DNA from: a virus
Direction: 5' to 3' (one strand)
IMG/VR virus record: IMGVR_UViG_3300028581_000018
Span: 45,450-109,449 of that record
DNA: 64,000 bases
This document shows positions 1-64,000 of the stretch, piece after piece. Both the position numbers and the translations under genes were made by a program. The notes beneath the pieces were generated by a model. That model did no database searches, had not been told where the DNA came from, and saw only the letters and a list, made by a program, of their open reading frames with translations. Each line of letters opens with the position of its first letter. The first letter of the stretch is position 1.

Positions 1-2706
1 TCTTCCTTGATCTTTAGCTGTTTGCATTGCTTTGAAAAATGCTTCTGCTACAATTTGACGATCCTCAGATTGTGTATTTTTATCTGGATGTACGAGTTTA
101 GCATATTCTTTAAACAATCGTGCAGCTTCTGCTTTATTTGTTTTTACTACCTCACCCTTAAGAGTTTTATTGATAGCATCAAACATTTGAGATCCTAAGT
201 TATCAGGTATAAACTCACCTCTAACAACTTTACCTGGTTGATTTTCACTAAAATCAAATAATGATTCGGATCCAAATACTTTTGATATAGTATCATTAAT
301 TCTCTTTATTATATCCCCTTTATCAGAAACAGTAGTACCTTCTAAAGCAGCTAGTTCTGCATCATATTTAGCATTGATTTCTTTATTTCTTTTTTGAACT
401 TCTGGCATCCATACATTGTCAGGTAAAGAAGCTCTATTATTTTTAGCATATTCAGCGACCTGTTCTCTTTCTTCTTGTCTTCTTCTTTCTATAGCAGTAA
501 CCTCCTTAAACAATGCTGGATATCTAGTAACTACACTTCCTGCTACTACAGGCTCTTTAGGATTCTCTAACAAGAATTTTGCAAGTCTTGTTAGCTCTTT
601 AAATTCAGCAGGAGTTATCTTTTGTTTTTCATCTTCTAACGCATCTGCTCCTTCACCCTCTCCAGTTTCTTCTCCTGATGGCTCTTCTTCTTCTGCTCCT
701 GTTTCTTCTTCTGTTACCTCTTTTAGTCTATTACCTAGTGCTTCATCTACAATCTCTTCTAATGTCATTTCTTTCTTGGTTGTATCACTAGGAACATCGC
801 TTGTGAATACTACATGTTTTTCATTGACGTTGATGGTTATAAAGGGCGCATCCGCTGTGAGCTTTTGAGTACCTACTTTTGCTGGAGTTTTAATAGACGA
901 TATTTTTGCGTCGCCATCATACTCTACCTCAAGAGGTAATATCCCCAGGTTTATTTTGTCAAGACCAGTAATTTCCTGTAAGATCTTTTTGTAAATAATC
1001 TGTTGTAGAGCATTTTTTATATATGTTCTATATGCATCCGCTCCTGTAGAATATTTTGACCATTTAGATTTCTTACCGGTTTTTACATCTACAATCCACC
1101 ACTCTGAGTTTTCGTCAATGAATAGTAAATCCATTTGCCCAGCAACCTTTGTATTATCAGAATAGATTACATCTGTATTAGAGGCTATTTCTCCAACCGT
1201 TTGTTTAAAAGGCTCTAGTATCTTTTGTAGTTGTTTAGCCGCAGCTTCTGATAATAAAGACGTTTCTGGAATACTTGTAGCACCAATATCTGCTACAAAA
1301 TCTCTTACCGCCTCATCAACCTCGTTACCAACATCTCTTGATGCATCATATAAACTATTCATTATCTCTTCAGATAATGTATCTAAATAGTTAGTTTGTA
1401 CCTTAGCCGTTATTGTACTTGATGCTAATACCCCAAGAAAATCAGGCAATCTTTGAATTGTACGATCTAGTATTTTACCAGCTTTTTCAGAACTAACTTT
1501 ACCACCAGTTATACTAACAAGCTCTCTTTGCATATGCGCGCGCACATCTGTAGCACGATCACCTTTTAACGCATTAGCTAATTGTGTAAGGTATAGTGTT
1601 ACCTCAGCATTTGGCGCTAAACCAAAAGGCTCTTGTCTAAAATACTTTTCTAGTATTTTTTCAACTATTAAACTCACCCTAGCATACTCTTCTTCTTTAA
1701 TGATATATGCTTCAGATGATTTTACTGGAGTACCATCAGGATTTTTCTCTACACTAGCCATTCTTTGTCTAATAGAATCTAGAACTTTTTCAATTTCTTG
1801 TTCTATTAAAAAGATGTCTTTGTTTGTATAGAGAGCATACTGTTTTATAAAAGCATCCAGCGCGTTTATATCATTTGCTAAAGCTGTGTATTCACGAGTT
1901 CTAGTTGTAAGTGTAGCTAGTTTAGATTTTAAAGATTTTAGCAAACTCCTCAAATACAATAAAGACATATCTGTAGATATCTCTTCGCCTGTTGTACCAA
2001 GTTTTATATTTGCTGGTTTTGTTTTAGCAGGGGTTCCTGTAGATGGCACCGTGGCAAGTGCTGTGTTGTATTGGCTTATAATACTTACCGCTGTGCTTGT
2101 AGATAAAAACTTACTTATATCAGTGTATAACGTTGGATTAGCTCTTTGAGCATTTGCAAATGCTGTATCTAATTTAGTTTTTAATTCTCTTAGTGCTTGA
2201 TAAGTAGCATCAGTATCAGGTAATAACTCAAAATCTTCATAAGTAATATCACCAATTGATATTTCTTCATTAGGCACCAGCTTAGTTGTCTTTTCTTCTT
2301 CCTCTTCTTCTTCCGCTGGAGTAGGGGTAATAGGTGTTGCACTTGTAGATGTAGTGCTTAATGTAGTACCTGGTATTTTAAATCCAATATACAAGAACAC
2401 TTTTTCTAATCCTTCTACAGGACTAGTAAACTTATTGATCATATCTACTAACGCCGTTTCACGTATTGGCGTAGCATCAAGCACTGACTTAAATACAGGT
2501 ATACTTCTACCTTTACCAATAATAGCAAATGCTGTTTGTACAAATAATGCTGCCCTACTAACACTCCCCGTGCTAGTAGCAACAAGATTGAACAGATCAT
2601 TCATGTAAACGTCTATGTCAAACGTAGCAGGATCCGCATTAATATGCGCATATACATCATTTGCTAAATCAGAAATCTGCTCTTTAGTTAATGCACAAGT
2701 TATCAT
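1..2706 (-). CDS. Large protein with RecB/Cas4-type nuclease domain and J-domain (partial)
   Basis: An open frame of 902 codons starts at an ATG that overlaps the upstream gene's TGA (ATGA) and runs off the window edge. Residues about 520-575 carry the hallmarks of a PD-(D/E)XK nuclease of the RecB/Cas4 type: GQMD, then DVKTGK about 15 residues later, then a QxxxY-like helix (QQIIYK). Near residue 873 there is an HPDK motif in a helical context (KLVHPDKN), as in J-domains that stimulate Hsp70 ATPase. An acidic, Glu-rich linker lies near residues 125-135 and another near 660-680. It is the last gene seen in the virion cargo block, so delivery with the DNA is possible. The nuclease call is fairly firm, the J-domain call moderate, and the biological role unknown. 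Confidence 0.8.
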   Translation of the reverse strand, partial: MITCALTKEQISDLANDVYAHINADPATFDIDVYMNDLFNLVATSTGSVSRAALFVQTAFAIIGKGRSIPVFKSVLDATPIRETALVDMINKFTSPVEGLEKVFLYIGFKIPGTTLSTTSTSATPITPTPAEEEEEEEKTTKLVPNEEISIGDITYEDFELLPDTDATYQALRELKTKLDTAFANAQRANPTLYTDISKFLSTSTAVSIISQYNTALATVPSTGTPAKTKPANIKLGTTGEEISTDMSLLYLRSLLKSLKSKLATLTTRTREYTALANDINALDAFIKQYALYTNKDIFLIEQEIEKVLDSIRQRMASVEKNPDGTPVKSSEAYIIKEEEYARVSLIVEKILEKYFRQEPFGLAPNAEVTLYLTQLANALKGDRATDVRAHMQRELVSITGGKVSSEKAGKILDRTIQRLPDFLGVLASSTITAKVQTNYLDTLSEEIMNSLYDASRDVGNEVDEAVRDFVADIGATSIPETSLLSEAAAKQLQKILEPFKQTVGEIASNTDVIYSDNTKVAGQMDLLFIDENSEWWIVDVKTGKKSKWSKYSTGADAYRTYIKNALQQIIYKKILQEITGLDKINLGILPLEVEYDGDAKISSIKTPAKVGTQKLTADAPFITINVNEKHVVFTSDVPSDTTKKEMTLEEIVDEALGNRLKEVTEEETGAEEEEPSGEETGEGEGADALEDEKQKITPAEFKELTRLAKFLLENPKEPVVAGSVVTRYPALFKEVTAIERRRQEEREQVAEYAKNNRASLPDNVWMPEVQKRNKEINAKYDAELAALEGTTVSDKGDIIKRINDTISKVFGSESLFDFSENQPGKVVRGEFIPDNLGSQMFDAINKTLKGEVVKTNKAEAARLFKEYAKLVHPDKNTQSEDRQIVAEAFFKAMQTAKDQGR

Positions 2707-5700
2707 TTACAATTAAGATTATTAGATAATTTTTCTCTAGCTGTAAGAACATCTGGGCTAAATGTAAAAGTACTATCTACTACACTAGAAACATCACTTA
2801 CTGTATTATTAGCAAAAGCTCTTTCTTCATCTGTAATATCAGGTGTTTCACCACGCTCTTCTGCAGGCACAGCCTCAGAGTTATTTAACTCCCTCGCAAT
2901 GTTTAAAACTTCAATGTAATTTTCATACTCTAAAGAATCTTCTGTTACTTGAACACCGCGGCGCACATCAATAAATTCAATAGGTACGTTTTTACCGGGA
3001 GGAGAGTTTACATAATTTGTAAACTGTTCCGCGTCAACATATATTTGAAACTTATCAGCAAGATAATTCAGAGTAGCATTCTTCTCATGCGCCTTTAAAA
3101 AGTTATTTACAATAGTATCAGCATAGGTCTTCTTGTTGTTATAAAGATCCTGCATAATTAAAAAGTTGCGAGAGTATTGTTCCTCTAATGATGCTGGATC
3201 AAACATCGCATCAATATAAGGCTGCATAAATTTTTCATTAGAACTTATTGTATGATAATCTAACAACTTATCAATAAACGCCATTGCTTTTTGATCATCT
3301 ATTTTTGTACCAGATTGTTTAGATAATTTACCTAGTAATTCTTTTGTTTTAGCATGCACTCTACCTCTTAATGATTGTTGTTCTGCATCAATTTTTGCTT
3401 CTTCCTTACGTGTTAAATTTCTTTTTACAGCAGCTGTAGCATTTTTATATGGAGAAGAAGCTTTTAACAACTGAAGTTTAAGTTGACTATACTTATCAAA
3501 ACTATTAAGTGTAGTTAACATTTGGATAAGAGAACCTTCTGTGGGTATACCAAAAATACCAGAGTCAAAAACAGTACCGGTTAATGTTTTTAAAAGATCT
3601 TCCTTTTCACTTAAGATTTTTTTATCAGATTCTTTTGTAGATTTTTTTAGAATATCAATCTCTTGTTGCAACAGTGAAACCTCATTCTCAGAGTTTTGAG
3701 GGTTAAACAACATTGTAAACAAACTATTGGCGCCCCCACCAATTGGTGAGTCAACAGCCATAGCTTCTGCATAAAGTTTTTCTTTTCTTTCTAGTTGCGC
3801 GTCAAAGATAGAACCATTAAATATAGCGTTGGTGATTGTGTGACGATAAGCATTCTCTTTTAGTTTAGCTTTTATATACTCTGGTGAGTCTTTAATCATA
3901 CCTTCTGTTGATGCCTCTGCAGGTAGCTCAAAGTTTTCAGTCATATATTTATGACGTTCTCGTATAGCAGCAACTTTTTTCTTGAACTCAGGGACTTCTT
4001 GTTTCATCCTCTGAGCTTTTTCTAGAGTTACATTATAAGCATCTGCTACATCTTGAGCTTCTTGTTCTTCAATTGTTTCAAGGTTCTCTAGATAGTAATC
4101 TAATGTTCCTGTATTGATTGCTGTTAAGATACCGAGAGCTCGCGCGCCATCTCTCTCATTTTTCTGTTTCCACTCATCATTTCTTAGTTGCGCATCATCC
4201 ATACCGCGAGCAAACTCATCTTGGGCAGCAACATTAAAAAACCTACTATCAAACATGACGTCAACATCTTGCATCATCTCAGTAAGAGTCTTAGCTAGTT
4301 TTGGCCCGTATTCTTCTTTAGCTTTTAAATAGTTTCCGTATTCAGTTTTATCAAAGAAGTAGTTATATGCAATTGGTGCCTTAGCAATAGCCGTATTAAT
4401 AGGCTTCATGTGAGCACCAATTAAAAACCCTGATAAAAATGTTTCTAACCCCTGACCACTAAGTTGCTCCTTAGCACCATGAATATATGCAGCTTTGTGA
4501 GCAAGAAAGTTTGCAGCAACAGGATTGTTAAAAGCATTGATATAATGTTCTTTTGCTCCTATAGCAACAGCTTCCTGGAATACTTCCTGGAAACCTTCCA
4601 TGAAATTTGCAGAGGTATATTTAAGACCTGATAATAATGTCTTGCGCCCTTCTTTTAAAGATATTTTAGGCAAGAAAGAATCTTTTACCCATTCAACTTT
4701 TGGTGCTTTCCCTTTACCACGAATAACATTAAGATAACCACCTTTTCTTTTTACAACATCTTCTGTAAGTTCACGAATTGGCCTAAACCCTCTAAAGGCA
4801 TTACCAATAGTAATCCGGTTACTTAAATAGATAATAGGCCAGTTTAATAAACCAGCTTCATTACCTGCAGCGCTTGCTTGTTGGTATATCTGTTTTACTT
4901 TACCTTCTGAGAGTGGTTGATTATTATTTTTTTCAAGTTCAGTTGCATATAAGCTTTTGTACACTTCATTATTTACAAAGCCGCCTTCTAAGTTTGATTC
5001 TGATAATGCTACAGATACTTCTTTAACATCTCTATAAAAAGCACCACCCGTTTTAGCAACTTTAGCAAGAGATGTAAGATTCTTTGACTTTCTTAGATCT
5101 AAGAACGCCTCTGTAGTTTGACGTAAAGGATTAGCAAAATTTACAAAATCATTGCCTGCAGCTTTCCAAAATGTTTTTGCTCGTAATGGGTTTTTAGAAA
5201 GAGCTTGTAGAGCTTTTCTGGTTTTATTTATTGCCCCATAAATATCACCAACACTACTCACAATTTTACTACCAGATCTAATTGCTGCAGGTACAGCGCC
5301 CAATCCTTGTGTAGCAGCGGTAATTAAAGATGCCTCAGCAACAGACTCTGCAGCAATACCCACAGTATAAGCAAAAGACATCTGGATATTAGATAAACTT
5401 GAAAGCATTCCTCCCCTAGATGAGTAACCCATTTCTGTAGCTTTCTCATATGCGTCTGCTTGATCTATATTACCGAGAGGTTTATTAGATGAACTTAGCA
5501 AATCTGGGATAGACATAAAAGCATCTATGGCTCCTCGAGTTGCAAGAGGCATAAAACTCTTAGTCATCATTCTTTTCCAATCATCAAACACAGATGTATT
5601 TGCGTTGTATACAGATTCGTTATCGCGAAATGGATTAAAACCTAGTTTGTTTTTTACATCACCCAGCGCATAATATCTTTCAAAAGATTGACCACTTAAA

Positions 5701-5984
5701 TCTTTACCACCATATTGAAATAGAGATGCTAGCTTGGGAGAACGTGATGCATTGATTGAAGCAACATCCATTTTTTGTTGGAGTTGGTTATTAAACAATT
5801 TACCAGGATCTCCTGATGTAGATGTTATTCCTGTTGCTAAAGGATCTGACTGTGTAGCATATGGATTAGGGCGCCCAACAGCATTTTTATAACCACTATT
5901 TAATACAGGATCTTTTAGATTAATGTTTTTTTGAATACCTGCTAGTGGATCAAAATTATTATTAGGTACTTGTAATTCTTCCAT
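2703..5984 (-). CDS. Large virion cargo protein, 1093 aa, unknown function
   Basis: A long, mostly helical protein with no enzyme motif that I can recognise. The N-terminal third has a segment around residue 110 (KLGFNPFRDNE) followed by an alternating Ala/Ser-rich hydrophobic stretch near residues 190-240 that could be membrane-active. The rest is charged and probably coiled-coil. It follows the muzzle and ring genes in the same orientation and overlaps the next gene by 4 nt. In crAss-like phages this position holds giant proteins packed inside the capsid and ejected with the genome. That role is inferred from position and size; I have a weak memory of similar N-terminal motifs in crAss-like genomes. 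Confidence 0.75.
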   Translation of the reverse strand: MEELQVPNNNFDPLAGIQKNINLKDPVLNSGYKNAVGRPNPYATQSDPLATGITSTSGDPGKLFNNQLQQKMDVASINASRSPKLASLFQYGGKDLSGQSFERYYALGDVKNKLGFNPFRDNESVYNANTSVFDDWKRMMTKSFMPLATRGAIDAFMSIPDLLSSSNKPLGNIDQADAYEKATEMGYSSRGGMLSSLSNIQMSFAYTVGIAAESVAEASLITAATQGLGAVPAAIRSGSKIVSSVGDIYGAINKTRKALQALSKNPLRAKTFWKAAGNDFVNFANPLRQTTEAFLDLRKSKNLTSLAKVAKTGGAFYRDVKEVSVALSESNLEGGFVNNEVYKSLYATELEKNNNQPLSEGKVKQIYQQASAAGNEAGLLNWPIIYLSNRITIGNAFRGFRPIRELTEDVVKRKGGYLNVIRGKGKAPKVEWVKDSFLPKISLKEGRKTLLSGLKYTSANFMEGFQEVFQEAVAIGAKEHYINAFNNPVAANFLAHKAAYIHGAKEQLSGQGLETFLSGFLIGAHMKPINTAIAKAPIAYNYFFDKTEYGNYLKAKEEYGPKLAKTLTEMMQDVDVMFDSRFFNVAAQDEFARGMDDAQLRNDEWKQKNERDGARALGILTAINTGTLDYYLENLETIEEQEAQDVADAYNVTLEKAQRMKQEVPEFKKKVAAIRERHKYMTENFELPAEASTEGMIKDSPEYIKAKLKENAYRHTITNAIFNGSIFDAQLERKEKLYAEAMAVDSPIGGGANSLFTMLFNPQNSENEVSLLQQEIDILKKSTKESDKKILSEKEDLLKTLTGTVFDSGIFGIPTEGSLIQMLTTLNSFDKYSQLKLQLLKASSPYKNATAAVKRNLTRKEEAKIDAEQQSLRGRVHAKTKELLGKLSKQSGTKIDDQKAMAFIDKLLDYHTISSNEKFMQPYIDAMFDPASLEEQYSRNFLIMQDLYNNKKTYADTIVNNFLKAHEKNATLNYLADKFQIYVDAEQFTNYVNSPPGKNVPIEFIDVRRGVQVTEDSLEYENYIEVLNIARELNNSEAVPAEERGETPDITDEERAFANNTVSDVSSVVDSTFTFSPDVLTAREKLSNNLNCK

Positions 5985-5986
5985 GG

Positions 5987-8900
5987 TTATTCAGAATCTA
6001 CTGGTTCAGGGCTAATAATATTTTTTAGATTTGCTGTAGTTACATTAGCCATAATATCATCAAACTGACTAAGAATTTGGCTAAACGAAGCGCCATTTGC
6101 AAGTACATCATTATCTATTGGTACAGATACACTATTTGTTCTATAAATACTTTTAAGAGGATCAAAATATTTATAGTCTACAGTTCCATTATATACCTGC
6201 ATTATAGGATCAAAGCCAATGTTTAATTCAGCATCTCCCCGGCGATTTTTTTCTTGGTATGAAAATCTACCATTATTATCTGTATTTGATAAAAATAAAT
6301 TATATCTAGGATCTACATCATATGTATCAAACAACGATGATTCAAAATCATTAGAATTACTGTAAATAACAAATCCATCATTTACAATTTTTTCTTTTAA
6401 AGACTTAGCTTCTTCTTCATTAGTTGTAAACTGATTAACTACACCATTTACAACTTCAGATGATATATTGTTAAACCAATATCCTCTTTTATCAATGTTA
6501 CCACCAATTTGAACTAAAGGAGATAACTCAAAAGATTTACTACTTTTTGGATTAGTTGCTTCATTATATAACTCTTGAGTAATAGCTTTTATAACTTCAA
6601 CTTCAGTATTAGTTGCTAGGTTTTTAGGATTATAACCAATAGATATTTTTGGGGCACCTTTTAAGTCCTGATCTACTCTTGTAAGTATAGGTTGAATATC
6701 TGTTTGATAAGCTCCATAAAAACTCATATTTATAGGTGTTTGTTTATAATCACCTTGAATTTTAAAGTTATTAACAGAAAGCTTTCCATCTTTACTAGTA
6801 GCAAACATACCTAAACCAGAAACTAAAGGATTTCCAGGATTTATTTTTAAACCAATTTGTGGATCAGATACCATTTGTGCTGCAACTGTATTCAGTCCAT
6901 CAAAAGATTGTTCACCTATAGATTCAAAGAATTGTTTTTTTGAAAGTTCATTTGAAGGAACACCACCTGCTGGTGCATCTAAATCATCTTGTATTAATTG
7001 ACCTTTATAATAAACTTTCATTTTACGTTTTGGTACTTGATAACCACTTACATAATATTCAATATTTATATCTTTTCCATATTTAGCATTTAAAGAAGTT
7101 GCTATTTCACCAGGTGAGCGTAATCCACCATCAGGATCTAATAAAGATGTCTTAAGCATTTCTGATTTAACTTTAGCTGATTCTTTACTTTCTTGATCAG
7201 GTTTTAATAACCAACCTACAGATTTATGAAGAAGCACAGAAAATATACCTGCTTCTGCAGGAAGATTTTTAAGATCATACATATCTTGTCCTTGTTTTTC
7301 TAACCAAGTAATTGCACTTTCTTCTTCTAATCTTCTTAGTACATTATCTACAACTCTTTGGTTAAACTGTTTAGTTTTACTAACCTCTACTTTAGCTGAT
7401 TGTATACTTTGGTCTATTTTACGCAATTGACCAGCATAACTTTGTAAAGCATTACCAAGTGATGTTTTTAATAAACCTTCATTACCTTCTTTCAAAGGAT
7501 CAATAGCTGTTAAAACGTCATTAATTGCAAATGTTCCAGTACTTCCTGAACGTTCTCTGTTATTTTTAATATTGGCTAATATAACTTTAGCAGTTGCTGC
7601 ATCAGGAGTATTAGTTCTAGAAACTTCATTTAGATATTTAACAGCGCCATTAACTGTATTTGCTTGTACTGATTGAATATTTTGTTCAGTTTCATTTACA
7701 GTTTTAGAATATTCAACTTGTTTAGCATCTTCATCTGGAAATTCTGCTTTTATATCTTTTGTACCAAACTGTAACTGATATAATCTAAGAGCTTCTTCAG
7801 TTTTTTCTTTTTCTTCAAGTTCTAATTTTTTTAGAAATCTAGCATTTTCATTTTTTTCACGCGTTTCAGCTCTAGCATTAGCACCTGCTTCACGCATTCT
7901 AGCTAAAGCAACAGGATCTGCTTTTATCTTAACTTCTGCACCCATTGCTGAATTAGAAATAGCAGCTTGCATAAAGTCACCATTCATTTTATAAAAAGCA
8001 ACTATTGCATCTGCACCTTGAGGTGTATATTGAGGAGATGTAGGAGTTGAAGAAAGACCAGATGGAGTAGTTATTGCATACCCATTATTAATGTTATTTG
8101 CAATGTCTGTTACAGACCGGCGATTAACTTCATTAACCTGAATTTGTTGTTCTAAGTTTTGTTTAGTTTGAACAAGTGGATGATTTTCATTTACATTGGG
8201 GATGCTTTCTAAAAACTGATTAACACGTTCTAGTTGATTTTGTAATGATGCACCTTGGGTCTCCGCCATTTTTTTGCTATCATCAACTAATAACTGGTAT
8301 TTTTCGTATTTGTCTTTTGCGTAAATCTGATCAGCTTCTTCTCTAGAAATACCTTTACTTTCAGAGGTGCGAATAAAATTTTCTCTTTCTACATATGCCT
8401 CTACTGCATACATTCTCTTAACTGCAGGATCTTCTCCAATAAGAGCTTTGAAGTGTTCATAAAGGGGCACCTGCACAAGTTGACCATTCTTCCTAGTAAC
8501 AATATACATCCCTTGAGATGTTTCTTGAACTACTGGTTTAAACTCTTTTGCCAGCTCATTTGCTCTACCCATTACATCAATCATAGGTACCGCATCTGGA
8601 GCACTCATATTTAATGCTTCATCTGCAGACGCCCGTTTGTACTCATCTAGTTTATACTGGATAAATAGTTGACCTTCATTCCAATATTTACCATCACATT
8701 TTTCTCCAACACAAGATTTTAATGAATCTAGTTTAGAAAAATTCTCCATAGCTTTTTTAGTAAGACTCATGTCATGTATAAGATTCTTGTCATTATACAA
8801 TGGTGAAAAAACTTGAAGAGCTTGCTGGACATTTTGATCTAATGATAAATCCATGCTGGTTATCTTTTGTATCGCAGCTACAGATTGTTTATAGTATTGA

Positions 8901-9094
8901 TCTCTGTTTTTAATATTATCCTCTCTAGTAAGAGGAGCATTTAAAAACTTACCATAAAGACTATTTAATTTTGACCAGTTTTGATCATATTGCTGTTGCT
9001 TCTTTTGGATAACACCCGCAAAGAAATTAAAATCAGGCTGAAAAGGCTGATATTGTGGTATATAATCGGTCACACCACTTATGTAGGTTGCCAT
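5987..9094 (-). CDS. Large virion cargo protein, 1035 aa, unknown function
   Basis: It begins MATYISG and has a Gln/Tyr-rich N-terminus (YIPQYQPFQPDFNF) followed by long helices. A helical segment about residues 35-110 includes LNAPLTREDN, which I associate with the cargo proteins of crAss-like phages. Residues about 400-470 are strongly charged (K/E-rich) and likely coiled-coil. No catalytic motif is visible. Only 2 nt separate it from the downstream cargo gene and 2 nt from the upstream homing endonuclease, so all three are probably one transcript. The first five codons are mirrored, with synonymous changes, at the start of that endonuclease gene. Confidence 0.75.
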   Translation of the reverse strand: MATYISGVTDYIPQYQPFQPDFNFFAGVIQKKQQQYDQNWSKLNSLYGKFLNAPLTREDNIKNRDQYYKQSVAAIQKITSMDLSLDQNVQQALQVFSPLYNDKNLIHDMSLTKKAMENFSKLDSLKSCVGEKCDGKYWNEGQLFIQYKLDEYKRASADEALNMSAPDAVPMIDVMGRANELAKEFKPVVQETSQGMYIVTRKNGQLVQVPLYEHFKALIGEDPAVKRMYAVEAYVERENFIRTSESKGISREEADQIYAKDKYEKYQLLVDDSKKMAETQGASLQNQLERVNQFLESIPNVNENHPLVQTKQNLEQQIQVNEVNRRSVTDIANNINNGYAITTPSGLSSTPTSPQYTPQGADAIVAFYKMNGDFMQAAISNSAMGAEVKIKADPVALARMREAGANARAETREKNENARFLKKLELEEKEKTEEALRLYQLQFGTKDIKAEFPDEDAKQVEYSKTVNETEQNIQSVQANTVNGAVKYLNEVSRTNTPDAATAKVILANIKNNRERSGSTGTFAINDVLTAIDPLKEGNEGLLKTSLGNALQSYAGQLRKIDQSIQSAKVEVSKTKQFNQRVVDNVLRRLEEESAITWLEKQGQDMYDLKNLPAEAGIFSVLLHKSVGWLLKPDQESKESAKVKSEMLKTSLLDPDGGLRSPGEIATSLNAKYGKDINIEYYVSGYQVPKRKMKVYYKGQLIQDDLDAPAGGVPSNELSKKQFFESIGEQSFDGLNTVAAQMVSDPQIGLKINPGNPLVSGLGMFATSKDGKLSVNNFKIQGDYKQTPINMSFYGAYQTDIQPILTRVDQDLKGAPKISIGYNPKNLATNTEVEVIKAITQELYNEATNPKSSKSFELSPLVQIGGNIDKRGYWFNNISSEVVNGVVNQFTTNEEEAKSLKEKIVNDGFVIYSNSNDFESSLFDTYDVDPRYNLFLSNTDNNGRFSYQEKNRRGDAELNIGFDPIMQVYNGTVDYKYFDPLKSIYRTNSVSVPIDNDVLANGASFSQILSQFDDIMANVTTANLKNIISPEPVDSE

Positions 9095-9096
9095 AT

Positions 9097-9732
9097 TTAG
9101 ATATATTTAAATGTTGTTTTATTTATTCTTTTTCCTAATAGGATTCTTGAAAGAGAACCTTTGGTCATTCCAATTAACTCACAAACTTCAGCTAATGAGC
9201 TATATATAACGCCTGTTGTAATATCTATAATTTTTTTTCCTCTTTTTTCCCTATGTAGCTTTGTATAGTTTATACCTTCTCTTGATCTTTTTAAAAGTTC
9301 TTTATGTTGACAAGAAAGTGTCCTTTGTTTTAAAGCTTCAATACAGGCTTGAGATGGTTTTTTGCCTTTATTTGCTTGTCTTAATTTTTCTATTGTTGCT
9401 TCTGAATGTATAGAGCAACCATTTGGATTTGTAGGTTTTATATTATAACCAGTTGATCTGTCCAAACAATTTAATTCATTAACCCAATAGTGTTCTCTAG
9501 CATGTAAATTACTGATGTCACATTTTTCAATCATCTCGAAAATAAAATTTTCTTCACCGTACTTAGTCCATGCTCTTTGCAAATAACTATTATTATGTTT
9601 GTCTTTTCTTAAATCATAGAGATGTCCATTTATTCTAGTTCTTACATTGGAAGCACAACCAATATATATTTTACCGTTAGTTATACTAGTAATTTTATAT
9701 ATTCCAGGAGTTGATTGTATATAAGTAGCCAT
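9097..9732 (-). CDS. GIY-YIG homing endonuclease (free-standing, I-TevI-like)
   Basis: The nuclease domain is complete. GIY lies at residues 10-12, YIG at 23-25, and catalytic Arg candidates at 31/33. The probable catalytic Glu is at 66 in FIFEMIE, and there is an EHYWVNELN helix like that of phage T4 I-TevI. The C-terminal half looks like DNA-binding NUMOD3 (HSEATIEKLRQANKGKK) followed by a helix-turn-helix of the IENR type (SLAEVCELIGMTKGSLSRIL). It sits between two cargo genes with 5 and 2 nt gaps, and no intron or inactivated target gene is seen. Its first 17 nt around the ATG match the start of the downstream gene at 14 of 17 positions, the three differences being third codon positions. 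Confidence 0.93.
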   Translation of the reverse strand: MATYIQSTPGIYKITSITNGKIYIGCASNVRTRINGHLYDLRKDKHNNSYLQRAWTKYGEENFIFEMIEKCDISNLHAREHYWVNELNCLDRSTGYNIKPTNPNGCSIHSEATIEKLRQANKGKKPSQACIEALKQRTLSCQHKELLKRSREGINYTKLHREKRGKKIIDITTGVIYSSLAEVCELIGMTKGSLSRILLGKRINKTTFKYI

Positions 9733-9737
9733 ATCTT

Positions 9738-12700
9738 TTAACTAAATAAACCTTTGTATTGTGTATAATAATTAGGATCTACTCCTGTATTTTGAGTCTT
9801 TGACTTGTACTCACGATCATATTGTTCTTTTGCAAATTGTGCAGCTTTATTATCATCAACACCCATTTGTGACTTAATTTTTTCTTTTCTTTTTGCAATC
9901 TCATCCCAGTCATATTCTGCAGAAGCAGTTTGTGAACCGTCAAATGGTTTAGATACACCTGTTGGTAATACAAAACCACTACTTGGATCAACTTGATATT
10001 GTGGATTTAAAACATTTAACGCTTGCGTTTTCCCCCGGTTGGTAAGTGCATTAGTGTAAGCTTGTGTATACTGCTGCCGTGCTTGATTTTTAGCATTCTC
10101 AAATTGTTGATTAGCTACTGTAGTTTTATCAAATATATTTGTAGCCCTATCAGCAGCCGCTTTTCTACCAGCATCTATTAAACCAACATTTATTTGGTTG
10201 GCTTGGTTATAGATATTTTGGTTAGCGTTATTAACAGATGATAATGTATCAGCTATACTTTTAGCAGCGTTGCCTTGTAAATCAGACATTCTAGCAGAAA
10301 AAGCTTGTGGCCCACTATATGAAGTTAAACCTTGTACAGCTTGTCCAGCAGATTCATTAATTGCAGCAATTTGACGATCCGGGTCTATATATGATGCAAA
10401 CATTTGTGGTGGTTCATATGGTGCTACAAAAGGTAACTGTTTGTTTATGTTATACAAGTTACCAAAGGTAGCAAGATTAAGAACTTCATCCTGCGCCCAC
10501 CATGGAGTAAATCCTGGTACACCAGGAATATTTTGATTTGTTTGCGTAGGTTGATCTGTTTCAGTTTCAGTAGTTGTACTTGGTTCTGTAAACTCTTCTT
10601 CAGCATATTTACCAGGATCATATCCAGCTAATTGACCACGAGTAGTATTAGCAAGTACATTATCAGCTCTAGAAATAGAGCCTGCCTTATCTCCTGTAAT
10701 TTTATCATTAAACTTACCAGCTTGTTGTATGCTGTAAGGCTTAAGTTTTTCTTTCAGTGCTGGAGGTGCGTCTTTATCATCACGATACTTTAATAGATCT
10801 CTATAAGCAATGTAAGATAACTGTTGACCAATACCTGAAGTTCCAGATGGTGGTGTAATACCAATCTGTTTAAGTTTTGTATTTATATCTGCACCTGTTT
10901 CACCTGCTTTACTAACATCATAACCATGTGCCTGTAAAGCAAGATTAGCTTTTTCAAATTCTAAAAACTGTTGAACTATTTCATCAGGAGAAAGATTCCG
11001 CAGCTCATTTTTTTGAGCTTCTGTAATTTTTTCACCAAAATAGTCATTGTTGTCCAAACCCTTTTTAAACTGTTCAACAAATGCATCTTTAACATCAGTG
11101 TCACTAAATGTTTCTTCTATAGCAGCATATTGTTGAGCAAATCCTTTATTATTATTAAAGATCTTCGTAAAATCATTAGACTGTTCATCAAGTGTAAATT
11201 GTCTTGGTTGAGATGTAACCTTTCTTAATTTACCATCTGCTGTTTCATAAATATCACCAACATTTAAATTATTCTTATCAAAACCAGCATCTTCTTCTTT
11301 AGGATAGTTTGATTTTTTACCAGCATTATCAGATGCTGTAACTGGCGTAGTTTCAGTTTTAGTAGTTGTAGGAGAAGGAGTAGCTTCAGAGGATGTTTGA
11401 TTAGTTGCAGATTGAGTAGGTGTAGTGGATGGTTGAGTAGTTGCAGGTTGCGTTTGAGTTACTGGAGTTGCAGTTGCAGGAGTATACTCAGATAAAGTTT
11501 TATCAAATGCAGCACCTTGATTTTTTTTGTTGTATGCGTCTTTTGCAAATGTAGGTTCGTAGTTATACTGTTGTGGGTTCTCAGTATAAAATTCGCGTGG
11601 TGTTTCAGTTGTCTTAGGAGCATTGTTATTAAAGTCAAAATTATTCCACATCAAAGATCTAGGAACAAAATTATCTTTAAAGTTCTTAACATATACATCA
11701 GGTTCAGCATCTAAATTTTTTCCTGTTTGATATGAACCATTAATTTTAGCTTCATCAATAGAAGCAAAACTATTAGGGTTAGTTAAAAAAGAATTGTAAT
11801 CAAAGTTTGGTACATCTTTAACTGTACCACCCATAGTAGAAGGATCTACACTTCCACTAGCAACTAAAACTAAATCTTTAATTGAGCGACCAGTATTAAA
11901 TTTATAATCAACAAGCCTTACTTGCATTTCAGGTTTTAAAGAATTATAATCTACACCTAACTTGGTAAGCTCATCAACTGTTTTTTGTATATGTTCTTTC
12001 ATTTTAGTCTTATTACTACCAGTCCAGTTATCATCTGAATACTTACTTTGATAAGACGTATTACCTTGTGTGGCTGCTTTACCACCTTTCATGCCAGCAT
12101 CTCTTTCATGCTTAAGTATATACTTTGTCCAGTTATCATTCCAGCTATTAAATGCTGTATCAATTGGATCTCCACTATTAGCTTGTGCTTGGCTATTAGC
12201 TGCATTTTGTAATGCTACTGCGTCATTTCCACGATATGTGCCAGATTGAGCATCTGACTTTAAGATATTTATTAGACCTTCTTGATTAGAATCAAGATTA
12301 ACTGCATTACCTGTTTGAAAAATAGGTAATGAAATACGTACACGAGATCTTGATTGTCCACCTTCACGCATATATGGCATGCCACCATATTCCATTACAG
12401 GGTTATAGTAAGATCCTCCATACATCATCATCATCTCTGGTGATACTCCTTGCATCATTTGTGGATCAACAGGTTGTTGATCTGGAGCCATCATTTGTTG
12501 AGCTTCTGGTTCTTCTTGAATTGGCCCTTGATTATATGACTCTGTTGGTACATCTTGTATGTTTTCTTCACCAGGTTGAGTTTGTGGTAAAAGCATTTCT
12601 GGTTTAATACCTTTGGACTCTAGGTAAGGCATCGCAATTACAGGTATCCCCTGGGGGAAACCTTTAATAGATTCTTGTGCTAAAGCTAAAGAACCTAATT

Positions 12701-13208
12701 TAAGATTAATGTTTTTAAGCATCATCTCTGCGGTGCGTACTTGTAAGGTGTCGCTGTTCTTATCTTGCAACATCTTACGATACTCATTACCTTTTTTGTT
12801 TATGTGGTTTGATATTTCCGCGGGGGTATATGCTTTCTTACCCTTCTTAGTAGGCATACCAAAGTATGCTAACAAATCAGGATCTTTTATAAGCATTGCC
12901 CTAGTATCAGAAAAGATAAAAGTGTTTTCAGGTAGATTAAGTGGTACGCCACCGCTTGAGTGGCGGGGCCCAGATATCTTGTAGAACTCAGCCATGCCAT
13001 CTTTGTTGATGTCACCCATGGCTGTTTCACCACCTTCAGCTTCTAAGTTAGCTTCATTTCTAGGAACACGAGTAAGTGCTTTACGAGATGTTAAGTCAGG
13101 AGTTTTAAACTCATTAACATTGGCACCACCCCACATGCTCATTTGACGAGCATTTGCGGTAACCTCATTTCCGTATTGTGCTTTAGGTAATGTAACGCGA
13201 ACTTTCAT
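9738..13208 (-). CDS. Large virion protein with possible lysozyme-like domain, 1156 aa
   Basis: A modular protein. The N-terminus is MKVRVTLPKAQYGN, and a similar unit (RVRISLPIFQTGN) returns near residue 290, so a short internal repeat marks two domain starts. Between them is a Pro/Gln/Met-rich linker. Residues about 350-480 (ILKHERDAGMKGGK, then a VRLVDYKFNTGRS helix) resemble the Glu-containing core and the 'NxG' helix of phage lysozyme/muramidase folds, but I cannot identify a family firmly. A Thr/Pro-rich linker follows near residues 560-620, then helical repeats. The likely role is an ejected or tail-associated protein that helps penetrate the cell wall. Confidence 0.7.
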   Translation of the reverse strand: MKVRVTLPKAQYGNEVTANARQMSMWGGANVNEFKTPDLTSRKALTRVPRNEANLEAEGGETAMGDINKDGMAEFYKISGPRHSSGGVPLNLPENTFIFSDTRAMLIKDPDLLAYFGMPTKKGKKAYTPAEISNHINKKGNEYRKMLQDKNSDTLQVRTAEMMLKNINLKLGSLALAQESIKGFPQGIPVIAMPYLESKGIKPEMLLPQTQPGEENIQDVPTESYNQGPIQEEPEAQQMMAPDQQPVDPQMMQGVSPEMMMMYGGSYYNPVMEYGGMPYMREGGQSRSRVRISLPIFQTGNAVNLDSNQEGLINILKSDAQSGTYRGNDAVALQNAANSQAQANSGDPIDTAFNSWNDNWTKYILKHERDAGMKGGKAATQGNTSYQSKYSDDNWTGSNKTKMKEHIQKTVDELTKLGVDYNSLKPEMQVRLVDYKFNTGRSIKDLVLVASGSVDPSTMGGTVKDVPNFDYNSFLTNPNSFASIDEAKINGSYQTGKNLDAEPDVYVKNFKDNFVPRSLMWNNFDFNNNAPKTTETPREFYTENPQQYNYEPTFAKDAYNKKNQGAAFDKTLSEYTPATATPVTQTQPATTQPSTTPTQSATNQTSSEATPSPTTTKTETTPVTASDNAGKKSNYPKEEDAGFDKNNLNVGDIYETADGKLRKVTSQPRQFTLDEQSNDFTKIFNNNKGFAQQYAAIEETFSDTDVKDAFVEQFKKGLDNNDYFGEKITEAQKNELRNLSPDEIVQQFLEFEKANLALQAHGYDVSKAGETGADINTKLKQIGITPPSGTSGIGQQLSYIAYRDLLKYRDDKDAPPALKEKLKPYSIQQAGKFNDKITGDKAGSISRADNVLANTTRGQLAGYDPGKYAEEEFTEPSTTTETETDQPTQTNQNIPGVPGFTPWWAQDEVLNLATFGNLYNINKQLPFVAPYEPPQMFASYIDPDRQIAAINESAGQAVQGLTSYSGPQAFSARMSDLQGNAAKSIADTLSSVNNANQNIYNQANQINVGLIDAGRKAAADRATNIFDKTTVANQQFENAKNQARQQYTQAYTNALTNRGKTQALNVLNPQYQVDPSSGFVLPTGVSKPFDGSQTASAEYDWDEIAKRKEKIKSQMGVDDNKAAQFAKEQYDREYKSKTQNTGVDPNYYTQYKGLFS

Positions 13209-13210
13209 AA

Positions 13211-16200
13211 TTATAAGTATTCAATTGTACCACCCATGCGTTGAATATAAGCAACTTCTTCAGGTGTCAAATCCATTTCATAAGTACCACCCATTTTCAT
13301 CATACCCCCAAATTTAGCAAATCCACTTGACACACCGGGACTAAACTGTTGACGTTGACCCATAAATGATTGATATGGTCTTGACATATCATATGTGTTT
13401 ATGTTAATGCCCTCATCTGGGTTAGCATAAGTTTGTGCAAAGTAGTTATAAGGATCTGTTTCACGGTTTAACATTTCAGCTTGAGCAAGCTCCTGATCTG
13501 CACGATTTTTCAGATTAGTAATTAAATTGGCACCAGCATATCCTATGTCTCCATACTGTGTAACACTTAAAGGATCTTTTCTAAAATTAAGACCAAATGT
13601 TTTCATTGAAGCATCTGGATCAACTTCTTGAGCACGTTCTTTAGCTGTCTTAGTAGGTAACTGCATTGGTTGTGGGCGCGCCCCAACTAAAGCACTATTA
13701 TCAAATGGCTCCATAGCAAATTCAGTGTCACCAAATGTTTTAGCAGACTGACCAGGGTTAGAAATTGAACGTGGTGCTAAAGTTACTTCACTTGCATCAG
13801 GGCCTTGGAATCTAGGTAATCCACCATTTTTATAAAGATATAGTTGTCCCCCGTTTTGTTTATTTTTAAGAGGTGGTGCAACAGGAAAGTTTTCAATAAA
13901 CTTTTTATCTTCTGGATTTCGAGAATCAATATAAACTGCAGTATCTCCTTCTGTACCAAATCTTTCAGTTAAACACTCTAAAGAATATGGTTCAAAGTTT
14001 GTACATCCATAGCTACCAAATCTATTATCAGGTTGACTAAACCTTTTAAGTCTTGATTGATATTCTACTGGATCATGATGTGGTTTTGCACCTATACCCT
14101 GTGAAGGATCCCACGTATAACCAGGTTTTGCTCCTGCACCATATACAACATGCATTGCTAAAGGAGTTGTAGCAATAGGCGCATCTTCTCCAAAAGCAGC
14201 AATAGGTTTTTGATAATATCCAGGATAACCATAAATACTCTTATCGTATTTCATGTTATATGTTCCTGTTGGAGTAGATCTTGCCGCAGGATTGTCTTTT
14301 AAATATGATACTGGATAAGGATTGGCATTAGGATCTGTTTCATAATTTTTACCAGCTAATCCCGTTAATACGGGAAACTTTTGATCAATTTTACCAGCTC
14401 TTACAAAATTGATAGTTCCTGTTGCCTTATCAACAATAACTCCAGATTCAAGATTGCTTCTTAAATCTTTATTTTCATAATAACCATCACCTTGAAATGG
14501 ACTATTACCAGTATTTTTAAAATCAATACCATTTCTTCTTTGTAACAAAGGTGGTATTTTAACTTTTACATTGTTAACCTCTTTAGCATTTTGTTTTTTT
14601 GCTTGGTTAACTACTTTAGGAGTACTTGGCTTTTGATTATTAGATTGATCTATTTGAGAACTTCTAGATGAAACATTAGTAGTTTTTGGTTGTTGAACCG
14701 TTTTAAAATCTTCAGTATTTTTTTTACGATTTATATCATTAACCAGTTGAATATTTCCAGAAAGAAGTTCTTTTTTTAATGTAGAATTTTGTTCATAAGT
14801 ACCAGTATAAGGTTCATCAAAATAATCTTGGAATATTTTTTTTCTAGATTCAAAAGATGGATCATACCCTTTACTCTTTACTATATCATAAAGTGTTGAT
14901 CCACCAGTTTGATATGAATCTTCTTGATAAAAAGATTGTTTATTTCTTGGATTAGGTTGACTAACTTTAAAACTCTCTTCTCTCTTCAATGCATCTACTT
15001 CACTTTGGTTAGTAAGATTAATTGGGCCAGCACCACTTAAATCAATTGGTGTTAGTGATTGTCTCATGTAATTTATAGCATCACTATTAGGTGCAAAATT
15101 GTTGTCAGCTTCCTGACCATATGCACCAGTATAAGAAGGATCTCTTGGTATAGATTGGTTAATACTTTGAGTAGGTAAACCAGTAATACTGGTAGGAGGA
15201 ATTTGTTGTATACCTGGCGTATACTGTGATGGTGGAGTTACTGAATAATCTCTTATATTAGTTTGTTGTGGAGGTGATATATTGTTTGGATCTAATAGAG
15301 GTGGTACACCAATTCTAGCGGGTTTATTAGAAGATGTAGTGCCAGATGTAGTTGATGTTTCTTGTGGAAAATTAAGTGGAGGTAACGATCTACTAAACTG
15401 CATTGACAAGGTTCTAGGATTATTAATATTTCCTAAAAAACCTTTTTTAGCTTCTACGTTAGATAAATAAGATCTGTCTAATGGTATAGTGCCATATACT
15501 TTTTGAGCATCTGCAAAATCTCTAGCGCTTTTTCTTGTAAGACTATACCCACGCGGTTGAAACCAATCATTAGAAATTGGCGCCGCGCCAAACATGCTTA
15601 ACAAGTTACTCATATTTACACTCCTACCTATTCCTGGATATTGTGGAGTAGCACCCCTATTTTGAGCAGCTAGTAGCTGATTAAACTGTTCAGGAGTAAG
15701 TGATATGTTACCCGTATTAGACGTATTACCTGTTTGACTATTCTGAGTGCCTTGAAAAGTTGGTAAACCACCATATCTCATCATAGGGGGTTGGCTAAAG
15801 TAATCCATACTTTGTTCAACTGCTTCGTCAGCCATTGTATTAGCTACATTGCGCTGTATGCCAGCGACGAATTTTTTGAGACGCTCACCGCCATATGAAG
15901 AATCACCAGTAGGTAAACCATCTGTGTTTACCATTTCCTGTGCCATACCGCGCGCAGCTTTTTTAAGCTGAGATGTAAATTTATTACGCCCACGCTTTGA
16001 ACCACCATACATATAATCTTCCTCACCATAATCTGCAGTGGCTGCCTCAACAGCAGCGTTATACTGTTCTTCTTCAGCTTCTAAACCTGCAAGCTCTTCT
16101 GGAGTTGGTGTATTGTAAGATTTTTGATATTGAGCTGGTTGTGCAGATTCATCTTCTTCATCATACATACTTTGTTGTTGCTCATCAACCATTTGATTTT

Positions 16201-16522
16201 GTTGACGAGATTGTTGCATAGTATAGTATTTCTGAACAGTACCAACCATTTCTTGTAATGCAGCCTGTTGATCTTCTTGACTCATTGAAGAAATTTGGCT
16301 CATTACTTCTTCAGGATCTGATTCTGTAATCTCAGAATACATTTGAATGTATTGCATTATTTCATCATCACCACCACCACCTTGTTGCTGTTGCTGTTGT
16401 TGTTGACCCCAAGGCATACCACCCACTTGAAAACTAGATAACATTGCATTATCGTCAGTTTGCATAGGCCCGTAAAAAGCATAGTCATATAAGTTGGCGC
16501 CGGGAGTATATTCTGGTAACAT
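13211..16522 (-). CDS. Virion protein with L,D-transpeptidase (YkuD)-like domain, 1103 aa
   Basis: The N-terminus is Gln-rich (a run of poly-Gln near residue 40) and acidic. The middle is disordered and Pro/Ser/Thr-rich. Residues about 740-880 contain a domain with TPTGTYNM, then LAMHVVYG, then FGSYGCTNF, then GDTAVYI. This is the order of elements in YkuD L,D-transpeptidases, whose catalytic motif is (S/T)HGCxN; here it reads SYGCTNF, keeping the Cys but with Tyr for His. Such domains act on peptidoglycan peptides, which suggests cell-wall penetration or remodelling. The motifs GGLPTFQ and GGLPRFQ recur on both sides. The C-terminal region ends in a Met/Gly-rich segment. Confidence 0.75.
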   Translation of the reverse strand: MLPEYTPGANLYDYAFYGPMQTDDNAMLSSFQVGGMPWGQQQQQQQQGGGGDDEIMQYIQMYSEITESDPEEVMSQISSMSQEDQQAALQEMVGTVQKYYTMQQSRQQNQMVDEQQQSMYDEEDESAQPAQYQKSYNTPTPEELAGLEAEEEQYNAAVEAATADYGEEDYMYGGSKRGRNKFTSQLKKAARGMAQEMVNTDGLPTGDSSYGGERLKKFVAGIQRNVANTMADEAVEQSMDYFSQPPMMRYGGLPTFQGTQNSQTGNTSNTGNISLTPEQFNQLLAAQNRGATPQYPGIGRSVNMSNLLSMFGAAPISNDWFQPRGYSLTRKSARDFADAQKVYGTIPLDRSYLSNVEAKKGFLGNINNPRTLSMQFSRSLPPLNFPQETSTTSGTTSSNKPARIGVPPLLDPNNISPPQQTNIRDYSVTPPSQYTPGIQQIPPTSITGLPTQSINQSIPRDPSYTGAYGQEADNNFAPNSDAINYMRQSLTPIDLSGAGPINLTNQSEVDALKREESFKVSQPNPRNKQSFYQEDSYQTGGSTLYDIVKSKGYDPSFESRKKIFQDYFDEPYTGTYEQNSTLKKELLSGNIQLVNDINRKKNTEDFKTVQQPKTTNVSSRSSQIDQSNNQKPSTPKVVNQAKKQNAKEVNNVKVKIPPLLQRRNGIDFKNTGNSPFQGDGYYENKDLRSNLESGVIVDKATGTINFVRAGKIDQKFPVLTGLAGKNYETDPNANPYPVSYLKDNPAARSTPTGTYNMKYDKSIYGYPGYYQKPIAAFGEDAPIATTPLAMHVVYGAGAKPGYTWDPSQGIGAKPHHDPVEYQSRLKRFSQPDNRFGSYGCTNFEPYSLECLTERFGTEGDTAVYIDSRNPEDKKFIENFPVAPPLKNKQNGGQLYLYKNGGLPRFQGPDASEVTLAPRSISNPGQSAKTFGDTEFAMEPFDNSALVGARPQPMQLPTKTAKERAQEVDPDASMKTFGLNFRKDPLSVTQYGDIGYAGANLITNLKNRADQELAQAEMLNRETDPYNYFAQTYANPDEGININTYDMSRPYQSFMGQRQQFSPGVSSGFAKFGGMMKMGGTYEMDLTPEEVAYIQRMGGTIEYL

Positions 16523-16549
16523 AGTATCTGTATTAAGGTTAAAATACGA

Positions 16550-18019
16550 TTATTTTTTGGATTTAGAAAATCTAGGGGACTGGCGTTGTATGAAGTTTAG
16601 TACTGGGTCTCCTGCTGTTGGTAGAGAACCGCCAAATTGCTTAGACATATATTGCAACTGGTTTTCTCCAAAATATCCTTCTGGATTATAGGTAACATTG
16701 TAATTGTTATAAACTTCTGGATTTAACTGATAACCATACATTGATTCCATCCAAGCTGTAGGATGTTGTTTAGATTTTAACCACATACCTGTTTCTTCAT
16801 CTACTGAAGGATAATGTCCTGCTTCATCTGGAGTGTAACCTAGCTCTGATGCTCTTTTCATATTGTAGTCACCACCCTTTTGAAAGTTTAGATTACCACC
16901 AAATCTTTGCATAGGTTGTGCATCTTGCATTTGATTTACTCCGTATGCTCCTGCTCCTATACCCATAACTGGTGCTAATGCTTTATATATATTAGGATTA
17001 GTCATGTCAAAAAATCCTACATTACCTGTTGCTGATTTAAGTTGTTTGTTTTTAGGAATACTCTGTTCCCATGCATATTTACCTGTTAAAGGATTAGGTC
17101 TAGCTAACTGTGGATTAAACTGACCCTCGTATTGAAATCTTGGTAACGCTCCGCCTAGTTGTTTAAAACTATCATATCCTTTTTGTATAGATTTATCTTT
17201 AGCTTTCTGTACGCTTGTTCTAAAACTTCCCCTATTTTCACCTTTTTCTATCTTTTTATGACCTTGTAACCATAAATCTACTAATGGCAATTTATTATCA
17301 GCATAATCTTTAAGCTTTGCACTTGACTCAGATAAGTTTATTAAGAATAAAGAGTATTGTTGTTCTGGAGAAAGTTCAAGTGCAGACTTAGCACTTAGTA
17401 TTTTAGGATCCGGTTTAAGGTTTAATCTATCAGATATTCTCTGATATCTATTTTGAGCAGTTATTAAAGAAGGAGCTTCAAATTGAAATATTCCTCTTCC
17501 AGGGCCTCCACTATTTTGCATTTGTAAAGGATCCATTGTGTGACCAGATTCATGATAACCAATAGTGTCAGCCATGTGTCCCCATAAATCTCTAGTACCA
17601 CCTCTGGTTTCTACTAAATAATCTAGTGTGTTATCTAAATCTAGAACATCAGATTTTTTCTTTTCCATGTACTCTGCATTAGGATTAATGTTCATATGAA
17701 CTCTTAATGCATCTGGTTGTTGAATAGGTACTTGTAATCCTACTTGAGCCATGGGTAACTCTAGAACATTCTTACCAGGAAACTGATACTCTTGATTGGG
17801 ATACATCATTTGACCATATCCTGTTTCATCTTGACCATATACTGGATAAGGGACTCCACGCATCGTAATTCTACCATCATCTGTTGGCACCATTGTATTC
17901 ATACCTGGAAAATCCCACTGACCCCTTTGAGAAACTATAATATTTTTTACTTTCTCAAACATTTCATTAGGCCCACCTGGTAAGCCTTGTCTAGAATTTT
18001 TTGAATAAGTCTTTTTCAT
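16550..18019 (-). CDS. Virion lytic transglycosylase/lysozyme-like protein, 489 aa
   Basis: Residues about 145-270 carry a possible muralytic domain: IGYHESG with a candidate catalytic Glu, then GRGIFQFE about 20 residues later, then helical segments. This is the arrangement of SLT/lysozyme-type virion hydrolases. The N-terminal 100 residues (WDFPGMNTMVPTDDG, MMYPNQEYQFPG) are of a type I remember from crAss-like virion proteins. After the domain come short 'LPRFQ' and 'NLNFQKGG' segments shared with neighbouring cargo proteins. It overlaps the muzzle gene by 4 nt, so it is translationally linked to tail assembly. Local digestion of host peptidoglycan during entry is the inferred job. Confidence 0.75.
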   Translation of the reverse strand: MKKTYSKNSRQGLPGGPNEMFEKVKNIIVSQRGQWDFPGMNTMVPTDDGRITMRGVPYPVYGQDETGYGQMMYPNQEYQFPGKNVLELPMAQVGLQVPIQQPDALRVHMNINPNAEYMEKKKSDVLDLDNTLDYLVETRGGTRDLWGHMADTIGYHESGHTMDPLQMQNSGGPGRGIFQFEAPSLITAQNRYQRISDRLNLKPDPKILSAKSALELSPEQQYSLFLINLSESSAKLKDYADNKLPLVDLWLQGHKKIEKGENRGSFRTSVQKAKDKSIQKGYDSFKQLGGALPRFQYEGQFNPQLARPNPLTGKYAWEQSIPKNKQLKSATGNVGFFDMTNPNIYKALAPVMGIGAGAYGVNQMQDAQPMQRFGGNLNFQKGGDYNMKRASELGYTPDEAGHYPSVDEETGMWLKSKQHPTAWMESMYGYQLNPEVYNNYNVTYNPEGYFGENQLQYMSKQFGGSLPTAGDPVLNFIQRQSPRFSKSKK

Positions 18020-21000
18020 CGTGATGAAAACTGTAATTTTTCATTAAATGATCTGAGTATCATGTTTACATTACCAGACACTCGCTTCCTTAAAAGTACA
18101 TAATTTATATAATGCCTAAACTTTTTACGCTGTGTTTGAAGCTTGTTGTAATTTAAGTTGTTAGGATTTAATGTTTTTAGATAACCATTTGGTTGTGTAT
18201 TCCATATTTGCCTTTGGGCAATAGGGTTAAATTCGCCGCGATCATCTGTGATATCCCAGAACTGATTAAATCTTATCTTCTGTTCTTCTTTAGCGTATAG
18301 TATATCAATAAAACCTGGGTTAATAATTGGGTAAGCAAGATTTGCAATACCATTATTTTTAGACTGAAGATTTAATCTTAGCAACCCTGATGTTTGCTCT
18401 GTATTCCAGATTATTGCTTCGTCGAAGTTGTAATCTAAAATTTGAAAATCATCTGTGCAGTTGTTTAAATTTCTAGCAACAAAAGATTCTACTGTATATT
18501 CTAAACTTCTCAATGTAAATACTTGCTGGCCGCTAGCTACAGGTATCTCAATTTCAAAAGGATAGTCTATACCATAGAAGTTACAGTATTGTGCACATGT
18601 ATTATTATGGCGCCATATACCCGAACCCTTAATACTTGAAAAGTGATTCTTTGAAGGTAATAACAAATCAGGTTTCCAATCATGAAAACTTATCCACATT
18701 TCATTTTTCAAGTCATAGCTTACTGTCCATGATGCGTCATCAAAGTAATTAAAGAAGTTTGCGTCTCCTATTTTTACACGAATCAATCTGTCAATAACAA
18801 ACTCGTTTGTTGACTCATCATAGATAACACGTCCAGTATTTTTATACTGATCTCTGAGATAGTAGTCTTTCTTACATATGTAAAGAATAGTATCTACATT
18901 CTCGTAGATTGTTTGCATACCAACACCTGCAACAGGATTAGCTACCAGCGGGAAATTTGGAAAATCCTTTAGCAACTCATATTGCATGTATTTAAAGAAC
19001 CACCATTTCAAACCAGCTAGCGAAATTTCTTTTAGTTGACCAGTATATTGATATATCTTACCTTGGTTTTGACTTGTCCAGAATAACCCGCCGGGAGTAC
19101 TTATCACTGATCTTATATCTTGACAAGATGCATATTCAAATGAATTTTCTGCATTGACTATTCTTTGTTCTGCTTGAGAGAAAAGCGCCCCGTCGCCAAG
19201 AGTAACTTTGGTGCCAAGATCTGTTTTTAGTTCATCAACACCCTGGAATAAAACAGGACTAGAATCTCTAAAGAAAAACATTGCACCATTTCTACTAATA
19301 CTCTTTACACCAGTAACATAGTTACGATAGTCTTTGTAGTTATTAGCCAAATATATTCTCCAGCTATCTCTTATCTGCTCATCTTGCTGAGGGAGGGAAT
19401 ACAATATCCTGTATGGAAAATACTGATAGCAAAGCTGTGATACCTGTGGATCATAGTTTCTTGCTTGTAATTGTCCCCAGGAAATAAAGTTGTTGAACAA
19501 CCTACTTATGCTAAAAGACTCGTCGTATGCATAAAAGTTATCAAATGGTATAACATCTGGGTTGGCATTAAACATAGTACCCAAATCGTTGAAACCATAG
19601 GGATCATAAAATTTGTCTTTGTTTAACACACCCTGTTCTCTAAACTCAGACAACCTTTCTGTCTCTACAAAGAAATCACGCACCCCAGAATTAAATAGAT
19701 AGAAGTAAGTATTGTCATTTGTAAATACACTTAATGGGTTGAAGACACCACCATCATCTAATTTATAAAAATCACTAGGTAAAATACCTGCTCCAGTTGA
19801 AGGGCTTGGTGGCTGAAGAGTTATTAAACTACTAATAGCACTATTAACAGCACCACTTAAAGTAAACTGTTTACTATTTACCCAAAACTTTGGTTTTGAT
19901 ACCATCCTGTAGTTGTAGTAATTATACTCAAACCCATCAGGTTGACTATACAACCAATCATTAAAATAAAAGAAAGTTGTCTTTTCAGTATATCGTTGGA
20001 TATATGTATCTCCTCCAAAAAATATACATGCTGGAGGCGCTGGTGAATTAAAGTTTATACCAGATGGTATAACTCGTTTAGTGTACTGCTTGCCGTTGAC
20101 AGTAAAAGAATTAGATATTAAACTGCTAAAATCAATTTTCTGTTCGCAGTCTGTAATAGGTATTTGTTTAATACTATCTAACTGACCATATTGATTTTGT
20201 ATTCTAACCTTTATGCCAGCATACCAAGAAGAAATATTTCTTTGAAACTCTTGTCTTGGATCACTATAGCTTGCAGGTTTAGCATAAGAGTTATCTAAAT
20301 TAGGTGGAACAAGAAATGCTGAACTTTGAGCATTAACTAAAGTTTTAATACCAACAAAAGTATTACGTTTAATATTGTTGATTTTATAATTTTGATCAAA
20401 GTTTACAAGTCCCGGGCGCACGTAAGCATTAAAGTCTATCTCTCTTGTAACATTTGGAATAATTGGTCTTACTGAAGAATCATAAAAACCATGGGCTAAA
20501 CTTTGTAATGCGTATTGTCTGTATGGAGTAAATGCATAAATTGCTCTCATTGCAGTTTCTGCACCTTCACTAAAAAAGTAGAGAAAATTAAAAGCATTAG
20601 CATTTAAAGGAAACCCATCATAAGGATTTGATTCATAACTTTCAGTATATTCCCCACCTATAAAACCAGGAGATAAAGCAGCTGCAGTATTTGCTGTTGT
20701 TTGTTCAGCTTGAGATACTGATGATTGACCACCAGGAGCCGCAGCTTGCACTATTGCTACACTACTTGAAGAAGCAGTATTACCTGACGTAGCCTGTGTT
20801 GTTGTTGCGGTTGCAACATGTGCACCAGGTATTGGTACAAATGGATAAAATGCTGGTGGTAGAGTAGTACCATTTGCTGTTATAGGAAAAGCTATATTTA
20901 ACCCTCTTGGTGAACTATATGTTCTTTGCTTTTTACCGTTAAGTTTTATTATACCATATGCTGCTCCAGCCATTAACGCAAAAACAACAAAAACATCTTT

Positions 21001-23058
21001 TATTAGTTTAAACTGCGGGTGATCTTCAGGCTCCTGAAAATAATGTGTTGAGTTACCATAAATATTATTGTACAGTTTAAGCTGTTTAGTATTTAGATAT
21101 GGTCTATTAAAATTTGTATCAGGAGAATGAAAACTTAAATATTGATTACTAAACAAGTTTGGAGTTATATCTAAAAAAGGATCTCCACCAAGAGGATTAA
21201 AAGGATAATTTTGATAAAGAACTTCATCAATAACAGTTGTACTGTTAAGATCTTTAACTTCATACTTACGCATGTTGTTGATAAGACCCTTTGCAATAAT
21301 AGACCTATTACCCTGACGCGTACCTCTTAATATCTCATAACCTACTATGTTAGTTATGTCATTTCCGTCATTGTCTTTTGGTAGTGCAATGTTTTGAAAT
21401 CGCACACCCATTATTCTAATAAACTGATTACCTGTAACTGGGTCTACTCTAAAGTGTACAAGCTCACCTCTGGTTAGATATCCATTAGGTGTATACTGGT
21501 AATTTTCAGGAAACTTATGGTGTCTTATTTTTTTACCACATAAATCATATGATGGGTTGGTTTGATTAAATACCCCCGTCCATGGTTGTGAACTAGAGTT
21601 CCAGATTTCTGGTTTGTCATCGGGATATATCTCTGTTGATTCCCAATAGCTCATATCTCCTTCTGCTATAATTGTTCCTTGATAAGGAGCGTCATCTATA
21701 GATTTAGTGGATCCCGGCGCCGTGTTAATAACTGCTGTGTTATACACCTGCCATGTTTGATTACCAATACCCTCAGCAATATTTTGTGCGGCGTCTGCAT
21801 TTGATACAGTTGGTAAATCAAAAAGACCATTAGAAAATCTACCAGGTATATGATAAGATTGACTCTTATCGCCAGTATCATATATCCACCTAATAAAAAA
21901 TGAGTAAACTTCATCTCGCAAATAAGATGTTCTAAATCCACCATTTTGGTAATAAGTAGCAGGATACTCAACAGACACCCACTTAGCACCAATTAAATTT
22001 GCTAATGGTTGATAGTTAAAGTCTAGTTTACCACTAGGTCTGATTCTAAGTAAATATCTATTTACCTCAAACATCCCCTCACTTTTCTCATAGACATTGT
22101 TTCTGAGTGGTATGTTGTCAATAGGTACAGATGTTAATTCACTTGCAATGATATCTAATGACACAATTGTTTGCCGCGTGCTGTAAATACCAATCCTCTT
22201 AGCAACAGTTTGTTGAGATACATTAGATACTATTACTAACTCATACTCACTAAAGTATTCAGTATCTGCTTCTACTTCAATTTCTAATGAACCAGCAAAC
22301 TCTGCATCTCTATCAAATAATACCTGCACATTACTAGGTGAAAAGTAATCTGTTACTTTTTGACCATTGATGCAATATGCAATAACAGCATAATAAGAAC
22401 CAGCTTGTAGGTTACCACCACCAGGGCCTTGACGCACCTTTACACAAGGTGTTTCCATTAACGATGCTAATCTTAGTTTATCACAATCTAAGTCAGGCAA
22501 GTTAATACATGTAGTACACCCATTTACTGTAGTGCACTTTTGTTTCCAAGGTGGCCCATCCCAAAGTGTTAATGGAGCAATACAATTTTGTGGCCACAAA
22601 GTAGGGTTACCAATGTTCATAACCCTATCTGGGTTTAAACCATCTGCCCAGTATATTGACCAAGTACAATCTGCGTTCTCTCTAGAAACACCGAGTATAA
22701 GATTCTCTTTTTTAAATTCTAAACAGCTATCATTTACAATACGTAAATAACAACAATCACTTTCATCATACAAACCTATTTCTGAGTTTGTATTATCTGT
22801 AGAGTAAATTATCCACTTGTCTCCAAATAGATGTGTTGTTCCAATAATAGGATATGGCGCTGCACCACATAAAAAGTTAGCAGGCTCATTACTCACTGTG
22901 CCAACATCACCAGTAACAGTATTGTTTTGTAAATTTCTAGCATGTGTCCAATAACCTTCAGGTAGAAACGTGGTATCCACGTCTTTATTCATACCCTTAG
23001 TAAAAGGTTTTGTTATAACAGTGCTGCTAACATTTTCTTGAGAACCTTTCTTTGCCAT
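18016..23058 (-). CDS. Muzzle / tail stabilization-type protein, 1680 aa
   Basis: This very large beta-rich protein opens with KPFTKGMNKDVDTTFLPEGY...ARN and GTVSNEP. In crAss-like phages the tail stabilization (muzzle) protein starts with the same kind of sequence: 'GGMN-D', 'P-G-Y--A-N', then '-SNE-'. Residues 110-220 are Cys-rich. Around residue 700 there is one hydrophobic segment (DVFVVFALMAGAAYGII), followed by an Ala/Gln/Ser-rich low-complexity insert. Downstream neighbours are the cargo genes and upstream are two ring-like genes, the usual crAss order. It should form the outer end of the short tail. Assignment is by architecture and remembered motif. Confidence 0.75.
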   Translation of the reverse strand: MAKKGSQENVSSTVITKPFTKGMNKDVDTTFLPEGYWTHARNLQNNTVTGDVGTVSNEPANFLCGAAPYPIIGTTHLFGDKWIIYSTDNTNSEIGLYDESDCCYLRIVNDSCLEFKKENLILGVSRENADCTWSIYWADGLNPDRVMNIGNPTLWPQNCIAPLTLWDGPPWKQKCTTVNGCTTCINLPDLDCDKLRLASLMETPCVKVRQGPGGGNLQAGSYYAVIAYCINGQKVTDYFSPSNVQVLFDRDAEFAGSLEIEVEADTEYFSEYELVIVSNVSQQTVAKRIGIYSTRQTIVSLDIIASELTSVPIDNIPLRNNVYEKSEGMFEVNRYLLRIRPSGKLDFNYQPLANLIGAKWVSVEYPATYYQNGGFRTSYLRDEVYSFFIRWIYDTGDKSQSYHIPGRFSNGLFDLPTVSNADAAQNIAEGIGNQTWQVYNTAVINTAPGSTKSIDDAPYQGTIIAEGDMSYWESTEIYPDDKPEIWNSSSQPWTGVFNQTNPSYDLCGKKIRHHKFPENYQYTPNGYLTRGELVHFRVDPVTGNQFIRIMGVRFQNIALPKDNDGNDITNIVGYEILRGTRQGNRSIIAKGLINNMRKYEVKDLNSTTVIDEVLYQNYPFNPLGGDPFLDITPNLFSNQYLSFHSPDTNFNRPYLNTKQLKLYNNIYGNSTHYFQEPEDHPQFKLIKDVFVVFALMAGAAYGIIKLNGKKQRTYSSPRGLNIAFPITANGTTLPPAFYPFVPIPGAHVATATTTQATSGNTASSSSVAIVQAAAPGGQSSVSQAEQTTANTAAALSPGFIGGEYTESYESNPYDGFPLNANAFNFLYFFSEGAETAMRAIYAFTPYRQYALQSLAHGFYDSSVRPIIPNVTREIDFNAYVRPGLVNFDQNYKINNIKRNTFVGIKTLVNAQSSAFLVPPNLDNSYAKPASYSDPRQEFQRNISSWYAGIKVRIQNQYGQLDSIKQIPITDCEQKIDFSSLISNSFTVNGKQYTKRVIPSGINFNSPAPPACIFFGGDTYIQRYTEKTTFFYFNDWLYSQPDGFEYNYYNYRMVSKPKFWVNSKQFTLSGAVNSAISSLITLQPPSPSTGAGILPSDFYKLDDGGVFNPLSVFTNDNTYFYLFNSGVRDFFVETERLSEFREQGVLNKDKFYDPYGFNDLGTMFNANPDVIPFDNFYAYDESFSISRLFNNFISWGQLQARNYDPQVSQLCYQYFPYRILYSLPQQDEQIRDSWRIYLANNYKDYRNYVTGVKSISRNGAMFFFRDSSPVLFQGVDELKTDLGTKVTLGDGALFSQAEQRIVNAENSFEYASCQDIRSVISTPGGLFWTSQNQGKIYQYTGQLKEISLAGLKWWFFKYMQYELLKDFPNFPLVANPVAGVGMQTIYENVDTILYICKKDYYLRDQYKNTGRVIYDESTNEFVIDRLIRVKIGDANFFNYFDDASWTVSYDLKNEMWISFHDWKPDLLLPSKNHFSSIKGSGIWRHNNTCAQYCNFYGIDYPFEIEIPVASGQQVFTLRSLEYTVESFVARNLNNCTDDFQILDYNFDEAIIWNTEQTSGLLRLNLQSKNNGIANLAYPIINPGFIDILYAKEEQKIRFNQFWDITDDRGEFNPIAQRQIWNTQPNGYLKTLNPNNLNYNKLQTQRKKFRHYINYVLLRKRVSGNVNMILRSFNEKLQFSSR

Positions 23059-24107
23059 TACATTATGTATGATCTTTTATACGGATAAGCAATATTATTA
23101 CGGGGATAGCTCTTAAACATGTCATAGTATTTTGAATACATAGCACGCCTATTTGTTTCCCATAACTGCCTCATCTCAGCAAAGTTTGGAGTATTGATAA
23201 ACCCTAATGCTACATTTCTAGCAGCTCTATAGCGAGCTTCAATAAGTTGCATTTTAGCTGTCACGTCTTCGCCGTTCATAAGGAGATTCTCGAGTATGCG
23301 TTGTTTCAACGCGTATTCATAGTATTCATTTAAATACTCATGATCAGGAACCAGTAAGTTACCATCTTCATCTTCTAGAGATCCTTGATAGTTAAGGTAA
23401 ACATTCCCGTGCTCAAAATTGACATATAGAAAGCCATCTTTGATCCAACCCTCGTGTGGTGATTTCCAGTATAAATTTGGGCACCCACATTCTATATCCT
23501 GAGATTCGCGAAGTCTAATAGGGTGCACACTTTTATAGTGACGAGTTTGTGTTTTTAACATCTGCACTATTTCATACTGTTCACCTTTTTGATTTACAAA
23601 TGTTCGCGGGCGCACGCATACATTCCCGTAAGGATTGTTGGGATCATATACATTTGTTTGTGTATATACAACACCGTTATCCCCGGGCATACACATTGCT
23701 GGATTACAACCACAAGGTGTGCAACCACAATTTGCACAGTTTACAGTAGGTGGTGCACACTGGTCAATAGTACCAGGCACTTCAGTATATGTAGGCACAA
23801 CCTTAACTTCTTCAATATGAGTACCTTGCGGTAAAAATTCTTTTGTAGTAAGATCTGCACATATTAGCGCATAGTTTATACTGAAGAAATCATCAGGTAG
23901 TTTTACCTTATGATTAGTTACTTCAAGTACAGTTTCCTTAGTCATGTAAATCCTTAGACCTAAATCATAGGTTACACGCTTGGCTACCTTGATTAATGTT
24001 TGCGGGTCAATCATGTTGTCAAGAGCATACTGCCTAAAATCAACATTGACATCTTCCAACAAGCTGTCAAAGGTTTTATATTTAATAGTGTAATTGTAAG
24101 TTGCCAT
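23058..24107 (-). CDS. Ring-like tail protein, 349 aa
   Basis: A compact alpha/beta protein. It has a helical N-terminus (VDFRQYALDNMIDPQTLIKV), a beta section with a Cys cluster (NCANCGCTPCGCNPAMC, about residues 122-138) that may bind metal, and a helical C-terminus rich in Arg and Tyr (ENLLMNGEDVTAKMQLIEARY). Genes of this length and order, next to a second ring protein and directly before the muzzle gene, are the tail ring (tubular) proteins of crAss-like phages. Its start codon overlaps the stop of the upstream gene, giving tight co-translation. I am fairly sure it is a tail component and less sure which ring it is. Confidence 0.7.
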   Translation of the reverse strand: MATYNYTIKYKTFDSLLEDVNVDFRQYALDNMIDPQTLIKVAKRVTYDLGLRIYMTKETVLEVTNHKVKLPDDFFSINYALICADLTTKEFLPQGTHIEEVKVVPTYTEVPGTIDQCAPPTVNCANCGCTPCGCNPAMCMPGDNGVVYTQTNVYDPNNPYGNVCVRPRTFVNQKGEQYEIVQMLKTQTRHYKSVHPIRLRESQDIECGCPNLYWKSPHEGWIKDGFLYVNFEHGNVYLNYQGSLEDEDGNLLVPDHEYLNEYYEYALKQRILENLLMNGEDVTAKMQLIEARYRAARNVALGFINTPNFAEMRQLWETNRRAMYSKYYDMFKSYPRNNIAYPYKRSYIM

Positions 24108-24778
24108 TACCGTAAAATATTTTGTTTGTCATCTTGACCATCTCCAGGAATACTAGCGGCGGCAGTTAATTCTTTCAAAGCAAATTGTTCTATTTCTGCA
24201 AACAAGTAATCTGGTACGTTAAAGTTTTGCTCTTGCCGAGGAATACATTGATCCTGACTATCACACTGAAATGCACCAATGTTACCTTCAAAAATAGCCT
24301 CTACTTTAATTGCTTCCCAAGTTTGATTTGGTATATAAATGTAATCGTTGATAATCCAGCAATATACATTTTTATTATACTTAAATGTACTAGTCTTAGT
24401 CATAGAAGTATAGGTACCGGGATCAGTAATTATAATAGAAATAGAGCCATCAATTGAAGTAATAGATCTAAACATAGGCCCATATGTAGCATCAAGAATC
24501 TTAGGTAGTTTATCTTTAGTGCGCATTACAATACAGTTGGTTTTTATACCAGAGCAACACGCTTCTATCTTATCAACCTCAATAAGTTCTATGCAAGGTA
24601 ATACACTATAAATAGATGACATACGGATAATTTTCCCGCGGTCATCATCTCTCTTTATCAAGAGTTTAGCATACTTAAGTATAACAGTATAAAGCATACG
24701 ATCAGTAATGAAACTATCTTCATTGACAGCTTTTAAAATACTTCTCAATCGCGATACTGCATCTCCTATGGTGTTCAT
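24107..24778 (-). CDS. Ring-like tail protein, 223 aa
   Basis: The short helical N-terminus (IGDAVSRLRSILKAVNEDSF) is followed by a beta domain with YCWIINDYIYIP and a C-terminal helix (IEQFALKELTAAASIPGD). The phrase 'LRSxLKAVNEDSFxTDR' and the C-terminal 'ALKEL' helix fit the ring/tail-tubular proteins of crAss-like phages as I remember them. It overlaps the next ring gene by one base and the gene before it by four bases, so three genes form one translational chain leading to the muzzle gene. The exact ring number is not assigned. Confidence 0.7.
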   Translation of the reverse strand: MNTIGDAVSRLRSILKAVNEDSFITDRMLYTVILKYAKLLIKRDDDRGKIIRMSSIYSVLPCIELIEVDKIEACCSGIKTNCIVMRTKDKLPKILDATYGPMFRSITSIDGSISIIITDPGTYTSMTKTSTFKYNKNVYCWIINDYIYIPNQTWEAIKVEAIFEGNIGAFQCDSQDQCIPRQEQNFNVPDYLFAEIEQFALKELTAAASIPGDGQDDKQNILR

Positions 24779-25359
24779 ATGTCAAATTCGTTATAGTTCT
24801 TTAGTGATTTCTCCCTAAGATACGTTCTTTGTTTTTTACGCTTCTCCTCTTTCATAATACGTGATATCTTATGCATACTATCTACAACAATATACATCTG
24901 CCAAGTATCAGGATATGTTTTTGCTACCGTTCTAGAAAAAAGTCTAGATGGTTTGAATTGCCATAATTCCCGGTTATTAAACATGTACCTGTTATCATAG
25001 TTGCTATAAAAGATTTTACCCAGATAACTGTCTGAGCCAAGATTACTATGAATAACTTTTATACCATATTTGATAGATTTACCAAAGTCAATATTTTCTT
25101 TTTTAGGTCTTTGACAACTACCAATAAATATGTAACCTATTTTTTCTGGTAACTCTATACCATCGCGCCGTTCAATTACTTGCTCAGTAACTTTTATATT
25201 AAAAGTTTTAATTATTTTCTTAAACTCATTAATACTATAACTTGGCATATCAGGATTTTTTTCCTTAAACCTTTTTAAAAAATCCTTATCAATCACCAAT
25301 TGATTTTTTTGATAAAACCGTGGCTTATTAAGATCTGGCTTTTTGAACATTTTATTCAT
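24775..25359 (-). CDS. Conserved phage protein of unknown function, 194 aa
   Basis: A basic, aromatic-rich protein whose second half reads SYLGKIFYSNYDNRYMFNNRELWQFKPSRLFSR, here quoted in parts: YLGKIFY, then NRELWQF, then SRTVAKTYPDTWQMYI. I know this block from hypothetical proteins of Bacteroidota phages but not its function. It is the first gene after a strong terminator and a promoter-like sequence, and starts the chain of ring, muzzle and cargo genes. The C-terminus is a K/R-rich helix (KEEKRKKQR). It could be a minor tail or assembly protein. An ATG three codons downstream is an alternative start. Confidence 0.65.
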   Translation of the reverse strand: MNKMFKKPDLNKPRFYQKNQLVIDKDFLKRFKEKNPDMPSYSINEFKKIIKTFNIKVTEQVIERRDGIELPEKIGYIFIGSCQRPKKENIDFGKSIKYGIKVIHSNLGSDSYLGKIFYSNYDNRYMFNNRELWQFKPSRLFSRTVAKTYPDTWQMYIVVDSMHKISRIMKEEKRKKQRTYLREKSLKNYNEFDI

Positions 25360-25363
25360 AGGT

Positions 25364-25395
25364 ATAATATACTAATTATATAGCCACTTTACAAA
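25364..25395 (-). promoter_or_regulatory. Possible Bacteroidota-type promoter before the ring-muzzle-cargo operon
   Basis: On the minus strand TTTG is followed after exactly 20 nt by TATATTAT. The -33 element and spacing fit the Bacteroidota consensus TTTG-N19/21-TAnnTTTG, but the -7 element has two mismatches. It lies between a terminator and the first gene of the operon, which supports it. The predicted transcription start would be almost at the annotated ATG, so the transcript may be leaderless or use the second ATG. Confidence 0.35.
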
Positions 25396-25425
25396 TTTGA
25401 GGGTTTTGAACGGGTATAAAAAGCA

Positions 25426-25445
25426 AGCCCCCATTAAAGGGGGCT
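25426..25445 (-). terminator. Rho-independent terminator after the adhesion protein genes
   Basis: A 7-bp stem AGCCCCC/GGGGGCT with a 6-nt loop, followed on the minus strand by TGCTTTTTATA. It separates the Cys-rich adhesion genes upstream from the ring-muzzle operon downstream. Confidence 0.8.
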
Positions 25446-25486
25446 GCCTTGTTGTCACAGATAAACCAACAAACTGAGACATATTT

Positions 25487-26377
25487 TTAACATGGATCAC
25501 CCACGGCTACGGTGCCACTAGTAATGTACCATGAGTTGTTGCTCGCACATACTGCTAGAGTAGCTAATGGGCCTAAAGCTACAGGGCCAATAAATTCGCC
25601 ACTGCAATCAACATAGTAAACATTACCACCACCACCACCGGCAGTAAATGTAATATTTCGACAATCATAACAGCACCCTCCAGCATTAATTACAATACCA
25701 CTAGGAACTGAAATAATAGTTAAGTCATTTACTGAGCAAACAGAAACTGTTTCATTTACTGGTAATGACGGGAAAGCTTCAGTTGAACCATTACAATCTG
25801 TAATGTTAAATACTGTACAGGGAGTAAGAGCTGCATCTGCAGTTGCTGTTACACCTGGCACAGGAGGAGGATCAATTACTACACTAGGTGTACTAATATA
25901 TCCTGTACCCGGAGCTACTAATGTTACAGCTGTAATTGTATTTGCTCCACCAACAGTAGCGTTAGCTGTTGCACCAAGACCACCTCCACCACTAATTGTA
26001 ACAGTAGGTGGGTTTAATGGATCATAGTTGGTACCAGCATTAGTAACACTAAATGTCATAATAGTATATTGACACTCTATGTTATAACCATCACAAGTAG
26101 GTACAGGAGTAAATGTTACGGAGAAGGGTACGCGTTTATTCAACGAAACTTCTGACTCGCAAGTTGGTTGCACGTACCCTTCAAATGTTACAGTGTCACA
26201 CGTTTCATTATCAACAGTTGTAACAATATTTGCGTTGCAAGATGCTCCTCCACCAGTACAAGTAACTATAGTTGTACAGTCATAGGGTGAAGAAGGACTA
26301 GTTCTCCAACATACGCGGTGATTACCAGCGAAGTTGGAGTTGAAAGTTACTGTAATCGTAGCTGGAATTGCTGCCAT
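25487..26377 (-). CDS. Beta-rich tail/adhesion protein with GTGY repeats, 296 aa
   Basis: Residues about 105-185 hold two copies of a glycine-rich unit of the form 'V-NAGTNYDPLNPPTVTISGG', then 'APGTGYISTPSVVI', with alternating Ala. This is the repeat often seen in phage tail fibre and virion surface proteins. About 20 cysteines are spread through the chain, including pairs near GGCCYDC, so disulfides or metal sites are likely. The C-terminus (GPVALGPLATLAVCASNNSWYI) is beta-rich. It is the last gene before the terminator and is 3 nt from the Fn3 protein gene. The role is probably host-surface contact; the receptor is unknown. Confidence 0.65.
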   Translation of the reverse strand: MAAIPATITVTFNSNFAGNHRVCWRTSPSSPYDCTTIVTCTGGGASCNANIVTTVDNETCDTVTFEGYVQPTCESEVSLNKRVPFSVTFTPVPTCDGYNIECQYTIMTFSVTNAGTNYDPLNPPTVTISGGGGLGATANATVGGANTITAVTLVAPGTGYISTPSVVIDPPPVPGVTATADAALTPCTVFNITDCNGSTEAFPSLPVNETVSVCSVNDLTIISVPSGIVINAGGCCYDCRNITFTAGGGGGNVYYVDCSGEFIGPVALGPLATLAVCASNNSWYITSGTVAVGDPC

Positions 26378-26380
26378 GAA

Positions 26381-26923
26381 TTATGAATTTAGTGTTCTAA
26401 CTTTAATTGTTACAGAGTTACAAGGGCCACCAGATGCACATGCTGTACTAACACGAATATAGTATTCTGTATTAGGTGTTAGACCAATTAGTGTATCTGT
26501 TAGTAGAGTAGTTGCAACATTAGGTTGTGTATACGGCCCCGCAAAACTAGTAGCTACAGATAACTGATAGTTTACAGCTGTAGGATTAGCTGTCCAGCTA
26601 ATAGTTATTGCACTAGTAGTAACTGTACCTACAGATAAACCAGTAGTAGCTAAACAGGTACCAGTAGGATCAACGCAACCATCAATTTGATCAAGAATAT
26701 ACTTCTCAAGAATATTACAGAGAGTATCTCCAGTTTCAATAATAAACGGATCAAGATCTACAATTGTAGGCCCATTATACACAACACAACACATGTTGTA
26801 AAACTCTGAGCAAATCTCAGGAGTAGGACAACCCACACCGCTTGGACAAGCAGGTGGGGTTGTCAGATATGAATCGCAAGTACATGTTGTCTTGCTGCAG
26901 GAACAATTTGTGCAGTAGCTCAT
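26381..26923 (-). CDS. Fibronectin type III protein with Cys-rich N-terminus, 180 aa
   Basis: The first 50 residues contain about a dozen cysteines (CTNCSCSKTTCTC, then CPSGVGCPTPEIC, then CC). Residues about 95-178 are a clear Fn3 domain, with SAITISWTAN, YQLSVATSFAGPY, LIGLTPNTEYYIRVSTAC and a final KVRTL strand. Fn3 domains are common on phage surfaces and are thought to stick weakly to cell-surface carbohydrate. The Cys-rich head is similar in kind to the Cys-rich tail of the propeller protein three genes upstream, and the two could interact. Confidence 0.75.
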   Translation of the reverse strand: MSYCTNCSCSKTTCTCDSYLTTPPACPSGVGCPTPEICSEFYNMCCVVYNGPTIVDLDPFIIETGDTLCNILEKYILDQIDGCVDPTGTCLATTGLSVGTVTTSAITISWTANPTAVNYQLSVATSFAGPYTQPNVATTLLTDTLIGLTPNTEYYIRVSTACASGGPCNSVTIKVRTLNS

Positions 26924-26924
26924 C

Positions 26925-28466
26925 TTAGTATGTTAAAATTACAGTTACAGTGTCAGGAGCTTCACATAGATCTGATAGGGTGCTGGTTACATTATAAGAA
27001 CACTCTTGTTCTTCAGAACCAACAACAATACGCAGACGCACGCGATATGTAGTAGAACTTGTCAATCCACTAAATGTTCCAGTATAAACTGCAGGTGATG
27101 CACCAGCAGCTTGTACATATGTACTAATTAGTGAACCAGGTGAACCACCATCCCACAACTCTACATTGTAAGTAGCTGTGCCACCGGGATGGCTAAAGCT
27201 CCATGCAACTGTAGATGCAGTAGGAGTAAGTGTTACAACAGGACAAGGAATCGTATTATTCACAGTATCACTTAGAACCTGGAAGCAAGTTTGACCAATT
27301 GACGTGTTATTAAAACAAGTCGTAGAAGTAATCGTGAAATCCAACAATGGATTCAACGGTGTACTACCAATGGTTATACCAAAATAGGTACTGTTGATTA
27401 GTGAAGGAATACTAAGAATGGCATTGTAGAGATTTCCTGCTGTGTCCAAGATTGTAAATGTGCTAGAACCAGCGCATTCTACAAAACCAGCAGGGATTGT
27501 GCCAGTAAAGTACAAGCGAAGTTCTCCACTTACAACCAGAGCTTGAAGAACAATTTGTAGATCTTCACAACCATCTGGACAACAGTTTACTTTAATGTTT
27601 TGAACAGCAGCACGCAAATCACAAACTGTTAGCCACATATTTGTAACTGAATCAGATAAATTTGTTACTGTGTTTACCCATCCTGGTAAAGATGACATAT
27701 TACCTAAACCAGGAGCTAACGCCGGGCTGTTATTTAGATTAGGGCATTGTACTGCAATAGCTGAAAAGATATCTGCAGGTAAACCTGTAGATGTTCTTAG
27801 CTGACAAAACTGAGTTTCTAATGCCTCTAAAATAATATCAATTGTAGTTGGTACAGGAGGTGTAATTACACAATCAGGTGTAAAGCTAGGCAATGTAAAT
27901 GTTGGTGCCGGGGTATTTTCTAATACAGTAACACGGATATCTAGTTGCTGAATAGCTAACTGGATCTGAGTAATATCACTAACAATATCACAAACACGGT
28001 TACCAATTAAGTTTACATAATCAGTAATAGACAAAAACCTTACCTCATCACCTAAGTTGTTTATATAGTAAAAACACTCAGAAATAGGTACAACGCAATT
28101 ATCTGGGCAACCTCCACCTGTGCTAGCAATCCCCGGTGTTACACCAGCTTGTTGTTCGCAAATCTTTTGAATAAGGATATTGATTAAATCCTTAAAGTTT
28201 TCAGGAGTTGGACAACCTAAATTTAAACATGTAAGATCATAGTTTTGCAGATCAAACATGTCAATTAATTTACACAACTCTGTAGCTAGTTTATAGACTA
28301 CATCAGTAATGGTATCACCACTGCATAAGTTAATGCATGGGATATCTGAGCCTTGCCACACTACACAGTTTGAAGAAACTGGTGTGCAACCTCCATGTTT
28401 TTGTTTGTTAACTGGTACCATCTTATTTAATATACAATTTTTTAGCCGATTTAACAACCCGAGCAA
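26925..28466 (-). CDS. Tail/adhesion protein with C-terminal Fn3-like domain, 513 aa
   Basis: The N-terminal half has repeated helical segments ending in Cys, such as ELCKLIDMFDL, LINILIQKICEQQ and LETQFCQLRTSTGLP. These look like a trimeric coiled, collar-like stalk. The middle is beta-rich (LRLYFTGTIPAGFVECAG). The last about 90 residues form an Fn3-like domain (STVAWSFSHPGG, SSTTYRVRLRIV) followed by CEAPDTVTV. Cysteine content is high. It overlaps the upstream propeller gene by 16 nt. A structural tail fibre or tail-tip role is inferred from domains and position. Confidence 0.65.
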   Translation of the reverse strand: MLGLLNRLKNCILNKMVPVNKQKHGGCTPVSSNCVVWQGSDIPCINLCSGDTITDVVYKLATELCKLIDMFDLQNYDLTCLNLGCPTPENFKDLINILIQKICEQQAGVTPGIASTGGGCPDNCVVPISECFYYINNLGDEVRFLSITDYVNLIGNRVCDIVSDITQIQLAIQQLDIRVTVLENTPAPTFTLPSFTPDCVITPPVPTTIDIILEALETQFCQLRTSTGLPADIFSAIAVQCPNLNNSPALAPGLGNMSSLPGWVNTVTNLSDSVTNMWLTVCDLRAAVQNIKVNCCPDGCEDLQIVLQALVVSGELRLYFTGTIPAGFVECAGSSTFTILDTAGNLYNAILSIPSLINSTYFGITIGSTPLNPLLDFTITSTTCFNNTSIGQTCFQVLSDTVNNTIPCPVVTLTPTASTVAWSFSHPGGTATYNVELWDGGSPGSLISTYVQAAGASPAVYTGTFSGLTSSTTYRVRLRIVVGSEEQECSYNVTSTLSDLCEAPDTVTVILTY

Positions 28467-30154
28467 CTACTACATCCTGATGTACAGTTACCTGTACAAC
28501 TTGATGTGCACCCACAGTTTGAAGTATTTGTTCCACAATTAATGTTGTCTGTAAGTTGAAGCATTAAAAGCTTTTCTTTAGCAAGAAAAGATTCAAGTAA
28601 ATCATACTCACAACATATATTAATACCATAGCGCCTACTTAACATGTCAGAATAATACGCTTCAGCAAATGCACAGTTTACAAGAATTTCTCTTTCTTCA
28701 GTACATACTATTGGTATATATCCAGGTTCTATGTAAAACTTAGTTTGTTTAACTGGTTTTGGTAAACATAGATCACAGCGGCTAAAGGACGCAGTTTTTG
28801 TAGTTGCTTGGATACAATCACAGCCATCTTGACTACCTGCAGATACTGTCCAACATTTATTATTGCCTTGTATTTGAATTACATTACCAATTTCAACAGT
28901 AAGATCTTCATTAGTGTAAATGATATCTGTTGGATCCTCACAGTTTATAAGAATAAAACAAGGTATAATACATGCATCACAATCTTGAATTACATTAAAT
29001 GTAAATGGTGATGGTGTAATAATTACAGGATCACAAGACCCATCAATAATTGTGTAACAACCTTTTATACTCTCTGGTTGAGAAACATAAATGCTTGTAC
29101 CAATAAAACTTGTTAAGTCTTGACTAATGCTAATTGTTGACCCATCTGCACAAGATTCTAAAACTGTACACGTTGCAGAAGATGTTTCTTCAGTCCATAC
29201 TGCTCTAGGTAGATAGTAAGGATTATCAGATTGTGTCAATGTCACCATTGAATCTGCTGTAGAATGCACTGGGCCACCTATACCTGCGCCAGTACCAGTT
29301 ACATATCCGTCATCAGCATTGTACATGTGTGCACCATAATGCCATTCACCTTGTGCAGATGCTGCATTTTGTGTAGTCCAGGTTGCTCCAGCATTAACTG
29401 TTTTTAATCTTAATCCAGCAGTGCCTGTAACCCATAAAACATTATCGTTAATCCAAGTAAGATGTAGAAGATTATTAGATATATCTCCTCCAACTGTATA
29501 TTCAGCAGTAAAAACGGCACCTGCATTTGTACTACGCCAAATATTAAATGCAGTAACTGCAATTATAGTTTGCTGATCCTGACTAATATGAATACCAACA
29601 ATAGGATCCTTGATTGCTATTGATCCTGGTAAAGCACCCCAGTTCGCACCAGCATCTAATGTATAGTAAACCTCACCATTTACTCCACCTACTACACCAA
29701 TATTAGGTGTAATAAAATGTATAGAATATAAATCAACAGGATTAGAACCGCTGTCAAGAACTTGTCCAGTAGCAAGATTAAAAGTGTTTCCTTGGTCTGT
29801 AGATATTGCTACTCTACCGTTATCACCAGCGACAACAATATTTGCTGTGTCTATGCACCATACTTCACGCCATGAAAAACCTGTATTCCATATAGACTGG
29901 TAATTACCAGAAGGGGTTGCCCATGTAACACCTGCGTTGTTAGTAACAAGTATACCCTTATTATTGACTAATACACTACCTACCCTACCAACAATAATAG
30001 CTGAGTCAGCTACACTAGGTCTAGACATAACATCTAGAATTGACTGCATCTGTAAATTTGGAAACAGTGTACTAGTCAAATCTACCCAGGGAAGGGTATG
30101 ATTATCTAACCTTTTTACAAGGCTATTATCACCAACAACATATGTTCTAAACAT
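28451..30154 (-). CDS. Asp-box (YCF48/BNR-like) beta-propeller tail protein, 567 aa
   Basis: Residues about 50-310 contain repeated Asp-box motifs: NNAGVTWATP, STDQGNTFN, LDAGANWGA, STNAGAVFT and VNAGATWTT, spaced about 45 residues apart. That is the signature of a YCF48/sialidase-type propeller. The C-terminal 200 residues are Cys-rich and end with eight cysteines in the last 28 residues. Propellers of this kind occur as phage host-binding modules. No catalytic sialidase Arg triad is obvious, so binding rather than cleavage is favoured. It overlaps both neighbours by 8 and 16 nt, so translation is coupled. Confidence 0.75.
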   Translation of the reverse strand: MFRTYVVGDNSLVKRLDNHTLPWVDLTSTLFPNLQMQSILDVMSRPSVADSAIIVGRVGSVLVNNKGILVTNNAGVTWATPSGNYQSIWNTGFSWREVWCIDTANIVVAGDNGRVAISTDQGNTFNLATGQVLDSGSNPVDLYSIHFITPNIGVVGGVNGEVYYTLDAGANWGALPGSIAIKDPIVGIHISQDQQTIIAVTAFNIWRSTNAGAVFTAEYTVGGDISNNLLHLTWINDNVLWVTGTAGLRLKTVNAGATWTTQNAASAQGEWHYGAHMYNADDGYVTGTGAGIGGPVHSTADSMVTLTQSDNPYYLPRAVWTEETSSATCTVLESCADGSTISISQDLTSFIGTSIYVSQPESIKGCYTIIDGSCDPVIITPSPFTFNVIQDCDACIIPCFILINCEDPTDIIYTNEDLTVEIGNVIQIQGNNKCWTVSAGSQDGCDCIQATTKTASFSRCDLCLPKPVKQTKFYIEPGYIPIVCTEEREILVNCAFAEAYYSDMLSRRYGINICCEYDLLESFLAKEKLLMLQLTDNINCGTNTSNCGCTSSCTGNCTSGCSSCSGC

Positions 30155-30359
30155 CGCTTAATCTTACACTTACTTTTTGAATAATAGGTTCATCAGTAGA
30201 TCTTGTAAGGTTTGGTTGAACAAGTTTGTTTCTGTTTTTAAGAGACAACTCGTACTCATACTTTGCCGCGCAGGTTACACATACAGAGTAACCATCACTC
30301 GCGGTTTTCTTTTGACAACCACAACCTAGTTTAGTTCTACAATTTGTACATTGTGCCAT
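30147..30359 (-). CDS. Small Cys-rich zinc-finger-like protein, 70 aa
   Basis: The first 35 residues hold CTNC, then CGC, then CVTC (MAQCTNCRTKLGCGCQKK, then CVTCAAKYEYE). This could be a rubredoxin-like or two-zinc knuckle site. The rest is charged with no motif. It lies inside the Cys-rich tail block and overlaps the propeller gene by 8 nt, so it may help folding or metal loading of those proteins. That role is inferred from context only. Confidence 0.6.
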   Translation of the reverse strand: MAQCTNCRTKLGCGCQKKTASDGYSVCVTCAAKYEYELSLKNRNKLVQPNLTRSTDEPIIQKVSVRLSDV

Positions 30360-30379
30360 ATGAATTGGTTTTTAATTGG

Positions 30380-30922
30380 TTAACAGTTTACGCAGTTTAT
30401 TTTATCTAATAGCTTTACAGCATAGTTGTAAATATCTATCCCGCGCATGGGCTCGTGGCAATATTCAGTAGCAGCTTTTGCAGCATCTAATAGTGTACGG
30501 ATATACTGCAGTTGACGTAGTTTGTCTTTTACTTTAACTGTAGGATCACAATTTGCAAGATTTAAACTACATAGTGCTCTCTCATATTTTTTGAGAGCTG
30601 CTGTAATTCGTAAATGATTATACTCTACATATAACTGATCAGAAGGTGAAAGACTATACTTAATTATCCATACACCATCTGGTAAGTCAATATATGAACT
30701 ACCACAACCATTAGTTTGAATACCAAGATCACACGCCGTGATGTTTAAATTGAAGTTTTCAGTTACACTCAGCTCTTTTGAAAAAGAATATCCCGGTAGT
30801 GTAATATGAAGCGTAGGACATGTAATAGGTAAACCTGTAGCATAAACGCTAGTATCTACTACTTTAAGAATACAACCTGTCATCGTGGTTGGTACATCAA
30901 GACTTAAAACGTGATTTGCCAT
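30380..30922 (-). CDS. Unknown virion-block protein, 180 aa
   Basis: The N-terminal 110 residues are predicted beta-sandwich (LHITLPGYSFSKELSVTENFN, quoted only as an example of alternating pattern, then PDGVWIIKYSLSP). The C-terminal 70 residues are two helices (KVKDKLRQLQYIRTLLDAAK; GIDIYNYAVKLLDKI) ending in CVNC. I do not recognise the family. It follows a terminator and precedes the Cys-rich adhesion genes, so it may link a fibre to the tail or head. Confidence 0.6.
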   Translation of the reverse strand: MANHVLSLDVPTTMTGCILKVVDTSVYATGLPITCPTLHITLPGYSFSKELSVTENFNLNITACDLGIQTNGCGSSYIDLPDGVWIIKYSLSPSDQLYVEYNHLRITAALKKYERALCSLNLANCDPTVKVKDKLRQLQYIRTLLDAAKAATEYCHEPMRGIDIYNYAVKLLDKINCVNC

Positions 30923-30940
30923 ATGCTAAGATATATAAGA

Positions 30941-30976
30941 AAAGGGAGAGGAGAGATAAACTCTCACTCTCCCTTT
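30941..30976 (-). terminator. Rho-independent terminator after the abundant 543-aa virion gene
   Basis: A 10-bp outer stem AAAGGGAGAG/CTCTCCCTTT encloses a GA/TC-rich region that can also pair, and is followed on the minus strand by TTTTCTTATAT. Confidence 0.8.
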
Positions 30977-30996
30977 AACTTAAGATTCAGAAATAA

Positions 30997-32628
30997 TTAA
31001 CTAATACTTGGAATATCAATTACTGAAGTGCTGCAAGGTGTACAAGATACAACTTCAAGTGTAGGACACTGAGCACAAGCAGTCAACCATGCATCGACAG
31101 TTTGTTCAAAACTGGTAGAACGAGCATTCGTGATGATTTCCAACATGTAGCGATCATTATCAAATACGCCAGAAGGGTTGTTGAAGCGAGGAACGCTGTG
31201 CAACAAGTAATAGCGGAAATAACGAGTGCTACGGTTAATCACGTTAAACACATTGTCTCCTTGAGTAATCTCCCGGATACGAATGTCAGTGGCAAAGAAG
31301 TTTTGACGATAGCTCTCAGAAAGAATCAAATCGCGCAAAATTGTTTCGCCAAATCCATTGCCTTGTAAACCTAAACACTCAGTGCGGTTTACGCAGATAC
31401 CTTCAAACTTACAAGGATCTCCAGTGTAATCTACCATAGAAGCGTAGATCTGAATTGGCTCAACTTCATAGAAGTCAGACACTTGGAAAGAGCAGTTACC
31501 AAAAGTGGTATCTACATAAGCTCCAAACAATACCAAACCAGCACACTCACCAGTAGTATGACCAGGAGATACATAATTATCCCAAGTACCATAAACTACA
31601 TCAGTAGGAGCAGCAGTTAAAGCAGTTAGATCAGTTCCAGGAGGGTACAACCATTTTGTGCTACCACTTACAGTTTCAGAAATTACCACAGGGTAAATAA
31701 AATCACTTAGGTAAGGTACATTACGAGTAATATCCATGATTTGAGAGGCCCAACCAATCATAACCAAAGTGGAATCTACAGGAGTGGGTGCTAAAGTCCC
31801 AGAAGGGCAGCAACCAGTGTAGTAATCCAGAGTGTTATACACTTGGTGGTTCATAAAACGTAAAGCAGGTGAACCTTTAATGTCAAGACGCAAGTAGTAG
31901 GTCTCACCACAAAGGAACTCAAAGCAACACTCACCATCTACACTACTTCCATTTACAGAAGTGATGGTTAAGGTAGCATTTGCACCACCGCCAGTAATTG
32001 TTACTACATCTCCTACTTTGTAACCATAACCACTATTGTTAATAGCAACAGCTGTAACTATACCTGCTGCTTGAGTAACATTAACAGTTAAACCATTACC
32101 GTCACCTGTAGAAGTAGTTGCTACACCAGTTCCAGTACTATATCCAGTACCACCTGTGGTAATAGATACACCAGTAACTGCAGTGTTAAAAGGAGTTTTA
32201 CCAATGTTTACAATTGCTTGTTGTGGCGTACATGGTGCAACAACATAGAAATTCTGAACATATTTGGGATTGATTTCTTTAGACTTGTTGGTCTCTTGGT
32301 ATCCACCATGAAATTTACCAATCTTGTCATTTTCATAAAATGAAGAACCAGCAAGGATCAAAGGGCAACATGCACTAGCACCGCTCCATGAAGTATCAGT
32401 TCCTACAGATGCATAAGTGTCTTTGTAAAAAAGACCATAAGCAGGAGTTGCTTTAGGATTAGTAGGCGCAATACTGCGACCAGTTACATATGCACCATTA
32501 AGATTTACCATAGGCATACTTACACTGGTGACATAACCTTGATCCAAGCCTGCAGCTGTTGCTGACTCAACTTGGTTTCCAGCAGTTCCTACGAACACTT
32601 TCTGGAATGAATGATTAAAATAAGCCAT
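30997..32628 (-). CDS. Probable abundant virion protein with inserted GTGY domain, 543 aa
   Basis: This gene has its own terminator, an AT-rich 60-nt region upstream, and codon use like the MCP gene (frequent CGT/CGC for Arg, AAC and TTC). These features suggest very high expression. Residues about 155-225 are a glycine-rich insert with GGTGYSTGTG and NSGYGYKVGDVVTITGG, the same repeat type as in the 296-aa protein. The sequence resumes with FEFLCGETYYLRLDIKG. I do not recognise the fold. Candidates are an auxiliary capsid or head fibre protein, or a major tail component. Given the apparent expression, it should be a main band in virions. Confidence 0.65.
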   Translation of the reverse strand: MAYFNHSFQKVFVGTAGNQVESATAAGLDQGYVTSVSMPMVNLNGAYVTGRSIAPTNPKATPAYGLFYKDTYASVGTDTSWSGASACCPLILAGSSFYENDKIGKFHGGYQETNKSKEINPKYVQNFYVVAPCTPQQAIVNIGKTPFNTAVTGVSITTGGTGYSTGTGVATTSTGDGNGLTVNVTQAAGIVTAVAINNSGYGYKVGDVVTITGGGANATLTITSVNGSSVDGECCFEFLCGETYYLRLDIKGSPALRFMNHQVYNTLDYYTGCCPSGTLAPTPVDSTLVMIGWASQIMDITRNVPYLSDFIYPVVISETVSGSTKWLYPPGTDLTALTAAPTDVVYGTWDNYVSPGHTTGECAGLVLFGAYVDTTFGNCSFQVSDFYEVEPIQIYASMVDYTGDPCKFEGICVNRTECLGLQGNGFGETILRDLILSESYRQNFFATDIRIREITQGDNVFNVINRSTRYFRYYLLHSVPRFNNPSGVFDNDRYMLEIITNARSTSFEQTVDAWLTACAQCPTLEVVSCTPCSTSVIDIPSIS

Positions 32629-32691
32629 TGTTTTAGATTAAAAGGGTTATAAACATATTATAATATAAGAAAAAGTTTTTCAAATGCAAAA

Positions 32692-33189
32692 TCAGGAAAG
32701 AAAAAGTAATTTATATTTGGCTGCATTTATACTGTCTTTAACAGTATCAAGGCTGTTTACTATTTCTGAGTATGGCATTTTTGCCTGCAGTTTTGTAATT
32801 GCTGCATACATGTCTCGTAGATAGTTTACAGCATCTTGTACTAAATCTAGTTCTCTGGGTGCACTCTCTGTATACTTCAATATCTTTTCTGCGGCGCCTT
32901 GATACCCTTCAATTAAACTATCAGCATGATCTGGTAATGCTACATATAAATCATTTAATGCTTTATGAACAGCATATGAACCAGGGCCTGTAATTTTTAA
33001 GTGTAGTTTATGAAAGCTTGATGCTGCATTCATCATCTCTGTTGCACAGGCTGCTGTCATTGTGTCTAAAGAGCTGCCACCAACACCTGTATCAGAAGCA
33101 GGTACTGGTTTTACAGTTTCTGGTTGCACTTCTGGCCTAGCAATCTTTTTTGCTGGCTCAGGATTTCTTTTTAAAAGTCTTGATTCCAT
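32692..33189 (-). CDS. Helical protein of unknown function, 165 aa
   Basis: The N-terminal 40 residues are K/P-rich and disordered (NPEPAKKIARPEVQPE). The rest is helical with FHKLHLKITGPGSYAVHKALNDLY and LVQDAVNYLRDMYAAI. The 'ALNDLY..LPDHADSLIEGYQGA' layout resembles ferritin/Dps-like or four-helix bundles found in a number of phages, but no metal ligands are evident. It shares a stop/start base with the ring-like gene upstream. Likely a minor head or connector protein. Confidence 0.6.
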   Translation of the reverse strand: MESRLLKRNPEPAKKIARPEVQPETVKPVPASDTGVGGSSLDTMTAACATEMMNAASSFHKLHLKITGPGSYAVHKALNDLYVALPDHADSLIEGYQGAAEKILKYTESAPRELDLVQDAVNYLRDMYAAITKLQAKMPYSEIVNSLDTVKDSINAAKYKLLFLS

Positions 33190-33887
33190 TAGTTATTTTG
33201 TTCTACGCGTTGTTGCTCTCGTTGATACTGAGTAAATATTTCCATATCACCAGCAAGAATTGATGCTGCCTCGTCAATCATGACTTCAACAACATCATCT
33301 TTAAATTCACTAGTTACATCTGTTGTTGATGTAATACCTGTATAAGGATCTACACAACCCGTAATTTGTATACGCCGGGGTTGACGATAATAGATAAAAC
33401 TACCTTTTGTAATTTCAAACTCTTCGTTGGTATAAACAAAAAGTTTCCCATCACGCAAAGTAGCTACTGTTTCACCCCAATCAAAACTTGGGCGCTTATT
33501 GGTGTCTTTTAAAATAATATCAAGGTTACCTTCTTCAACAAGATACACAACAAGTTTTTTTATAGGACAACATTCATTTTTGGCATACACACTAATTCTT
33601 TTCCATTGAAAATAATCAGCGGGTATAGCACCAAAACTATAGCCATCTTTATCTGTAAGAATAATGTTATACTCAGTTAAAAGAATTTGAAGGTCATCAA
33701 TGCGCCGGTTACTTTGCTCATCACCTTCTTTAAACTGGTTAAAGCCATGGAGCTGGCGCCGGCACCATTCAACTTGCGCTTTATTAAAAGCCTCAACAAT
33801 ATGCCAACACTCAAGATTATCATAGTCTTGACTATCTAGTTTATTGAGCCGTTGCTTAATCTTAAGCTGTATGGTTGAATTTAGCAT
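33189..33887 (-). CDS. Ring-like tail/connector protein (crAss-like), 232 aa
   Basis: Helical N-terminus (IKQRLNKLDSQDYDNLECWHI), then DDLQILLTEYNIIL, a beta domain with IPADYFQWKRISVYAK and LVVYLVEEGNLDIILKD, and a C-terminus with EFKDDVVEVMIDEAASILAGDME. The 'YLVEEGN' strand and the 'EFKDD-VE--IDEAA-ILAGD-E---QYQR' ending match what I remember of a ring protein conserved in crAss-like phages. Its place between MCP and the muzzle genes fits a protein just below the portal. Family call moderate to good, copy number unknown. Confidence 0.7.
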   Translation of the reverse strand: MLNSTIQLKIKQRLNKLDSQDYDNLECWHIVEAFNKAQVEWCRRQLHGFNQFKEGDEQSNRRIDDLQILLTEYNIILTDKDGYSFGAIPADYFQWKRISVYAKNECCPIKKLVVYLVEEGNLDIILKDTNKRPSFDWGETVATLRDGKLFVYTNEEFEITKGSFIYYRQPRRIQITGCVDPYTGITSTTDVTSEFKDDVVEVMIDEAASILAGDMEIFTQYQREQQRVEQNN

Positions 33888-33890
33888 TGA

Positions 33891-34136
33891 TTATTTTTTC
33901 ATCTTACCAAGAGTTTTAGCAAGCCTTGCGCGTTGCGCTGTCTTACCAGAACCTTTAGCTTTCTCGTTTAACCATGATTTTTTAATAGTACCTTCAGGAG
34001 TAATTGCTCCTGCAGCTTTAGCAGTTGCACGTAAAGAACCTGGTTTTTTAATAGCACCTTTAATCCAGCTACCACCAGATTCCATTTTAGTAAGTTTGGT
34101 TGGTGTAATAGCACCACCGCATTTTATGCATTTCAT
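33891..34136 (-). CDS. Small basic protein with CxxC start, 81 aa
   Basis: It begins MKCIKCGG, so it may bind one metal ion with partners elsewhere, then becomes strongly basic (KKPGSLRATAKAAG, GSGKTAQRARLAKTLGKMKK). No family recognised. It lies 3 nt from the ring-like gene and 10 nt from the HNH gene, at one end of a run of lysine-rich short proteins. DNA or RNA binding inside the capsid is possible, based on charge only. Confidence 0.6.
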   Translation of the reverse strand: MKCIKCGGAITPTKLTKMESGGSWIKGAIKKPGSLRATAKAAGAITPEGTIKKSWLNEKAKGSGKTAQRARLAKTLGKMKK

Positions 34137-34146
34137 GGTTGTATTA

Positions 34147-34162
34147 TTAACAGTTCCATTTT
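34147..34162. repeat. Direct repeat, distal copy, flanking the HNH gene
   Basis: TTAACAGTTCCATTTT, which contains the stop codon and last codons (KWNC) of the HNH gene. It matches the proximal copy at 34721 with one difference, a synonymous change in the Asn codon. Confidence 0.75.
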
Positions 34163-34719
34163 CTTAAATATTCTTCTGCTTCAGAAGAGTCCTTATTATA
34201 ATATAGTAAATAAATCCGTGCAAACTCTAATAAAAACGGATCATCTTTAAAATGACCTAATCCCATATTACAGTTATTACAAAGCATTCCTCTTACTATG
34301 TTTGTAGTATGACAATGATCAACTACGAGTTTTTCTTCAGAGCCACATATAACACAACTTTCAGTTTTGATTAATTCTTTTAATTCTTTATCACTAATCA
34401 TTGATCTATACTGACCTCTTCTTATTTCACTTCTATAATTACCTCTACATGTTTTACACCAACTATCAAAACCATCTAAAGTTTTTTTGTGTGCTGTAAA
34501 ATATTCATTTGTTCTTGGTTTTTCTACATTACATTTTTTACATGTTTTGTTTTCTGAAAAACCTTTTTCTAATTGAAGTTTATTATTATATTCTTTTGAG
34601 CAAGTTATACTACAAAAAACAGTGTTGTTCTTTTTTAAAGATCTTTCAATATCATACTTACCTCTTATAAAAAAAGTGTTACACTGTGTACAATTATATT
34701 TTATTTTCTTTGAAGGCAT
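34147..34719 (-). CDS. HNH (endonuclease VII-fold) homing endonuclease, 190 aa
   Basis: The C-terminal third (about residues 125-170) has CVICG, then VVDHCHTT, then MLCNNCNMGLGHF, the ββα-metal motif of recombination endonuclease VII-type HNH enzymes. Two further Cys-pair zinc ribbons lie N-terminal (CTQC...CSITC; CKKC...CKTC). The gene starts 1 nt after the stop of the DUF6321-like gene. Its last codons repeat the end of that gene: 16 bases (TTAACAGTTCCATTTT on the plus strand) match 15 of 16 at the two ends. This suggests insertion at the 3' end of that gene. Confidence 0.9.
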   Translation of the reverse strand: MPSKKIKYNCTQCNTFFIRGKYDIERSLKKNNTVFCSITCSKEYNNKLQLEKGFSENKTCKKCNVEKPRTNEYFTAHKKTLDGFDSWCKTCRGNYRSEIRRGQYRSMISDKELKELIKTESCVICGSEEKLVVDHCHTTNIVRGMLCNNCNMGLGHFKDDPFLLEFARIYLLYYNKDSSEAEEYLRKWNC

Positions 34720-34720
34720 G

Positions 34721-34736
34721 TTAACAATTCCATTTT
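34721..34736. repeat. Direct repeat, proximal copy, flanking the HNH gene
   Basis: TTAACAATTCCATTTT, the stop codon and last codons (KWNC) of the DUF6321-like gene. Together with the copy at 34147 it brackets the endonuclease insert of about 574 bp. Confidence 0.75.
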
Positions 34737-34996
34737 TTCCTTGCTAATCTTAATCTACTATTTGGATCTTTAGCTGCTTTTGGAAAATTAGCCATTTGCC
34801 CTGCAGATCTAGCACAAAATGATTTACGACGCTTGGCATCTTTACTACCTGGTTTAAGCTCAGAAGGTTTTTTTGTAACTGCAGTTTGTAACTTACTACC
34901 AGGATTTTCCCGGCGATAAGAAGCTACACCTTTAGCATTAAGACCACCTTTTGGATCTTTACCCTCTTTTCTTGTCCAAGCAGCAGTTTTCGCCAT
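34721..34996 (-). CDS. DUF6321-like small basic protein, 91 aa
   Basis: The motif order is AWTRKEGKDPKGGLNAKG, then RRENPGSKLQ, then RRKSFCARSAGQM and a final SRLRLARKKWNC. I recognise this as the short conserved family DUF6321, seen in phages and in some large eukaryotic DNA viruses, with unknown function. It is very Lys/Arg-rich. The start overlaps the stop of the upstream gene by one base. The homing endonuclease next to it has copied its end. The charge suggests nucleic acid binding or a structural role in the virion. Confidence 0.75.
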   Translation of the reverse strand: MAKTAAWTRKEGKDPKGGLNAKGVASYRRENPGSKLQTAVTKKPSELKPGSKDAKRRKSFCARSAGQMANFPKAAKDPNSRLRLARKKWNC

Positions 34997-35220
34997 TACT
35001 TTTTAAGTTTGCGCACCGGGCTACTTGATGCGGGTTTAGATGCATTCTTTTGAACAATACTGCTTAATGCAGAAAGCTGTTGTTTAGCAAGAGCTTGTGC
35101 GGCTGTTATTCGAGACTTATCAGCCATAATTTCTTTAGCGCGTTGTAGAGTTGATAGATCAGACTCTGTGCGCCATTTCTTTTCTTCTACAGAAAGATTG
35201 ATTGCTTTAGACTTAGCCAT
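34996..35220 (-). CDS. Small basic helical protein, 74 aa
   Basis: Mostly one or two helices (TLQRAKEIMADKSRITAAQALA, here abbreviated to its sense) with a C-terminal tail SSPVRKLKK. No cysteine and no recognised family. The arrangement of neighbours (start overlapping stop on one side, 2 nt gap on the other) shows it belongs to the lysine-rich cluster transcript. Confidence 0.65.
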   Translation of the reverse strand: MAKSKAINLSVEEKKWRTESDLSTLQRAKEIMADKSRITAAQALAKQQLSALSSIVQKNASKPASSSPVRKLKK

Positions 35221-35222
35221 GA

Positions 35223-35369
35223 TTATTTGGTTTTTGGTTTAACATTTCCGCCACGTTTGTAAGCGGGTTTCTTTTTACATACAGCTTTAAAACGCTGCAA
35301 CTCTTCTACGCCGGCGCCACTTTGTACACCACCGTAAGCTTTTTTCTTTAAGGGTTTAGTCTTTTTCAT
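35223..35369 (-). CDS. Very short Lys-rich protein, 48 aa
   Basis: The ATG giving MKKTKPLKKKAYGG is chosen because a longer frame upstream would overlap the next gene. The rest (EELQRFKAVCKKKPAYKRGG) is highly basic. The 'KKKAYGG' and 'KRGGN' motifs echo the KKGG units of the 167-aa protein in the same cluster. Function unknown. Confidence 0.6.
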   Translation of the reverse strand: MKKTKPLKKKAYGGVQSGAGVEELQRFKAVCKKKPAYKRGGNVKPKTK

Positions 35370-35388
35370 AAGATTAATATACAAAAAA

Positions 35389-35655
35389 TTAACGATATCT
35401 TTTTGCTTTTTCACGAGCACTCTTAGGTTGAGGTACAAACTGTTTACCTCTCTTGTTACCCTCAGCTTTAGCTTTATTTGTAGATGCTTTCTCTCCTGTT
35501 GATAAGGCATCCCACGCTGCTTTAGGTAAGTAGCGTTTTTTACCTTTAGATTTTATTTCTTTAGAAGACCCTCGCTTTTTATTAGCTGCGGTGCCAGAAG
35601 TCATCCACTCTTGCTTAGTCCAGTCACGAAGACTTTGTTGAGGATCTTTAGCCAT
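35389..35655 (-). CDS. DUF5872-like small basic protein, 88 aa
   Basis: The pattern SLRDWTKQEWMTSG, then KGKKRYLPKAAWDALS, then KGKQFVPQPKSAREKAKRYR fits a short family (DUF5872) that I know from phages and giant viruses, with 'WTKQKW', 'RYLP' and 'GKQF--QP--I--K---YR'. Function unknown. It is one of several basic short proteins following the MCP region. Confidence 0.75.
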   Translation of the reverse strand: MAKDPQQSLRDWTKQEWMTSGTAANKKRGSSKEIKSKGKKRYLPKAAWDALSTGEKASTNKAKAEGNKRGKQFVPQPKSAREKAKRYR

Positions 35656-35677
35656 TACTTGTTTAATATAAGTTTAA

Positions 35678-35815
35678 TCACCTATGTTCTTTATATAAAC
35701 ATGTATTACATCTGCTTTTTAGTAGATGCTTTTGTAATCCACCTCTACTTCTAAAATTAGAAGTTTCTTTAGATTCTTTACATATAGAACATATTTTAGT
35801 TTTTGTATCCACCAC
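35678..35815 (-). pseudogene. Zinc-ribbon remnant of an HNH homing endonuclease, about 45 codons
   Basis: The open segment reads CSICKESKETSNF, about 18 residues, then CNTCLYKEHR. This is the same type of N-terminal zinc ribbon as in the 190-aa HNH gene 1 kb away (CKKCNVEKP...CKTC), but the HNH catalytic part is missing. The only in-frame starts near the end of the upstream gene are two GTG codons, so it may not be translated. I read it as the leftover of a lost homing endonuclease; a functional 45-residue zinc protein is the alternative. Confidence 0.5.
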
Positions 35816-35990
35816 CCTTTTTTTTATATTCACGTGCAAGCAATTGACTTTTTCTAGCAGACCATTCTCCAGGATCACCTCCTTTAGAACCAGCTTTGAC
35901 TCTATTAAAGATCGTCTTACGCAAACCAGGCTTGGTGTAGACACCAGCCTGGTTTACTTTAGACTTAGTTTTTGACTTAGAAGGGGTCAT
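35796..35990 (-). CDS. Conserved small protein with GGDPGEWSARK motif, 64 aa
   Basis: The core is KPGLRKTIFNRVKAGSKGG, then PGEWSARKSQLLAREYKKKGGGY. I remember nearly the same motif (KPGLR...KGG-PGQWSARKAQLLA--YK--GGGY) from short proteins in many phages and in algal viruses. Function unknown. It is Lys/Arg-rich and probably binds nucleic acid. The stop of this gene overlaps the endonuclease remnant, and its start overlaps the upstream stop. Confidence 0.75.
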   Translation of the reverse strand: MTPSKSKTKSKVNQAGVYTKPGLRKTIFNRVKAGSKGGDPGEWSARKSQLLAREYKKKGGGYKN

Positions 35991-36493
35991 TACTTTTTGC
36001 GAGTAGCGCCGCCTTTTTTCATCATTGATTTCTTGGCTCCACCGTACATCATTTTGCCTTTGCCATCAGCAGCAAATGAAGGTACCATTTTGCCATCTTT
36101 TTTTACCATAGGCATAGATCCGCCTTTTTTCATCATAGGTTTAGCTTTAGTAGCTCCACCTTTCTTTTTATAGTCTTCTGGATAACCATCTTTTGTAAAA
36201 CCTGGTAAACCCTTACGACCTTGTCGGTTTAAATCTTTAAGCGCACCAGCAGCAACAGAATCAGCTTTTGCAGATCTAGTAGAATCTCCATAATTTTTTA
36301 AGTTATTTGAAGCATCTGTATAATATCTTTCTTTACCTATAAAATATTCAGTACTATCTGTACTACGAGGTTGATTTGGATTTTTGAACTTGGGTACTTC
36401 CTTACCAACTTGAGCTTTGGCTAACATTTTTTTAGGTGCACGCGATGTGCCACCTTTTTTCATAGTGTTCATTTTGGGTTTTACAGCATTCAT
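35990..36493 (-). CDS. Lys/Gly-rich protein with KKGG repeats, 167 aa
   Basis: The ATG giving MNAVKPKMNTMKKGG is chosen because a longer frame would overlap the upstream gene. The sequence carries MKKGG, KKKGGATK, MMKKGGSMP and MMKKGGATRKK, with YGG between, plus LAKAQVGKEVPKF near residue 25. That last segment resembles the 'LPxAQxG' motif of the cargo proteins. It is likely disordered and very basic. DNA-binding or scaffold-like virion filling is possible; no family recognised. Confidence 0.65.
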   Translation of the reverse strand: MNAVKPKMNTMKKGGTSRAPKKMLAKAQVGKEVPKFKNPNQPRSTDSTEYFIGKERYYTDASNNLKNYGDSTRSAKADSVAAGALKDLNRQGRKGLPGFTKDGYPEDYKKKGGATKAKPMMKKGGSMPMVKKDGKMVPSFAADGKGKMMYGGAKKSMMKKGGATRKK

Positions 36494-36512
36494 GAGTATA
36501 AAAATTAAAGAG

Positions 36513-37517
36513 TTACATATTCCAGTTACGCTCAACCTTTTTGGTAAGATCAAGCAAAATATCCTCATGCAACGGATTCTTTAAAAACTCAACAATGTCA
36601 GAAACATTTCTTCCTAGCAAAGCATTTAACTCAGTGTGGTAAATATAACCATCACCTTTGGTAATAATAAACTTGTAGAAAGTAGCGTCTTTAACAATAG
36701 AGCGAATCTTTAAAGTTTCCATGTCTAACTTTGCAGCATCCAAAAACTGATTAGCAGCCCGAGTTTTGTTTGTTTCAACACCTTCACCATTAATGAACCT
36801 ATCCATTGCGTCATAAATAACATCATTGGGTGTGTTCTTTTTATAAATCTGGCTTGCGGCGTCAACTACTTTAGCAACATAGAACAACTTATTGCTATTC
36901 TTATCATACAGCTTTTGCATTTCTGAAAGAGCTTTGTTGCGTAGTTTTTTACCCTCGGTTTTAGTAATAATAGTTTCTTCAGCCTTATCAAGATAAAACT
37001 TAGGTGGCACCGCGCGAGAACGAGCATCATCTAAGCTTTTAGCCACAATAGAAAATCCACCAGCATTAATTGCGTGTAATTTAATCCTATCAAATGGATC
37101 AACAGGATCCAAGAATAATGGATCATTACCACAACGAATAGCAATTTTGTTCCAGAAAGATTTGTTGTTAGGTTGAAGTAATTCAACCTTATTCCAAAAT
37201 TCTTTGTCCTCTGGATCAAGAATGTTAGCTGCTAATTCTCGCTCAAGTTCAACTACAGCTGAACGGATTTCTCGAATGCGTGCTTCACGAACCTCTGGGT
37301 CAAGTTTTTTAATTTCAGGAGCAAACTCATTTAAACCGGTAAGGTAACGAGTTATTCCATTCATTTCAATACAAGCTAATTGCTCTTCGTGGTAGACACC
37401 ATCATAAAGAGTTAAGCCATATTTTTCAAGACCTAAATTAGATACGTTTCCATCAAAGTAAGGTTTCACAGAAACTGCCGTGAGTTTGGTAGGATTTAAA
37501 GTTTCGACAAGTGTCAT
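36513..37517 (-). CDS. Unknown structural-block protein, 334 aa
   Basis: A largely helical protein with NGITRYLTGLNEFAPEIKKL and VVELERELAANILDPEDKEFW near the N-terminus and a charged C-terminus (EDILLDLTKKVERNWNM). Codon use is similar to the MCP gene. It lies between the head fibre gene and the basic cluster. A virion role is inferred from position only. Confidence 0.65.
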   Translation of the reverse strand: MTLVETLNPTKLTAVSVKPYFDGNVSNLGLEKYGLTLYDGVYHEEQLACIEMNGITRYLTGLNEFAPEIKKLDPEVREARIREIRSAVVELERELAANILDPEDKEFWNKVELLQPNNKSFWNKIAIRCGNDPLFLDPVDPFDRIKLHAINAGGFSIVAKSLDDARSRAVPPKFYLDKAEETIITKTEGKKLRNKALSEMQKLYDKNSNKLFYVAKVVDAASQIYKKNTPNDVIYDAMDRFINGEGVETNKTRAANQFLDAAKLDMETLKIRSIVKDATFYKFIITKGDGYIYHTELNALLGRNVSDIVEFLKNPLHEDILLDLTKKVERNWNM

Positions 37518-37539
37518 GAGTTGTTGGTTTTAAAAGGGG

Positions 37540-38034
37540 TTAATTAATTACTAAGAAATGAATAGTTGCCGCTGCGTTTAATACTGCAGATGAAACGTTT
37601 TTAATGTCAACACTAAAAGAACCATTTGCTACAGTACTAATTGATGCTAAAGGATATCCTGTAGAAGCACTAGGATAAGATACAGTAACCAAAATAACAC
37701 TTGTAGTTTTTACAAAACTGTTATTTACAGTAAACTGAAATTCACCATTTGCTGCTGTAGTTAAAGCTACAGTAGTAATTCTACCAGACGCTGAATTAAT
37801 AGTTACTGGCGTTACATTAGATGTTATTTGAGTTACTGTTGTATTGTCTCCCAAAAACTCAGAATATAGGTCAGTAACCAATTCTGTTTTAAAGTTTGAA
37901 AATTCAATAGCCCAAGTTTTGTAACCGTCATCACGAGTAGAATCAGGATTACCAAATAACAATAACGCGTTATCTGGTACAGTAGTCGAAATAATTTCGT
38001 TAGCTACTAAATATGAAAAATTAACTATGTCCAT
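37540..38034 (-). CDS. Head fibre / decoration-type protein, 164 aa
   Basis: The first 75 residues look like an attachment part (NALLLFGNPDSTRDDGYKTW). The rest is an alternating beta pattern with SGRITTVALTTAANGEFQFTV, VTVSYPSASTG and AALNAAATIHFLV-like strands ending in a hydrophobic Asn. Such C-terminal domains are common in head decoration and fibre proteins of phages ('GKITT--LTTAAG--YTLTL...'). Located directly after the MCP terminator. Confidence 0.6.
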   Translation of the reverse strand: MDIVNFSYLVANEIISTTVPDNALLLFGNPDSTRDDGYKTWAIEFSNFKTELVTDLYSEFLGDNTTVTQITSNVTPVTINSASGRITTVALTTAANGEFQFTVNNSFVKTTSVILVTVSYPSASTGYPLASISTVANGSFSVDIKNVSSAVLNAAATIHFLVIN

Positions 38035-38057
38035 GGATTTTATTTTTTATAAGTAAA

Positions 38058-38087
38058 AAATGGGGAGGATTTGATCCCTCCCCATTT
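38058..38087 (-). terminator. Rho-independent terminator after the major capsid gene
   Basis: An 11-bp stem AAATGGGGAGG/CCTCCCCATTT with an 8-nt loop, followed on the minus strand by TTTTTTACTT. A strong terminator of this kind just after the MCP gene is common. Confidence 0.9.
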
Positions 38088-38103
38088 CTACTCAGATTTA
38101 TAA

Positions 38104-39720
38104 TTAGAATGAACCTCCAGTGATTGGGTTGCGCATAACAATCTTCAATACCTTGGTAGGATCTTTTACCCAGATTGCAGGCATAGTCTGTGTCATATAC
38201 ACACGGTAACCGTTGAATTGACCAGAGCTTGCAAATCCTTGAGAGCGACCCATGTAGTCCATGGTACCATTTTGGTAGAACCACTTCAACTGATTATCCC
38301 AAGATAACTTCAATAGGAAGATGTTATCATTGGTGTTATCAGTGATATCAAAGATGATAAAGTTATAAGAAGACAAAGGATAACCATCAATGATTGGGTT
38401 TTCAATGTCATTCGTAAACACGTTATCAAATGCAGGATTCAATACAAATTTTACGTTAGCCAAGAATGGAATCACGTAGCTGGTATATGCAAAACCAAAG
38501 TTCAAGTCCATACCTTTACCAGTGATTGCACCGATATCAGCAGCTTGAATCAACAAACCAGAGCTAATAGCTTCTTGTTTGATGGCTTCATTAACCATAC
38601 GCATACCACCCATACCAGTTTGTACAACTAGTGAACGCATTGGATCTGGGCCTTTGAACTCAACTTTACCATTGAAGAAGTTGAAGATCTCAGAGCGGAA
38701 CAAGTCAAGGTTAAAGTTGTTCTTGTTGTAAACACGCTTGAATGAATTATCAAGCTGTTTCCATAGACCAACTGATAAACGCAAATCATCTGGGCCATCT
38801 TGCTTAACACGTCCACCATGTCCCCACATTAAGTAGGTCTCGATGTCAGTAGCAATTTTGGTTAGGTGAGCTGCTTCCATAGTAGTTAGGAAAGTGCGAG
38901 ACAAATCACCATTATCCATTGAACGCTTAACTGCATCTTTACCCATGGTCTTAACCATATCTTCCAAAGAAGTGATTGAAGGATCCATGCGCTTGTCGAA
39001 GTTACGCCAGATTTCAGTTACAGGTACAGTACCGTCAGCATTCATACCACCTTTGATCATAAGATCAGCGCGAGAAGAAACACTATAATGAACGTGAGCT
39101 TCAGCACCACCTACGTAGTTGTAAAACTCACGATATCCAGCACCGGTTTGAATATCAGAGAAACGCTCTCCATATTCACCACGAGCAGAACCTTTACGGA
39201 ATACGCGTGTACCATTTGCAAGATATTTATTATCCATGAAACGGTAGTTGTCATTGTTCACCAACTGCACAGTATAGATGAATCCATCACCAATAGGTAA
39301 AATATCATCAGCAGTGATGTACAATTCAGCGCCGTTGTATTTGTCATAAGTGATGATATCACCATGACCAAACTCGCGCTTGTTCAATTTGATTTTGAAG
39401 GATTGACCATCAATACCTTTAGTAAGGTTATTAGATTCAATGTCTTCAACAATATAGGGAAGCTCTAAGCTTACCGGGGTTTGCCATTTGTACTCACCGC
39501 GAGCGTTATCAACACTGATAACATTCTTACCACCAAAGGATGACATTTGATAAAGAGGCATTTCTACTTTCTGAGCCATTGCCCAAAGGTCAACGGGGCC
39601 CATATCCATAGGTTCTGCATCTTTCAACATGTTTACCAAGTGGTAAGAATCCACGTGAGAACTGGCAGCATATTTGGTATCTCGAAGGAATATACCATTA
39701 TTTAAAACTGGAGTTGCCAT
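38104..39720 (-). CDS. Major capsid protein, 538 aa
   Basis: Length, position after the scaffold gene, its own strong terminator and highly adapted codons mark this as the MCP. The sequence contains AEAHVHYSVSSRADLMIKGG, then a helical region with LTKIATDIETYLMWGHGG, DNGDLSRTFLTTMEAAHL (long spine-like helices), and a beta-rich end with GYRVYMTQTMPAIWV and VMRNPITGGSF. The HK97-type fold is expected for this group. The phrases are of the sort seen in crAss-related Bacteroidota phages. No protease gene is recognised nearby. Confidence 0.85.
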   Translation of the reverse strand: MATPVLNNGIFLRDTKYAASSHVDSYHLVNMLKDAEPMDMGPVDLWAMAQKVEMPLYQMSSFGGKNVISVDNARGEYKWQTPVSLELPYIVEDIESNNLTKGIDGQSFKIKLNKREFGHGDIITYDKYNGAELYITADDILPIGDGFIYTVQLVNNDNYRFMDNKYLANGTRVFRKGSARGEYGERFSDIQTGAGYREFYNYVGGAEAHVHYSVSSRADLMIKGGMNADGTVPVTEIWRNFDKRMDPSITSLEDMVKTMGKDAVKRSMDNGDLSRTFLTTMEAAHLTKIATDIETYLMWGHGGRVKQDGPDDLRLSVGLWKQLDNSFKRVYNKNNFNLDLFRSEIFNFFNGKVEFKGPDPMRSLVVQTGMGGMRMVNEAIKQEAISSGLLIQAADIGAITGKGMDLNFGFAYTSYVIPFLANVKFVLNPAFDNVFTNDIENPIIDGYPLSSYNFIIFDITDNTNDNIFLLKLSWDNQLKWFYQNGTMDYMGRSQGFASSGQFNGYRVYMTQTMPAIWVKDPTKVLKIVMRNPITGGSF

Positions 39721-39757
39721 TGTTTTGATGTTTGATTAAGGGTTAAAAAATTAAAAG

Positions 39758-41017
39758 TTAAAATCTTTGAAACATATTTTTGTTTGAACGTTGAATAGTT
39801 CTTTTAGGTTTATTTGTTACTGTGTCTTCATCCCGGTCTACTACTGCTGAACTTCTTCTGCGAGCTTCTTCTGTTTTTAGAGAACGCACTGTTTGCTCAG
39901 TAGCTACACGAGTACCTTGAGATTTGACTTTGTTTTTAAATCCATCAGGATCTGCAAGCAGCCATAAAGCTTCAGCAATCAATTCGTGATTAGGTTCAAC
40001 CCATTGATACTTCTCTAGTAAGTGCCCTAACAAGTTTGTAGGTTTTCCACTTATTGAAGGATACCCAGGTTGTACTAATCCTGTATAAAGCATATTTTGT
40101 GTTTTACGATCAAGTTTTACTCCACTGAGTTCACCTTTTTCTAGAACACCATATACACTATCTACAAATTGTCCTGCAATAGCTTGTTGTTTTTGTTTTT
40201 GCTGCTCTTGCTCTGCAATTTTTTTAGCTACTTCTTTTTCACGAACTGCTTCAAGTTTTGGCTTAAACTGGTTAGCCTTTTGCTCTAAGCGATCCATGTC
40301 TTTAAACGTGGCTATTTCCTCTTCAATTTCATCTTGTGTCATATCTCCTTTAAGAGACAGATACTGACGAACAATTAGTTCTTGATCTGAAGAGTCTGAT
40401 GGGTCTAGCTCCATTACTTCATTAACCTGAGCTAGTTGTTGCATCATACCTTTCACATCTGTACCACCTTTAGAAATGTAATCCATAAGATATTGCATTT
40501 CACCAGGCATAGATTGAAAAATCTGCTGAGGAATATCTTGAGATAACTGCTGCTCTTTTTCTTTCATGTTTGCTTCAAACAACTCACGAAAGTCTTTAGC
40601 AGTGTACTCATCTAAAGATTTATCATCATCAAAAGGAAAAAGAACACCTTCTTCAATCATTTTTGAAGCTAGTTCAACAAGACCACTCTTATCAACTTTT
40701 TTGCGACCCCGAGCACTTGGATCTTCTTGCTGGTTGATTAAAGTTTCAAACTCTTCTAAAGCTTCTTGATTTTTTTCAGAATCTTCTTGCGTTTCTGCAG
40801 CAGGTGTATCAGCTTTTGCAGCAGGGGCTGCAGGTTTTAATTTGTCAAGGAACGAAGTATCTACATTTGTAGACGAAAACATATTAGGTTTTTTTTCATC
40901 ATCATCCTCAGCACCAGGAACCATAATGTTCTCTGCACCAGGAAGAGCGAATAGCTCATCAATATTAACGTCAGCTTGTGAAACCTGTGTCACTTCTTCA
41001 TTTGTATTATTTGCCAT
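39758..41017 (-). CDS. Probable scaffolding protein, 419 aa
   Basis: An acidic, Gln/Glu-rich, mostly coiled-coil protein immediately upstream of MCP: EKNQEALEEFETLINQQED, then LEQKANQFKPKLEAVREKE and EQQKQKQQ. The N-terminus (VNIDELFALPGAENIMVPG) is acidic and the C-terminus is basic (KPKRTIQRSNKNMFQRF), as in scaffolds whose C-terminal end contacts the capsid shell. No catalytic residues are seen. The stop is 37 nt before the MCP start. Confidence 0.75.
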   Translation of the reverse strand: MANNTNEEVTQVSQADVNIDELFALPGAENIMVPGAEDDDEKKPNMFSSTNVDTSFLDKLKPAAPAAKADTPAAETQEDSEKNQEALEEFETLINQQEDPSARGRKKVDKSGLVELASKMIEEGVLFPFDDDKSLDEYTAKDFRELFEANMKEKEQQLSQDIPQQIFQSMPGEMQYLMDYISKGGTDVKGMMQQLAQVNEVMELDPSDSSDQELIVRQYLSLKGDMTQDEIEEEIATFKDMDRLEQKANQFKPKLEAVREKEVAKKIAEQEQQKQKQQAIAGQFVDSVYGVLEKGELSGVKLDRKTQNMLYTGLVQPGYPSISGKPTNLLGHLLEKYQWVEPNHELIAEALWLLADPDGFKNKVKSQGTRVATEQTVRSLKTEEARRRSSAVVDRDEDTVTNKPKRTIQRSNKNMFQRF

Positions 41018-41046
41018 TAGTTGTTGGTTTATGGTATTAATATATG

Positions 41047-41054
41047 CAAATTTA
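41047..41054 (-). promoter_or_regulatory. Bacteroidota-type -7 element before scaffold and MCP genes
   Basis: TAAATTTG on the minus strand matches the -7 consensus TAnnTTTG exactly and lies 30 nt upstream of the scaffold ATG within a 106-nt gene-free gap. No good -33 TTTG stands at the expected distance, so I rate it moderate. Confidence 0.5.
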
Positions 41055-41123
41055 TTATATAAACTTTAAAAAGTTACATTGATAAAAAATCAAGAATAAA
41101 ATAAAGTTGATTATATAGCAACT

Positions 41124-43898
41124 CTATTTTTTCTTTTTATCAGATGCCTTTGTCTTTTCTTTTTCTGTAGCTTTTGCATCGTATTGATTTTTGTTTTCTC
41201 TAGCTATTTGAAGCTGAGTATTGTTCTTTTCACGTTCAACTTGTAAACGCTCCCGTTCAATATTTAACTTTTCACCTTCTGTAATTTTACGATTAGTTTC
41301 TTTTTCGCGTTGCAAAGCTGTTTGCTGTTCATACTGTTCAGATTCACGAATGTCACGCATAGCATCTTTATAGTCAGATTGCTGGTTTTTATCAATATCA
41401 ACCATTGACCCATAACCAGCAGCTTTAATTTCAGCAACAAGAATATCGCGTTGACGATCTTTTTGTTTTTCAGCAGCATCAAATTCAAGCTTTCTTTTCT
41501 GTTCTTCCAATCTAGTTTGTTGTTCTTGCTGTGCAAGTTGTTGTTCATGCTGTTGTTGTTCAGCACGTTGAGCATTAGTTTTCTCTTCAATTTTCTTAAG
41601 AGCACCTGAAACATCTGCCATAGACTCAGCTTCAATAATTTGTCCAAGATCATAGATGCTGGCACCAGCTGTATTGTTTTGAACAGCTAACTGTTTTATT
41701 TGATCTAGGATAGCCCTATGATTAGCTTTTGTGGTGCAGTAAACACCAATGTCTCTTAACAACAAATCAGTACCATTCATCTGGAAGTTTACAATCTCAT
41801 CTTTAGTACTAATGTATTGTAAACGAGAAGACGGTTTAGTTGAATAATAATACTGTGCAATGTCAGTGCGCATTTGATGTACTCTAGGCATTAGATAATC
41901 ACAATGCTGTATAAAGTACTGTTCTGTTTGTGCATAAGAGCCAACCACCGCTTGCTCTACAGCAGTAGCAGTTTGTTGACCAATCTGTTGACCTAAACGT
42001 TGTGGGCTTATACCAATAACCTCAAATGCCTGCATTTTAAAGTAATTGGCCAACTGAATCCTAGACATCAACCTTTCTGTTTGAGAAAGATCTAGTTTCT
42101 GGAAGTGGTTAAAGTTTAGCGAGTTTTCAGTATTTGTAATACTTGTATCTAAAGGTAGCATTTGAAAATTCTTCATTGCTACATATGCTTTAGCAAGATT
42201 GTTTCTACCCCAGTCTTCACCAGCTGAATGGCGTGGTAAAGTATTTTGGTCTAATAATATTACCGTACCAAGTTCATCAACTAAAATATCTGCAATCTGG
42301 TTGTTTACAATGTTATAACCAATTTGAAAAGGTTTCATTAAGTCAACCATAGATGTAGATCGCGTATTGCGATCTGAAAATACAGATCCTTCAACAGGTA
42401 GTTTGCAACCATATAAGGTAGTATCACCTTTCATTTGGTAACGCAATCTTCCAGGACGATTCTTTTGTACACCTAGATAAATTGGGTTAATACCACCAGG
42501 ATTATTCATGCCCCAAAAAGATGGGTGATTAGGGCCAATCTTTACACCACCCCAAGTGTCGTTAATCCAAATCCAATCTATGTGCTCACCAAAAATTAAA
42601 TTATCTTTTGCTTTATTCTTAAAAAGTGTAGTATCATAAACAGGTTTATCAGTTACTGTATAATCTTCTCCAATAATAGCTGTTTCTACATTACCTAGTT
42701 CATCTAGTTTAGTCAAGTGTCCAACTCGGCGCTGAGATTTCCAATACACCGTGGTAACACGCAGTAAATGCGCTACTCCAACATCAAAATAATCTTCACC
42801 TTCAGAAAGAATCCAGTTTACAATATCTCCACCATTATTACCTGAGTTATTATAAACAGATGTAAATTGCCGGTATGCTAAACTTGGCATGTTAGTATTC
42901 CACTCATGCGATTTAGTAGCATCGTAGTATGTACCGTCATTTTGATAACCTTGAATAGCATAACCTGCAGAGCGCACAGGGTAAATAGCTTCTAATGATT
43001 TAACTTCATCTTCTGTCATTAAGTAACCATACTTATCAATCACATCAGATACTGACATCATATCTGTTTTGCCAACCCAGTTTCCCTGGGAGATATATCT
43101 TACATCTGGTGATTTATGATAAAAAGTTAGTACAGGATTCCAAAGCTCAACCTCGTAATCATCTTCCATCATGTGAAAATGCCAAAACTCTCTATCTGTA
43201 ATTAGCATGTCACGAAAAGCACGTTCTTCTAATTCTTCAATCTTGAAGCGTTCCATGTCATGTTGCATAAGATGCGTAGCCCACTGTTCACCTTGTGACT
43301 TATAATTTGTTCTAAAGTAGTCTTCAATCTCAGGTAAAGTTTTTAATTTTTCTGGGTTAAGCTCTTGCTGGCCTTCTTCTGATTCTGGATCCATACCCAT
43401 CTCCATCATCTTATTCATAATTTTCATCTGAGCATCTGACATTAGATAGTCTTCTACCATAGACTTCTTTTGTTCAAGAAGTTCATTGTAAGAATACTCA
43501 TCAACAGCTTTAAACGTAATCTTAGTGTTTCTCTTTGCAAATTCTGAAACTAAAACGTTAATTACATTGGGTATAATAGGATAAAACTTTAGCTCTAGTG
43601 CACTATGATCTTCTTGAGTTAGTGTTTCAATTAAATCAGACATCTCATTATTTTCTTCAACAATGTAGTCTGTCTTATCTATAATACCTTTTGCAAGTTT
43701 GTAGTTCTTCATAAGGCGCCGCGCGTTACGGCGCAGTTGCTTTAATCCATTCCACTCTAACCAGTCAACATTCCAAGCCGCCCACTCATCTGATTTATCT
43801 TTATCAGGAATAAACTGCAATGGCTGAGTTACGCTACCTAGCCTATTGTAATCAGCTTTTGCTCCATTCTTAATCTGTAATGCGTTATATATTTGCAT
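41124..43898 (-). CDS. Portal protein, 924 aa
   Basis: It lies directly downstream of TerL (gap 1 nt) and upstream of scaffold and MCP. The size is large, like P22 and crAss-like portals. The N-terminus has a wing-type helical region with WAAWNVDWLEWNGLKQLRRNARR. The stem/clip region includes QQIGQQTATAVEQAVVGSYAQTEQYF. The last about 170 residues are a Gln/Glu-rich coiled barrel helix (AEQQQHEQQLAQQEQQ), followed by a Lys tail. The protein should form the dodecameric DNA gate at one capsid vertex. Confidence 0.85.
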   Translation of the reverse strand: MQIYNALQIKNGAKADYNRLGSVTQPLQFIPDKDKSDEWAAWNVDWLEWNGLKQLRRNARRLMKNYKLAKGIIDKTDYIVEENNEMSDLIETLTQEDHSALELKFYPIIPNVINVLVSEFAKRNTKITFKAVDEYSYNELLEQKKSMVEDYLMSDAQMKIMNKMMEMGMDPESEEGQQELNPEKLKTLPEIEDYFRTNYKSQGEQWATHLMQHDMERFKIEELEERAFRDMLITDREFWHFHMMEDDYEVELWNPVLTFYHKSPDVRYISQGNWVGKTDMMSVSDVIDKYGYLMTEDEVKSLEAIYPVRSAGYAIQGYQNDGTYYDATKSHEWNTNMPSLAYRQFTSVYNNSGNNGGDIVNWILSEGEDYFDVGVAHLLRVTTVYWKSQRRVGHLTKLDELGNVETAIIGEDYTVTDKPVYDTTLFKNKAKDNLIFGEHIDWIWINDTWGGVKIGPNHPSFWGMNNPGGINPIYLGVQKNRPGRLRYQMKGDTTLYGCKLPVEGSVFSDRNTRSTSMVDLMKPFQIGYNIVNNQIADILVDELGTVILLDQNTLPRHSAGEDWGRNNLAKAYVAMKNFQMLPLDTSITNTENSLNFNHFQKLDLSQTERLMSRIQLANYFKMQAFEVIGISPQRLGQQIGQQTATAVEQAVVGSYAQTEQYFIQHCDYLMPRVHQMRTDIAQYYYSTKPSSRLQYISTKDEIVNFQMNGTDLLLRDIGVYCTTKANHRAILDQIKQLAVQNNTAGASIYDLGQIIEAESMADVSGALKKIEEKTNAQRAEQQQHEQQLAQQEQQTRLEEQKRKLEFDAAEKQKDRQRDILVAEIKAAGYGSMVDIDKNQQSDYKDAMRDIRESEQYEQQTALQREKETNRKITEGEKLNIERERLQVEREKNNTQLQIARENKNQYDAKATEKEKTKASDKKKK

Positions 43899-43899
43899 C

Positions 43900-46104
43900 T
43901 TATTTCATATTTTTAAATGGGCTTCTCCTCATACCAGCTGGTAATAAAGACTTACCCATGTGTCTAAACGGACTATTATTAAATTTAGTCATTTTATCTG
44001 ATTTTACCAATTTAGAGTCATCAGTAATTGTACGTCTTGCATAACCTCTGTTTGTTTGCTGGATTTTAGCAAATGCAACTAATGCAGAAAATGCAACTAA
44101 TCTGTCAACGTTAAGACGATCATGATAAGCCTGCATTTCACGCAAAAGCATAATATCAGGTATCCGCTCTACACCAAACTTTGTGCTAACTATAGAACCA
44201 TCTTCAGCAATATCTTGATCTAGGATCTCTTGAAGATACTCAATAGCATATGACAATAAATGACTTTTAAATAATGTACCTGTGTTTTTCCAACCATAGT
44301 CTGCATACACGGCCCGGTTTGATGATATCTCCTTTAAAAACAGAATTTGATCTTTGGGTACTAGGTATTTTTGTTTACGTTTTAACATCATGTATTGTAT
44401 AAACAAGCTAACGTTGTTTTCTACTAGTGTCCACGCGTTATAATATTCAATAATATTCTCTAGTCTTTCATGTGTTTGTTTAATATCATCAAAGCGACCA
44501 CACCAAGATGCTACTATTTTGTCACCTTCAATATAACTTGTAATGTTTGAACCCTCAACTTTTGTAACTTCCGTAGGAGCTTTATATACAAAAATCGAAC
44601 AGAGCGAGTCAGACGTAGTAGTCTTTCCCTCTCCCACAGGGTCAATTGATGCATAATACATACCAAAAGGCGGACTTTTAACAGGGCGCTCATAAATGAT
44701 AACAACGCTTTCTTTGTTATTTGAGTTCTTAGCAATAGGAAATTCATTAATAGGTAATTTACGGGTTTCTTTCATTGTAATAATGTCGTGCTCATCGCGT
44801 ACAAGCTCCACAAACTCCATTGGGTATTCTTTATCTTGAATACGTTTGATCTGGGCATTAACCAGATGCTGAGGAAACTTTGATTCTTTTCTATAAGCAA
44901 ACGCTTCTTCAATGTTGCGCGGGTGCTGAGAAATACGCAACTGATACTTATCTGCAGGTAACTCTTTTCTCCATATATTAAACTGTTCGTCTAATGCAGT
45001 TAAAGCTTCTTCTACTTTAGAATTACCAAATGCATCAATGAATGGTGGCATTGACCATTGCTCTGGAATAAATAACCCTGATCTACCAAGAGTACCGTCT
45101 TTGTCAATAAGTGTAGTTTCTACAGAATAAATGTCATTTATATCTGGTTTGAGAATCATCTCTTTTAGTGGCTCACACTGGTCAAGATCACCAACAGAAC
45201 CCGCTGCTATAAACATACCACTAGTAATAAACCCAGATTTCATTGCAGGGCGTATATACTCAAAGGTATCATTCATCTTTGGTGCAATACCTGCTTCTTC
45301 ATGAAAGAAGTATTTACATGGGCCACCAACACCATTTGTAGGATCCTTTTCAAATGACATACCTTGAATAGTACCTTTAAGACCAACCTCGGTTTTACGA
45401 TTACCCTTTTTAACCTCAATCTTTTGCTGCCACATTAATGTTTTATCTGGGCTAAATGGTCTATACCAAGCTGTATGCTCATTTAAAAAAGCAGCATACT
45501 CGTCTAGCATTTTCCAGGTACCTTTCTCATTAATGTAATCTTTAAGACTAGCACCTATTTTTAAGGTGATACCTTCTTCAAACCATATTTGATTTATAAA
45601 TTTAGCGGAGTGAAAATATGAACTAGCTATCTGACGCTTTTTTAATATTGCTGAATGCTTGTAGTGTAACTCAGCTAGTAACTCATATAATGCCATATGA
45701 TACTGAGCATCTCTAATTTTAGCAAAACCAAAGGTGTTTTCTTCTTTATCATAAATAGGTAAGAAGTTTAACCACATATAGTAGTCTCTACATATATACC
45801 ATGTTTTACTACCAGAGATAATTATTGTTCCATTTCTATTCTTGTTTTTTTGATCATCCCAGTATGTAACAAAGTCTTTGCTCTTTGTAGGAGACGCACA
45901 GTAGTAGTTTTGTTTATTGAAGATTGTAGCCTGCTCATTAAATATTGCAGTATCTTCATTAAATTCATACTTCCCGGGCTCCTTAAAAAGAGGTAACAAG
46001 AACTCTTTAAATTCATCCCTGCTACCAAATTCTGTTACTTCCCAGTTGCCATTACGCCAGGTTGGTATTCTCTCATAAAACTTTAAACCACTTCTACTGA
46101 TCAT
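43900..46104 (-). CDS. Terminase large subunit (TerL), 734 aa
   Basis: The N-terminal ATPase half has a divergent Walker A region (ILKKRQIASSY near residue 155) and a Walker B-like CKYFFHEEAG near residue 265 with catalytic Glu. The C-terminal RNase H-fold nuclease has YASIDPVGEG (Asp near 489), then WTLVENNV (Glu about 80 residues later), and a final Asp in IPDIMLLREM...RLVAFSALVAFAK. This is the motif order of headful-packaging terminases. The gene overlaps the candidate small subunit gene by 11 nt. Confidence 0.93.
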   Translation of the reverse strand: MISRSGLKFYERIPTWRNGNWEVTEFGSRDEFKEFLLPLFKEPGKYEFNEDTAIFNEQATIFNKQNYYCASPTKSKDFVTYWDDQKNKNRNGTIIISGSKTWYICRDYYMWLNFLPIYDKEENTFGFAKIRDAQYHMALYELLAELHYKHSAILKKRQIASSYFHSAKFINQIWFEEGITLKIGASLKDYINEKGTWKMLDEYAAFLNEHTAWYRPFSPDKTLMWQQKIEVKKGNRKTEVGLKGTIQGMSFEKDPTNGVGGPCKYFFHEEAGIAPKMNDTFEYIRPAMKSGFITSGMFIAAGSVGDLDQCEPLKEMILKPDINDIYSVETTLIDKDGTLGRSGLFIPEQWSMPPFIDAFGNSKVEEALTALDEQFNIWRKELPADKYQLRISQHPRNIEEAFAYRKESKFPQHLVNAQIKRIQDKEYPMEFVELVRDEHDIITMKETRKLPINEFPIAKNSNNKESVVIIYERPVKSPPFGMYYASIDPVGEGKTTTSDSLCSIFVYKAPTEVTKVEGSNITSYIEGDKIVASWCGRFDDIKQTHERLENIIEYYNAWTLVENNVSLFIQYMMLKRKQKYLVPKDQILFLKEISSNRAVYADYGWKNTGTLFKSHLLSYAIEYLQEILDQDIAEDGSIVSTKFGVERIPDIMLLREMQAYHDRLNVDRLVAFSALVAFAKIQQTNRGYARRTITDDSKLVKSDKMTKFNNSPFRHMGKSLLPAGMRRSPFKNMK

Positions 46105-46606
46105 ATGCTAGTGATTGTCCCCCGCGAACTGAAGATTGTTGTTCATCTTTAAGGTCACGAAATGCGCCTTTAAAGCTTTCACGAATCTGTTGATACTTTG
46201 CAGCAGCATTTACAAGAGAGTTAATATTACCATCGCGACCATGCTCGATTGGTGTATTCTCCATATAGTCTGCTAACCGGTCAAGCATTGTTTTTATTCC
46301 CCTGTACGCGCGCGAAGTTGGTGTTTCGTATAGCTTTTTTAAAACGTCAACAGCATTCATAATCATCTCATCCTCAGTTGAAAACTCAGCTTCAAGTTCA
46401 TTAAGAATAAGTTCTTCACGATCAATATCTGGTACATCAAAGAATGGATTAAGGTCAGGATTCATACATGTCATATAAAAGGCATACTGGTAGATCTTAA
46501 GATAGTTTTCTGGATATTCATCCATAATTGCTTTAAGACTACGCATTGTATAACAGTGTTCTGTAGGAACAACTGCACCATTTTGGATATCAAATATTCT
46601 CACCAT
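46094..46606 (-). CDS. Possible terminase small subunit or packaging protein, 170 aa
   Basis: A helical acidic protein directly upstream of TerL, overlapping it by 11 nt. It has CMNPDLNPFFDVPDID and EEL-rich helices, then VNAAAKYQQIRESFKGAF, a helix similar to the oligomerisation helix of some TerS proteins. No helix-turn-helix is visible at the N-terminus, so TerS is suggested by position only. An unrelated conserved head protein is the alternative. Confidence 0.5.
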   Translation of the reverse strand: MVRIFDIQNGAVVPTEHCYTMRSLKAIMDEYPENYLKIYQYAFYMTCMNPDLNPFFDVPDIDREELILNELEAEFSTEDEMIMNAVDVLKKLYETPTSRAYRGIKTMLDRLADYMENTPIEHGRDGNINSLVNAAAKYQQIRESFKGAFRDLKDEQQSSVRGGQSLAYDQ

Positions 46607-46669
46607 TTTCTCTGTCTTTTATCTTTTTAGTAAAATGCGATGCTCTTACATAGCATTTAAAATAGCCAT

Positions 46670-47476
46670 TTATCCTAGGAATTTAATGATGTCAATGACT
46701 TCTCTCTTTAAATAGGGTACATTGATAACATTTACACGTTTAACAATAAACTCACCACGCTCATCTTTAAGATAAATAGGATAGCCATGGTTATCTGTAC
46801 CAGAGCTTTCAAACTCAATATGGTGGATTTCCATTTTACCTGGTTTATAGCGAGGGTTGTGTTTGTTGATCATGTACATGTACAAACTTAACTGCAGGGC
46901 ATAGTGGTTAAAATTACAATCATCAAGATGACCTAATGGTTTTTGCATTTTTTTACTAACCCCATCCCAAGTTTTAAAACCTTCGCGTTTTATCTCCTTG
47001 TTAGTTTTATAGTCGATGATGTTGATCTTACCATTAATAATCTCAATTCTATCTGCTTGACCGCATATACGTGCTGACTTAAGATATGCAAAATGTTCAG
47101 GGTAAATACCTTCAACAAGATTTTGTTCTGGTGCATGTTTTACACCGTCAAACTCAATAGGTTTTACAATCTGTAGTGCACGACCTTCAATAGTTATTGT
47201 ATCACAAGAGTATAGATCAGTCTCTCTTTGTTGGTGGTAAAAGGTACCCAGCGACATAGCCCGCTCAGACTCTGATTTCCAAATATTTTGAATCTCAGCT
47301 GGTGCCATACCATACCATTTAGATCTTTTATTTACAGAAGACTTCTTGGCTTGTGATACTGCGTCAAATGGTTCTTTGAATTTACTTACTACAGATGTTA
47401 CGCTTGTCCACTTAATATTATCAGAGTCATTCGTCGAGATGTAAGTATGAGTCTCCGGGAGAAATTTTACTGCCAT
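46670..47476 (-). CDS. PD-(D/E)XK nuclease, 268 aa
   Basis: The start giving MAVKFLPETHTY was chosen because a 32-codon upstream extension overlaps the previous gene more deeply and looks unlike protein. Motifs: SLGTFYHQQRE (motif I region), ICGQADRIEI (motif II Asp), NIIDYKTNK (motif III D-x-K) and a YALQLSLYMYM helix with the QxxxY motif of RecB/Cas4-like exonucleases. Several crAss-like phages have such a nuclease near TerL. A role in DNA processing or recombination is inferred. This is the second enzyme of this superfamily in the window. Confidence 0.85.
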   Translation of the reverse strand: MAVKFLPETHTYISTNDSDNIKWTSVTSVVSKFKEPFDAVSQAKKSSVNKRSKWYGMAPAEIQNIWKSESERAMSLGTFYHQQRETDLYSCDTITIEGRALQIVKPIEFDGVKHAPEQNLVEGIYPEHFAYLKSARICGQADRIEIINGKINIIDYKTNKEIKREGFKTWDGVSKKMQKPLGHLDDCNFNHYALQLSLYMYMINKHNPRYKPGKMEIHHIEFESSGTDNHGYPIYLKDERGEFIVKRVNVINVPYLKREVIDIIKFLG

Positions 47477-47657
47477 GATTAATTGAGTTGTTATTTGGGT
47501 TGATTTTTGAAAATATGTTTTCAACGAAGTCTGGTGGTAAACCAGTAATTTCATTGATAATTCTTTTGCCATAACATGTTGGGCAAATCTCAGTTGTATT
47601 TATTGTTGTTGGGCAGACACCTTTACCCAAACAAACAGGACATTTTTGAAAAGCCAT
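47427..47657 (-). CDS. Zinc-knuckle protein with two CxxC pairs, 76 aa
   Basis: CPVCLGKGVCP and CPTCYGKR (residues 6-32) make a zinc ribbon like the CxxCxGxG repeats of DnaJ proteins. The C-terminal part is disordered. The gene overlaps the nuclease by 50 nt in a different frame. Its conserved spacing between Cys pairs suggests a single zinc site. A chaperone-like or nucleic-acid role is possible, not demonstrated. Confidence 0.6.
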   Translation of the reverse strand: MAFQKCPVCLGKGVCPTTINTTEICPTCYGKRIINEITGLPPDFVENIFSKINPNNNSINHGSKISPGDSYLHLDE

Positions 47658-47980
47658 TAGTATTCTAGATTAAGGTTAGACTTTATTTGATTTTCTGTTT
47701 CTTCATCTGTTAACGCGTCCCAGCGATCATCATCACAGGCGCTAGACAAAGAACGTGTTTTCCATTTAAGATTACAGCCACATAATGAACAACACGGTTG
47801 GGTACCTGGCATTAAACAAGATTTACCCTTTTTGTCAATGTAAGGGCACTTTTTACAAATTGACATGCGCCCATCTGCAATCTGTTCTACACTTTCAGAT
47901 GTAAAAATGGAGTTCTTGATACCCTCAAGAATTTTCTCCTTGTTGTTCCATATTTTGAGAAGATCTATTTTTTTCATCAT
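47657..47980 (-). CDS. Cys-rich zinc-binding protein, 107 aa
   Basis: After a helical N-terminus there is RMSICKKCPYID, CLMPGTQPCC, SLCGCNLKWKTRS and SACDDDRW. I know the CxxCP...C...CxxCGCxLxxKTRS...C...W pattern from short phage proteins without assigned function. At least eight Cys can bind two metal ions. The start overlaps the HU-like gene by 56 nt, and the Met at codon 2 is an alternative. Confidence 0.65.
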   Translation of the reverse strand: MMKKIDLLKIWNNKEKILEGIKNSIFTSESVEQIADGRMSICKKCPYIDKKGKSCLMPGTQPCCSLCGCNLKWKTRSLSSACDDDRWDALTDEETENQIKSNLNLEY

Positions 47981-48323
47981 AAAAGTTTTTCATGCGTTGT
48001 TTATCTTCAACTATATACGCTAAACCGCGTTCCAAGTCTACTAACTCTTCTTCATAAAGTTTTACTAGTTTATAGTCTTGCATCGTATCTTTTTTAGAAA
48101 AGTTTACGATGCGATTGTATTTTTCAATTTTACGTCTAACAACATTTTCGCGCAAATTAAAATCACCAAGACCATCAACTCTAATCTTTTTGTATTTAAG
48201 CTTAATGAGGGCCTGACGTAATTCTTTATAGTAAAAATCAACTATCTTAGTAAGGTCTGCTTCTGACATATTCATGTCTTCAGCAACTTCTGGAATAAAT
48301 AATTTAAACTTATACGGGGTCAT
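47925..48323 (-). CDS. HU/IHF-like DNA-binding protein, 132 aa
   Basis: The first 75 residues follow the HU fold: a helix-turn-helix-like base (EADLTKIVDFYYKELRQAL), then beta strands with KIRVDGLGDFNLRENVVRRK, where the 'GLG-F' turn precedes the arm. The C-terminal 50 residues form a charged helix. HU/IHF-like subunits are a known feature of the structural region of crAss-like phages. It may bend DNA for packaging or condense it in the capsid. Confidence 0.75.
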   Translation of the reverse strand: MTPYKFKLFIPEVAEDMNMSEADLTKIVDFYYKELRQALIKLKYKKIRVDGLGDFNLRENVVRRKIEKYNRIVNFSKKDTMQDYKLVKLYEEELVDLERGLAYIVEDKQRMKNFYDEKNRSSQNMEQQGENS

Positions 48324-48672
48324 TAGATATCATTTTAATATCCAAAAATACAGGATGCTCAGTAACTATCTTTATATCAGAGTTTACGTAAATAGTCCTA
48401 GACTTCTTACGTTTAAAAACTAGATTTTTAGTTTGCAGCTTTACCACCAGATTTCTTACAGATTGAGGATTTGAGAGAATATCTTGATCAACTATGTGTT
48501 GACAAAAAGGAATTAACTCAAACTCACCCAATACTGCAAGATGTGATAGACATTCAATTTCAGTTTCAGTAATGTTAATACCACTAACTAAACAGTGGTG
48601 CCAGAACTGATACTTGATAATGTCAGCAACACTTAATCTAGTTCTTTTTTGAACTTGATTAACTATTGCCAT
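48310..48672 (-). CDS. Winged-helix-like protein, 120 aa
   Basis: The C-terminal half has SVRNLVVKLQTKNLVFKRKKSRTIYV, which fits the recognition helix and wing of a winged helix domain, after a helical first half with WHHCLVSGINITETEIECL. I do not recognise a family. It overlaps the HU-like gene by 14 nt. A transcription or DNA-architecture role is possible. Confidence 0.6.
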   Translation of the reverse strand: MAIVNQVQKRTRLSVADIIKYQFWHHCLVSGINITETEIECLSHLAVLGEFELIPFCQHIVDQDILSNPQSVRNLVVKLQTKNLVFKRKKSRTIYVNSDIKIVTEHPVFLDIKMISNDPV

Positions 48673-48673
48673 C

Positions 48674-48934
48674 TTATGCTTTTTTTAGTTTACGAGATGC
48701 AGGATCACCAGCAGAATCTGGATTAGGTTCTTCTTCAGGTTCTGGTGCCATAAACTGAGCAACCTTTACTTGAATCATAAACCTGTTAGCACGCGTTTCT
48801 TCAATCTTAGTAAGCAACTCTTCATACTCAAGTTGCTTCTTTAAGAAAGGAATAGTTTTCTTGTAATGCGCATCTAACTCTTCTCTACGCATTTCAAGTT
48901 GTTCTGGACTTAGGTGTTCTTGTTGGTTTTCCAT
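48674..48934 (-). CDS. Small acidic helical protein, 86 aa
   Basis: The ATG giving MENQQEHLSPEQLEMRREEL is chosen because a clear promoter lies just upstream and its predicted start would cut off any longer version. The protein is one long charged helix (AHYKKTIPFLKKQLEYEELLTKI) with an acidic, Pro-containing tail. No family recognised. First gene of the transcript that runs into HU-like, nuclease and TerL genes. Confidence 0.65.
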   Translation of the reverse strand: MENQQEHLSPEQLEMRREELDAHYKKTIPFLKKQLEYEELLTKIEETRANRFMIQVKVAQFMAPEPEEEPNPDSAGDPASRKLKKA

Positions 48935-48950
48935 ATTGATAAAGTTTACA

Positions 48951-48982
48951 CAAATATACAAAAAATATTTAAAGTGTACAAA
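48951..48982 (-). promoter_or_regulatory. Bacteroidota-type promoter for the packaging operon
   Basis: TTTG, 20 nt, then TATATTTG: both the -33 and -7 elements match the Bacteroidota consensus (TTTG-N19/21-TAnnTTTG) with ideal spacing. Predicted start is about 10 nt before the ATG of the 86-aa gene. It sits immediately after a terminator. Confidence 0.8.
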
Positions 48983-48989
48983 AAAGAAA

Positions 48990-49012
48990 CCCCGCAGTGA
49001 CCAGCTGCGGGG
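48990..49012 (-). terminator. Rho-independent terminator after the lysis/fibre operon
   Basis: An 8-bp GC-rich stem CCCCGCAG/CTGCGGGG with a 7-nt loop, then TTTCTTTTTTGT on the minus strand. The T-run overlaps the -33 box of the next promoter. Confidence 0.9.
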
Positions 49013-49036
49013 AATCATATAACCAAAAAACACATA

Positions 49037-49459
49037 TTAAGACGCAGCAAATATAACAATTAAAATAACAAGTAGACCACCAATCACACTTCCTATTACA
49101 GTTCTTTTCTTAATTTTTCTTTCTAGCTTGTTAATATTTTTGTCTTTTACAGTAATAATTTCAGTATAAACACTATCCTTATTATATACCAAAGAATCTT
49201 TTGTAATTATAGACCGTTGTAAGTCCTTGTTAATCAGGATTAATTCCTGACAATCTGTGGCAACTCTTTCTAAACTATCTAGCTGAATACTAGCAAAGTC
49301 ATAGTTTACATGAAGTAAATTAAGGTTCTTAACCTGGGCCCGGGAAATAGCTACAACCGTATCACTTTCTAGAACTATAATCCTGGGATATCCAACTTGC
49401 GAAAAACACAAATGAGGCAGAATCGCTAAGATGACTAACATAATTAACTTTTTCATCAC
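49037..49459 (-). CDS. Spanin-like protein with signal peptide and C-terminal anchor, 140 aa
   Basis: A signal peptide (MMKKLIMLVILAILPHLCFSQ) is followed by a coiled region with periodic Leu/Asp/Lys (LDSLERVATDC, ITVKDKNINKLERKIKKR) and a C-terminal membrane segment (VIGSVIGGLLVILIVIFA). This two-ended topology, next to holin and amidase, suggests a unimolecular spanin or a spanin subunit that links inner and outer membranes at lysis. No lipobox is convincing. It overlaps the next lysis gene by 98 nt in another frame, as in Rz/Rz1-type pairs. Confidence 0.65.
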   Translation of the reverse strand: MMKKLIMLVILAILPHLCFSQVGYPRIIVLESDTVVAISRAQVKNLNLLHVNYDFASIQLDSLERVATDCQELILINKDLQRSIITKDSLVYNKDSVYTEIITVKDKNINKLERKIKKRTVIGSVIGGLLVILIVIFAAS

Positions 49460-49721
49460 GCTGTTTTTTAATTTGTTTGACGTTTACCAGTGTAATATTA
49501 ACCTGGTTTGATATTTTATCAGCTTGCACATTTAAAGTTTTAATTTCTGTATTTACTGAATCAATCTTCTTACCAAGAGAATAGAGCTCTAATTCAAGTT
49601 TAGTCGTTGAGTCAAGAGGCTCATCAACAGTAAAGTATTTATCAAGCATGAAAAATATGATCATCCCAATACCAAACAGTGATACGTAGCGCACAATTCT
49701 ATCAAATAATTCTAGGCTCAT
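49362..49721 (-). CDS. Spanin-like inner-membrane coiled-coil protein, 119 aa
   Basis: One N-terminal membrane segment (YVSLFGIGMIIFFML) followed by a coiled-coil ectodomain (LELELYSLGKKIDSVNTEI, LNVQADKISNQVNITL). The end overlaps the beginning of the signal-peptide protein in a different reading frame. This nested layout is typical of i-spanin/o-spanin pairs. It fits an Rz-like i-spanin role in disrupting the outer membrane. Confidence 0.65.
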   Translation of the reverse strand: MSLELFDRIVRYVSLFGIGMIIFFMLDKYFTVDEPLDSTTKLELELYSLGKKIDSVNTEIKTLNVQADKISNQVNITLVNVKQIKKQRDEKVNYVSHLSDSASFVFFASWISQDYSSRK

Positions 49722-49744
49722 AAACTACCAATTAGGTATTAAAA

Positions 49745-50209
49745 TTATTCAACATTACGTTGCTCACGAAAATCAACAAGTGTTTTGATTGTTTTTTTAA
49801 TCTTATTCACAAACTCAAATACTCTGTCTGTTATACCTTTTCCCGTAGTCCATTTAACTTTCTCATCAACAGATGTGTACTCTATCCATATTAAAAAGAG
49901 CGCAGTGAATAATGTTGAAAGATAATCTTGCGGAAAATAATGCAGTACAAACTTGTTAAGAATCCATACATCTAAAAGATATATGAATACTAGACCTCCG
50001 CCATAGGTCATCATCTTTAGGGTAAAGCCTTCCCTAGTTTTTTTACTTGTTACTTCTTTACCTTCTCTTTTAGCATACCACCGGCCAACAAAGGTGTCAG
50101 CAACTACCGCAAAAAATACTAGCACTAACAAAGGTGCCAGGGGCATAAAAAATGTAATCAGTGTTGAAATATAGGCTAGTATTGCGCTTTTATATGAAAT
50201 CTTTTCCAT
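49745..50209 (-). CDS. Phage holin, 154 aa
   Basis: Three predicted membrane segments (AILAYISTLITFFMPLAPLLVLVFFAVVADTF, split here as two by PLAP, and GGLVFIYLLDVWIL plus LFTALFLIWIEY) with a short charged C-terminus containing a coiled helix. The VVADTFVGRWYAKREGK junction is typical of the toroid-type phage holin family found in Bacteroidota phages. It sits between the fibre and spanin genes and not far from the amidase, forming the lysis cassette. Confidence 0.8.
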   Translation of the reverse strand: MEKISYKSAILAYISTLITFFMPLAPLLVLVFFAVVADTFVGRWYAKREGKEVTSKKTREGFTLKMMTYGGGLVFIYLLDVWILNKFVLHYFPQDYLSTLFTALFLIWIEYTSVDEKVKWTTGKGITDRVFEFVNKIKKTIKTLVDFREQRNVE

Positions 50210-50250
50210 TGTTTTAACTTACTATATAATATACAATTTTTTTGCGGGTA

Positions 50251-51375
50251 TTACAAGAATGCTGCTAATTGAGCACCTGTACTTTGTACTGTAGATGCAT
50301 CTTTTAATCTTTCTCCTATGCTATTAGGTGTAGTGATACTTGCTAGTGGTACATTCCAGATATCTGTAGCATTTAGATAACCTGTGCCTACTGTATTATC
50401 TACTGGTACACCAATACTTACTGCTGCTGCAGGAGGTACAGCACAAATTCCAGTTAGGTTATTTGTTGGGCCGTAAACTACACCAGTACGCACATTTGCC
50501 TTTGCTGGGTGACCTGTGGCCACTCCGGCAGTATATAATGGATTTAAAACATTTGTAGTACTTCTTGTCCTCCACTCTAATTGTTGACCATCAAAAGTTT
50601 TAATCATATAAGGAGCAACACTAAAGTCATTGAAATTATAAATAATTCCAGCCATTTTGAGAACAGTGCCATATACAACAATTTGTCCAGCTGATATAGT
50701 GCTACCTATAATATTGCACTGGGCATTTGTATTTCCATACGGTAAAGAAGAAATAACCTCTGTTCCAGCCATAGCAATAGCACTCCCAGTCAGATTATAT
50801 ACTCCATTATTTGCGATTACAATAGCTCTTCCGTTAAGCGATGTATTTGATGTCGTTGCTCCATACACATTACCAGTATGGTTAACTGTGCAGTTTGCAC
50901 CAACAAAAACCACATGTTGGTCACCTTGATAAGGCCCTGTTATAATATTGCCAGTTATGTTAACAGTTACATTGGAGCCTGACATATTTAGTGCTCCTGA
51001 GTTTCCAGTTGTATCATTGGTTATATTTCCAATTATATTTAAGGTCAGGTTTGAGCCAGTAATATAAATTAGACTCATCCACCAACCTTCAAAATTTGGA
51101 GCTATTTTATATACACCTAAACCTGTAAATGTTAATGTTCTAGATGCAGTTATATAAAATCCACTATATGATCCGCTTGCTATTCCTGTTGTTGAATTGT
51201 TTCTTATAGACGCAACTGTAATATTTTGGTCAATAGTAACTTGGTAGCTATTTGAATATACATCATCACTTGCCCCCGGCAATACCGTAGAAGCTACAAA
51301 ACTGCCGCTTGAATTATCTTGCCATGTTGCCAAGTTTGACCAGTTGCCGTTTGCTACGGCCTTGTAATTAGCCAT
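50251..51375 (-). CDS. Tail fibre with beta-helix, 374 aa
   Basis: It starts with NGNWSNLATWQDN, a motif of surface proteins with beta-helical repeats. Repeats follow: SNLTLNIIGNITND, SNVTVNITGNIITG, NCTVNHTGNVYG. These are turns of a right-handed beta-helix. The C-terminus has AKANVRTGVVYGP, then VPPAAAVSIGVPVDNT, then SIGERLKDASTVQSTGAQLAAF, a conserved ending of many phage fibres that probably trimerises. Ser/Thr/Asn-rich composition. Likely a receptor-contact fibre. Confidence 0.75.
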   Translation of the reverse strand: MANYKAVANGNWSNLATWQDNSSGSFVASTVLPGASDDVYSNSYQVTIDQNITVASIRNNSTTGIASGSYSGFYITASRTLTFTGLGVYKIAPNFEGWWMSLIYITGSNLTLNIIGNITNDTTGNSGALNMSGSNVTVNITGNIITGPYQGDQHVVFVGANCTVNHTGNVYGATTSNTSLNGRAIVIANNGVYNLTGSAIAMAGTEVISSLPYGNTNAQCNIIGSTISAGQIVVYGTVLKMAGIIYNFNDFSVAPYMIKTFDGQQLEWRTRSTTNVLNPLYTAGVATGHPAKANVRTGVVYGPTNNLTGICAVPPAAAVSIGVPVDNTVGTGYLNATDIWNVPLASITTPNSIGERLKDASTVQSTGAQLAAFL

Positions 51376-51378
51376 AAC

Positions 51379-51672
51379 TTAAAGCCCTTTAGCGTTAATG
51401 TACTCTTGTAATGCCTCGGTAATCTTGGCAAATGCAGTTAATGCATCTGTATCACCTGAAGTAGTTACATCTCCATATACAATAGGTACATCATATTGAG
51501 ATAGGTCTTCAGGTCTAATTACATTACCATCTTCATCATGGGTGTAATACTGTAGTCTAATTGCTACAGTTTGACCAATTTCTTCTTCTCTGAATAGAGG
51601 CATTGATGATAAAGATGCCGCCACCTTATCATAGGTAACTCCCTCAACAACAATAGGTTTATTAGTATTCAT
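51379..51672 (-). CDS. Small protein of unknown function, 97 aa
   Basis: A single alpha/beta sequence with YDKVAASLSSMPLFREEEIGQ and an acidic C-terminus ending in EALQEYINAKGL. No motif recognised. It lies between a fibre gene and the amidase with 4-nt gaps, so it belongs to the same transcript. A fibre assembly or attachment role is possible. Confidence 0.6.
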   Translation of the reverse strand: MNTNKPIVVEGVTYDKVAASLSSMPLFREEEIGQTVAIRLQYYTHDEDGNVIRPEDLSQYDVPIVYGDVTTSGDTDALTAFAKITEALQEYINAKGL

Positions 51673-51676
51673 AGTT

Positions 51677-52156
51677 TCAATGATTATTATTTAACATTTC
51701 CAGAATCATTTCTTTGATAGCTTTTTCAGCTCTTGGATCTACATCAGCTTTTCTCCCTGGGCATATCTCTCGATGTGTAGTTATCCTGTCAATACCAAAG
51801 TTATAGAGTTTCATTTTGGCTACACACCATTCAGCAACACTATTAATCTCATCTTCATTTAGTAAACGCTTACTAGTATTACCAGTTACCGCTATACCCA
51901 ACAGAAAGTTATTACAATGTTGCTTGCCTTTAAAAGAAGATACACCAGCATGCCATGCCCTTTTATTATCAGGGACTAATATAGTTCTATTCCCATCAGT
52001 GTTTACTAAACAATGGTATGACACCTTGCTTTTTGGGGATAAAATCCAAGATTCTGAGCCCACAAAATTACCTGCAGAGTGATGCAATACAATCCCAGTA
52101 GGTTGTAGCACTCTAGATTTATTAGGAGATTCTTTAAAAACTTCTGTGTAGTTCAT
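51677..52156 (-). CDS. N-acetylmuramoyl-L-alanine amidase (endolysin), 159 aa
   Basis: An Amidase_2/PGRP domain fills the protein: VLHHSAG (H25/H26), SYHCLV, AWHAG (H69), GIAVTGN, ITTHREICPGRKADVDP (H128 and Asp138/140 region). The zinc ligands and the GRK-DP ending are those of T7-lysozyme-type amidases, which cut the bond between N-acetylmuramic acid and L-Ala. No signal peptide, so export depends on the holin. The lysis neighbours support this. Confidence 0.92.
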   Translation of the reverse strand: MNYTEVFKESPNKSRVLQPTGIVLHHSAGNFVGSESWILSPKSKVSYHCLVNTDGNRTILVPDNKRAWHAGVSSFKGKQHCNNFLLGIAVTGNTSKRLLNEDEINSVAEWCVAKMKLYNFGIDRITTHREICPGRKADVDPRAEKAIKEMILEMLNNNH

Positions 52157-52161
52157 AACAA

Positions 52162-52695
52162 TTAAGTATAAGGTACTATATATCTATTAGTCCACGCGAC
52201 ATTATTAGCGCTAAGTGTTGTAGTGCTTCCGTTATTATTTACTTGGATTCTATCTATATCCCAAAAGGGATCGGTTTGTGGTACACCTATTGGTGCCACC
52301 CCGCAATAACTATAAGGACTTACCCAATCACTTTCTGTTTGTAAGAGAAGCTGTCCCGGGCTATATGTAGCCGTGAGTCTGTTAGTCCAGGCAACATTAT
52401 ACGCAGATGAAAATATTACATCACCGGTATTTGTTATTTCTAGCCTGTCAATTTGCCACACTGGATCTGTATCTAGTGCCCCCGTGGGCGCGGTGCCGCA
52501 GTAAGAATAAGGTGCAACCCAGTCATGTCTGTATTCACCTACTACAGGTATACCACCTCCACCACTAGATACTGGTTTATATGTACCATCATCAGCCAAA
52601 TAGCTATTGCCTGAACCCCCTTTTGTAAGGACTTCAACCACATCCCAATTAAAGTGAACGTGTTGTTTTTGCCTATCTGCCCAAGTTTGTTTCAC
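52162..52695 (-). CDS. Fibre protein with tandem 'PYSYCG' repeat, 177 aa
   Basis: Two about 58-residue units start near residues 53 and 115: DWVAPYSYCGTAPTG...TDPVWQIDRLEI and DWVSPYSYCGVAPIG...TDPFWDIDRIQV, each ending in NVAWTNR. The N-terminus (VHFNWDVVEVLTKGGSGNSYLADDG) is a sequence seen before fibre tips in many phages. Probably the tip or adaptor of a fibre. No enzymatic motif. Confidence 0.65.
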   Translation of the reverse strand: MKQTWADRQKQHVHFNWDVVEVLTKGGSGNSYLADDGTYKPVSSGGGGIPVVGEYRHDWVAPYSYCGTAPTGALDTDPVWQIDRLEITNTGDVIFSSAYNVAWTNRLTATYSPGQLLLQTESDWVSPYSYCGVAPIGVPQTDPFWDIDRIQVNNNGSTTTLSANNVAWTNRYIVPYT

Positions 52696-52697
52696 CG

Positions 52698-52934
52698 CTA
52701 CGACATATTATCATTTAGTTCAAACTCAGTTGGTACACCGAGTACTGGCAACAAAGGTTCAGCATAAAGAATATACCAGAATACAGGAACATTTTGACTA
52801 GCATAGTAGTAATCTACATACTCTTGTGTAACATTAGTATCATTTACTGGAATACCATAATACGCAGCGCATGCAGATTTTGCTAAGATCGCACTTTGCT
52901 CGGTATTATATTTATAACCATTACGGATAGACAT
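52698..52934 (-). CDS. Small Tyr-rich protein, 78 aa
   Basis: Aromatic-rich, with YKYNTEQSAILAKSACAAYYGIP and VDYYYASQNVPVFWYILYAEP. It overlaps the following LamG-like fibre gene by 14 nt. No family recognised; likely a fibre accessory or baseplate-like part. Confidence 0.6.
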   Translation of the reverse strand: MSIRNGYKYNTEQSAILAKSACAAYYGIPVNDTNVTQEYVDYYYASQNVPVFWYILYAEPLLPVLGVPTEFELNDNMS

Positions 52935-53847
52935 TGTAGTATGAATTTATATTTAAAGTTGCGGGAGCAACAATACTAGTTTGTTCACTATTGTAAATCG
53001 TTATCTCCTGCATATGACCATTAAAATTTAAAGTACTATTATTACGACCACCAATATACTTTATATCATCAGGTTCAACAACATTATTAAAACCACTAGT
53101 TATTGCTGTAACTAATGACAGTGTAGTGTTATTTCTGCGTGCAGTAAAAGAAGTATTAGATATATAAACAACAGAGTTTAACACTTGACCATTTATGGGT
53201 GAAGTAGTATCTCCATATCCATAAATTTGACCTGCTCGCAACGTAGTAAAAAACTCAGTTTCGTTTGTCAATGTACTACTAATAGCACCATAACCATACA
53301 ACATTTCTGAAAAAATAGCAGTTGAAGGAGATCCCCCATACTTAAGCATTGCTGGTGTAGAGGCTGTTACATTCGTAACAGCAACAACATCAAATATAGA
53401 ATGACTAGTTATAGGAATAGCAGTATCAATGATCATATAATCGTTTAACCCATCAAATAAAATTGAAGGTCTCAAATTATAAGTGATTACACCAGTTGTT
53501 GAATCATAAATCTTTGGTTGATTCAACAAGTTAGGTTGCCTGGCATTATTTAACCCAAGATCCTGACCATATATTGTGGTCACAAAGCCATTTGCACCAC
53601 TACAAAAACTAGTTATTGTAGCTGTGTCTACAACATTCCCAATAAAAGGTATATCTAACTCGGCATTATCAGTACTCCTACGCACGCGCACAGCATTACC
53701 TGTATAAGTGCTCCTCTGTTTACGCAAAGAAAATGCTGCATTTGCACCAGGATACAAGTCTAAGAAATACGAAGCGCCTACAATTGGCGGCTCAATACCC
53801 CTTACCTTAGATCCAAGGTATTTACCTATGTTAATGTTATTACCCAT
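52921..53847 (-). CDS. LamG-like receptor-binding fibre, 308 aa
   Basis: The N-terminus (LDLYPGANAAFSLRKQRSTYTGNAVRVRRSTDN, cited in parts: AAFSLRK, YTGNAVRVRRS) and FVTTIYGQD are of the sort found in front of concanavalin/LamG domains in Bacteroidota phages. Residues about 110-300 show a jelly-roll pattern (ILFDGLNDYMII, then NGHMQEITIYNSEQT). These domains bind carbohydrates. The exact ligand is unknown. It shares a base with the next gene. Confidence 0.7.
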   Translation of the reverse strand: MGNNINIGKYLGSKVRGIEPPIVGASYFLDLYPGANAAFSLRKQRSTYTGNAVRVRRSTDNAELDIPFIGNVVDTATITSFCSGANGFVTTIYGQDLGLNNARQPNLLNQPKIYDSTTGVITYNLRPSILFDGLNDYMIIDTAIPITSHSIFDVVAVTNVTASTPAMLKYGGSPSTAIFSEMLYGYGAISSTLTNETEFFTTLRAGQIYGYGDTTSPINGQVLNSVVYISNTSFTARRNNTTLSLVTAITSGFNNVVEPDDIKYIGGRNNSTLNFNGHMQEITIYNSEQTSIVAPATLNINSYYNVYP

Positions 53848-54212
53848 TAGTAAGTATAACTAATAATAAAGGTTGTACCAGTTGCGTTGTAAGCAAAATG
53901 ACTAGTAGGATATTTAGACGCAGTGCCAGCATCAAAGTTCAAAGTAACACCACCAGGTATACTAACGTTACCACCACCATTTACATTTACAGTGCCCGGC
54001 GCGGCGCCAGCATTATAAATAGAAACAGATTTTGTAGCAACAGCTACAGTACCCGCTCCAGTAGATGACAATAAAGCCCCAGTAGAACTACCTGTATTAC
54101 CAACAAATGTAGATAATGAAGTAAATAAAGCTTGCAACCCCTCAAGTACCTTGAGCTGGTAGGGCATATTACTACCCTTTTGACCATACGTTTTTATATT
54201 TCCAATTGACAT
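53847..54212 (-). CDS. Small beta-rich fibre protein, 121 aa
   Basis: Ala/Gly/Thr-rich, with LLSSTGAGTVAVATKSVSIYN, GNVSIPGGVTLNFDAG-like strands and a final TFIISYTY. The pattern is of a jelly-roll decoration or fibre tip domain ('SVSIYN-G...GGVTLNFD'). Little else can be said. Confidence 0.6.
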   Translation of the reverse strand: MSIGNIKTYGQKGSNMPYQLKVLEGLQALFTSLSTFVGNTGSSTGALLSSTGAGTVAVATKSVSIYNAGAAPGTVNVNGGGNVSIPGGVTLNFDAGTASKYPTSHFAYNATGTTFIISYTY

Positions 54213-54214
54213 GG

Positions 54215-54904
54215 TTAATAAGTTTTAGATAATGTTACAATTTCAGTATAAATAGAGTTCAAAGCATCTGCAGCATTCCATTCAATAGTAAGATCAAGCG
54301 TATTATTTACAGTAGTATCAAAAGTTGTATTGTTTACAACACTAAAATCAGCCCCCTCAAAAGTAGTAGAAGCATTCTTTATATAAGTAAACTGACCACC
54401 GCTAGCAATACTAGCTACACCAGCACCGCCAATTGCTCGTACTGTAAAGTCAATGTTTAACTCAAAATGTTTATTAGTTAATCCTGGCATATTTATAAAA
54501 CCAGTATCAACTAATACCACAGCTCCTGACTTAACTCTTATACGCAGATCATCATTGTTTTTAGAGGATAAATGGCCAATAATAACTACATGGAAACTAT
54601 CACCAACTCTAAAAGCCCCCGCGGGAACACTCAAACTACCAACACCAGTACCTAATATACTAGACTCAACAGTAGTATTAGTAACAACAGGCCCATCAAC
54701 AGTTTGAGAAAATAACCCACCCGCAGCAGGAGTACTCAAGTTTATATAGTTAATCAAGTCCTGCCAACTAATAATAGCAGGTCTATAATCCCCATCATAC
54801 TTACCATTTTTAACACCAAGCATGAACAAATCACTACTCTCCAACGTCTGCCGGCGAGAACCTATCTTGATTAAATTAAAAATGTTCAGTAAATTGTTTA
54901 ACAT
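54215..54904 (-). CDS. Fibre protein with jelly-roll C-terminus, 229 aa
   Basis: An N-terminal adaptor with ESSDLFMLGVKNGKYDGDYRPAIISWQDL, followed by a beta domain: GSLSVPAGAFRVGDSFHVVIIGHLSS, ELNIDFTVRAIG and LDLTIEWNAADALNSIYTEIVTL. The 'VGDSF' and 'AADALNSI' phrases match phage fibre jelly-rolls. It is the first fibre gene of the operon. Confidence 0.65.
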   Translation of the reverse strand: MLNNLLNIFNLIKIGSRRQTLESSDLFMLGVKNGKYDGDYRPAIISWQDLINYINLSTPAAGGLFSQTVDGPVVTNTTVESSILGTGVGSLSVPAGAFRVGDSFHVVIIGHLSSKNNDDLRIRVKSGAVVLVDTGFINMPGLTNKHFELNIDFTVRAIGGAGVASIASGGQFTYIKNASTTFEGADFSVVNNTTFDTTVNNTLDLTIEWNAADALNSIYTEIVTLSKTY

Positions 54905-54905
54905 C

Positions 54906-55046
54906 TTACCTACCTTGTCGGTTATAACGCTTACTATAATTTTTGCTAGTTTTTAATACACTAGACCTCTTCTTAGAGTGAATACCAGGACGACGAATCT
55001 TACCCCTCACTGGTTTTAAACTCGTTGATTCTTTTTTCGCAGCCAT
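54906..55046 (-). CDS. Conserved very small basic phage protein, 46 aa
   Basis: The protein begins MAAKKEST and continues with KIRRPGIHSKKRSSVLKTSK and YSKRYNRQGR. I remember this 'RPG-HSK---S--K-SKNYKK-Y--QGR' family as one of the most widespread short proteins in Bacteroidota phages; its function is not known. The stop overlaps the fibre gene's start region by a couple of bases, and the 40-nt region upstream is AT-rich. Confidence 0.7.
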   Translation of the reverse strand: MAAKKESTSLKPVRGKIRRPGIHSKKRSSVLKTSKNYSKRYNRQGR

Positions 55047-55086
55047 AATTGATACTGATTATACCTTATAATATAATCATTATAAC

Positions 55087-55434
55087 CTACTTCTCCAAAC
55101 TAGAATCCCGAGCCAATAAAAAATCGCGGATCTCTACACATATCTCATACTGCTCAGTATCCTCATAATACCCCAACATATCATCAATAACCTCATCAGT
55201 AATACCCTCATCGGGGTCGTGCCCTAAAAACAACATCAAATTCTTCTCACGAGCAATACCCAATAACTGCTCATAAGTAACCTTACCAAATAAAATCTTC
55301 CTGGTATTATTAAACCCTACCTCAAAAGCTACATCATCCATATTATCCATGTTGAACTTAATAGCTCGTATACTATCTGACATCTCATCACCAAAATCAC
55401 CCTCTAAATAAAAAGACTCTTCATCGTTTTTCAT
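55087..55434 (-). CDS. Small acidic protein, 115 aa
   Basis: It is acidic (EGDFGDEMSDSIRAIKF; DPDEGITDEVIDDMLGYYED) with a helical C-terminus. I chose the ATG that gives MKNDEESF; a TTG five codons upstream would lie inside the -7 promoter element. It is the most upstream gene of the leftward late region. No family recognised. Confidence 0.65.
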   Translation of the reverse strand: MKNDEESFYLEGDFGDEMSDSIRAIKFNMDNMDDVAFEVGFNNTRKILFGKVTYEQLLGIAREKNLMLFLGHDPDEGITDEVIDDMLGYYEDTEQYEICVEIRDFLLARDSSLEK

Positions 55435-55446
55435 ATTACCAATATA

Positions 55447-55454
55447 CAAATTTA
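55447..55454 (-). promoter_or_regulatory. Bacteroidota-type -7 element at the start of the leftward late region
   Basis: TAAATTTG matches TAnnTTTG exactly, 12 nt before the chosen ATG, so the predicted leader is very short. No matching -33 TTTG is seen, as the upstream DNA changes to C-rich sequence. Confidence 0.5.
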
Positions 55455-55687
55455 CTAGATACCATACAATAACACCCCCCCATACCTACATAAATTTACC
55501 CACCCCCCCCCACCATAGGGATACAAAACAAAATACAATAGAGACTGTAAGTGGGGCCCTATTCGCCGCTCCCCGGCGCGCGCACCTCGCGGGCCCACCC
55601 CCTAGTGCCACGGTGCACTCGCCGCAATGCCACCGCGCGCCAACAAAAAGTTTTCTGGGGAAAACTTTGTTGTTGTCTTGCTATGCT

Positions 55688-55706
55688 GTGCATGCGGTGC
55701 ATGCAC
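55688..55706. repeat. Palindromic site 1 (GTGCATGC-N3-GCATGCAC)
   Basis: Perfect 8-bp arms around GGT. The arms are themselves partly self-complementary (GCATGC). A likely protein-binding site. Confidence 0.65.
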
Positions 55707-55723
55707 TACGTTGTCATCGTGCT

Positions 55724-55742
55724 GTGCATGCTATGCATGCAC
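55724..55742. repeat. Palindromic site 2 (GTGCATGC-N3-GCATGCAC)
   Basis: Perfect 8-bp arms around TAT, 36 nt from site 1. The same arms with a different spacer indicate that the arms, not the centre, are selected. Confidence 0.65.
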
Positions 55743-55771
55743 CTGCTTGCGACACAGCGCAGCGACACAGA

Positions 55772-55813
55772 GCAAGGCATTTCTCTAATACCTTAACCTT
55801 AAACCCTTTTCTT
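55772..55813 (+). promoter_or_regulatory. Repeated leader element, copy 1
   Basis: GCAAGGCATTTCTCTAATA, then a TTAAC/CTTATG-type end reaching the start codon of the 67-aa gene. It is the most divergent of the clear copies. Confidence 0.7.
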
Positions 55814-56017
55814 ATGAGCAATTCTAAGCCTTCTTTTACACCGCGTAAAGTACGCGTTGACCTGTTCTCTGTTGCTTTAGCCGACGATAAAGCCTTGACT
55901 GCTATGCAGACAAAGCTTAATCAATGGCTTACTGCAGGAACATTGGTCAAGTACCAAATACATACGACAAGCACTCATGCTTTGTTTAATGTATGCCGAC
56001 GTAAAGACGCTGAATAA
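55814..56017 (+). CDS. Small cassette protein, 67 aa, unknown
   Basis: The protein begins MSNSKPSFTPRKVRVDLFSV and is basic with a short helix (KALTAMQTKLNQWLTAG). I see no motif. The start is set by the conserved leader ending in CTTATG. Its stop codon lies inside the following terminator hairpin. Codons are richer in G+C than in the late region, as with the following four genes. Confidence 0.65.
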   Translation: MSNSKPSFTPRKVRVDLFSVALADDKALTAMQTKLNQWLTAGTLVKYQIHTTSTHALFNVCRRKDAE

Positions 56018-56028
56018 GCGTCTTTTTT
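56005..56028 (+). terminator. Terminator of cassette gene 1
   Basis: AGACGCT/AGCGTCT stem with a 5-nt loop, followed by TTTTT. It overlaps the end of the coding sequence. Confidence 0.8.
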
Positions 56029-56042
56029 CTTTGTAGGAAGCC

Positions 56043-56085
56043 GCAAGGCATTTCTTTTACCTCTTAACAATTAACCCTATATCTT
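56043..56085 (+). promoter_or_regulatory. Repeated leader element, copy 2
   Basis: GCAAGGCATTTCTTTTA, then CTCTTAACAATTAACC and ATATCTTATG at the start codon. This is closest to the consensus. Confidence 0.75.
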
Positions 56086-56370
56086 ATGAGAACTCCATTC
56101 GGATTTTACAAAACGCCTTTTGGCACAGCCTTGCATTTGCGCTACAAAGACAAAGAAAGCGCAGACCTCATTAGCGAATGCCTTGAGCGCTCTACAATTT
56201 GGCTCGGCAAGAACGACTGCTGGCACATTGAAGGCTTGATTAAGCCTGGCTACGAGCAACTTACCAGAAAAGCCATTCTGCTAAATCGCTCTCGCACATT
56301 ATCTAAGCAGCAGCGGGAAATTCTTGACGAAATCAATGCTATTGACCAGGCTATTGACTTAGGCTACTAA
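56086..56370 (+). CDS. Small cassette protein, 94 aa, unknown
   Basis: A mixed alpha/beta protein: MRTPFGFYKTPFGTALHLRYK, then a helix ISECLERSTIW, then a C-terminal helical tail (SKQQREILDEINAIDQAI). The middle section (STIWLGKNDCWHIEGLIKPG) could be a small DNA-binding or anti-defence fold, but I recognise no family. The unit has its own leader and terminator. Confidence 0.65.
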   Translation: MRTPFGFYKTPFGTALHLRYKDKESADLISECLERSTIWLGKNDCWHIEGLIKPGYEQLTRKAILLNRSRTLSKQQREILDEINAIDQAIDLGY

Positions 56371-56377
56371 CGCATAC

Positions 56378-56405
56378 GCCCCGCATTAAGCGGGGCTTTG
56401 CTTAT
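56378..56405 (+). terminator. Terminator of cassette gene 2
   Basis: GCCCCGC/GCGGGGC stem with ATTAA loop, then TTTGCTTATT. Confidence 0.8.
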
Positions 56406-56410
56406 TCTTC

Positions 56411-56454
56411 GCAAGGGCATTTCTTTTATAACTTAACAATTAAATCTTTTACCT
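56411..56454 (+). promoter_or_regulatory. Repeated leader element, copy 3
   Basis: GCAAGGGCATTTCTTTTA, with one extra G, then ACTTAACAATTAAATC and the ATG of the 69-aa membrane protein. Confidence 0.75.
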
Positions 56455-56664
56455 ATGAAAGCAGTTATCTATCTACTCAAAGCGTGGTTTGTAGCCCTAT
56501 TAACCGCGTTTGCCCTACCATTTAGCCTTAGTCTGTTGGCTGTATTGACAACAGACATTACCTTTCACCAAGTGTTCCACTCTGAATTGTTTTGGTTACC
56601 ATTTGGCTTCATATTGGTTATAATGTTCATTGTAATATGTGGATTTGAACCATATGAAGATTAA
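56455..56664 (+). CDS. Small membrane protein, 69 aa
   Basis: Two hydrophobic segments (LKAWFVALLTAFALPFSLSLLAVL and FWLPFGFILVIMFIVIC, cited by sense) with a short acidic end EPYED. A two-pass inner-membrane protein. Candidates are a superinfection-exclusion or early host-modifying protein; nothing in the sequence decides. Confidence 0.65.
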   Translation: MKAVIYLLKAWFVALLTAFALPFSLSLLAVLTTDITFHQVFHSELFWLPFGFILVIMFIVICGFEPYED

Positions 56665-56689
56665 TATTAGGTTTAGGGTTTAAGTAATT

Positions 56690-56722
56690 GGCTCCGCAGT
56701 AATGCGGGGCCTTTTGCTTTTT
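56690..56722 (+). terminator. Terminator of cassette gene 3
   Basis: GGCTCCGC/GCGGGGCC, 8 bp, loop AGTAAT, then TTTTGCTTTTT. Confidence 0.8.
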
Positions 56723-56798
56723 AAAGAGCGGGAGTGGTTAGACGCAGTGCCCATCTCGGGGGCCATTTATCTTAATCCAGCATGCTTACCTCGACGCG

Positions 56799-56835
56799 GC
56801 AAGGCATTTCTTTTATTACTGAAACCTTATATCTT
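56799..56835 (+). promoter_or_regulatory. Repeated leader element, copy 4
   Basis: GCAAGGCATTTCTTTTA, then TTACTGAAACC and TATATCTTATG at the start of the 70-aa gene. The 76 nt between the previous terminator and this leader contain no ORF. Confidence 0.75.
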
Positions 56836-57048
56836 ATGATCAAACATGCACAAACGGTTGTCACTAAACAAGAGTATTTTGACACCACGCTGCGGAATGG
56901 CGAAACAATCCCTGTTCGTATCGAGCGCGTAATCTATCATCGCACCAAGACGATGACTGTACGCAAATGGTGCTTGAACTCTGGTATGATCATCGACGTG
57001 TTCCGTGATTTGCCTGCACCACCTGAGTTCGCAATCGTGGTCAAGTAG
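56836..57048 (+). CDS. Small cassette protein, 70 aa, unknown
   Basis: Basic beta-rich protein: TVVTKQEYFDTTLRNGETIPVRIERVIYH, cited as TTLRNGETIPV and RIERVIY, then MTVRKWCLNSG. No motif recognised. The start codon is fixed by the leader ending CTTATG. An upstream ATG 54 nt earlier is rejected because it would put the leader within the coding sequence. Confidence 0.65.
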   Translation: MIKHAQTVVTKQEYFDTTLRNGETIPVRIERVIYHRTKTMTVRKWCLNSGMIIDVFRDLPAPPEFAIVVK

Positions 57049-57057
57049 CCAAGCATA

Positions 57058-57083
57058 AGCCCCATTTGGGGCTTTGCTTTTTT
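57058..57083 (+). terminator. Terminator of cassette gene 4
   Basis: AGCCCC/GGGGCT stem, loop ATTT, then TTGCTTTTTTAT. Confidence 0.75.
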
Positions 57084-57100
57084 ATTTGCAATACTATTAG

Positions 57101-57158
57101 GGCATTTCTTTTATTTCTTAAGGCGCTATTGCCACAAAACCCCATAAAATCAAATCAA
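57101..57158 (+). promoter_or_regulatory. Repeated leader element, copy 5 (core plus divergent 3' part)
   Basis: GGCATTTCTTTTA preceded by ATACTATTAG instead of GCAA, with a different sequence up to the ATG. The core is intact, so the GGCATTTCTTTTA part is probably the functional unit. Confidence 0.65.
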
Positions 57159-57692
57159 ATGGGACAACTCAAAGCGACGCTAAACGGCGTCTACAATCGT
57201 AACGGCGAAATCGTCAACCGTTATGTGGTTTCAGGTTCAGCAGCAGACATCGCTGAATTTAAGAAAATCCAAGGTCAATACTTTCGCGAAGACACGCAAG
57301 GTAGGCCCTTGTACTTTCGCCCAAAGTTTGACCCACAAGGGCGACCTCACCCCTCGACGATGCTCATTGAGCCCAATTATCGTGGCGACGGCTTTGTCCC
57401 TGTGTACGACACTATTCTCGCTGACGCAGAATACGCCGAGTCAATTGGCGGTGTCGTAGGACAAGAACTCGGTAAGGCTCTTGCCCTTGAGTTACTCGAA
57501 AAGCGTCGCGCTCTTCGTAGCAATACTCGCGCCGTGGCTCTTGACACGCCTGAACCCATTGAGCAACCGCTCGTTGATGAACAACCCATTGACGACGATT
57601 TCAGCGGGAGCGGGTTAGACGACGAGCCTGTTGCTGAAAAGCCCAAAGCTAAAGCCAAGGCTACCGCAACACCTGATTTGGGGGACATCTAA
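57159..57692 (+). CDS. Cassette protein with acidic/basic low-complexity tail, 177 aa
   Basis: The start giving MGQLKATLNGVYNRNGEIV follows the leader; longer versions read through it. Residues 1-110 look beta-rich (YVVSGSAADIAEFKKIQGQYFRED; PLYFRPKFD). The C-terminal 50 residues are acidic, then Lys/Ala/Pro-rich (EKPKAKAKATATPDLGDI). The shape recalls single-strand DNA-binding proteins with acidic tails, but I cannot confirm an OB fold. Confidence 0.65.
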   Translation: MGQLKATLNGVYNRNGEIVNRYVVSGSAADIAEFKKIQGQYFREDTQGRPLYFRPKFDPQGRPHPSTMLIEPNYRGDGFVPVYDTILADAEYAESIGGVVGQELGKALALELLEKRRALRSNTRAVALDTPEPIEQPLVDEQPIDDDFSGSGLDDEPVAEKPKAKAKATATPDLGDI

Positions 57693-57710
57693 TCACCCGT
57701 TTGGGTGCAC

Positions 57711-57747
57711 AAGCAAGGCAGGTCTCACACACCTGCCTTGCTTTTTC
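57711..57747 (+). terminator. Strong terminator of cassette gene 5
   Basis: A 13-bp stem AAGCAAGGCAGGT/ACCTGCCTTGCTT, 7-nt loop, then TTT. The left arm contains a GCAAGGCA segment that matches the 5' part of the leader element. Confidence 0.85.
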
Positions 57748-57777
57748 TACATTATCCTTTTTTTTCACCATACTATT

Positions 57778-57963
57778 ATGGCATTTCTTTTTCTTCGCAG
57801 GCCCACAGCACAATATCCACGCGCAGCGGGAGTGGGGTTGACACCAAAAAATAGGAAATCGTATCTTGTTGATTATCAAATCCCTAGAGTGAAACCAAAA
57901 CCTCCACTCCCACTCATCACTAGATACAAAATACAAAATTGTTTACGCTGTAACATACGCTGA
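57778..57963 (+). CDS. Doubtful small basic ORF, 61 aa, with a sixth leader-like core
   Basis: The frame starts MAFLFLRRPTAQYPRAAG and is basic and Pro-rich. The bases GGCATTTCTTTTT, preceded by ATACTATTAT as in copy 5, lie over its start codon. So either the leader core is coding here by chance, or a leader has lost its gene. No terminator follows. I rate it as weak. Confidence 0.3.
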   Translation: MAFLFLRRPTAQYPRAAGVGLTPKNRKSYLVDYQIPRVKPKPPLPLITRYKIQNCLRCNIR

Positions 57964-58261
57964 TTATCAAGTAGTTAGTCTCATTTTCCCACCGCGTGGA
58001 TAAACTCTTGTAAACCCTATTGTTTACGCTTTACATTGTTTGCGTATATTCACTGTTGGTAGAGAACTGCATTTATATCGTCAATTACTTTAAGTAACAC
58101 GACGTAAGTGTCTGAGTATCAGTGAGTGGGATACCATATACCCCTTATTATCTAACAATTGATAATCAAACTAATCTTGTATACTTCCTAGTTTAACTAC
58201 TGGATATAGCTTATCTAACATAACTAATTCAACTAACATAACTCTTAAACTCTAATGCTTT
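57964..58261. other. Gene-free region with short repeats
   Basis: TTGTTTACGCT occurs at its edge and again near 58019, and the palindrome-like TTGATNATCAA occurs near 57869, 57961 and 58158. CTAACATAACT is repeated near 58215. No ORF or hairpin terminator is convincing. The repeats look like protein-binding sites before the 58.3-kb gene. Confidence 0.35.
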
Positions 58262-58498
58262 ATGGTTACTTCTTCTTCTATATCTATATTAGGTAGGGTT
58301 CTTATTGTTGATAGAGAGAATCCGCGCGCACGTGCATTAGATACCTGCGCTGATTGTGGTCACCCTATACAGGGTTACTCACCAATCGTGGTTCACACCT
58401 ACACCAGCAAGCACGCCGATAAACCTGAATCAACTCGTATCATATGTCAATCATGTGATTACCTTGACTATTGTGAACCATATAGTATATTTGGTTAA
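58262..58498 (+). CDS. Small zinc-ribbon protein, 78 aa
   Basis: CADCGHPIQGYSP (residues about 29-41) and ICQSCDYLDYC (residues about 61-71) form a four-Cys zinc ribbon. The N-terminus is hydrophobic-polar without a signal peptide. No family recognised. An accessory transcription-related role is possible for a ribbon of this kind. Confidence 0.65.
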   Translation: MVTSSSISILGRVLIVDRENPRARALDTCADCGHPIQGYSPIVVHTYTSKHADKPESTRIICQSCDYLDYCEPYSIFG

Positions 58499-58667
58499 CA
58501 ATTAAATTCACCGCATGAACAAACGATTGTGGTACTATTCTAAAATGGGGTGATGACCTACATCAACAACCTACAGTGCGGGGCAGCAATCCTCGTCGCA
58601 ACTAGCATGACTAACCAATAATGTCTTGCACACTTCCTAAGCACGAATTAAACTGCTTCATCATTTT
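58499..58667. other. Non-coding region before RNA element copy 1
   Basis: No ORF above a dozen codons. The sequence holds several short pairings (for example GCAAGTGCT-like fragments near 58625) but I cannot define a structure. It may be the 5' part of a longer RNA. Confidence 0.3.
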
Positions 58668-58787
58668 CCCTTTGCACACTCACTAGTGAGCAGTTGTAAT
58701 ATGACCATTCTCGTAAAAGTTCCCTTAAATGTGGGTTGAGATTTACTCTATGGAGGGCGATAATATATTACAACTGAGTGCAGAGGG
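58668..58787 (+). ncRNA. Structured RNA element, copy 1
   Basis: The outer stem is CCCTTTGCAC/GTGCAGAGGG (10 bp with one G-T). A small hairpin follows (CTCA-CTAG-TGAG), then a 12-bp stem CAGTTGTAATAT/ATATTACAACTG enclosing a 62-nt terminal part with nested pairings (TCTC/GAGA, CCC/GGG). This is a three-way junction. Copy 2 at 59385 keeps both long stems and changes the small hairpin and the tip of the long stem in a compensatory way. No open reading frame covers it. The strand is assumed from neighbouring genes. Confidence 0.7.
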
Positions 58788-59089
58788 ATTACAATATATC
58801 AACTGTAAATAACTTAATTAGGCTTTTTAACCTTTTGTGCCTGAATAAGTTTACACGAATTAGTAATAATTCTGGGGTTGTTGATATTAAACAAAAGTCT
58901 GCCTATTAAATAGGGAAGCTGCAACAGGCGTTAAATCGTGCGAGTAATAGCAGCATACAAGGATCGCAACCTTGGGAAACAAGTATTTACGTGCAAAGAG
59001 GGAATTTGATAGAAATATCAATAATCGACTGTATTTATACAGGAAGACAACTTAATGTACTAAAGGAATACTTGTTTCTTTTAATTTGT
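58788..59089. other. Non-coding stretch between RNA copy 1 and the S10-like ORF
   Basis: Contains several hairpins: CAAGG-N7-CCTTG near 58960, and GCCTATTAAATAGG near 58903. The segment GTGCAAAGAGGG at 58991-59002 could pair with the 5' arm of RNA copy 1 as an alternative to its own 3' arm, which hints at a switch. A GTG-started extension of the ORF begins there, but I prefer the ATG at 59090. Confidence 0.35.
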
Positions 59090-59332
59090 ATGTCAACACC
59101 TATACATAAAATCGTTTTTATCTTCAATTCAACTAATACTAAACAATTAGAAGAAGATACTAACAAAGTTAAAATGATTATTAAACGTAATTGTGAAGTT
59201 GTTACTGGCCCTGTATGTTTTAAACATGAAAGACAGCTTACAGCTTACATTAAGTTTAGTAATACATTAAATAGATTAATGGAATTTAAAAACCATAAAT
59301 CTGTTAATGTGCATATTTTAACTAAATCCTAA
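59090..59332 (+). CDS. Possible divergent ribosomal protein S10 (NusE)-like protein, 80 aa
   Basis: The alignment I see by eye against bacterial S10: an N-terminal strand (KIVFIF), a helix with K-V-x-I-I-K-R, then CEVVTGPVCF, where S10 has 'GA-V-GP-PL', a strand LTAYIKF, and MEFKNHKSVNVHIL, where S10 has 'FEIRTHKRLIDI'. It lacks S10's N- and C-terminal extensions (about 80 versus 100 residues). S10 is NusE, which acts in the small ribosomal subunit and in transcription antitermination. Conservation is weak and needs profile confirmation. It is flanked by two copies of a structured RNA. Confidence 0.45.
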   Translation: MSTPIHKIVFIFNSTNTKQLEEDTNKVKMIIKRNCEVVTGPVCFKHERQLTAYIKFSNTLNRLMEFKNHKSVNVHILTKS

Positions 59333-59384
59333 TAAAAAGGTTGGTTAATGCTGGAATAACCATAAAGCATTATTTTTAATTTTT
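59333..59384. other. Short hairpin-containing spacer before RNA copy 2
   Basis: AATGC...GCATT brackets GGAATAACC about 10 nt after the S10-like stop. It is followed by TTTTTAATTTTT, so it may end the upstream transcript. Confidence 0.4.
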
Positions 59385-59497
59385 CCCTTTGCACTAACCG
59401 TAAGGTGAGCAGTTGTAATGTTACCTATTTAGGTTATGAAAAGACATTGGCGAGTTTTATACTCATTAGTCTTAACATTACAACTGAGTGCAGAGGG
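59385..59497 (+). ncRNA. Structured RNA element, copy 2
   Basis: The outer stem is the same 10 bp as in copy 1 (CCCTTTGCAC/GTGCAGAGGG). The small hairpin is ACC-GTAA-GGT, where copy 1 has CTCA-CTAG-TGAG. The inner stem is 14 bp, CAGTTGTAATGTTA/TAACATTACAACTG. The first ten pairs equal copy 1 and the tip differs with pairing preserved. The terminal loop differs in sequence. These compensatory differences indicate that RNA structure is selected. Confidence 0.7.
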
Positions 59498-59740
59498 TAA
59501 ATAAAAAACTCAATAACTTCCCAAGATGTTGAGAGCACAAGTTTTTCTTTGATAATGAGGAGTATAGCCTCACAGTCCGTAGTTTTATAACTAAACCCGT
59601 CTGAGCAGCCCACGCTTATAATATCAAAGTTTTAGGTGTAAAACACAGGATTTTATCTGGTAGACTTCATTTATCAGAGGCTTTATGGTGAGGCTGAAAC
59701 CATTTTTTATTAACCATTTAACCTCTAAAACAAATACATC
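59498..59740. other. Non-coding region after RNA copy 2
   Basis: No ORF. CTTTGATA at 59547 can pair with TATCAAAG at 59619, enclosing a region with a GAGG/CCTC hairpin (AATGAGGAGTATAGCCTCA). This suggests a further structured RNA of about 80 nt. I do not recognise it. Confidence 0.4.
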
Positions 59741-60016
59741 ATGAAACAATTTCTTTTAAACTCTTCTTTAGTGGTTGCAATGATAGGCAGTGCCTTTTTT
59801 GTATCTTCTTTTGCTATTGATGTTGTTGGTAAGGATAACACCCCGCCGGCGCAACCTAAATCTTATGAAGTTACCCAGGCAATTATGGCATTAGAAGATA
59901 TGCGTGACTGGGTAGATGAAGATTTAATGTATGTACAAGAAGACTCTGTATTATATACTCGTCTTCAAGCGTATCGAAACAACCTCGATTTTGCAATAGA
60001 TCATCTTAATAGATAA
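59741..60016 (+). CDS. Small secreted or membrane-anchored protein, 91 aa
   Basis: An N-terminal hydrophobic segment (SSLVVAMIGSAFFVSSFAI) serves as signal peptide or anchor, with possible cleavage after SSFA. The rest is an acidic helical segment (YEVTQAIMALEDMRDWVDEDL). No motif recognised. Confidence 0.65.
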   Translation: MKQFLLNSSLVVAMIGSAFFVSSFAIDVVGKDNTPPAQPKSYEVTQAIMALEDMRDWVDEDLMYVQEDSVLYTRLQAYRNNLDFAIDHLNR

Positions 60017-60049
60017 TTTTAATCTCAAATCCACTCAAAACCACAAATC

Positions 60050-61165
60050 ATGACACAGAATTTTGGAAACTACTATTCACCTGAAAATCAAGAAAAAATT
60101 CAGCAAGTTCAAGCGTTAGAAGATAAAATCGCTCGCAAAATAGCATGGAAAAAGTTGAGTTTAGGTATAGGTTATAACATTACTGAGAAAGATGGTAAGT
60201 TATACTTTTCTATAACATGTTATACACCATCCATAGGCGTATATGGTCAAACATATATGAAAAGACAAACAGAAAATGGTTTGACTTTTGATGGTAAGAA
60301 AGTTAGATTTTGGTTTGGTAAAACTGACTGCTTCCTTAATATGAGCCAACATGACCTTGCTGTAGTGCTTAAAGCATTAAAAATAGACTGGCTTTTATCA
60401 AAGAAAGATACGTTTATTGTTGATCACGCAGTTTCAAAACCTACCATACTAGCAAAGATTTTATCTTTTAAGATTACAAACTTTACAGATTTGACAAAGT
60501 TTCTTATCAAAAATTATAAACTCAGATGCTCGGCAGCAACTTTTGATAACTACGTTACAGACAATTCACATTTATATTTCTTGAAGAAGATAAGCAGGCT
60601 TACAGAAAATGTAGATGAAAATGCAAAAGTCTATTTTGCTGGTACCAATGATTATCAGAACTTAGAAACGCATATCCTCATGCAAGATGTTCTAAATCAA
60701 GCAGAAACCCTCGAGGAAAAAGTTGATTTAAGATGGTCAAGTAAACGTTTAAATGAAGTTCATACTGATTTTACAAGTAGATTAATGTTGTACGAAACAG
60801 ATGCTGTTCCTGAAGACTATTTTGGTATACCAAAAGTGCAGAATATAGCTAACTTGCACGGTATTGAATACATTACGACTAGTAAACGTCTTTACATTGA
60901 AGGTTACACGTTAAAACATTGTGTGTATACCAGCTACGGAGACATTACCAGAAGAAAACAATACCTGGTTTTTCACATTGATGGTCATACACTGGGACTA
61001 AGATTTAGTAAACCTCTGGATAGCAAATCTGTGGTTGCAGAATGGGATCAACTTTATGGTAAGTTTAATTCTAGTCCTGATGATGAAACCACAGTTATAG
61101 CAAAAAGGTTTGTAGAAGAGTTAAACAATGTTCTTCAAGAAGAAAACTGCTTGCTTTCTGTTTAA
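60050..61165 (+). CDS. PcfJ-like protein, 371 aa
   Basis: The C-terminal third has LYIEGYTLKHCVYTSYGD, then QYLVFHIDGHTLGLRFSK, then VVAEWDQLYGKFNSSPDDE. This fits the PcfJ family pattern 'L--EG--L-HCV--Y', 'I-I--', 'T-E', 'Q--G--N'. PcfJ-like proteins are found on plasmids and phages with an unknown biochemical role. The N-terminal two-thirds are mixed alpha/beta. It is the largest gene of the rightward region. Confidence 0.75.
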   Translation: MTQNFGNYYSPENQEKIQQVQALEDKIARKIAWKKLSLGIGYNITEKDGKLYFSITCYTPSIGVYGQTYMKRQTENGLTFDGKKVRFWFGKTDCFLNMSQHDLAVVLKALKIDWLLSKKDTFIVDHAVSKPTILAKILSFKITNFTDLTKFLIKNYKLRCSAATFDNYVTDNSHLYFLKKISRLTENVDENAKVYFAGTNDYQNLETHILMQDVLNQAETLEEKVDLRWSSKRLNEVHTDFTSRLMLYETDAVPEDYFGIPKVQNIANLHGIEYITTSKRLYIEGYTLKHCVYTSYGDITRRKQYLVFHIDGHTLGLRFSKPLDSKSVVAEWDQLYGKFNSSPDDETTVIAKRFVEELNNVLQEENCLLSV

Positions 61166-61174
61166 TGTATTCCA

Positions 61175-61221
61175 CGGCGGGCTCCCATATCCCAACGTTT
61201 CCCAACTCTTTGGGGGCCCGC
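61175..61221 (+). other. Long hairpin after the PcfJ-like gene
   Basis: GGCGGGC/GCCCGCC with a 33-nt loop that itself has CCCAACTCTTTGGG pairing. No T-run follows directly, so it may be a processing site or mRNA 3' end rather than a terminator. Confidence 0.5.
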
Positions 61222-61285
61222 CAAACTTATAGGTGGACATGAGTATACCTTTATAAACTCATACAATTCCTTTTATTTTACAACT

Positions 61286-61510
61286 ATGTATTTACACGAA
61301 AAACTAAATTTGTCAGAAGAACAAATTGAAAAAATCAGCAAAATAACAATGGAAGCTTATTCTTCTAATGATAATTTAGGAGATGTTATCTTAGACATCC
61401 ATGAAAAGATTACAGGTGAAATCCCTGATGAACAAGCAAAAATGTTGATGTTTGCATTTTTTGTTTTAGGTGCTAACCAGACAATAATGGAGGGTAATTC
61501 ACAAAAGTAA
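61286..61510 (+). CDS. Small acidic helical protein, paralogue A, 74 aa
   Basis: The sequence has LNLSEEQIEKISKITMEAYSSN, then LGDVILDIHEKITGE, then MLMFAFFVLGANQTI. The adjacent 95-aa protein shows the same order of features (a short 'LN', a helix, 'NNxISDALLQI', then a hydrophobic helix ending 'YILGCNLTE'). These are probably duplicates. No known family. Confidence 0.65.
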   Translation: MYLHEKLNLSEEQIEKISKITMEAYSSNDNLGDVILDIHEKITGEIPDEQAKMLMFAFFVLGANQTIMEGNSQK

Positions 61511-61558
61511 AACATACCACTCAATTTTCTTTTAATCACCAATTAACCATTTTTAATT

Positions 61559-61846
61559 ATGAACACAGTTAATGAAGCTTTAAACATTCCAATGTCAACA
61601 TGGAATGATGATCAAGAGAATGTTACTCAAGCACTCTTTGCAAATAATACAATATCAGATGCATTATTGCAGATTGGTAACAATGTAAAAAATGATGAGT
61701 TTAACATGAATGACGTTAACCTCACCATTTATGAACGCCGATTGCTAGCAGTAGGCTACATTCTTGGTTGTAATCTTACTGAACATACGATCAAAAAAAA
61801 GATCAAAGAAAATCCAGCTCTTCTCTTTGAATTTATGAGTAAATAA
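61559..61846 (+). CDS. Small helical protein, paralogue B, 95 aa
   Basis: It has EALNIPMSTWNDDQENVTQALFANN, then SDALLQIGNN, then RLLAVGYILGCNLTEH and a basic C-terminal helix (KKKIKENPALLFEF). It aligns in layout with the 74-aa gene immediately upstream, with a longer C-terminus. Function unknown. Confidence 0.65.
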   Translation: MNTVNEALNIPMSTWNDDQENVTQALFANNTISDALLQIGNNVKNDEFNMNDVNLTIYERRLLAVGYILGCNLTEHTIKKKIKENPALLFEFMSK

Positions 61847-61865
61847 GCAACTGTTAATCTTTTAC

Positions 61866-61895
61866 AGTGGTGGGTGGTTAGCCCACCACTATTTT
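61866..61895 (+). terminator. Terminator after the paralogue pair
   Basis: AGTGGTGGG/CCCACCACT, 9 bp, loop of 7, then ATTTTT. Confidence 0.85.
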
Positions 61896-61917
61896 TAATC
61901 ATTAATCTTATTAAACA

Positions 61918-62334
61918 ATGAAAAAGTTACTATTTATTATGCTTACCCTACTAACAGTAACGGCGAGCGCACAGAAAACCACAATTTATGTAGATGTAAC
62001 ATACTCTCGAATGAAAGAGCGTATTACTGAAGATAATTGTTTCATAGAAAAAGAAAGTAATCATGAAGGTGAACGTGTAGTGCACATTCGTAACAATGAA
62101 TACGGTGATCAACTTTTAAGCTTAACCTTTTATACAGGAGAAGTATGTACCAGCCAAGGTATTCTTATGTATAATATGAATGTTATCAATGAACAGGTAA
62201 AACTTTATAATGAAAGTTTTGTAACCCTTTCTAAGGATAGCTGGCGGGTGTATGTTAAAGGAAAATCATACATTTGTAATCTTAAGACCTTAAAAGATAA
62301 CACTTTTTACTTTCACTGGTTACCAGAAAACTAA
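61918..62334 (+). CDS. Secreted protein, 138 aa, unknown
   Basis: A classical signal peptide (MKKLLFIMLTLLTVTASAQ) with Bacteroidota-type SAQ cleavage. The mature part is beta-rich and polar with two internal Cys (DNCFIEK and GEVCTSQ) and another near the end (YICNL). No domain recognised. Possibly a phage protein that modifies the host periplasm. Confidence 0.7.
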   Translation: MKKLLFIMLTLLTVTASAQKTTIYVDVTYSRMKERITEDNCFIEKESNHEGERVVHIRNNEYGDQLLSLTFYTGEVCTSQGILMYNMNVINEQVKLYNESFVTLSKDSWRVYVKGKSYICNLKTLKDNTFYFHWLPEN

Positions 62335-62354
62335 ACAAACAAAAACAAAAAACC

Positions 62355-62687
62355 ATGAACAATTTAAAACAACAACAACTTCTGTTATCTCATCTCAACG
62401 AATTACTAAGTTCAATCAGTGATACCACTGATACTATGGCTTGTATTATAAATTCTATTCGTGAAGAACTTGATGCAGATTCTAAAGAAGAAACTGCTTG
62501 TGCTGATGGTCGTATTTTAGAAGAAGAACAAAAACGTTTTCAACAAAAATACGATTATGAAAAACTACACCATATGACAAAATATCATCTGGATAATGTA
62601 CAAGCATCAACCGGTGAGATAACTGTTGCAGACTACGAGTACTGTACCAATCTTACACAAAGGATTCTTGCATATCAATCTTCTTAA
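62355..62687 (+). CDS. Small acidic helical protein, 110 aa
   Basis: Starts MNNLKQQQLLLSHLNELL and continues with acidic helices (NSIREELDADSKEET; EEEQKRFQQKYDYEKLH). Probably a coiled-coil protein. No motif recognised. Confidence 0.65.
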   Translation: MNNLKQQQLLLSHLNELLSSISDTTDTMACIINSIREELDADSKEETACADGRILEEEQKRFQQKYDYEKLHHMTKYHLDNVQASTGEITVADYEYCTNLTQRILAYQSS

Positions 62688-62716
62688 AATGTAGATTGAA
62701 TAATGATCTGCTTATG

Positions 62717-62750
62717 CCCACTAGTCCCTGAAGTAATTCAAACTAGTGGG
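62717..62750 (+). other. 9-bp hairpin upstream of the first tRNA-like 3' end
   Basis: CCCACTAGT/ACTAGTGGG with a 16-nt loop. No T-run follows. It is followed by a degenerate T-arm-like sequence and CCTGACTA, so it may be part of an RNA rather than a terminator. Confidence 0.45.
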
Positions 62751-62786
62751 TACAGCAAATCTTGTCCTGACTACTAAAAGAAAAAT

Positions 62787-62891
62787 ATGAAAAAGTTCAT
62801 AATAAACCAGTTGGAAACTAAACCATTTGGAGGAATGGTTGGAATAACCATTATATTGATTGCTTGTTTATTGATGGTAATCTTTATATAA
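62787..62891 (+). CDS. Very small membrane peptide, 34 aa
   Basis: Begins MKKFIINQLE and has one hydrophobic segment (GITIILIACLLMVIFI) up to the stop. It lies between a tRNA-like 3' end and the next tRNA-like 5' end. Small one-pass peptides are common in phages, but this one could be a chance ORF. Confidence 0.4.
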   Translation: MKKFIINQLETKPFGGMVGITIILIACLLMVIFI

Positions 62892-62897
62892 AACAAA

Positions 62898-63118
62898 TAG
62901 TCAGGTGGCGGAATTGGTAGAGCAAGTTGAAATAAACTGGGAGGAACACCGAGAGGAAGTAATGGCTCACAATCCCCTATCAAAACGGTAGACGCACTTA
63001 TAGAAGAATCAGGGATTGACTCCTGATACCTTAACCATAAGGTAAAGCATTGTTGAATGATGCAACTATAAGATTTGGGTGTACACTCAAATACAGGTTC
63101 AAATCCTGTCCTCGGCTA
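62898..63118 (+). tRNA. tRNA-Leu-like sequence with two insertions
   Basis: The start (TAGTCAGGTGGCGGAATTGGTAGA, cited as GGCGGAATTGGTAGA) has a Leu-type D-arm. The Leu D-loop continuation (GGTAGACGCAC) appears 70 nt later. CTTATAG and CTATAAG can pair around a further about 62-nt insert with three hairpins. A long variable-arm-like hairpin (ATTTGGGTG/CACTCAAAT), a perfect T-arm (CAGG-TTCAAAT-CCTG) and CCTCGGCTA follow. The insert near the D-loop resembles group I intron P and Q elements (AAACTGGGAGG; CACAATCCCC). The 5' acceptor strand lacks one base relative to the 3' strand. Its function is unclear. Confidence 0.35.
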
Positions 63119-63159
63119 GACAAGTTGTATGTGGGAGGTAGAAATATCTCCTACATCTC

Positions 63160-63190
63160 TTGTTTCTTAACAAGAAGGTTCGTATATTTG
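63160..63190 (+). promoter_or_regulatory. Bacteroidota-type promoter for the HNH gene
   Basis: CTTG, 20 nt, then TATATTTG: the -7 matches TAnnTTTG exactly and the TTG of -33 is at the ideal distance. The start codon of the HNH gene is 20 nt downstream. A GACTAC directly after the -7 is noted. Confidence 0.7.
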
Positions 63191-63210
63191 TGACTACAAA
63201 ATATAAGTAT

Positions 63211-63624
63211 ATGAAAAGATTTTTTGACAAAGTAGAAAAGACTGATACTTGCTGGTTGTGGAAAGCAGCTATTAGAGGTAAAACAAGATATGGTGCATTT
63301 AAACTTAATGGTAAAGTTATAGATGCTCATAGAATATCTTATGAATTACACAATGGGATTATTCCTGATGGGATGTATGTTTGTCACACTTGTGATAATA
63401 GAAAGTGTGTAAACCCTAATCATTTATTTTTAGGTTCTCCTAAAGATAATTGGCAAGATGGATTTGATAAACAAAGAATTAAACCATTAGGAGGAATAGA
63501 TACAGAGAAATTAAAAAAACATCCAAGTAGAGGTGCTTATTTAAGAGGATGTAGATGTGATGAATGTAAAGCTATCAATAACATGATGGTTAAAAGATAT
63601 AGGGAAGGATTAAAAAATAAATAA
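63211..63624 (+). CDS. HNH homing endonuclease, 137 aa
   Basis: The start giving MKRFFDKVEKT follows a clear promoter. Motifs: CWLWKAAIRG, AHRISYELHNG, VCHTCDNRKCVNPNHLFLG, which is the HNH_3 core with two zinc Cys pairs, and RGCRCDECKA at the end. The gene is surrounded by tRNA-like pieces. Its stop codon lies in a hairpin (GGATTA/TAATCC) whose end continues into a tRNA-like 3' end. Such enzymes often move introns or themselves into tRNA genes. Confidence 0.9.
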   Translation: MKRFFDKVEKTDTCWLWKAAIRGKTRYGAFKLNGKVIDAHRISYELHNGIIPDGMYVCHTCDNRKCVNPNHLFLGSPKDNWQDGFDKQRIKPLGGIDTEKLKKHPSRGAYLRGCRCDECKAINNMMVKRYREGLKNK

Positions 63625-63630
63625 TCCTGT

Positions 63631-63638
63631 CCTGACTA
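63631..63638 (+). other. tRNA-like 3' end after the HNH gene
   Basis: CCTGACTA follows AATCCTGT, as in the 3' part of a tRNA (T-arm end plus acceptor). It is complementary to TAGTCAGG at 62898 and at 63798. A 13-bp inverted repeat (63641-63653 with 63779-63791) continues the pairing with the 63798 copy. Confidence 0.5.
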
Positions 63639-63797
63639 CAAAACACATATCACAAATAAAAATGTGATTTACTTTGAAATAGCCAATTATAAGCCAACAT
63701 AAAGCTGTTGGGTACAGACGGAGTAATTAACCTGAGTATAGAGCAACAATTGTGACATTGTAACAAATACCCATTTGAGTGATATGTGTTTAAAATA

Positions 63798-63870
63798 TAG
63801 TCAGGTAACGTTAATCGGCTAAACACCCATAAATCTTTGGGATCCCAGGTTCAAATCCTGTCCTCGACTA
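63798..63870 (+). tRNA. tRNA-like sequence of uncertain identity
   Basis: A 73-nt segment with a D-arm (GTT-AATCGGCTA-AAC, with the usual A, GG and A), an anticodon-arm-like CCCA/TGGG hairpin that is one base short, a perfect T-arm (CAGG-TTCAAAT-CCTG) and a 3' strand CCTCGACTA. The 5' strand (GTCAGG) lacks one base to match GTCGAGG. I cannot name the anticodon. It is either a divergent phage tRNA, a decayed one, or the 3' end of a group I intron. Confidence 0.35.
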
Positions 63871-63886
63871 CTAAAAATTGAAAGTT

Positions 63887-64000
63887 ATGAAAACAATAGA
63901 TGATTTTATTAAAGAACTTCAAATGATTAGTGAGAACAAAAGAAAGTTACCATTAGTCATTCAATGTCCTAATGGAGAATTAACATCACCATCAATAAAA
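63887..64000 (+). CDS. Start of a protein of unknown function (partial)
   Basis: 38 codons are open to the window edge: MKTIDDFIKELQMISENK, then LPLVIQCPNGELTSPSIK. The form 'F---LQ---PVVI-CPNGEL--P-I' resembles short phage proteins of unknown role. It starts 16 nt after the tRNA-like sequence. Confidence 0.55.
   Translation, partial: MKTIDDFIKELQMISENKRKLPLVIQCPNGELTSPSIK

Follow-up and report, generated by a model that had tools for sequence, protein, structure and literature searches.

Arrays of single-gene units with lineage-specific leader cores in crAss-like phages: putative early promoters of the phages' own virion RNA polymerase

The window analysed here, a stretch of 64,000 nucleotides, comprises bases 45450-109449 of the 109,449-base virus record IMGVR_UViG_3300028581_000018. 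Its minus strand holds the late block, and the plus-strand genes start with an array of small genes. The initial annotation had described five genes in a row, each with a leader that carries a repeated core and each with a terminator of its own, and inspection of the locus bears this out (cores at 55776-57101, with five hairpins). The features, in window coordinates, are as follows.

55776-55788, plus strand: core 1, GGCATTTCTCTAA, with two mismatches to the core and GCAA before it as in copies 2 and 4; putative early promoter
55814-56017, plus strand: gene 1, 67 aa, with a predicted beta-alpha-beta-beta fold
56003-56025, plus strand: terminator of unit 1, a hairpin plus T-run with the stop codon of gene 1 inside the loop
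56047-56059, plus strand: core 2, exact GGCATTTCTTTTA
56086-56370, plus strand: gene 2, 94 aa, with a homologue in the related contig G053
56378-56396, plus strand: terminator of unit 2, hairpin plus T-run
56416-56428, plus strand: core 3, exact GGCATTTCTTTTA
56455-56664, plus strand: gene 3, 69 aa, hydrophobic and probably a membrane protein, with homologues in L226, G053 and G054
56690-56711, plus strand: terminator of unit 3, hairpin plus T-run
56803-56815, plus strand: core 4, exact GGCATTTCTTTTA
56836-57048, plus strand: gene 4, 70 aa, with close relatives 65-70% identical
57057-57074, plus strand: terminator of unit 4, hairpin plus T-run
57101-57113, plus strand: core 5, exact GGCATTTCTTTTA
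57159-57692, plus strand: gene 5, 177 aa, the last protein gene of the array, with an acidic tail predicted at low confidence
57712-57742, plus strand: terminator of unit 5, a 12-bp stem (57712-57723 with 57731-57742) followed by T5, read directly from the sequence
57780-57792, plus strand: core 6, GGCATTTCTTTTT, with one mismatch, over a non-coding stretch; the next ORF of at least 60 aa begins 469 nt on
57929-58178, plus strand: non-coding stretch downstream of core 6, containing blocks that are almost unchanged in L226, G053 and G054

The core lies 20-45 nt ahead of the ATG in this phage, and AT-rich sequence with TTAA follows on its 3' side. The GCAAG upstream of the core, which had been read as part of the leader, is confined to copies 1-4. 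The sixth core had been placed over a doubtful ORF; the core itself is real, as relatives also have such a last copy, and what it overlies is the non-coding stretch. The blocks of that stretch include ATTGTTTACG twice and palindromic TTGATWATCAA sites, and no significant RNA fold was found across 57929-58178, which is possibly an origin or a set of protein-binding sites rather than an RNA. The G+C content of the array (55400-57800) is 40-52%, as against 26-40% in the flanking early genes, and a GC-rich palindromic sequence lies at 55560-55770. Further into the early region, a long element resembling a hairpin RNA (CCCTTTGCAC...GAGCAGTTGTAAT...ATTACAACTGAGTGCAGAGGG) is present twice, at 58665-58800 and 59380-59505, with folding z-scores of -5.2 and -7.7 and no match in Rfam; similar elements are present in L226 (about 210-120, minus strand) and L228 (about 3240-3050, minus strand). 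An Rfam search of the window and five relatives returned nothing relevant. At 62905-63871, tRNA-like pieces (GGTTCAAATCCTGTCCTCGRCTA at 63096 and 63848) flank an ORF at 63204-63624 with the look of an HNH endonuclease; ARAGORN reported no tRNA, and these pieces could possibly be intron-bearing tRNA genes.

With one mismatch allowed, the core is matched 5 times in the window, where 0.28 matches are expected, and none of 100 shuffles gave as many. Across the whole 109,449-base record all 5 matches lie on the plus strand inside the array, and none was found on the other strand at the same threshold. The random scatter over the genome that the initial annotation had named as counting against its reading is thus not seen. 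Allowing two mismatches yields 9 matches against 4.6 expected, which is not striking, and the signal therefore resides in the tightness of the core together with its clustering and position.

The phage itself is a distant member of the Crassvirales, judging from its protein sequences. Its terminase matches crAss-like records, and its structural proteins do likewise, a 1,680-aa structural protein matching csAssE-Sib, Cellulophaga phi17:2 and Leptolyngbya phage Lbo-JY46. Identity to crAss-like proteins is low (22-28% overall, about 25-28% for the 1,680-aa protein), thereby pointing to a distant lineage. By coverage, the best structural-protein match (window 18016-23058) is to the cyanophage Lbo-JY46, which leaves some doubt about the host phylum of this crAss-like phage. 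The array and its surroundings recur unchanged in a second contig, IMGVR_UViG_3300027728_000058. A 15-mer scan of viral contigs gave mostly chance matches and one contig (L023) with an identical array, and a DNA search of phages for the array found none. The phage and its relatives are uncultured, and we take their source samples to be freshwater.

Relatives were drawn from a collection of viral contigs by scans with the terminase, gene 1 and the RNA polymerase (RNAP). The same promoter-gene-terminator architecture is present in at least 18 other crAss-like contigs, with 6-16 cores each, placed between the late and early genes. The core, however, differs from lineage to lineage (TACATTCATTTRAT, GAATATCTTTTATA, TAAACAGCTCA, AAAGTCCTTAATGA, CAACTTTTATTG and others), an observation that goes beyond the initial annotation, whose proposal of a motif search in the genome and its relatives thus gave a clustered core here and a different one in each related lineage. 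The cores assigned to individual contigs are given below.

G053 and G054: TACATTCATTTRAT (the G053 form to set beside GGCATTTCTTTTA is TACATTCATTTAA)
L226: GAATATCTTTTATA
G018 (L228): TAAACAGCTCA
G027: AAAGTCCTTAATGA
G023 and G026: CAACTTTTATTGTA
G060: TAAACATCTTTATA
L285: AACATCTTATTAC
L288: TTTAATCTTTAATAA
L276: TTTCCACTCATAAT
L299: TAACACTCTTTATA
L301: AATATCATTTGAA

Aligned by eye, the cores loosely fit AACAnCTYTTATA. They were located by region scans, a genome-wide k-mer ranking having scored poorly. In the five records scanned whole (that of the window and four relatives) the cores are concentrated on the early strand and lie almost only in the array; stray matches are few, with one further one-mismatch match in G018 and the most in G026, where the short 9-nt core that was used has a few elsewhere. 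De novo examination of 13 further arrays recovered an 11-mer common to 5-12 leaders, against a maximum of 2-5 in shuffles. The same automatic test on the window's own array gave 3 leaders against 3 in shuffles, with wrong start codons chosen, while the region search recovered all six of its cores. No repeated core was found near the corresponding junction in the relatives G057, G062 and G063, and the array is absent from the isolates phi14:2, crAss001 and Lbo-JY46 and is therefore not general to crAss-like phages.

The arrays share a tight layout. Measured over 19 arrays, the distance from the hairpin of the terminator ahead to the start of the core has a median of 13 nt (quartiles 8-19, n=134, the terminator finder having missed some units, for example 8 of 14 in G027), which leaves little room for another promoter. 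Conserved information is confined to the core of about 13-15 nt and its 3' side, with positions -40 to -20 at background. In 14 of the 19 arrays no ORF lies within 75 nt of the last core, and in the clade of the window's phage this core precedes the non-coding sequence with nearly invariant blocks. In the arrays of G018 (L228), L285 and L288, many terminator loops hold a stop codon (GGGGAGTAATCCCC and then a T-run), so that gene end and terminator overlap.

These features bear on the choice offered by the initial annotation between a phage-RNAP promoter and a translation element. Were the core a 5' leader RNA element, such as a translation enhancer or a stability or processing site, with the promoter elsewhere, its position 20-45 nt before the ATG would fall inside the leader if transcription began further up, and the AT-rich, TTAA-bearing stretch after it would be in keeping. 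A last copy over non-coding sequence in most lineages argues against this, as do the variable distance to the ATG and the short gap behind the terminator with nothing common upstream; we consider such an element quite unlikely, and the promoter alternative is the one that gains support.

How the cores change was examined in the window's phage, G053, G054 and L226, four genomes with orthologous array genes in common. Within one genome, the cores of different genes are on average 88% identical (0.88, n=66), a value that is partly by construction, the cores having been located via similarity to the consensus of their genome. Between genomes, the cores belonging to one and the same gene show only 49% identity (0.49, n=24, leaving out the near-identical pair G053-G054). 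The 20 nt on either side of the core are 37-47% identical in both comparisons. Ahead of gene 4, the 13 nt before the core (CTCGACGCGGCAA) are identical in the window and G053, and the core differs. The copies of a genome thus stay alike and diverge from those of other genomes as a set, a pattern that requires either a common reader or homogenisation and is not expected of a ribosomal element. Homogenisation would be at work if the cores were recombination sites of a cassette system, alike through recombination or gene conversion. The strongly varying gene content of the arrays would suit this, as would the shuffling that PeSLs of T4-like phages are reported to mediate in the account given in PMC4503421. 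The likeness, nevertheless, is limited to 13-15 nt with flanks that are not homogenised; ahead of gene 4 it is the flank that was conserved while the core changed, and family searches identified no recombinase gene near the array. We regard recombination sites as very improbable, and the unhomogenised flanks favour a common trans-acting reader.

Such a reader could be the host RNAP, guided either by one of the host's sigma factors or by a phage factor made early that redirects it. The placement of the array before the early genes would suit early transcription by the host, and in phi14:2 and crAss001 the middle and late genes are thought to be served by the host RNAP (PMC8375218). Yet the cores do not resemble a Bacteroidota promoter, as had been stated in the initial annotation: the housekeeping element TAnnTTTG near -7 occurs in 2 of 142 leaders, against 4.7 expected. 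There is no second box upstream of the core, a search of the record revealed no sigma70 region 2 domain, and strong divergence of the core between phage lineages combined with agreement within a genome speaks further against the host enzyme, which is in our view an unlikely reader.

The favoured candidate is a polymerase of the phage's own, the presence of which the initial annotation had suggested checking, and the record encodes one. A gene at record positions 32264-44413 specifies a protein of 4,049 aa. Single-sequence searches with it gave no match, and a profile was needed, built from its catalytic region aligned with six relatives (seven members). Against PDB sequences this profile retrieved phi14:2 gp66 (6vr4) with E=5e-37, all others being above 0.02, and hhalign gave a probability of 99.9 for the pair. 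This giant protein has the DxDxD catalytic motif, in the form KSGGDFDFDK versus KTGSDFDIDK in gp66. On these sequence grounds we identify it as a relative of the phi14:2 virion RNA polymerase. All crAss-like phages are said to have such an RNAP, although the isolates named above show no array. A search for a T7-like RNAP gave no match in the record and likewise none in control genomes. In the contig L302, the giant RNAP protein (265-12414, minus strand) has a C-terminal 2OG-Fe(II) oxygenase-like stretch at residues 3736-3867 (E=2e-5, below the cut-off of Pfam). The phi14:2 gp66 is a virion component that transcribes the early genes (PMC7886860, PMC10136315), and by homology with it the 4,049-aa protein would be packed in the virion and injected. 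RNAP and core also vary in parallel: where the RNAP cores are 88-98% identical the DNA core is the same, at 72% (the value for G053) it is a variant, and below about 50% it is mostly a different one, although this correlation does not single out the RNAP among phage-encoded factors that descend with it, as the DNA cores also follow phylogeny.

We therefore favour, with a probability of about 0.8, the reading of the array cores as putative early promoters of the phage's own virion RNAP that drift along with the polymerase. One short signal in many copies would probably thereby switch on small single genes at the start of infection. The array would represent a set of single-gene early transcription units, in which each core of 13-15 bp would be the whole promoter, bound by the injected RNAP. 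Transcription would start at the core or just downstream, pass through the AT-rich leader and a single small gene and end at the terminator of that gene; the last promoter would yield a conserved non-coding transcript or a long leader. A single polymerase reading all copies would hold those of a genome to one sequence, and as its specificity drifted all copies would drift along, giving each lineage its own core.

Several known systems offer parallels. The phi14:2 phage shares with ours the homologous catalytic region with the DFDxD motif, the position of the RNAP at the far end of the late block and early genes on the opposite strand, but differs in having no such array and no repeated core. 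The early promoter of phage AR9 is AAATATATATTAT-(6N)-G (PMC5312081). Like those of the AR9/phiKZ-like virion RNAPs, our cores are compact conserved elements of ~13 nt with no -35 box before genes that are, here, presumed to be early, the reader there being a virion enzyme of multisubunit type and here putatively the gp66 relative; the single extended element without a second box is that of a two-barrel vRNAP promoter. Here, in contrast, the phage group is another, the polymerase is a single chain, the element differs between close lineages, and the units are packed into a single array in which a terminator follows almost every gene. The PeSL cassettes of T4-like phages (Arbiol 2010, Comeau 2014), as far as they are presented in the work citing them (PMC4503421), are similar in setting an early promoter and a terminator hairpin between small accessory genes with strong gene turnover. 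Our arrays have this layout if the core is taken as the early promoter; the host-type promoter described for PeSLs was not found, the core being unlike host promoters and lineage-specific. The virion RNAP of phage N4 is of the T7-like single-subunit type. N4 resembles our phage in possessing early genes and a giant (here putative) virion RNAP, and differs in its hairpin promoters (PMC4496689), the cores here lacking a conserved hairpin: an N4-type inverted repeat is present at none of the 6 cores of the window, and most lineages are near the shuffled rate, with G023 above it (7 of 10 versus 0.35). No description of the phi14:2 gp66 promoters was found in reviews (PMC7886860, PMC10136315) and other literature consulted, the original gp66 paper aside; if that paper (doi 10.1038/s41586-020-2921-5) reports promoters, the novelty lies in the arrays and the lineage-specific cores.

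The genes of the arrays turn over quickly: their 162 proteins in 19 arrays fall into 87 clusters, of which 63 are singletons, supporting the earlier suggestion that such units are a place of gene gain and loss. Being independent, the units would make the array an easy place to acquire or discard host-takeover genes, probably one by one. Only the gene 1 family is widespread (16 of 19 arrays, many of which were found through this family). Searches of the array proteins against Pfam and PHROGs gave no usable match. The structure of gene 1 is predicted well (pLDDT 86), with no PDB match at E below 0.001; that of gene 5 is of low confidence and matched nothing, and a role of gene 5 as a single-stranded DNA-binding protein was not supported.

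The crAss-like phages are among the most abundant known, and the structure of a virion RNAP of theirs has been solved. From the arrays, at least ten natural variants of the core are available as candidate promoters, and for several of them the sequence of the matching polymerase is at hand as well, so that it can be tested directly how the polymerase recognises its promoter and how the two co-evolve. The polymerase-core pairs could also find use as orthogonal transcription tools. In addition, the arrays mark a pool of small genes that change fast and probably rank among the earliest to act on the host. We think it somewhat more probable than its converse that a whole clade of crAss-like phages uses arrays of one-gene units to express its first genes, through compact promoters that no enzyme but the injected phage polymerase reads, and that the polymerase-promoter pair drifts fast enough to give each lineage a private promoter. 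If so, private promoters would limit which foreign units are usable after gene exchange between lineages.
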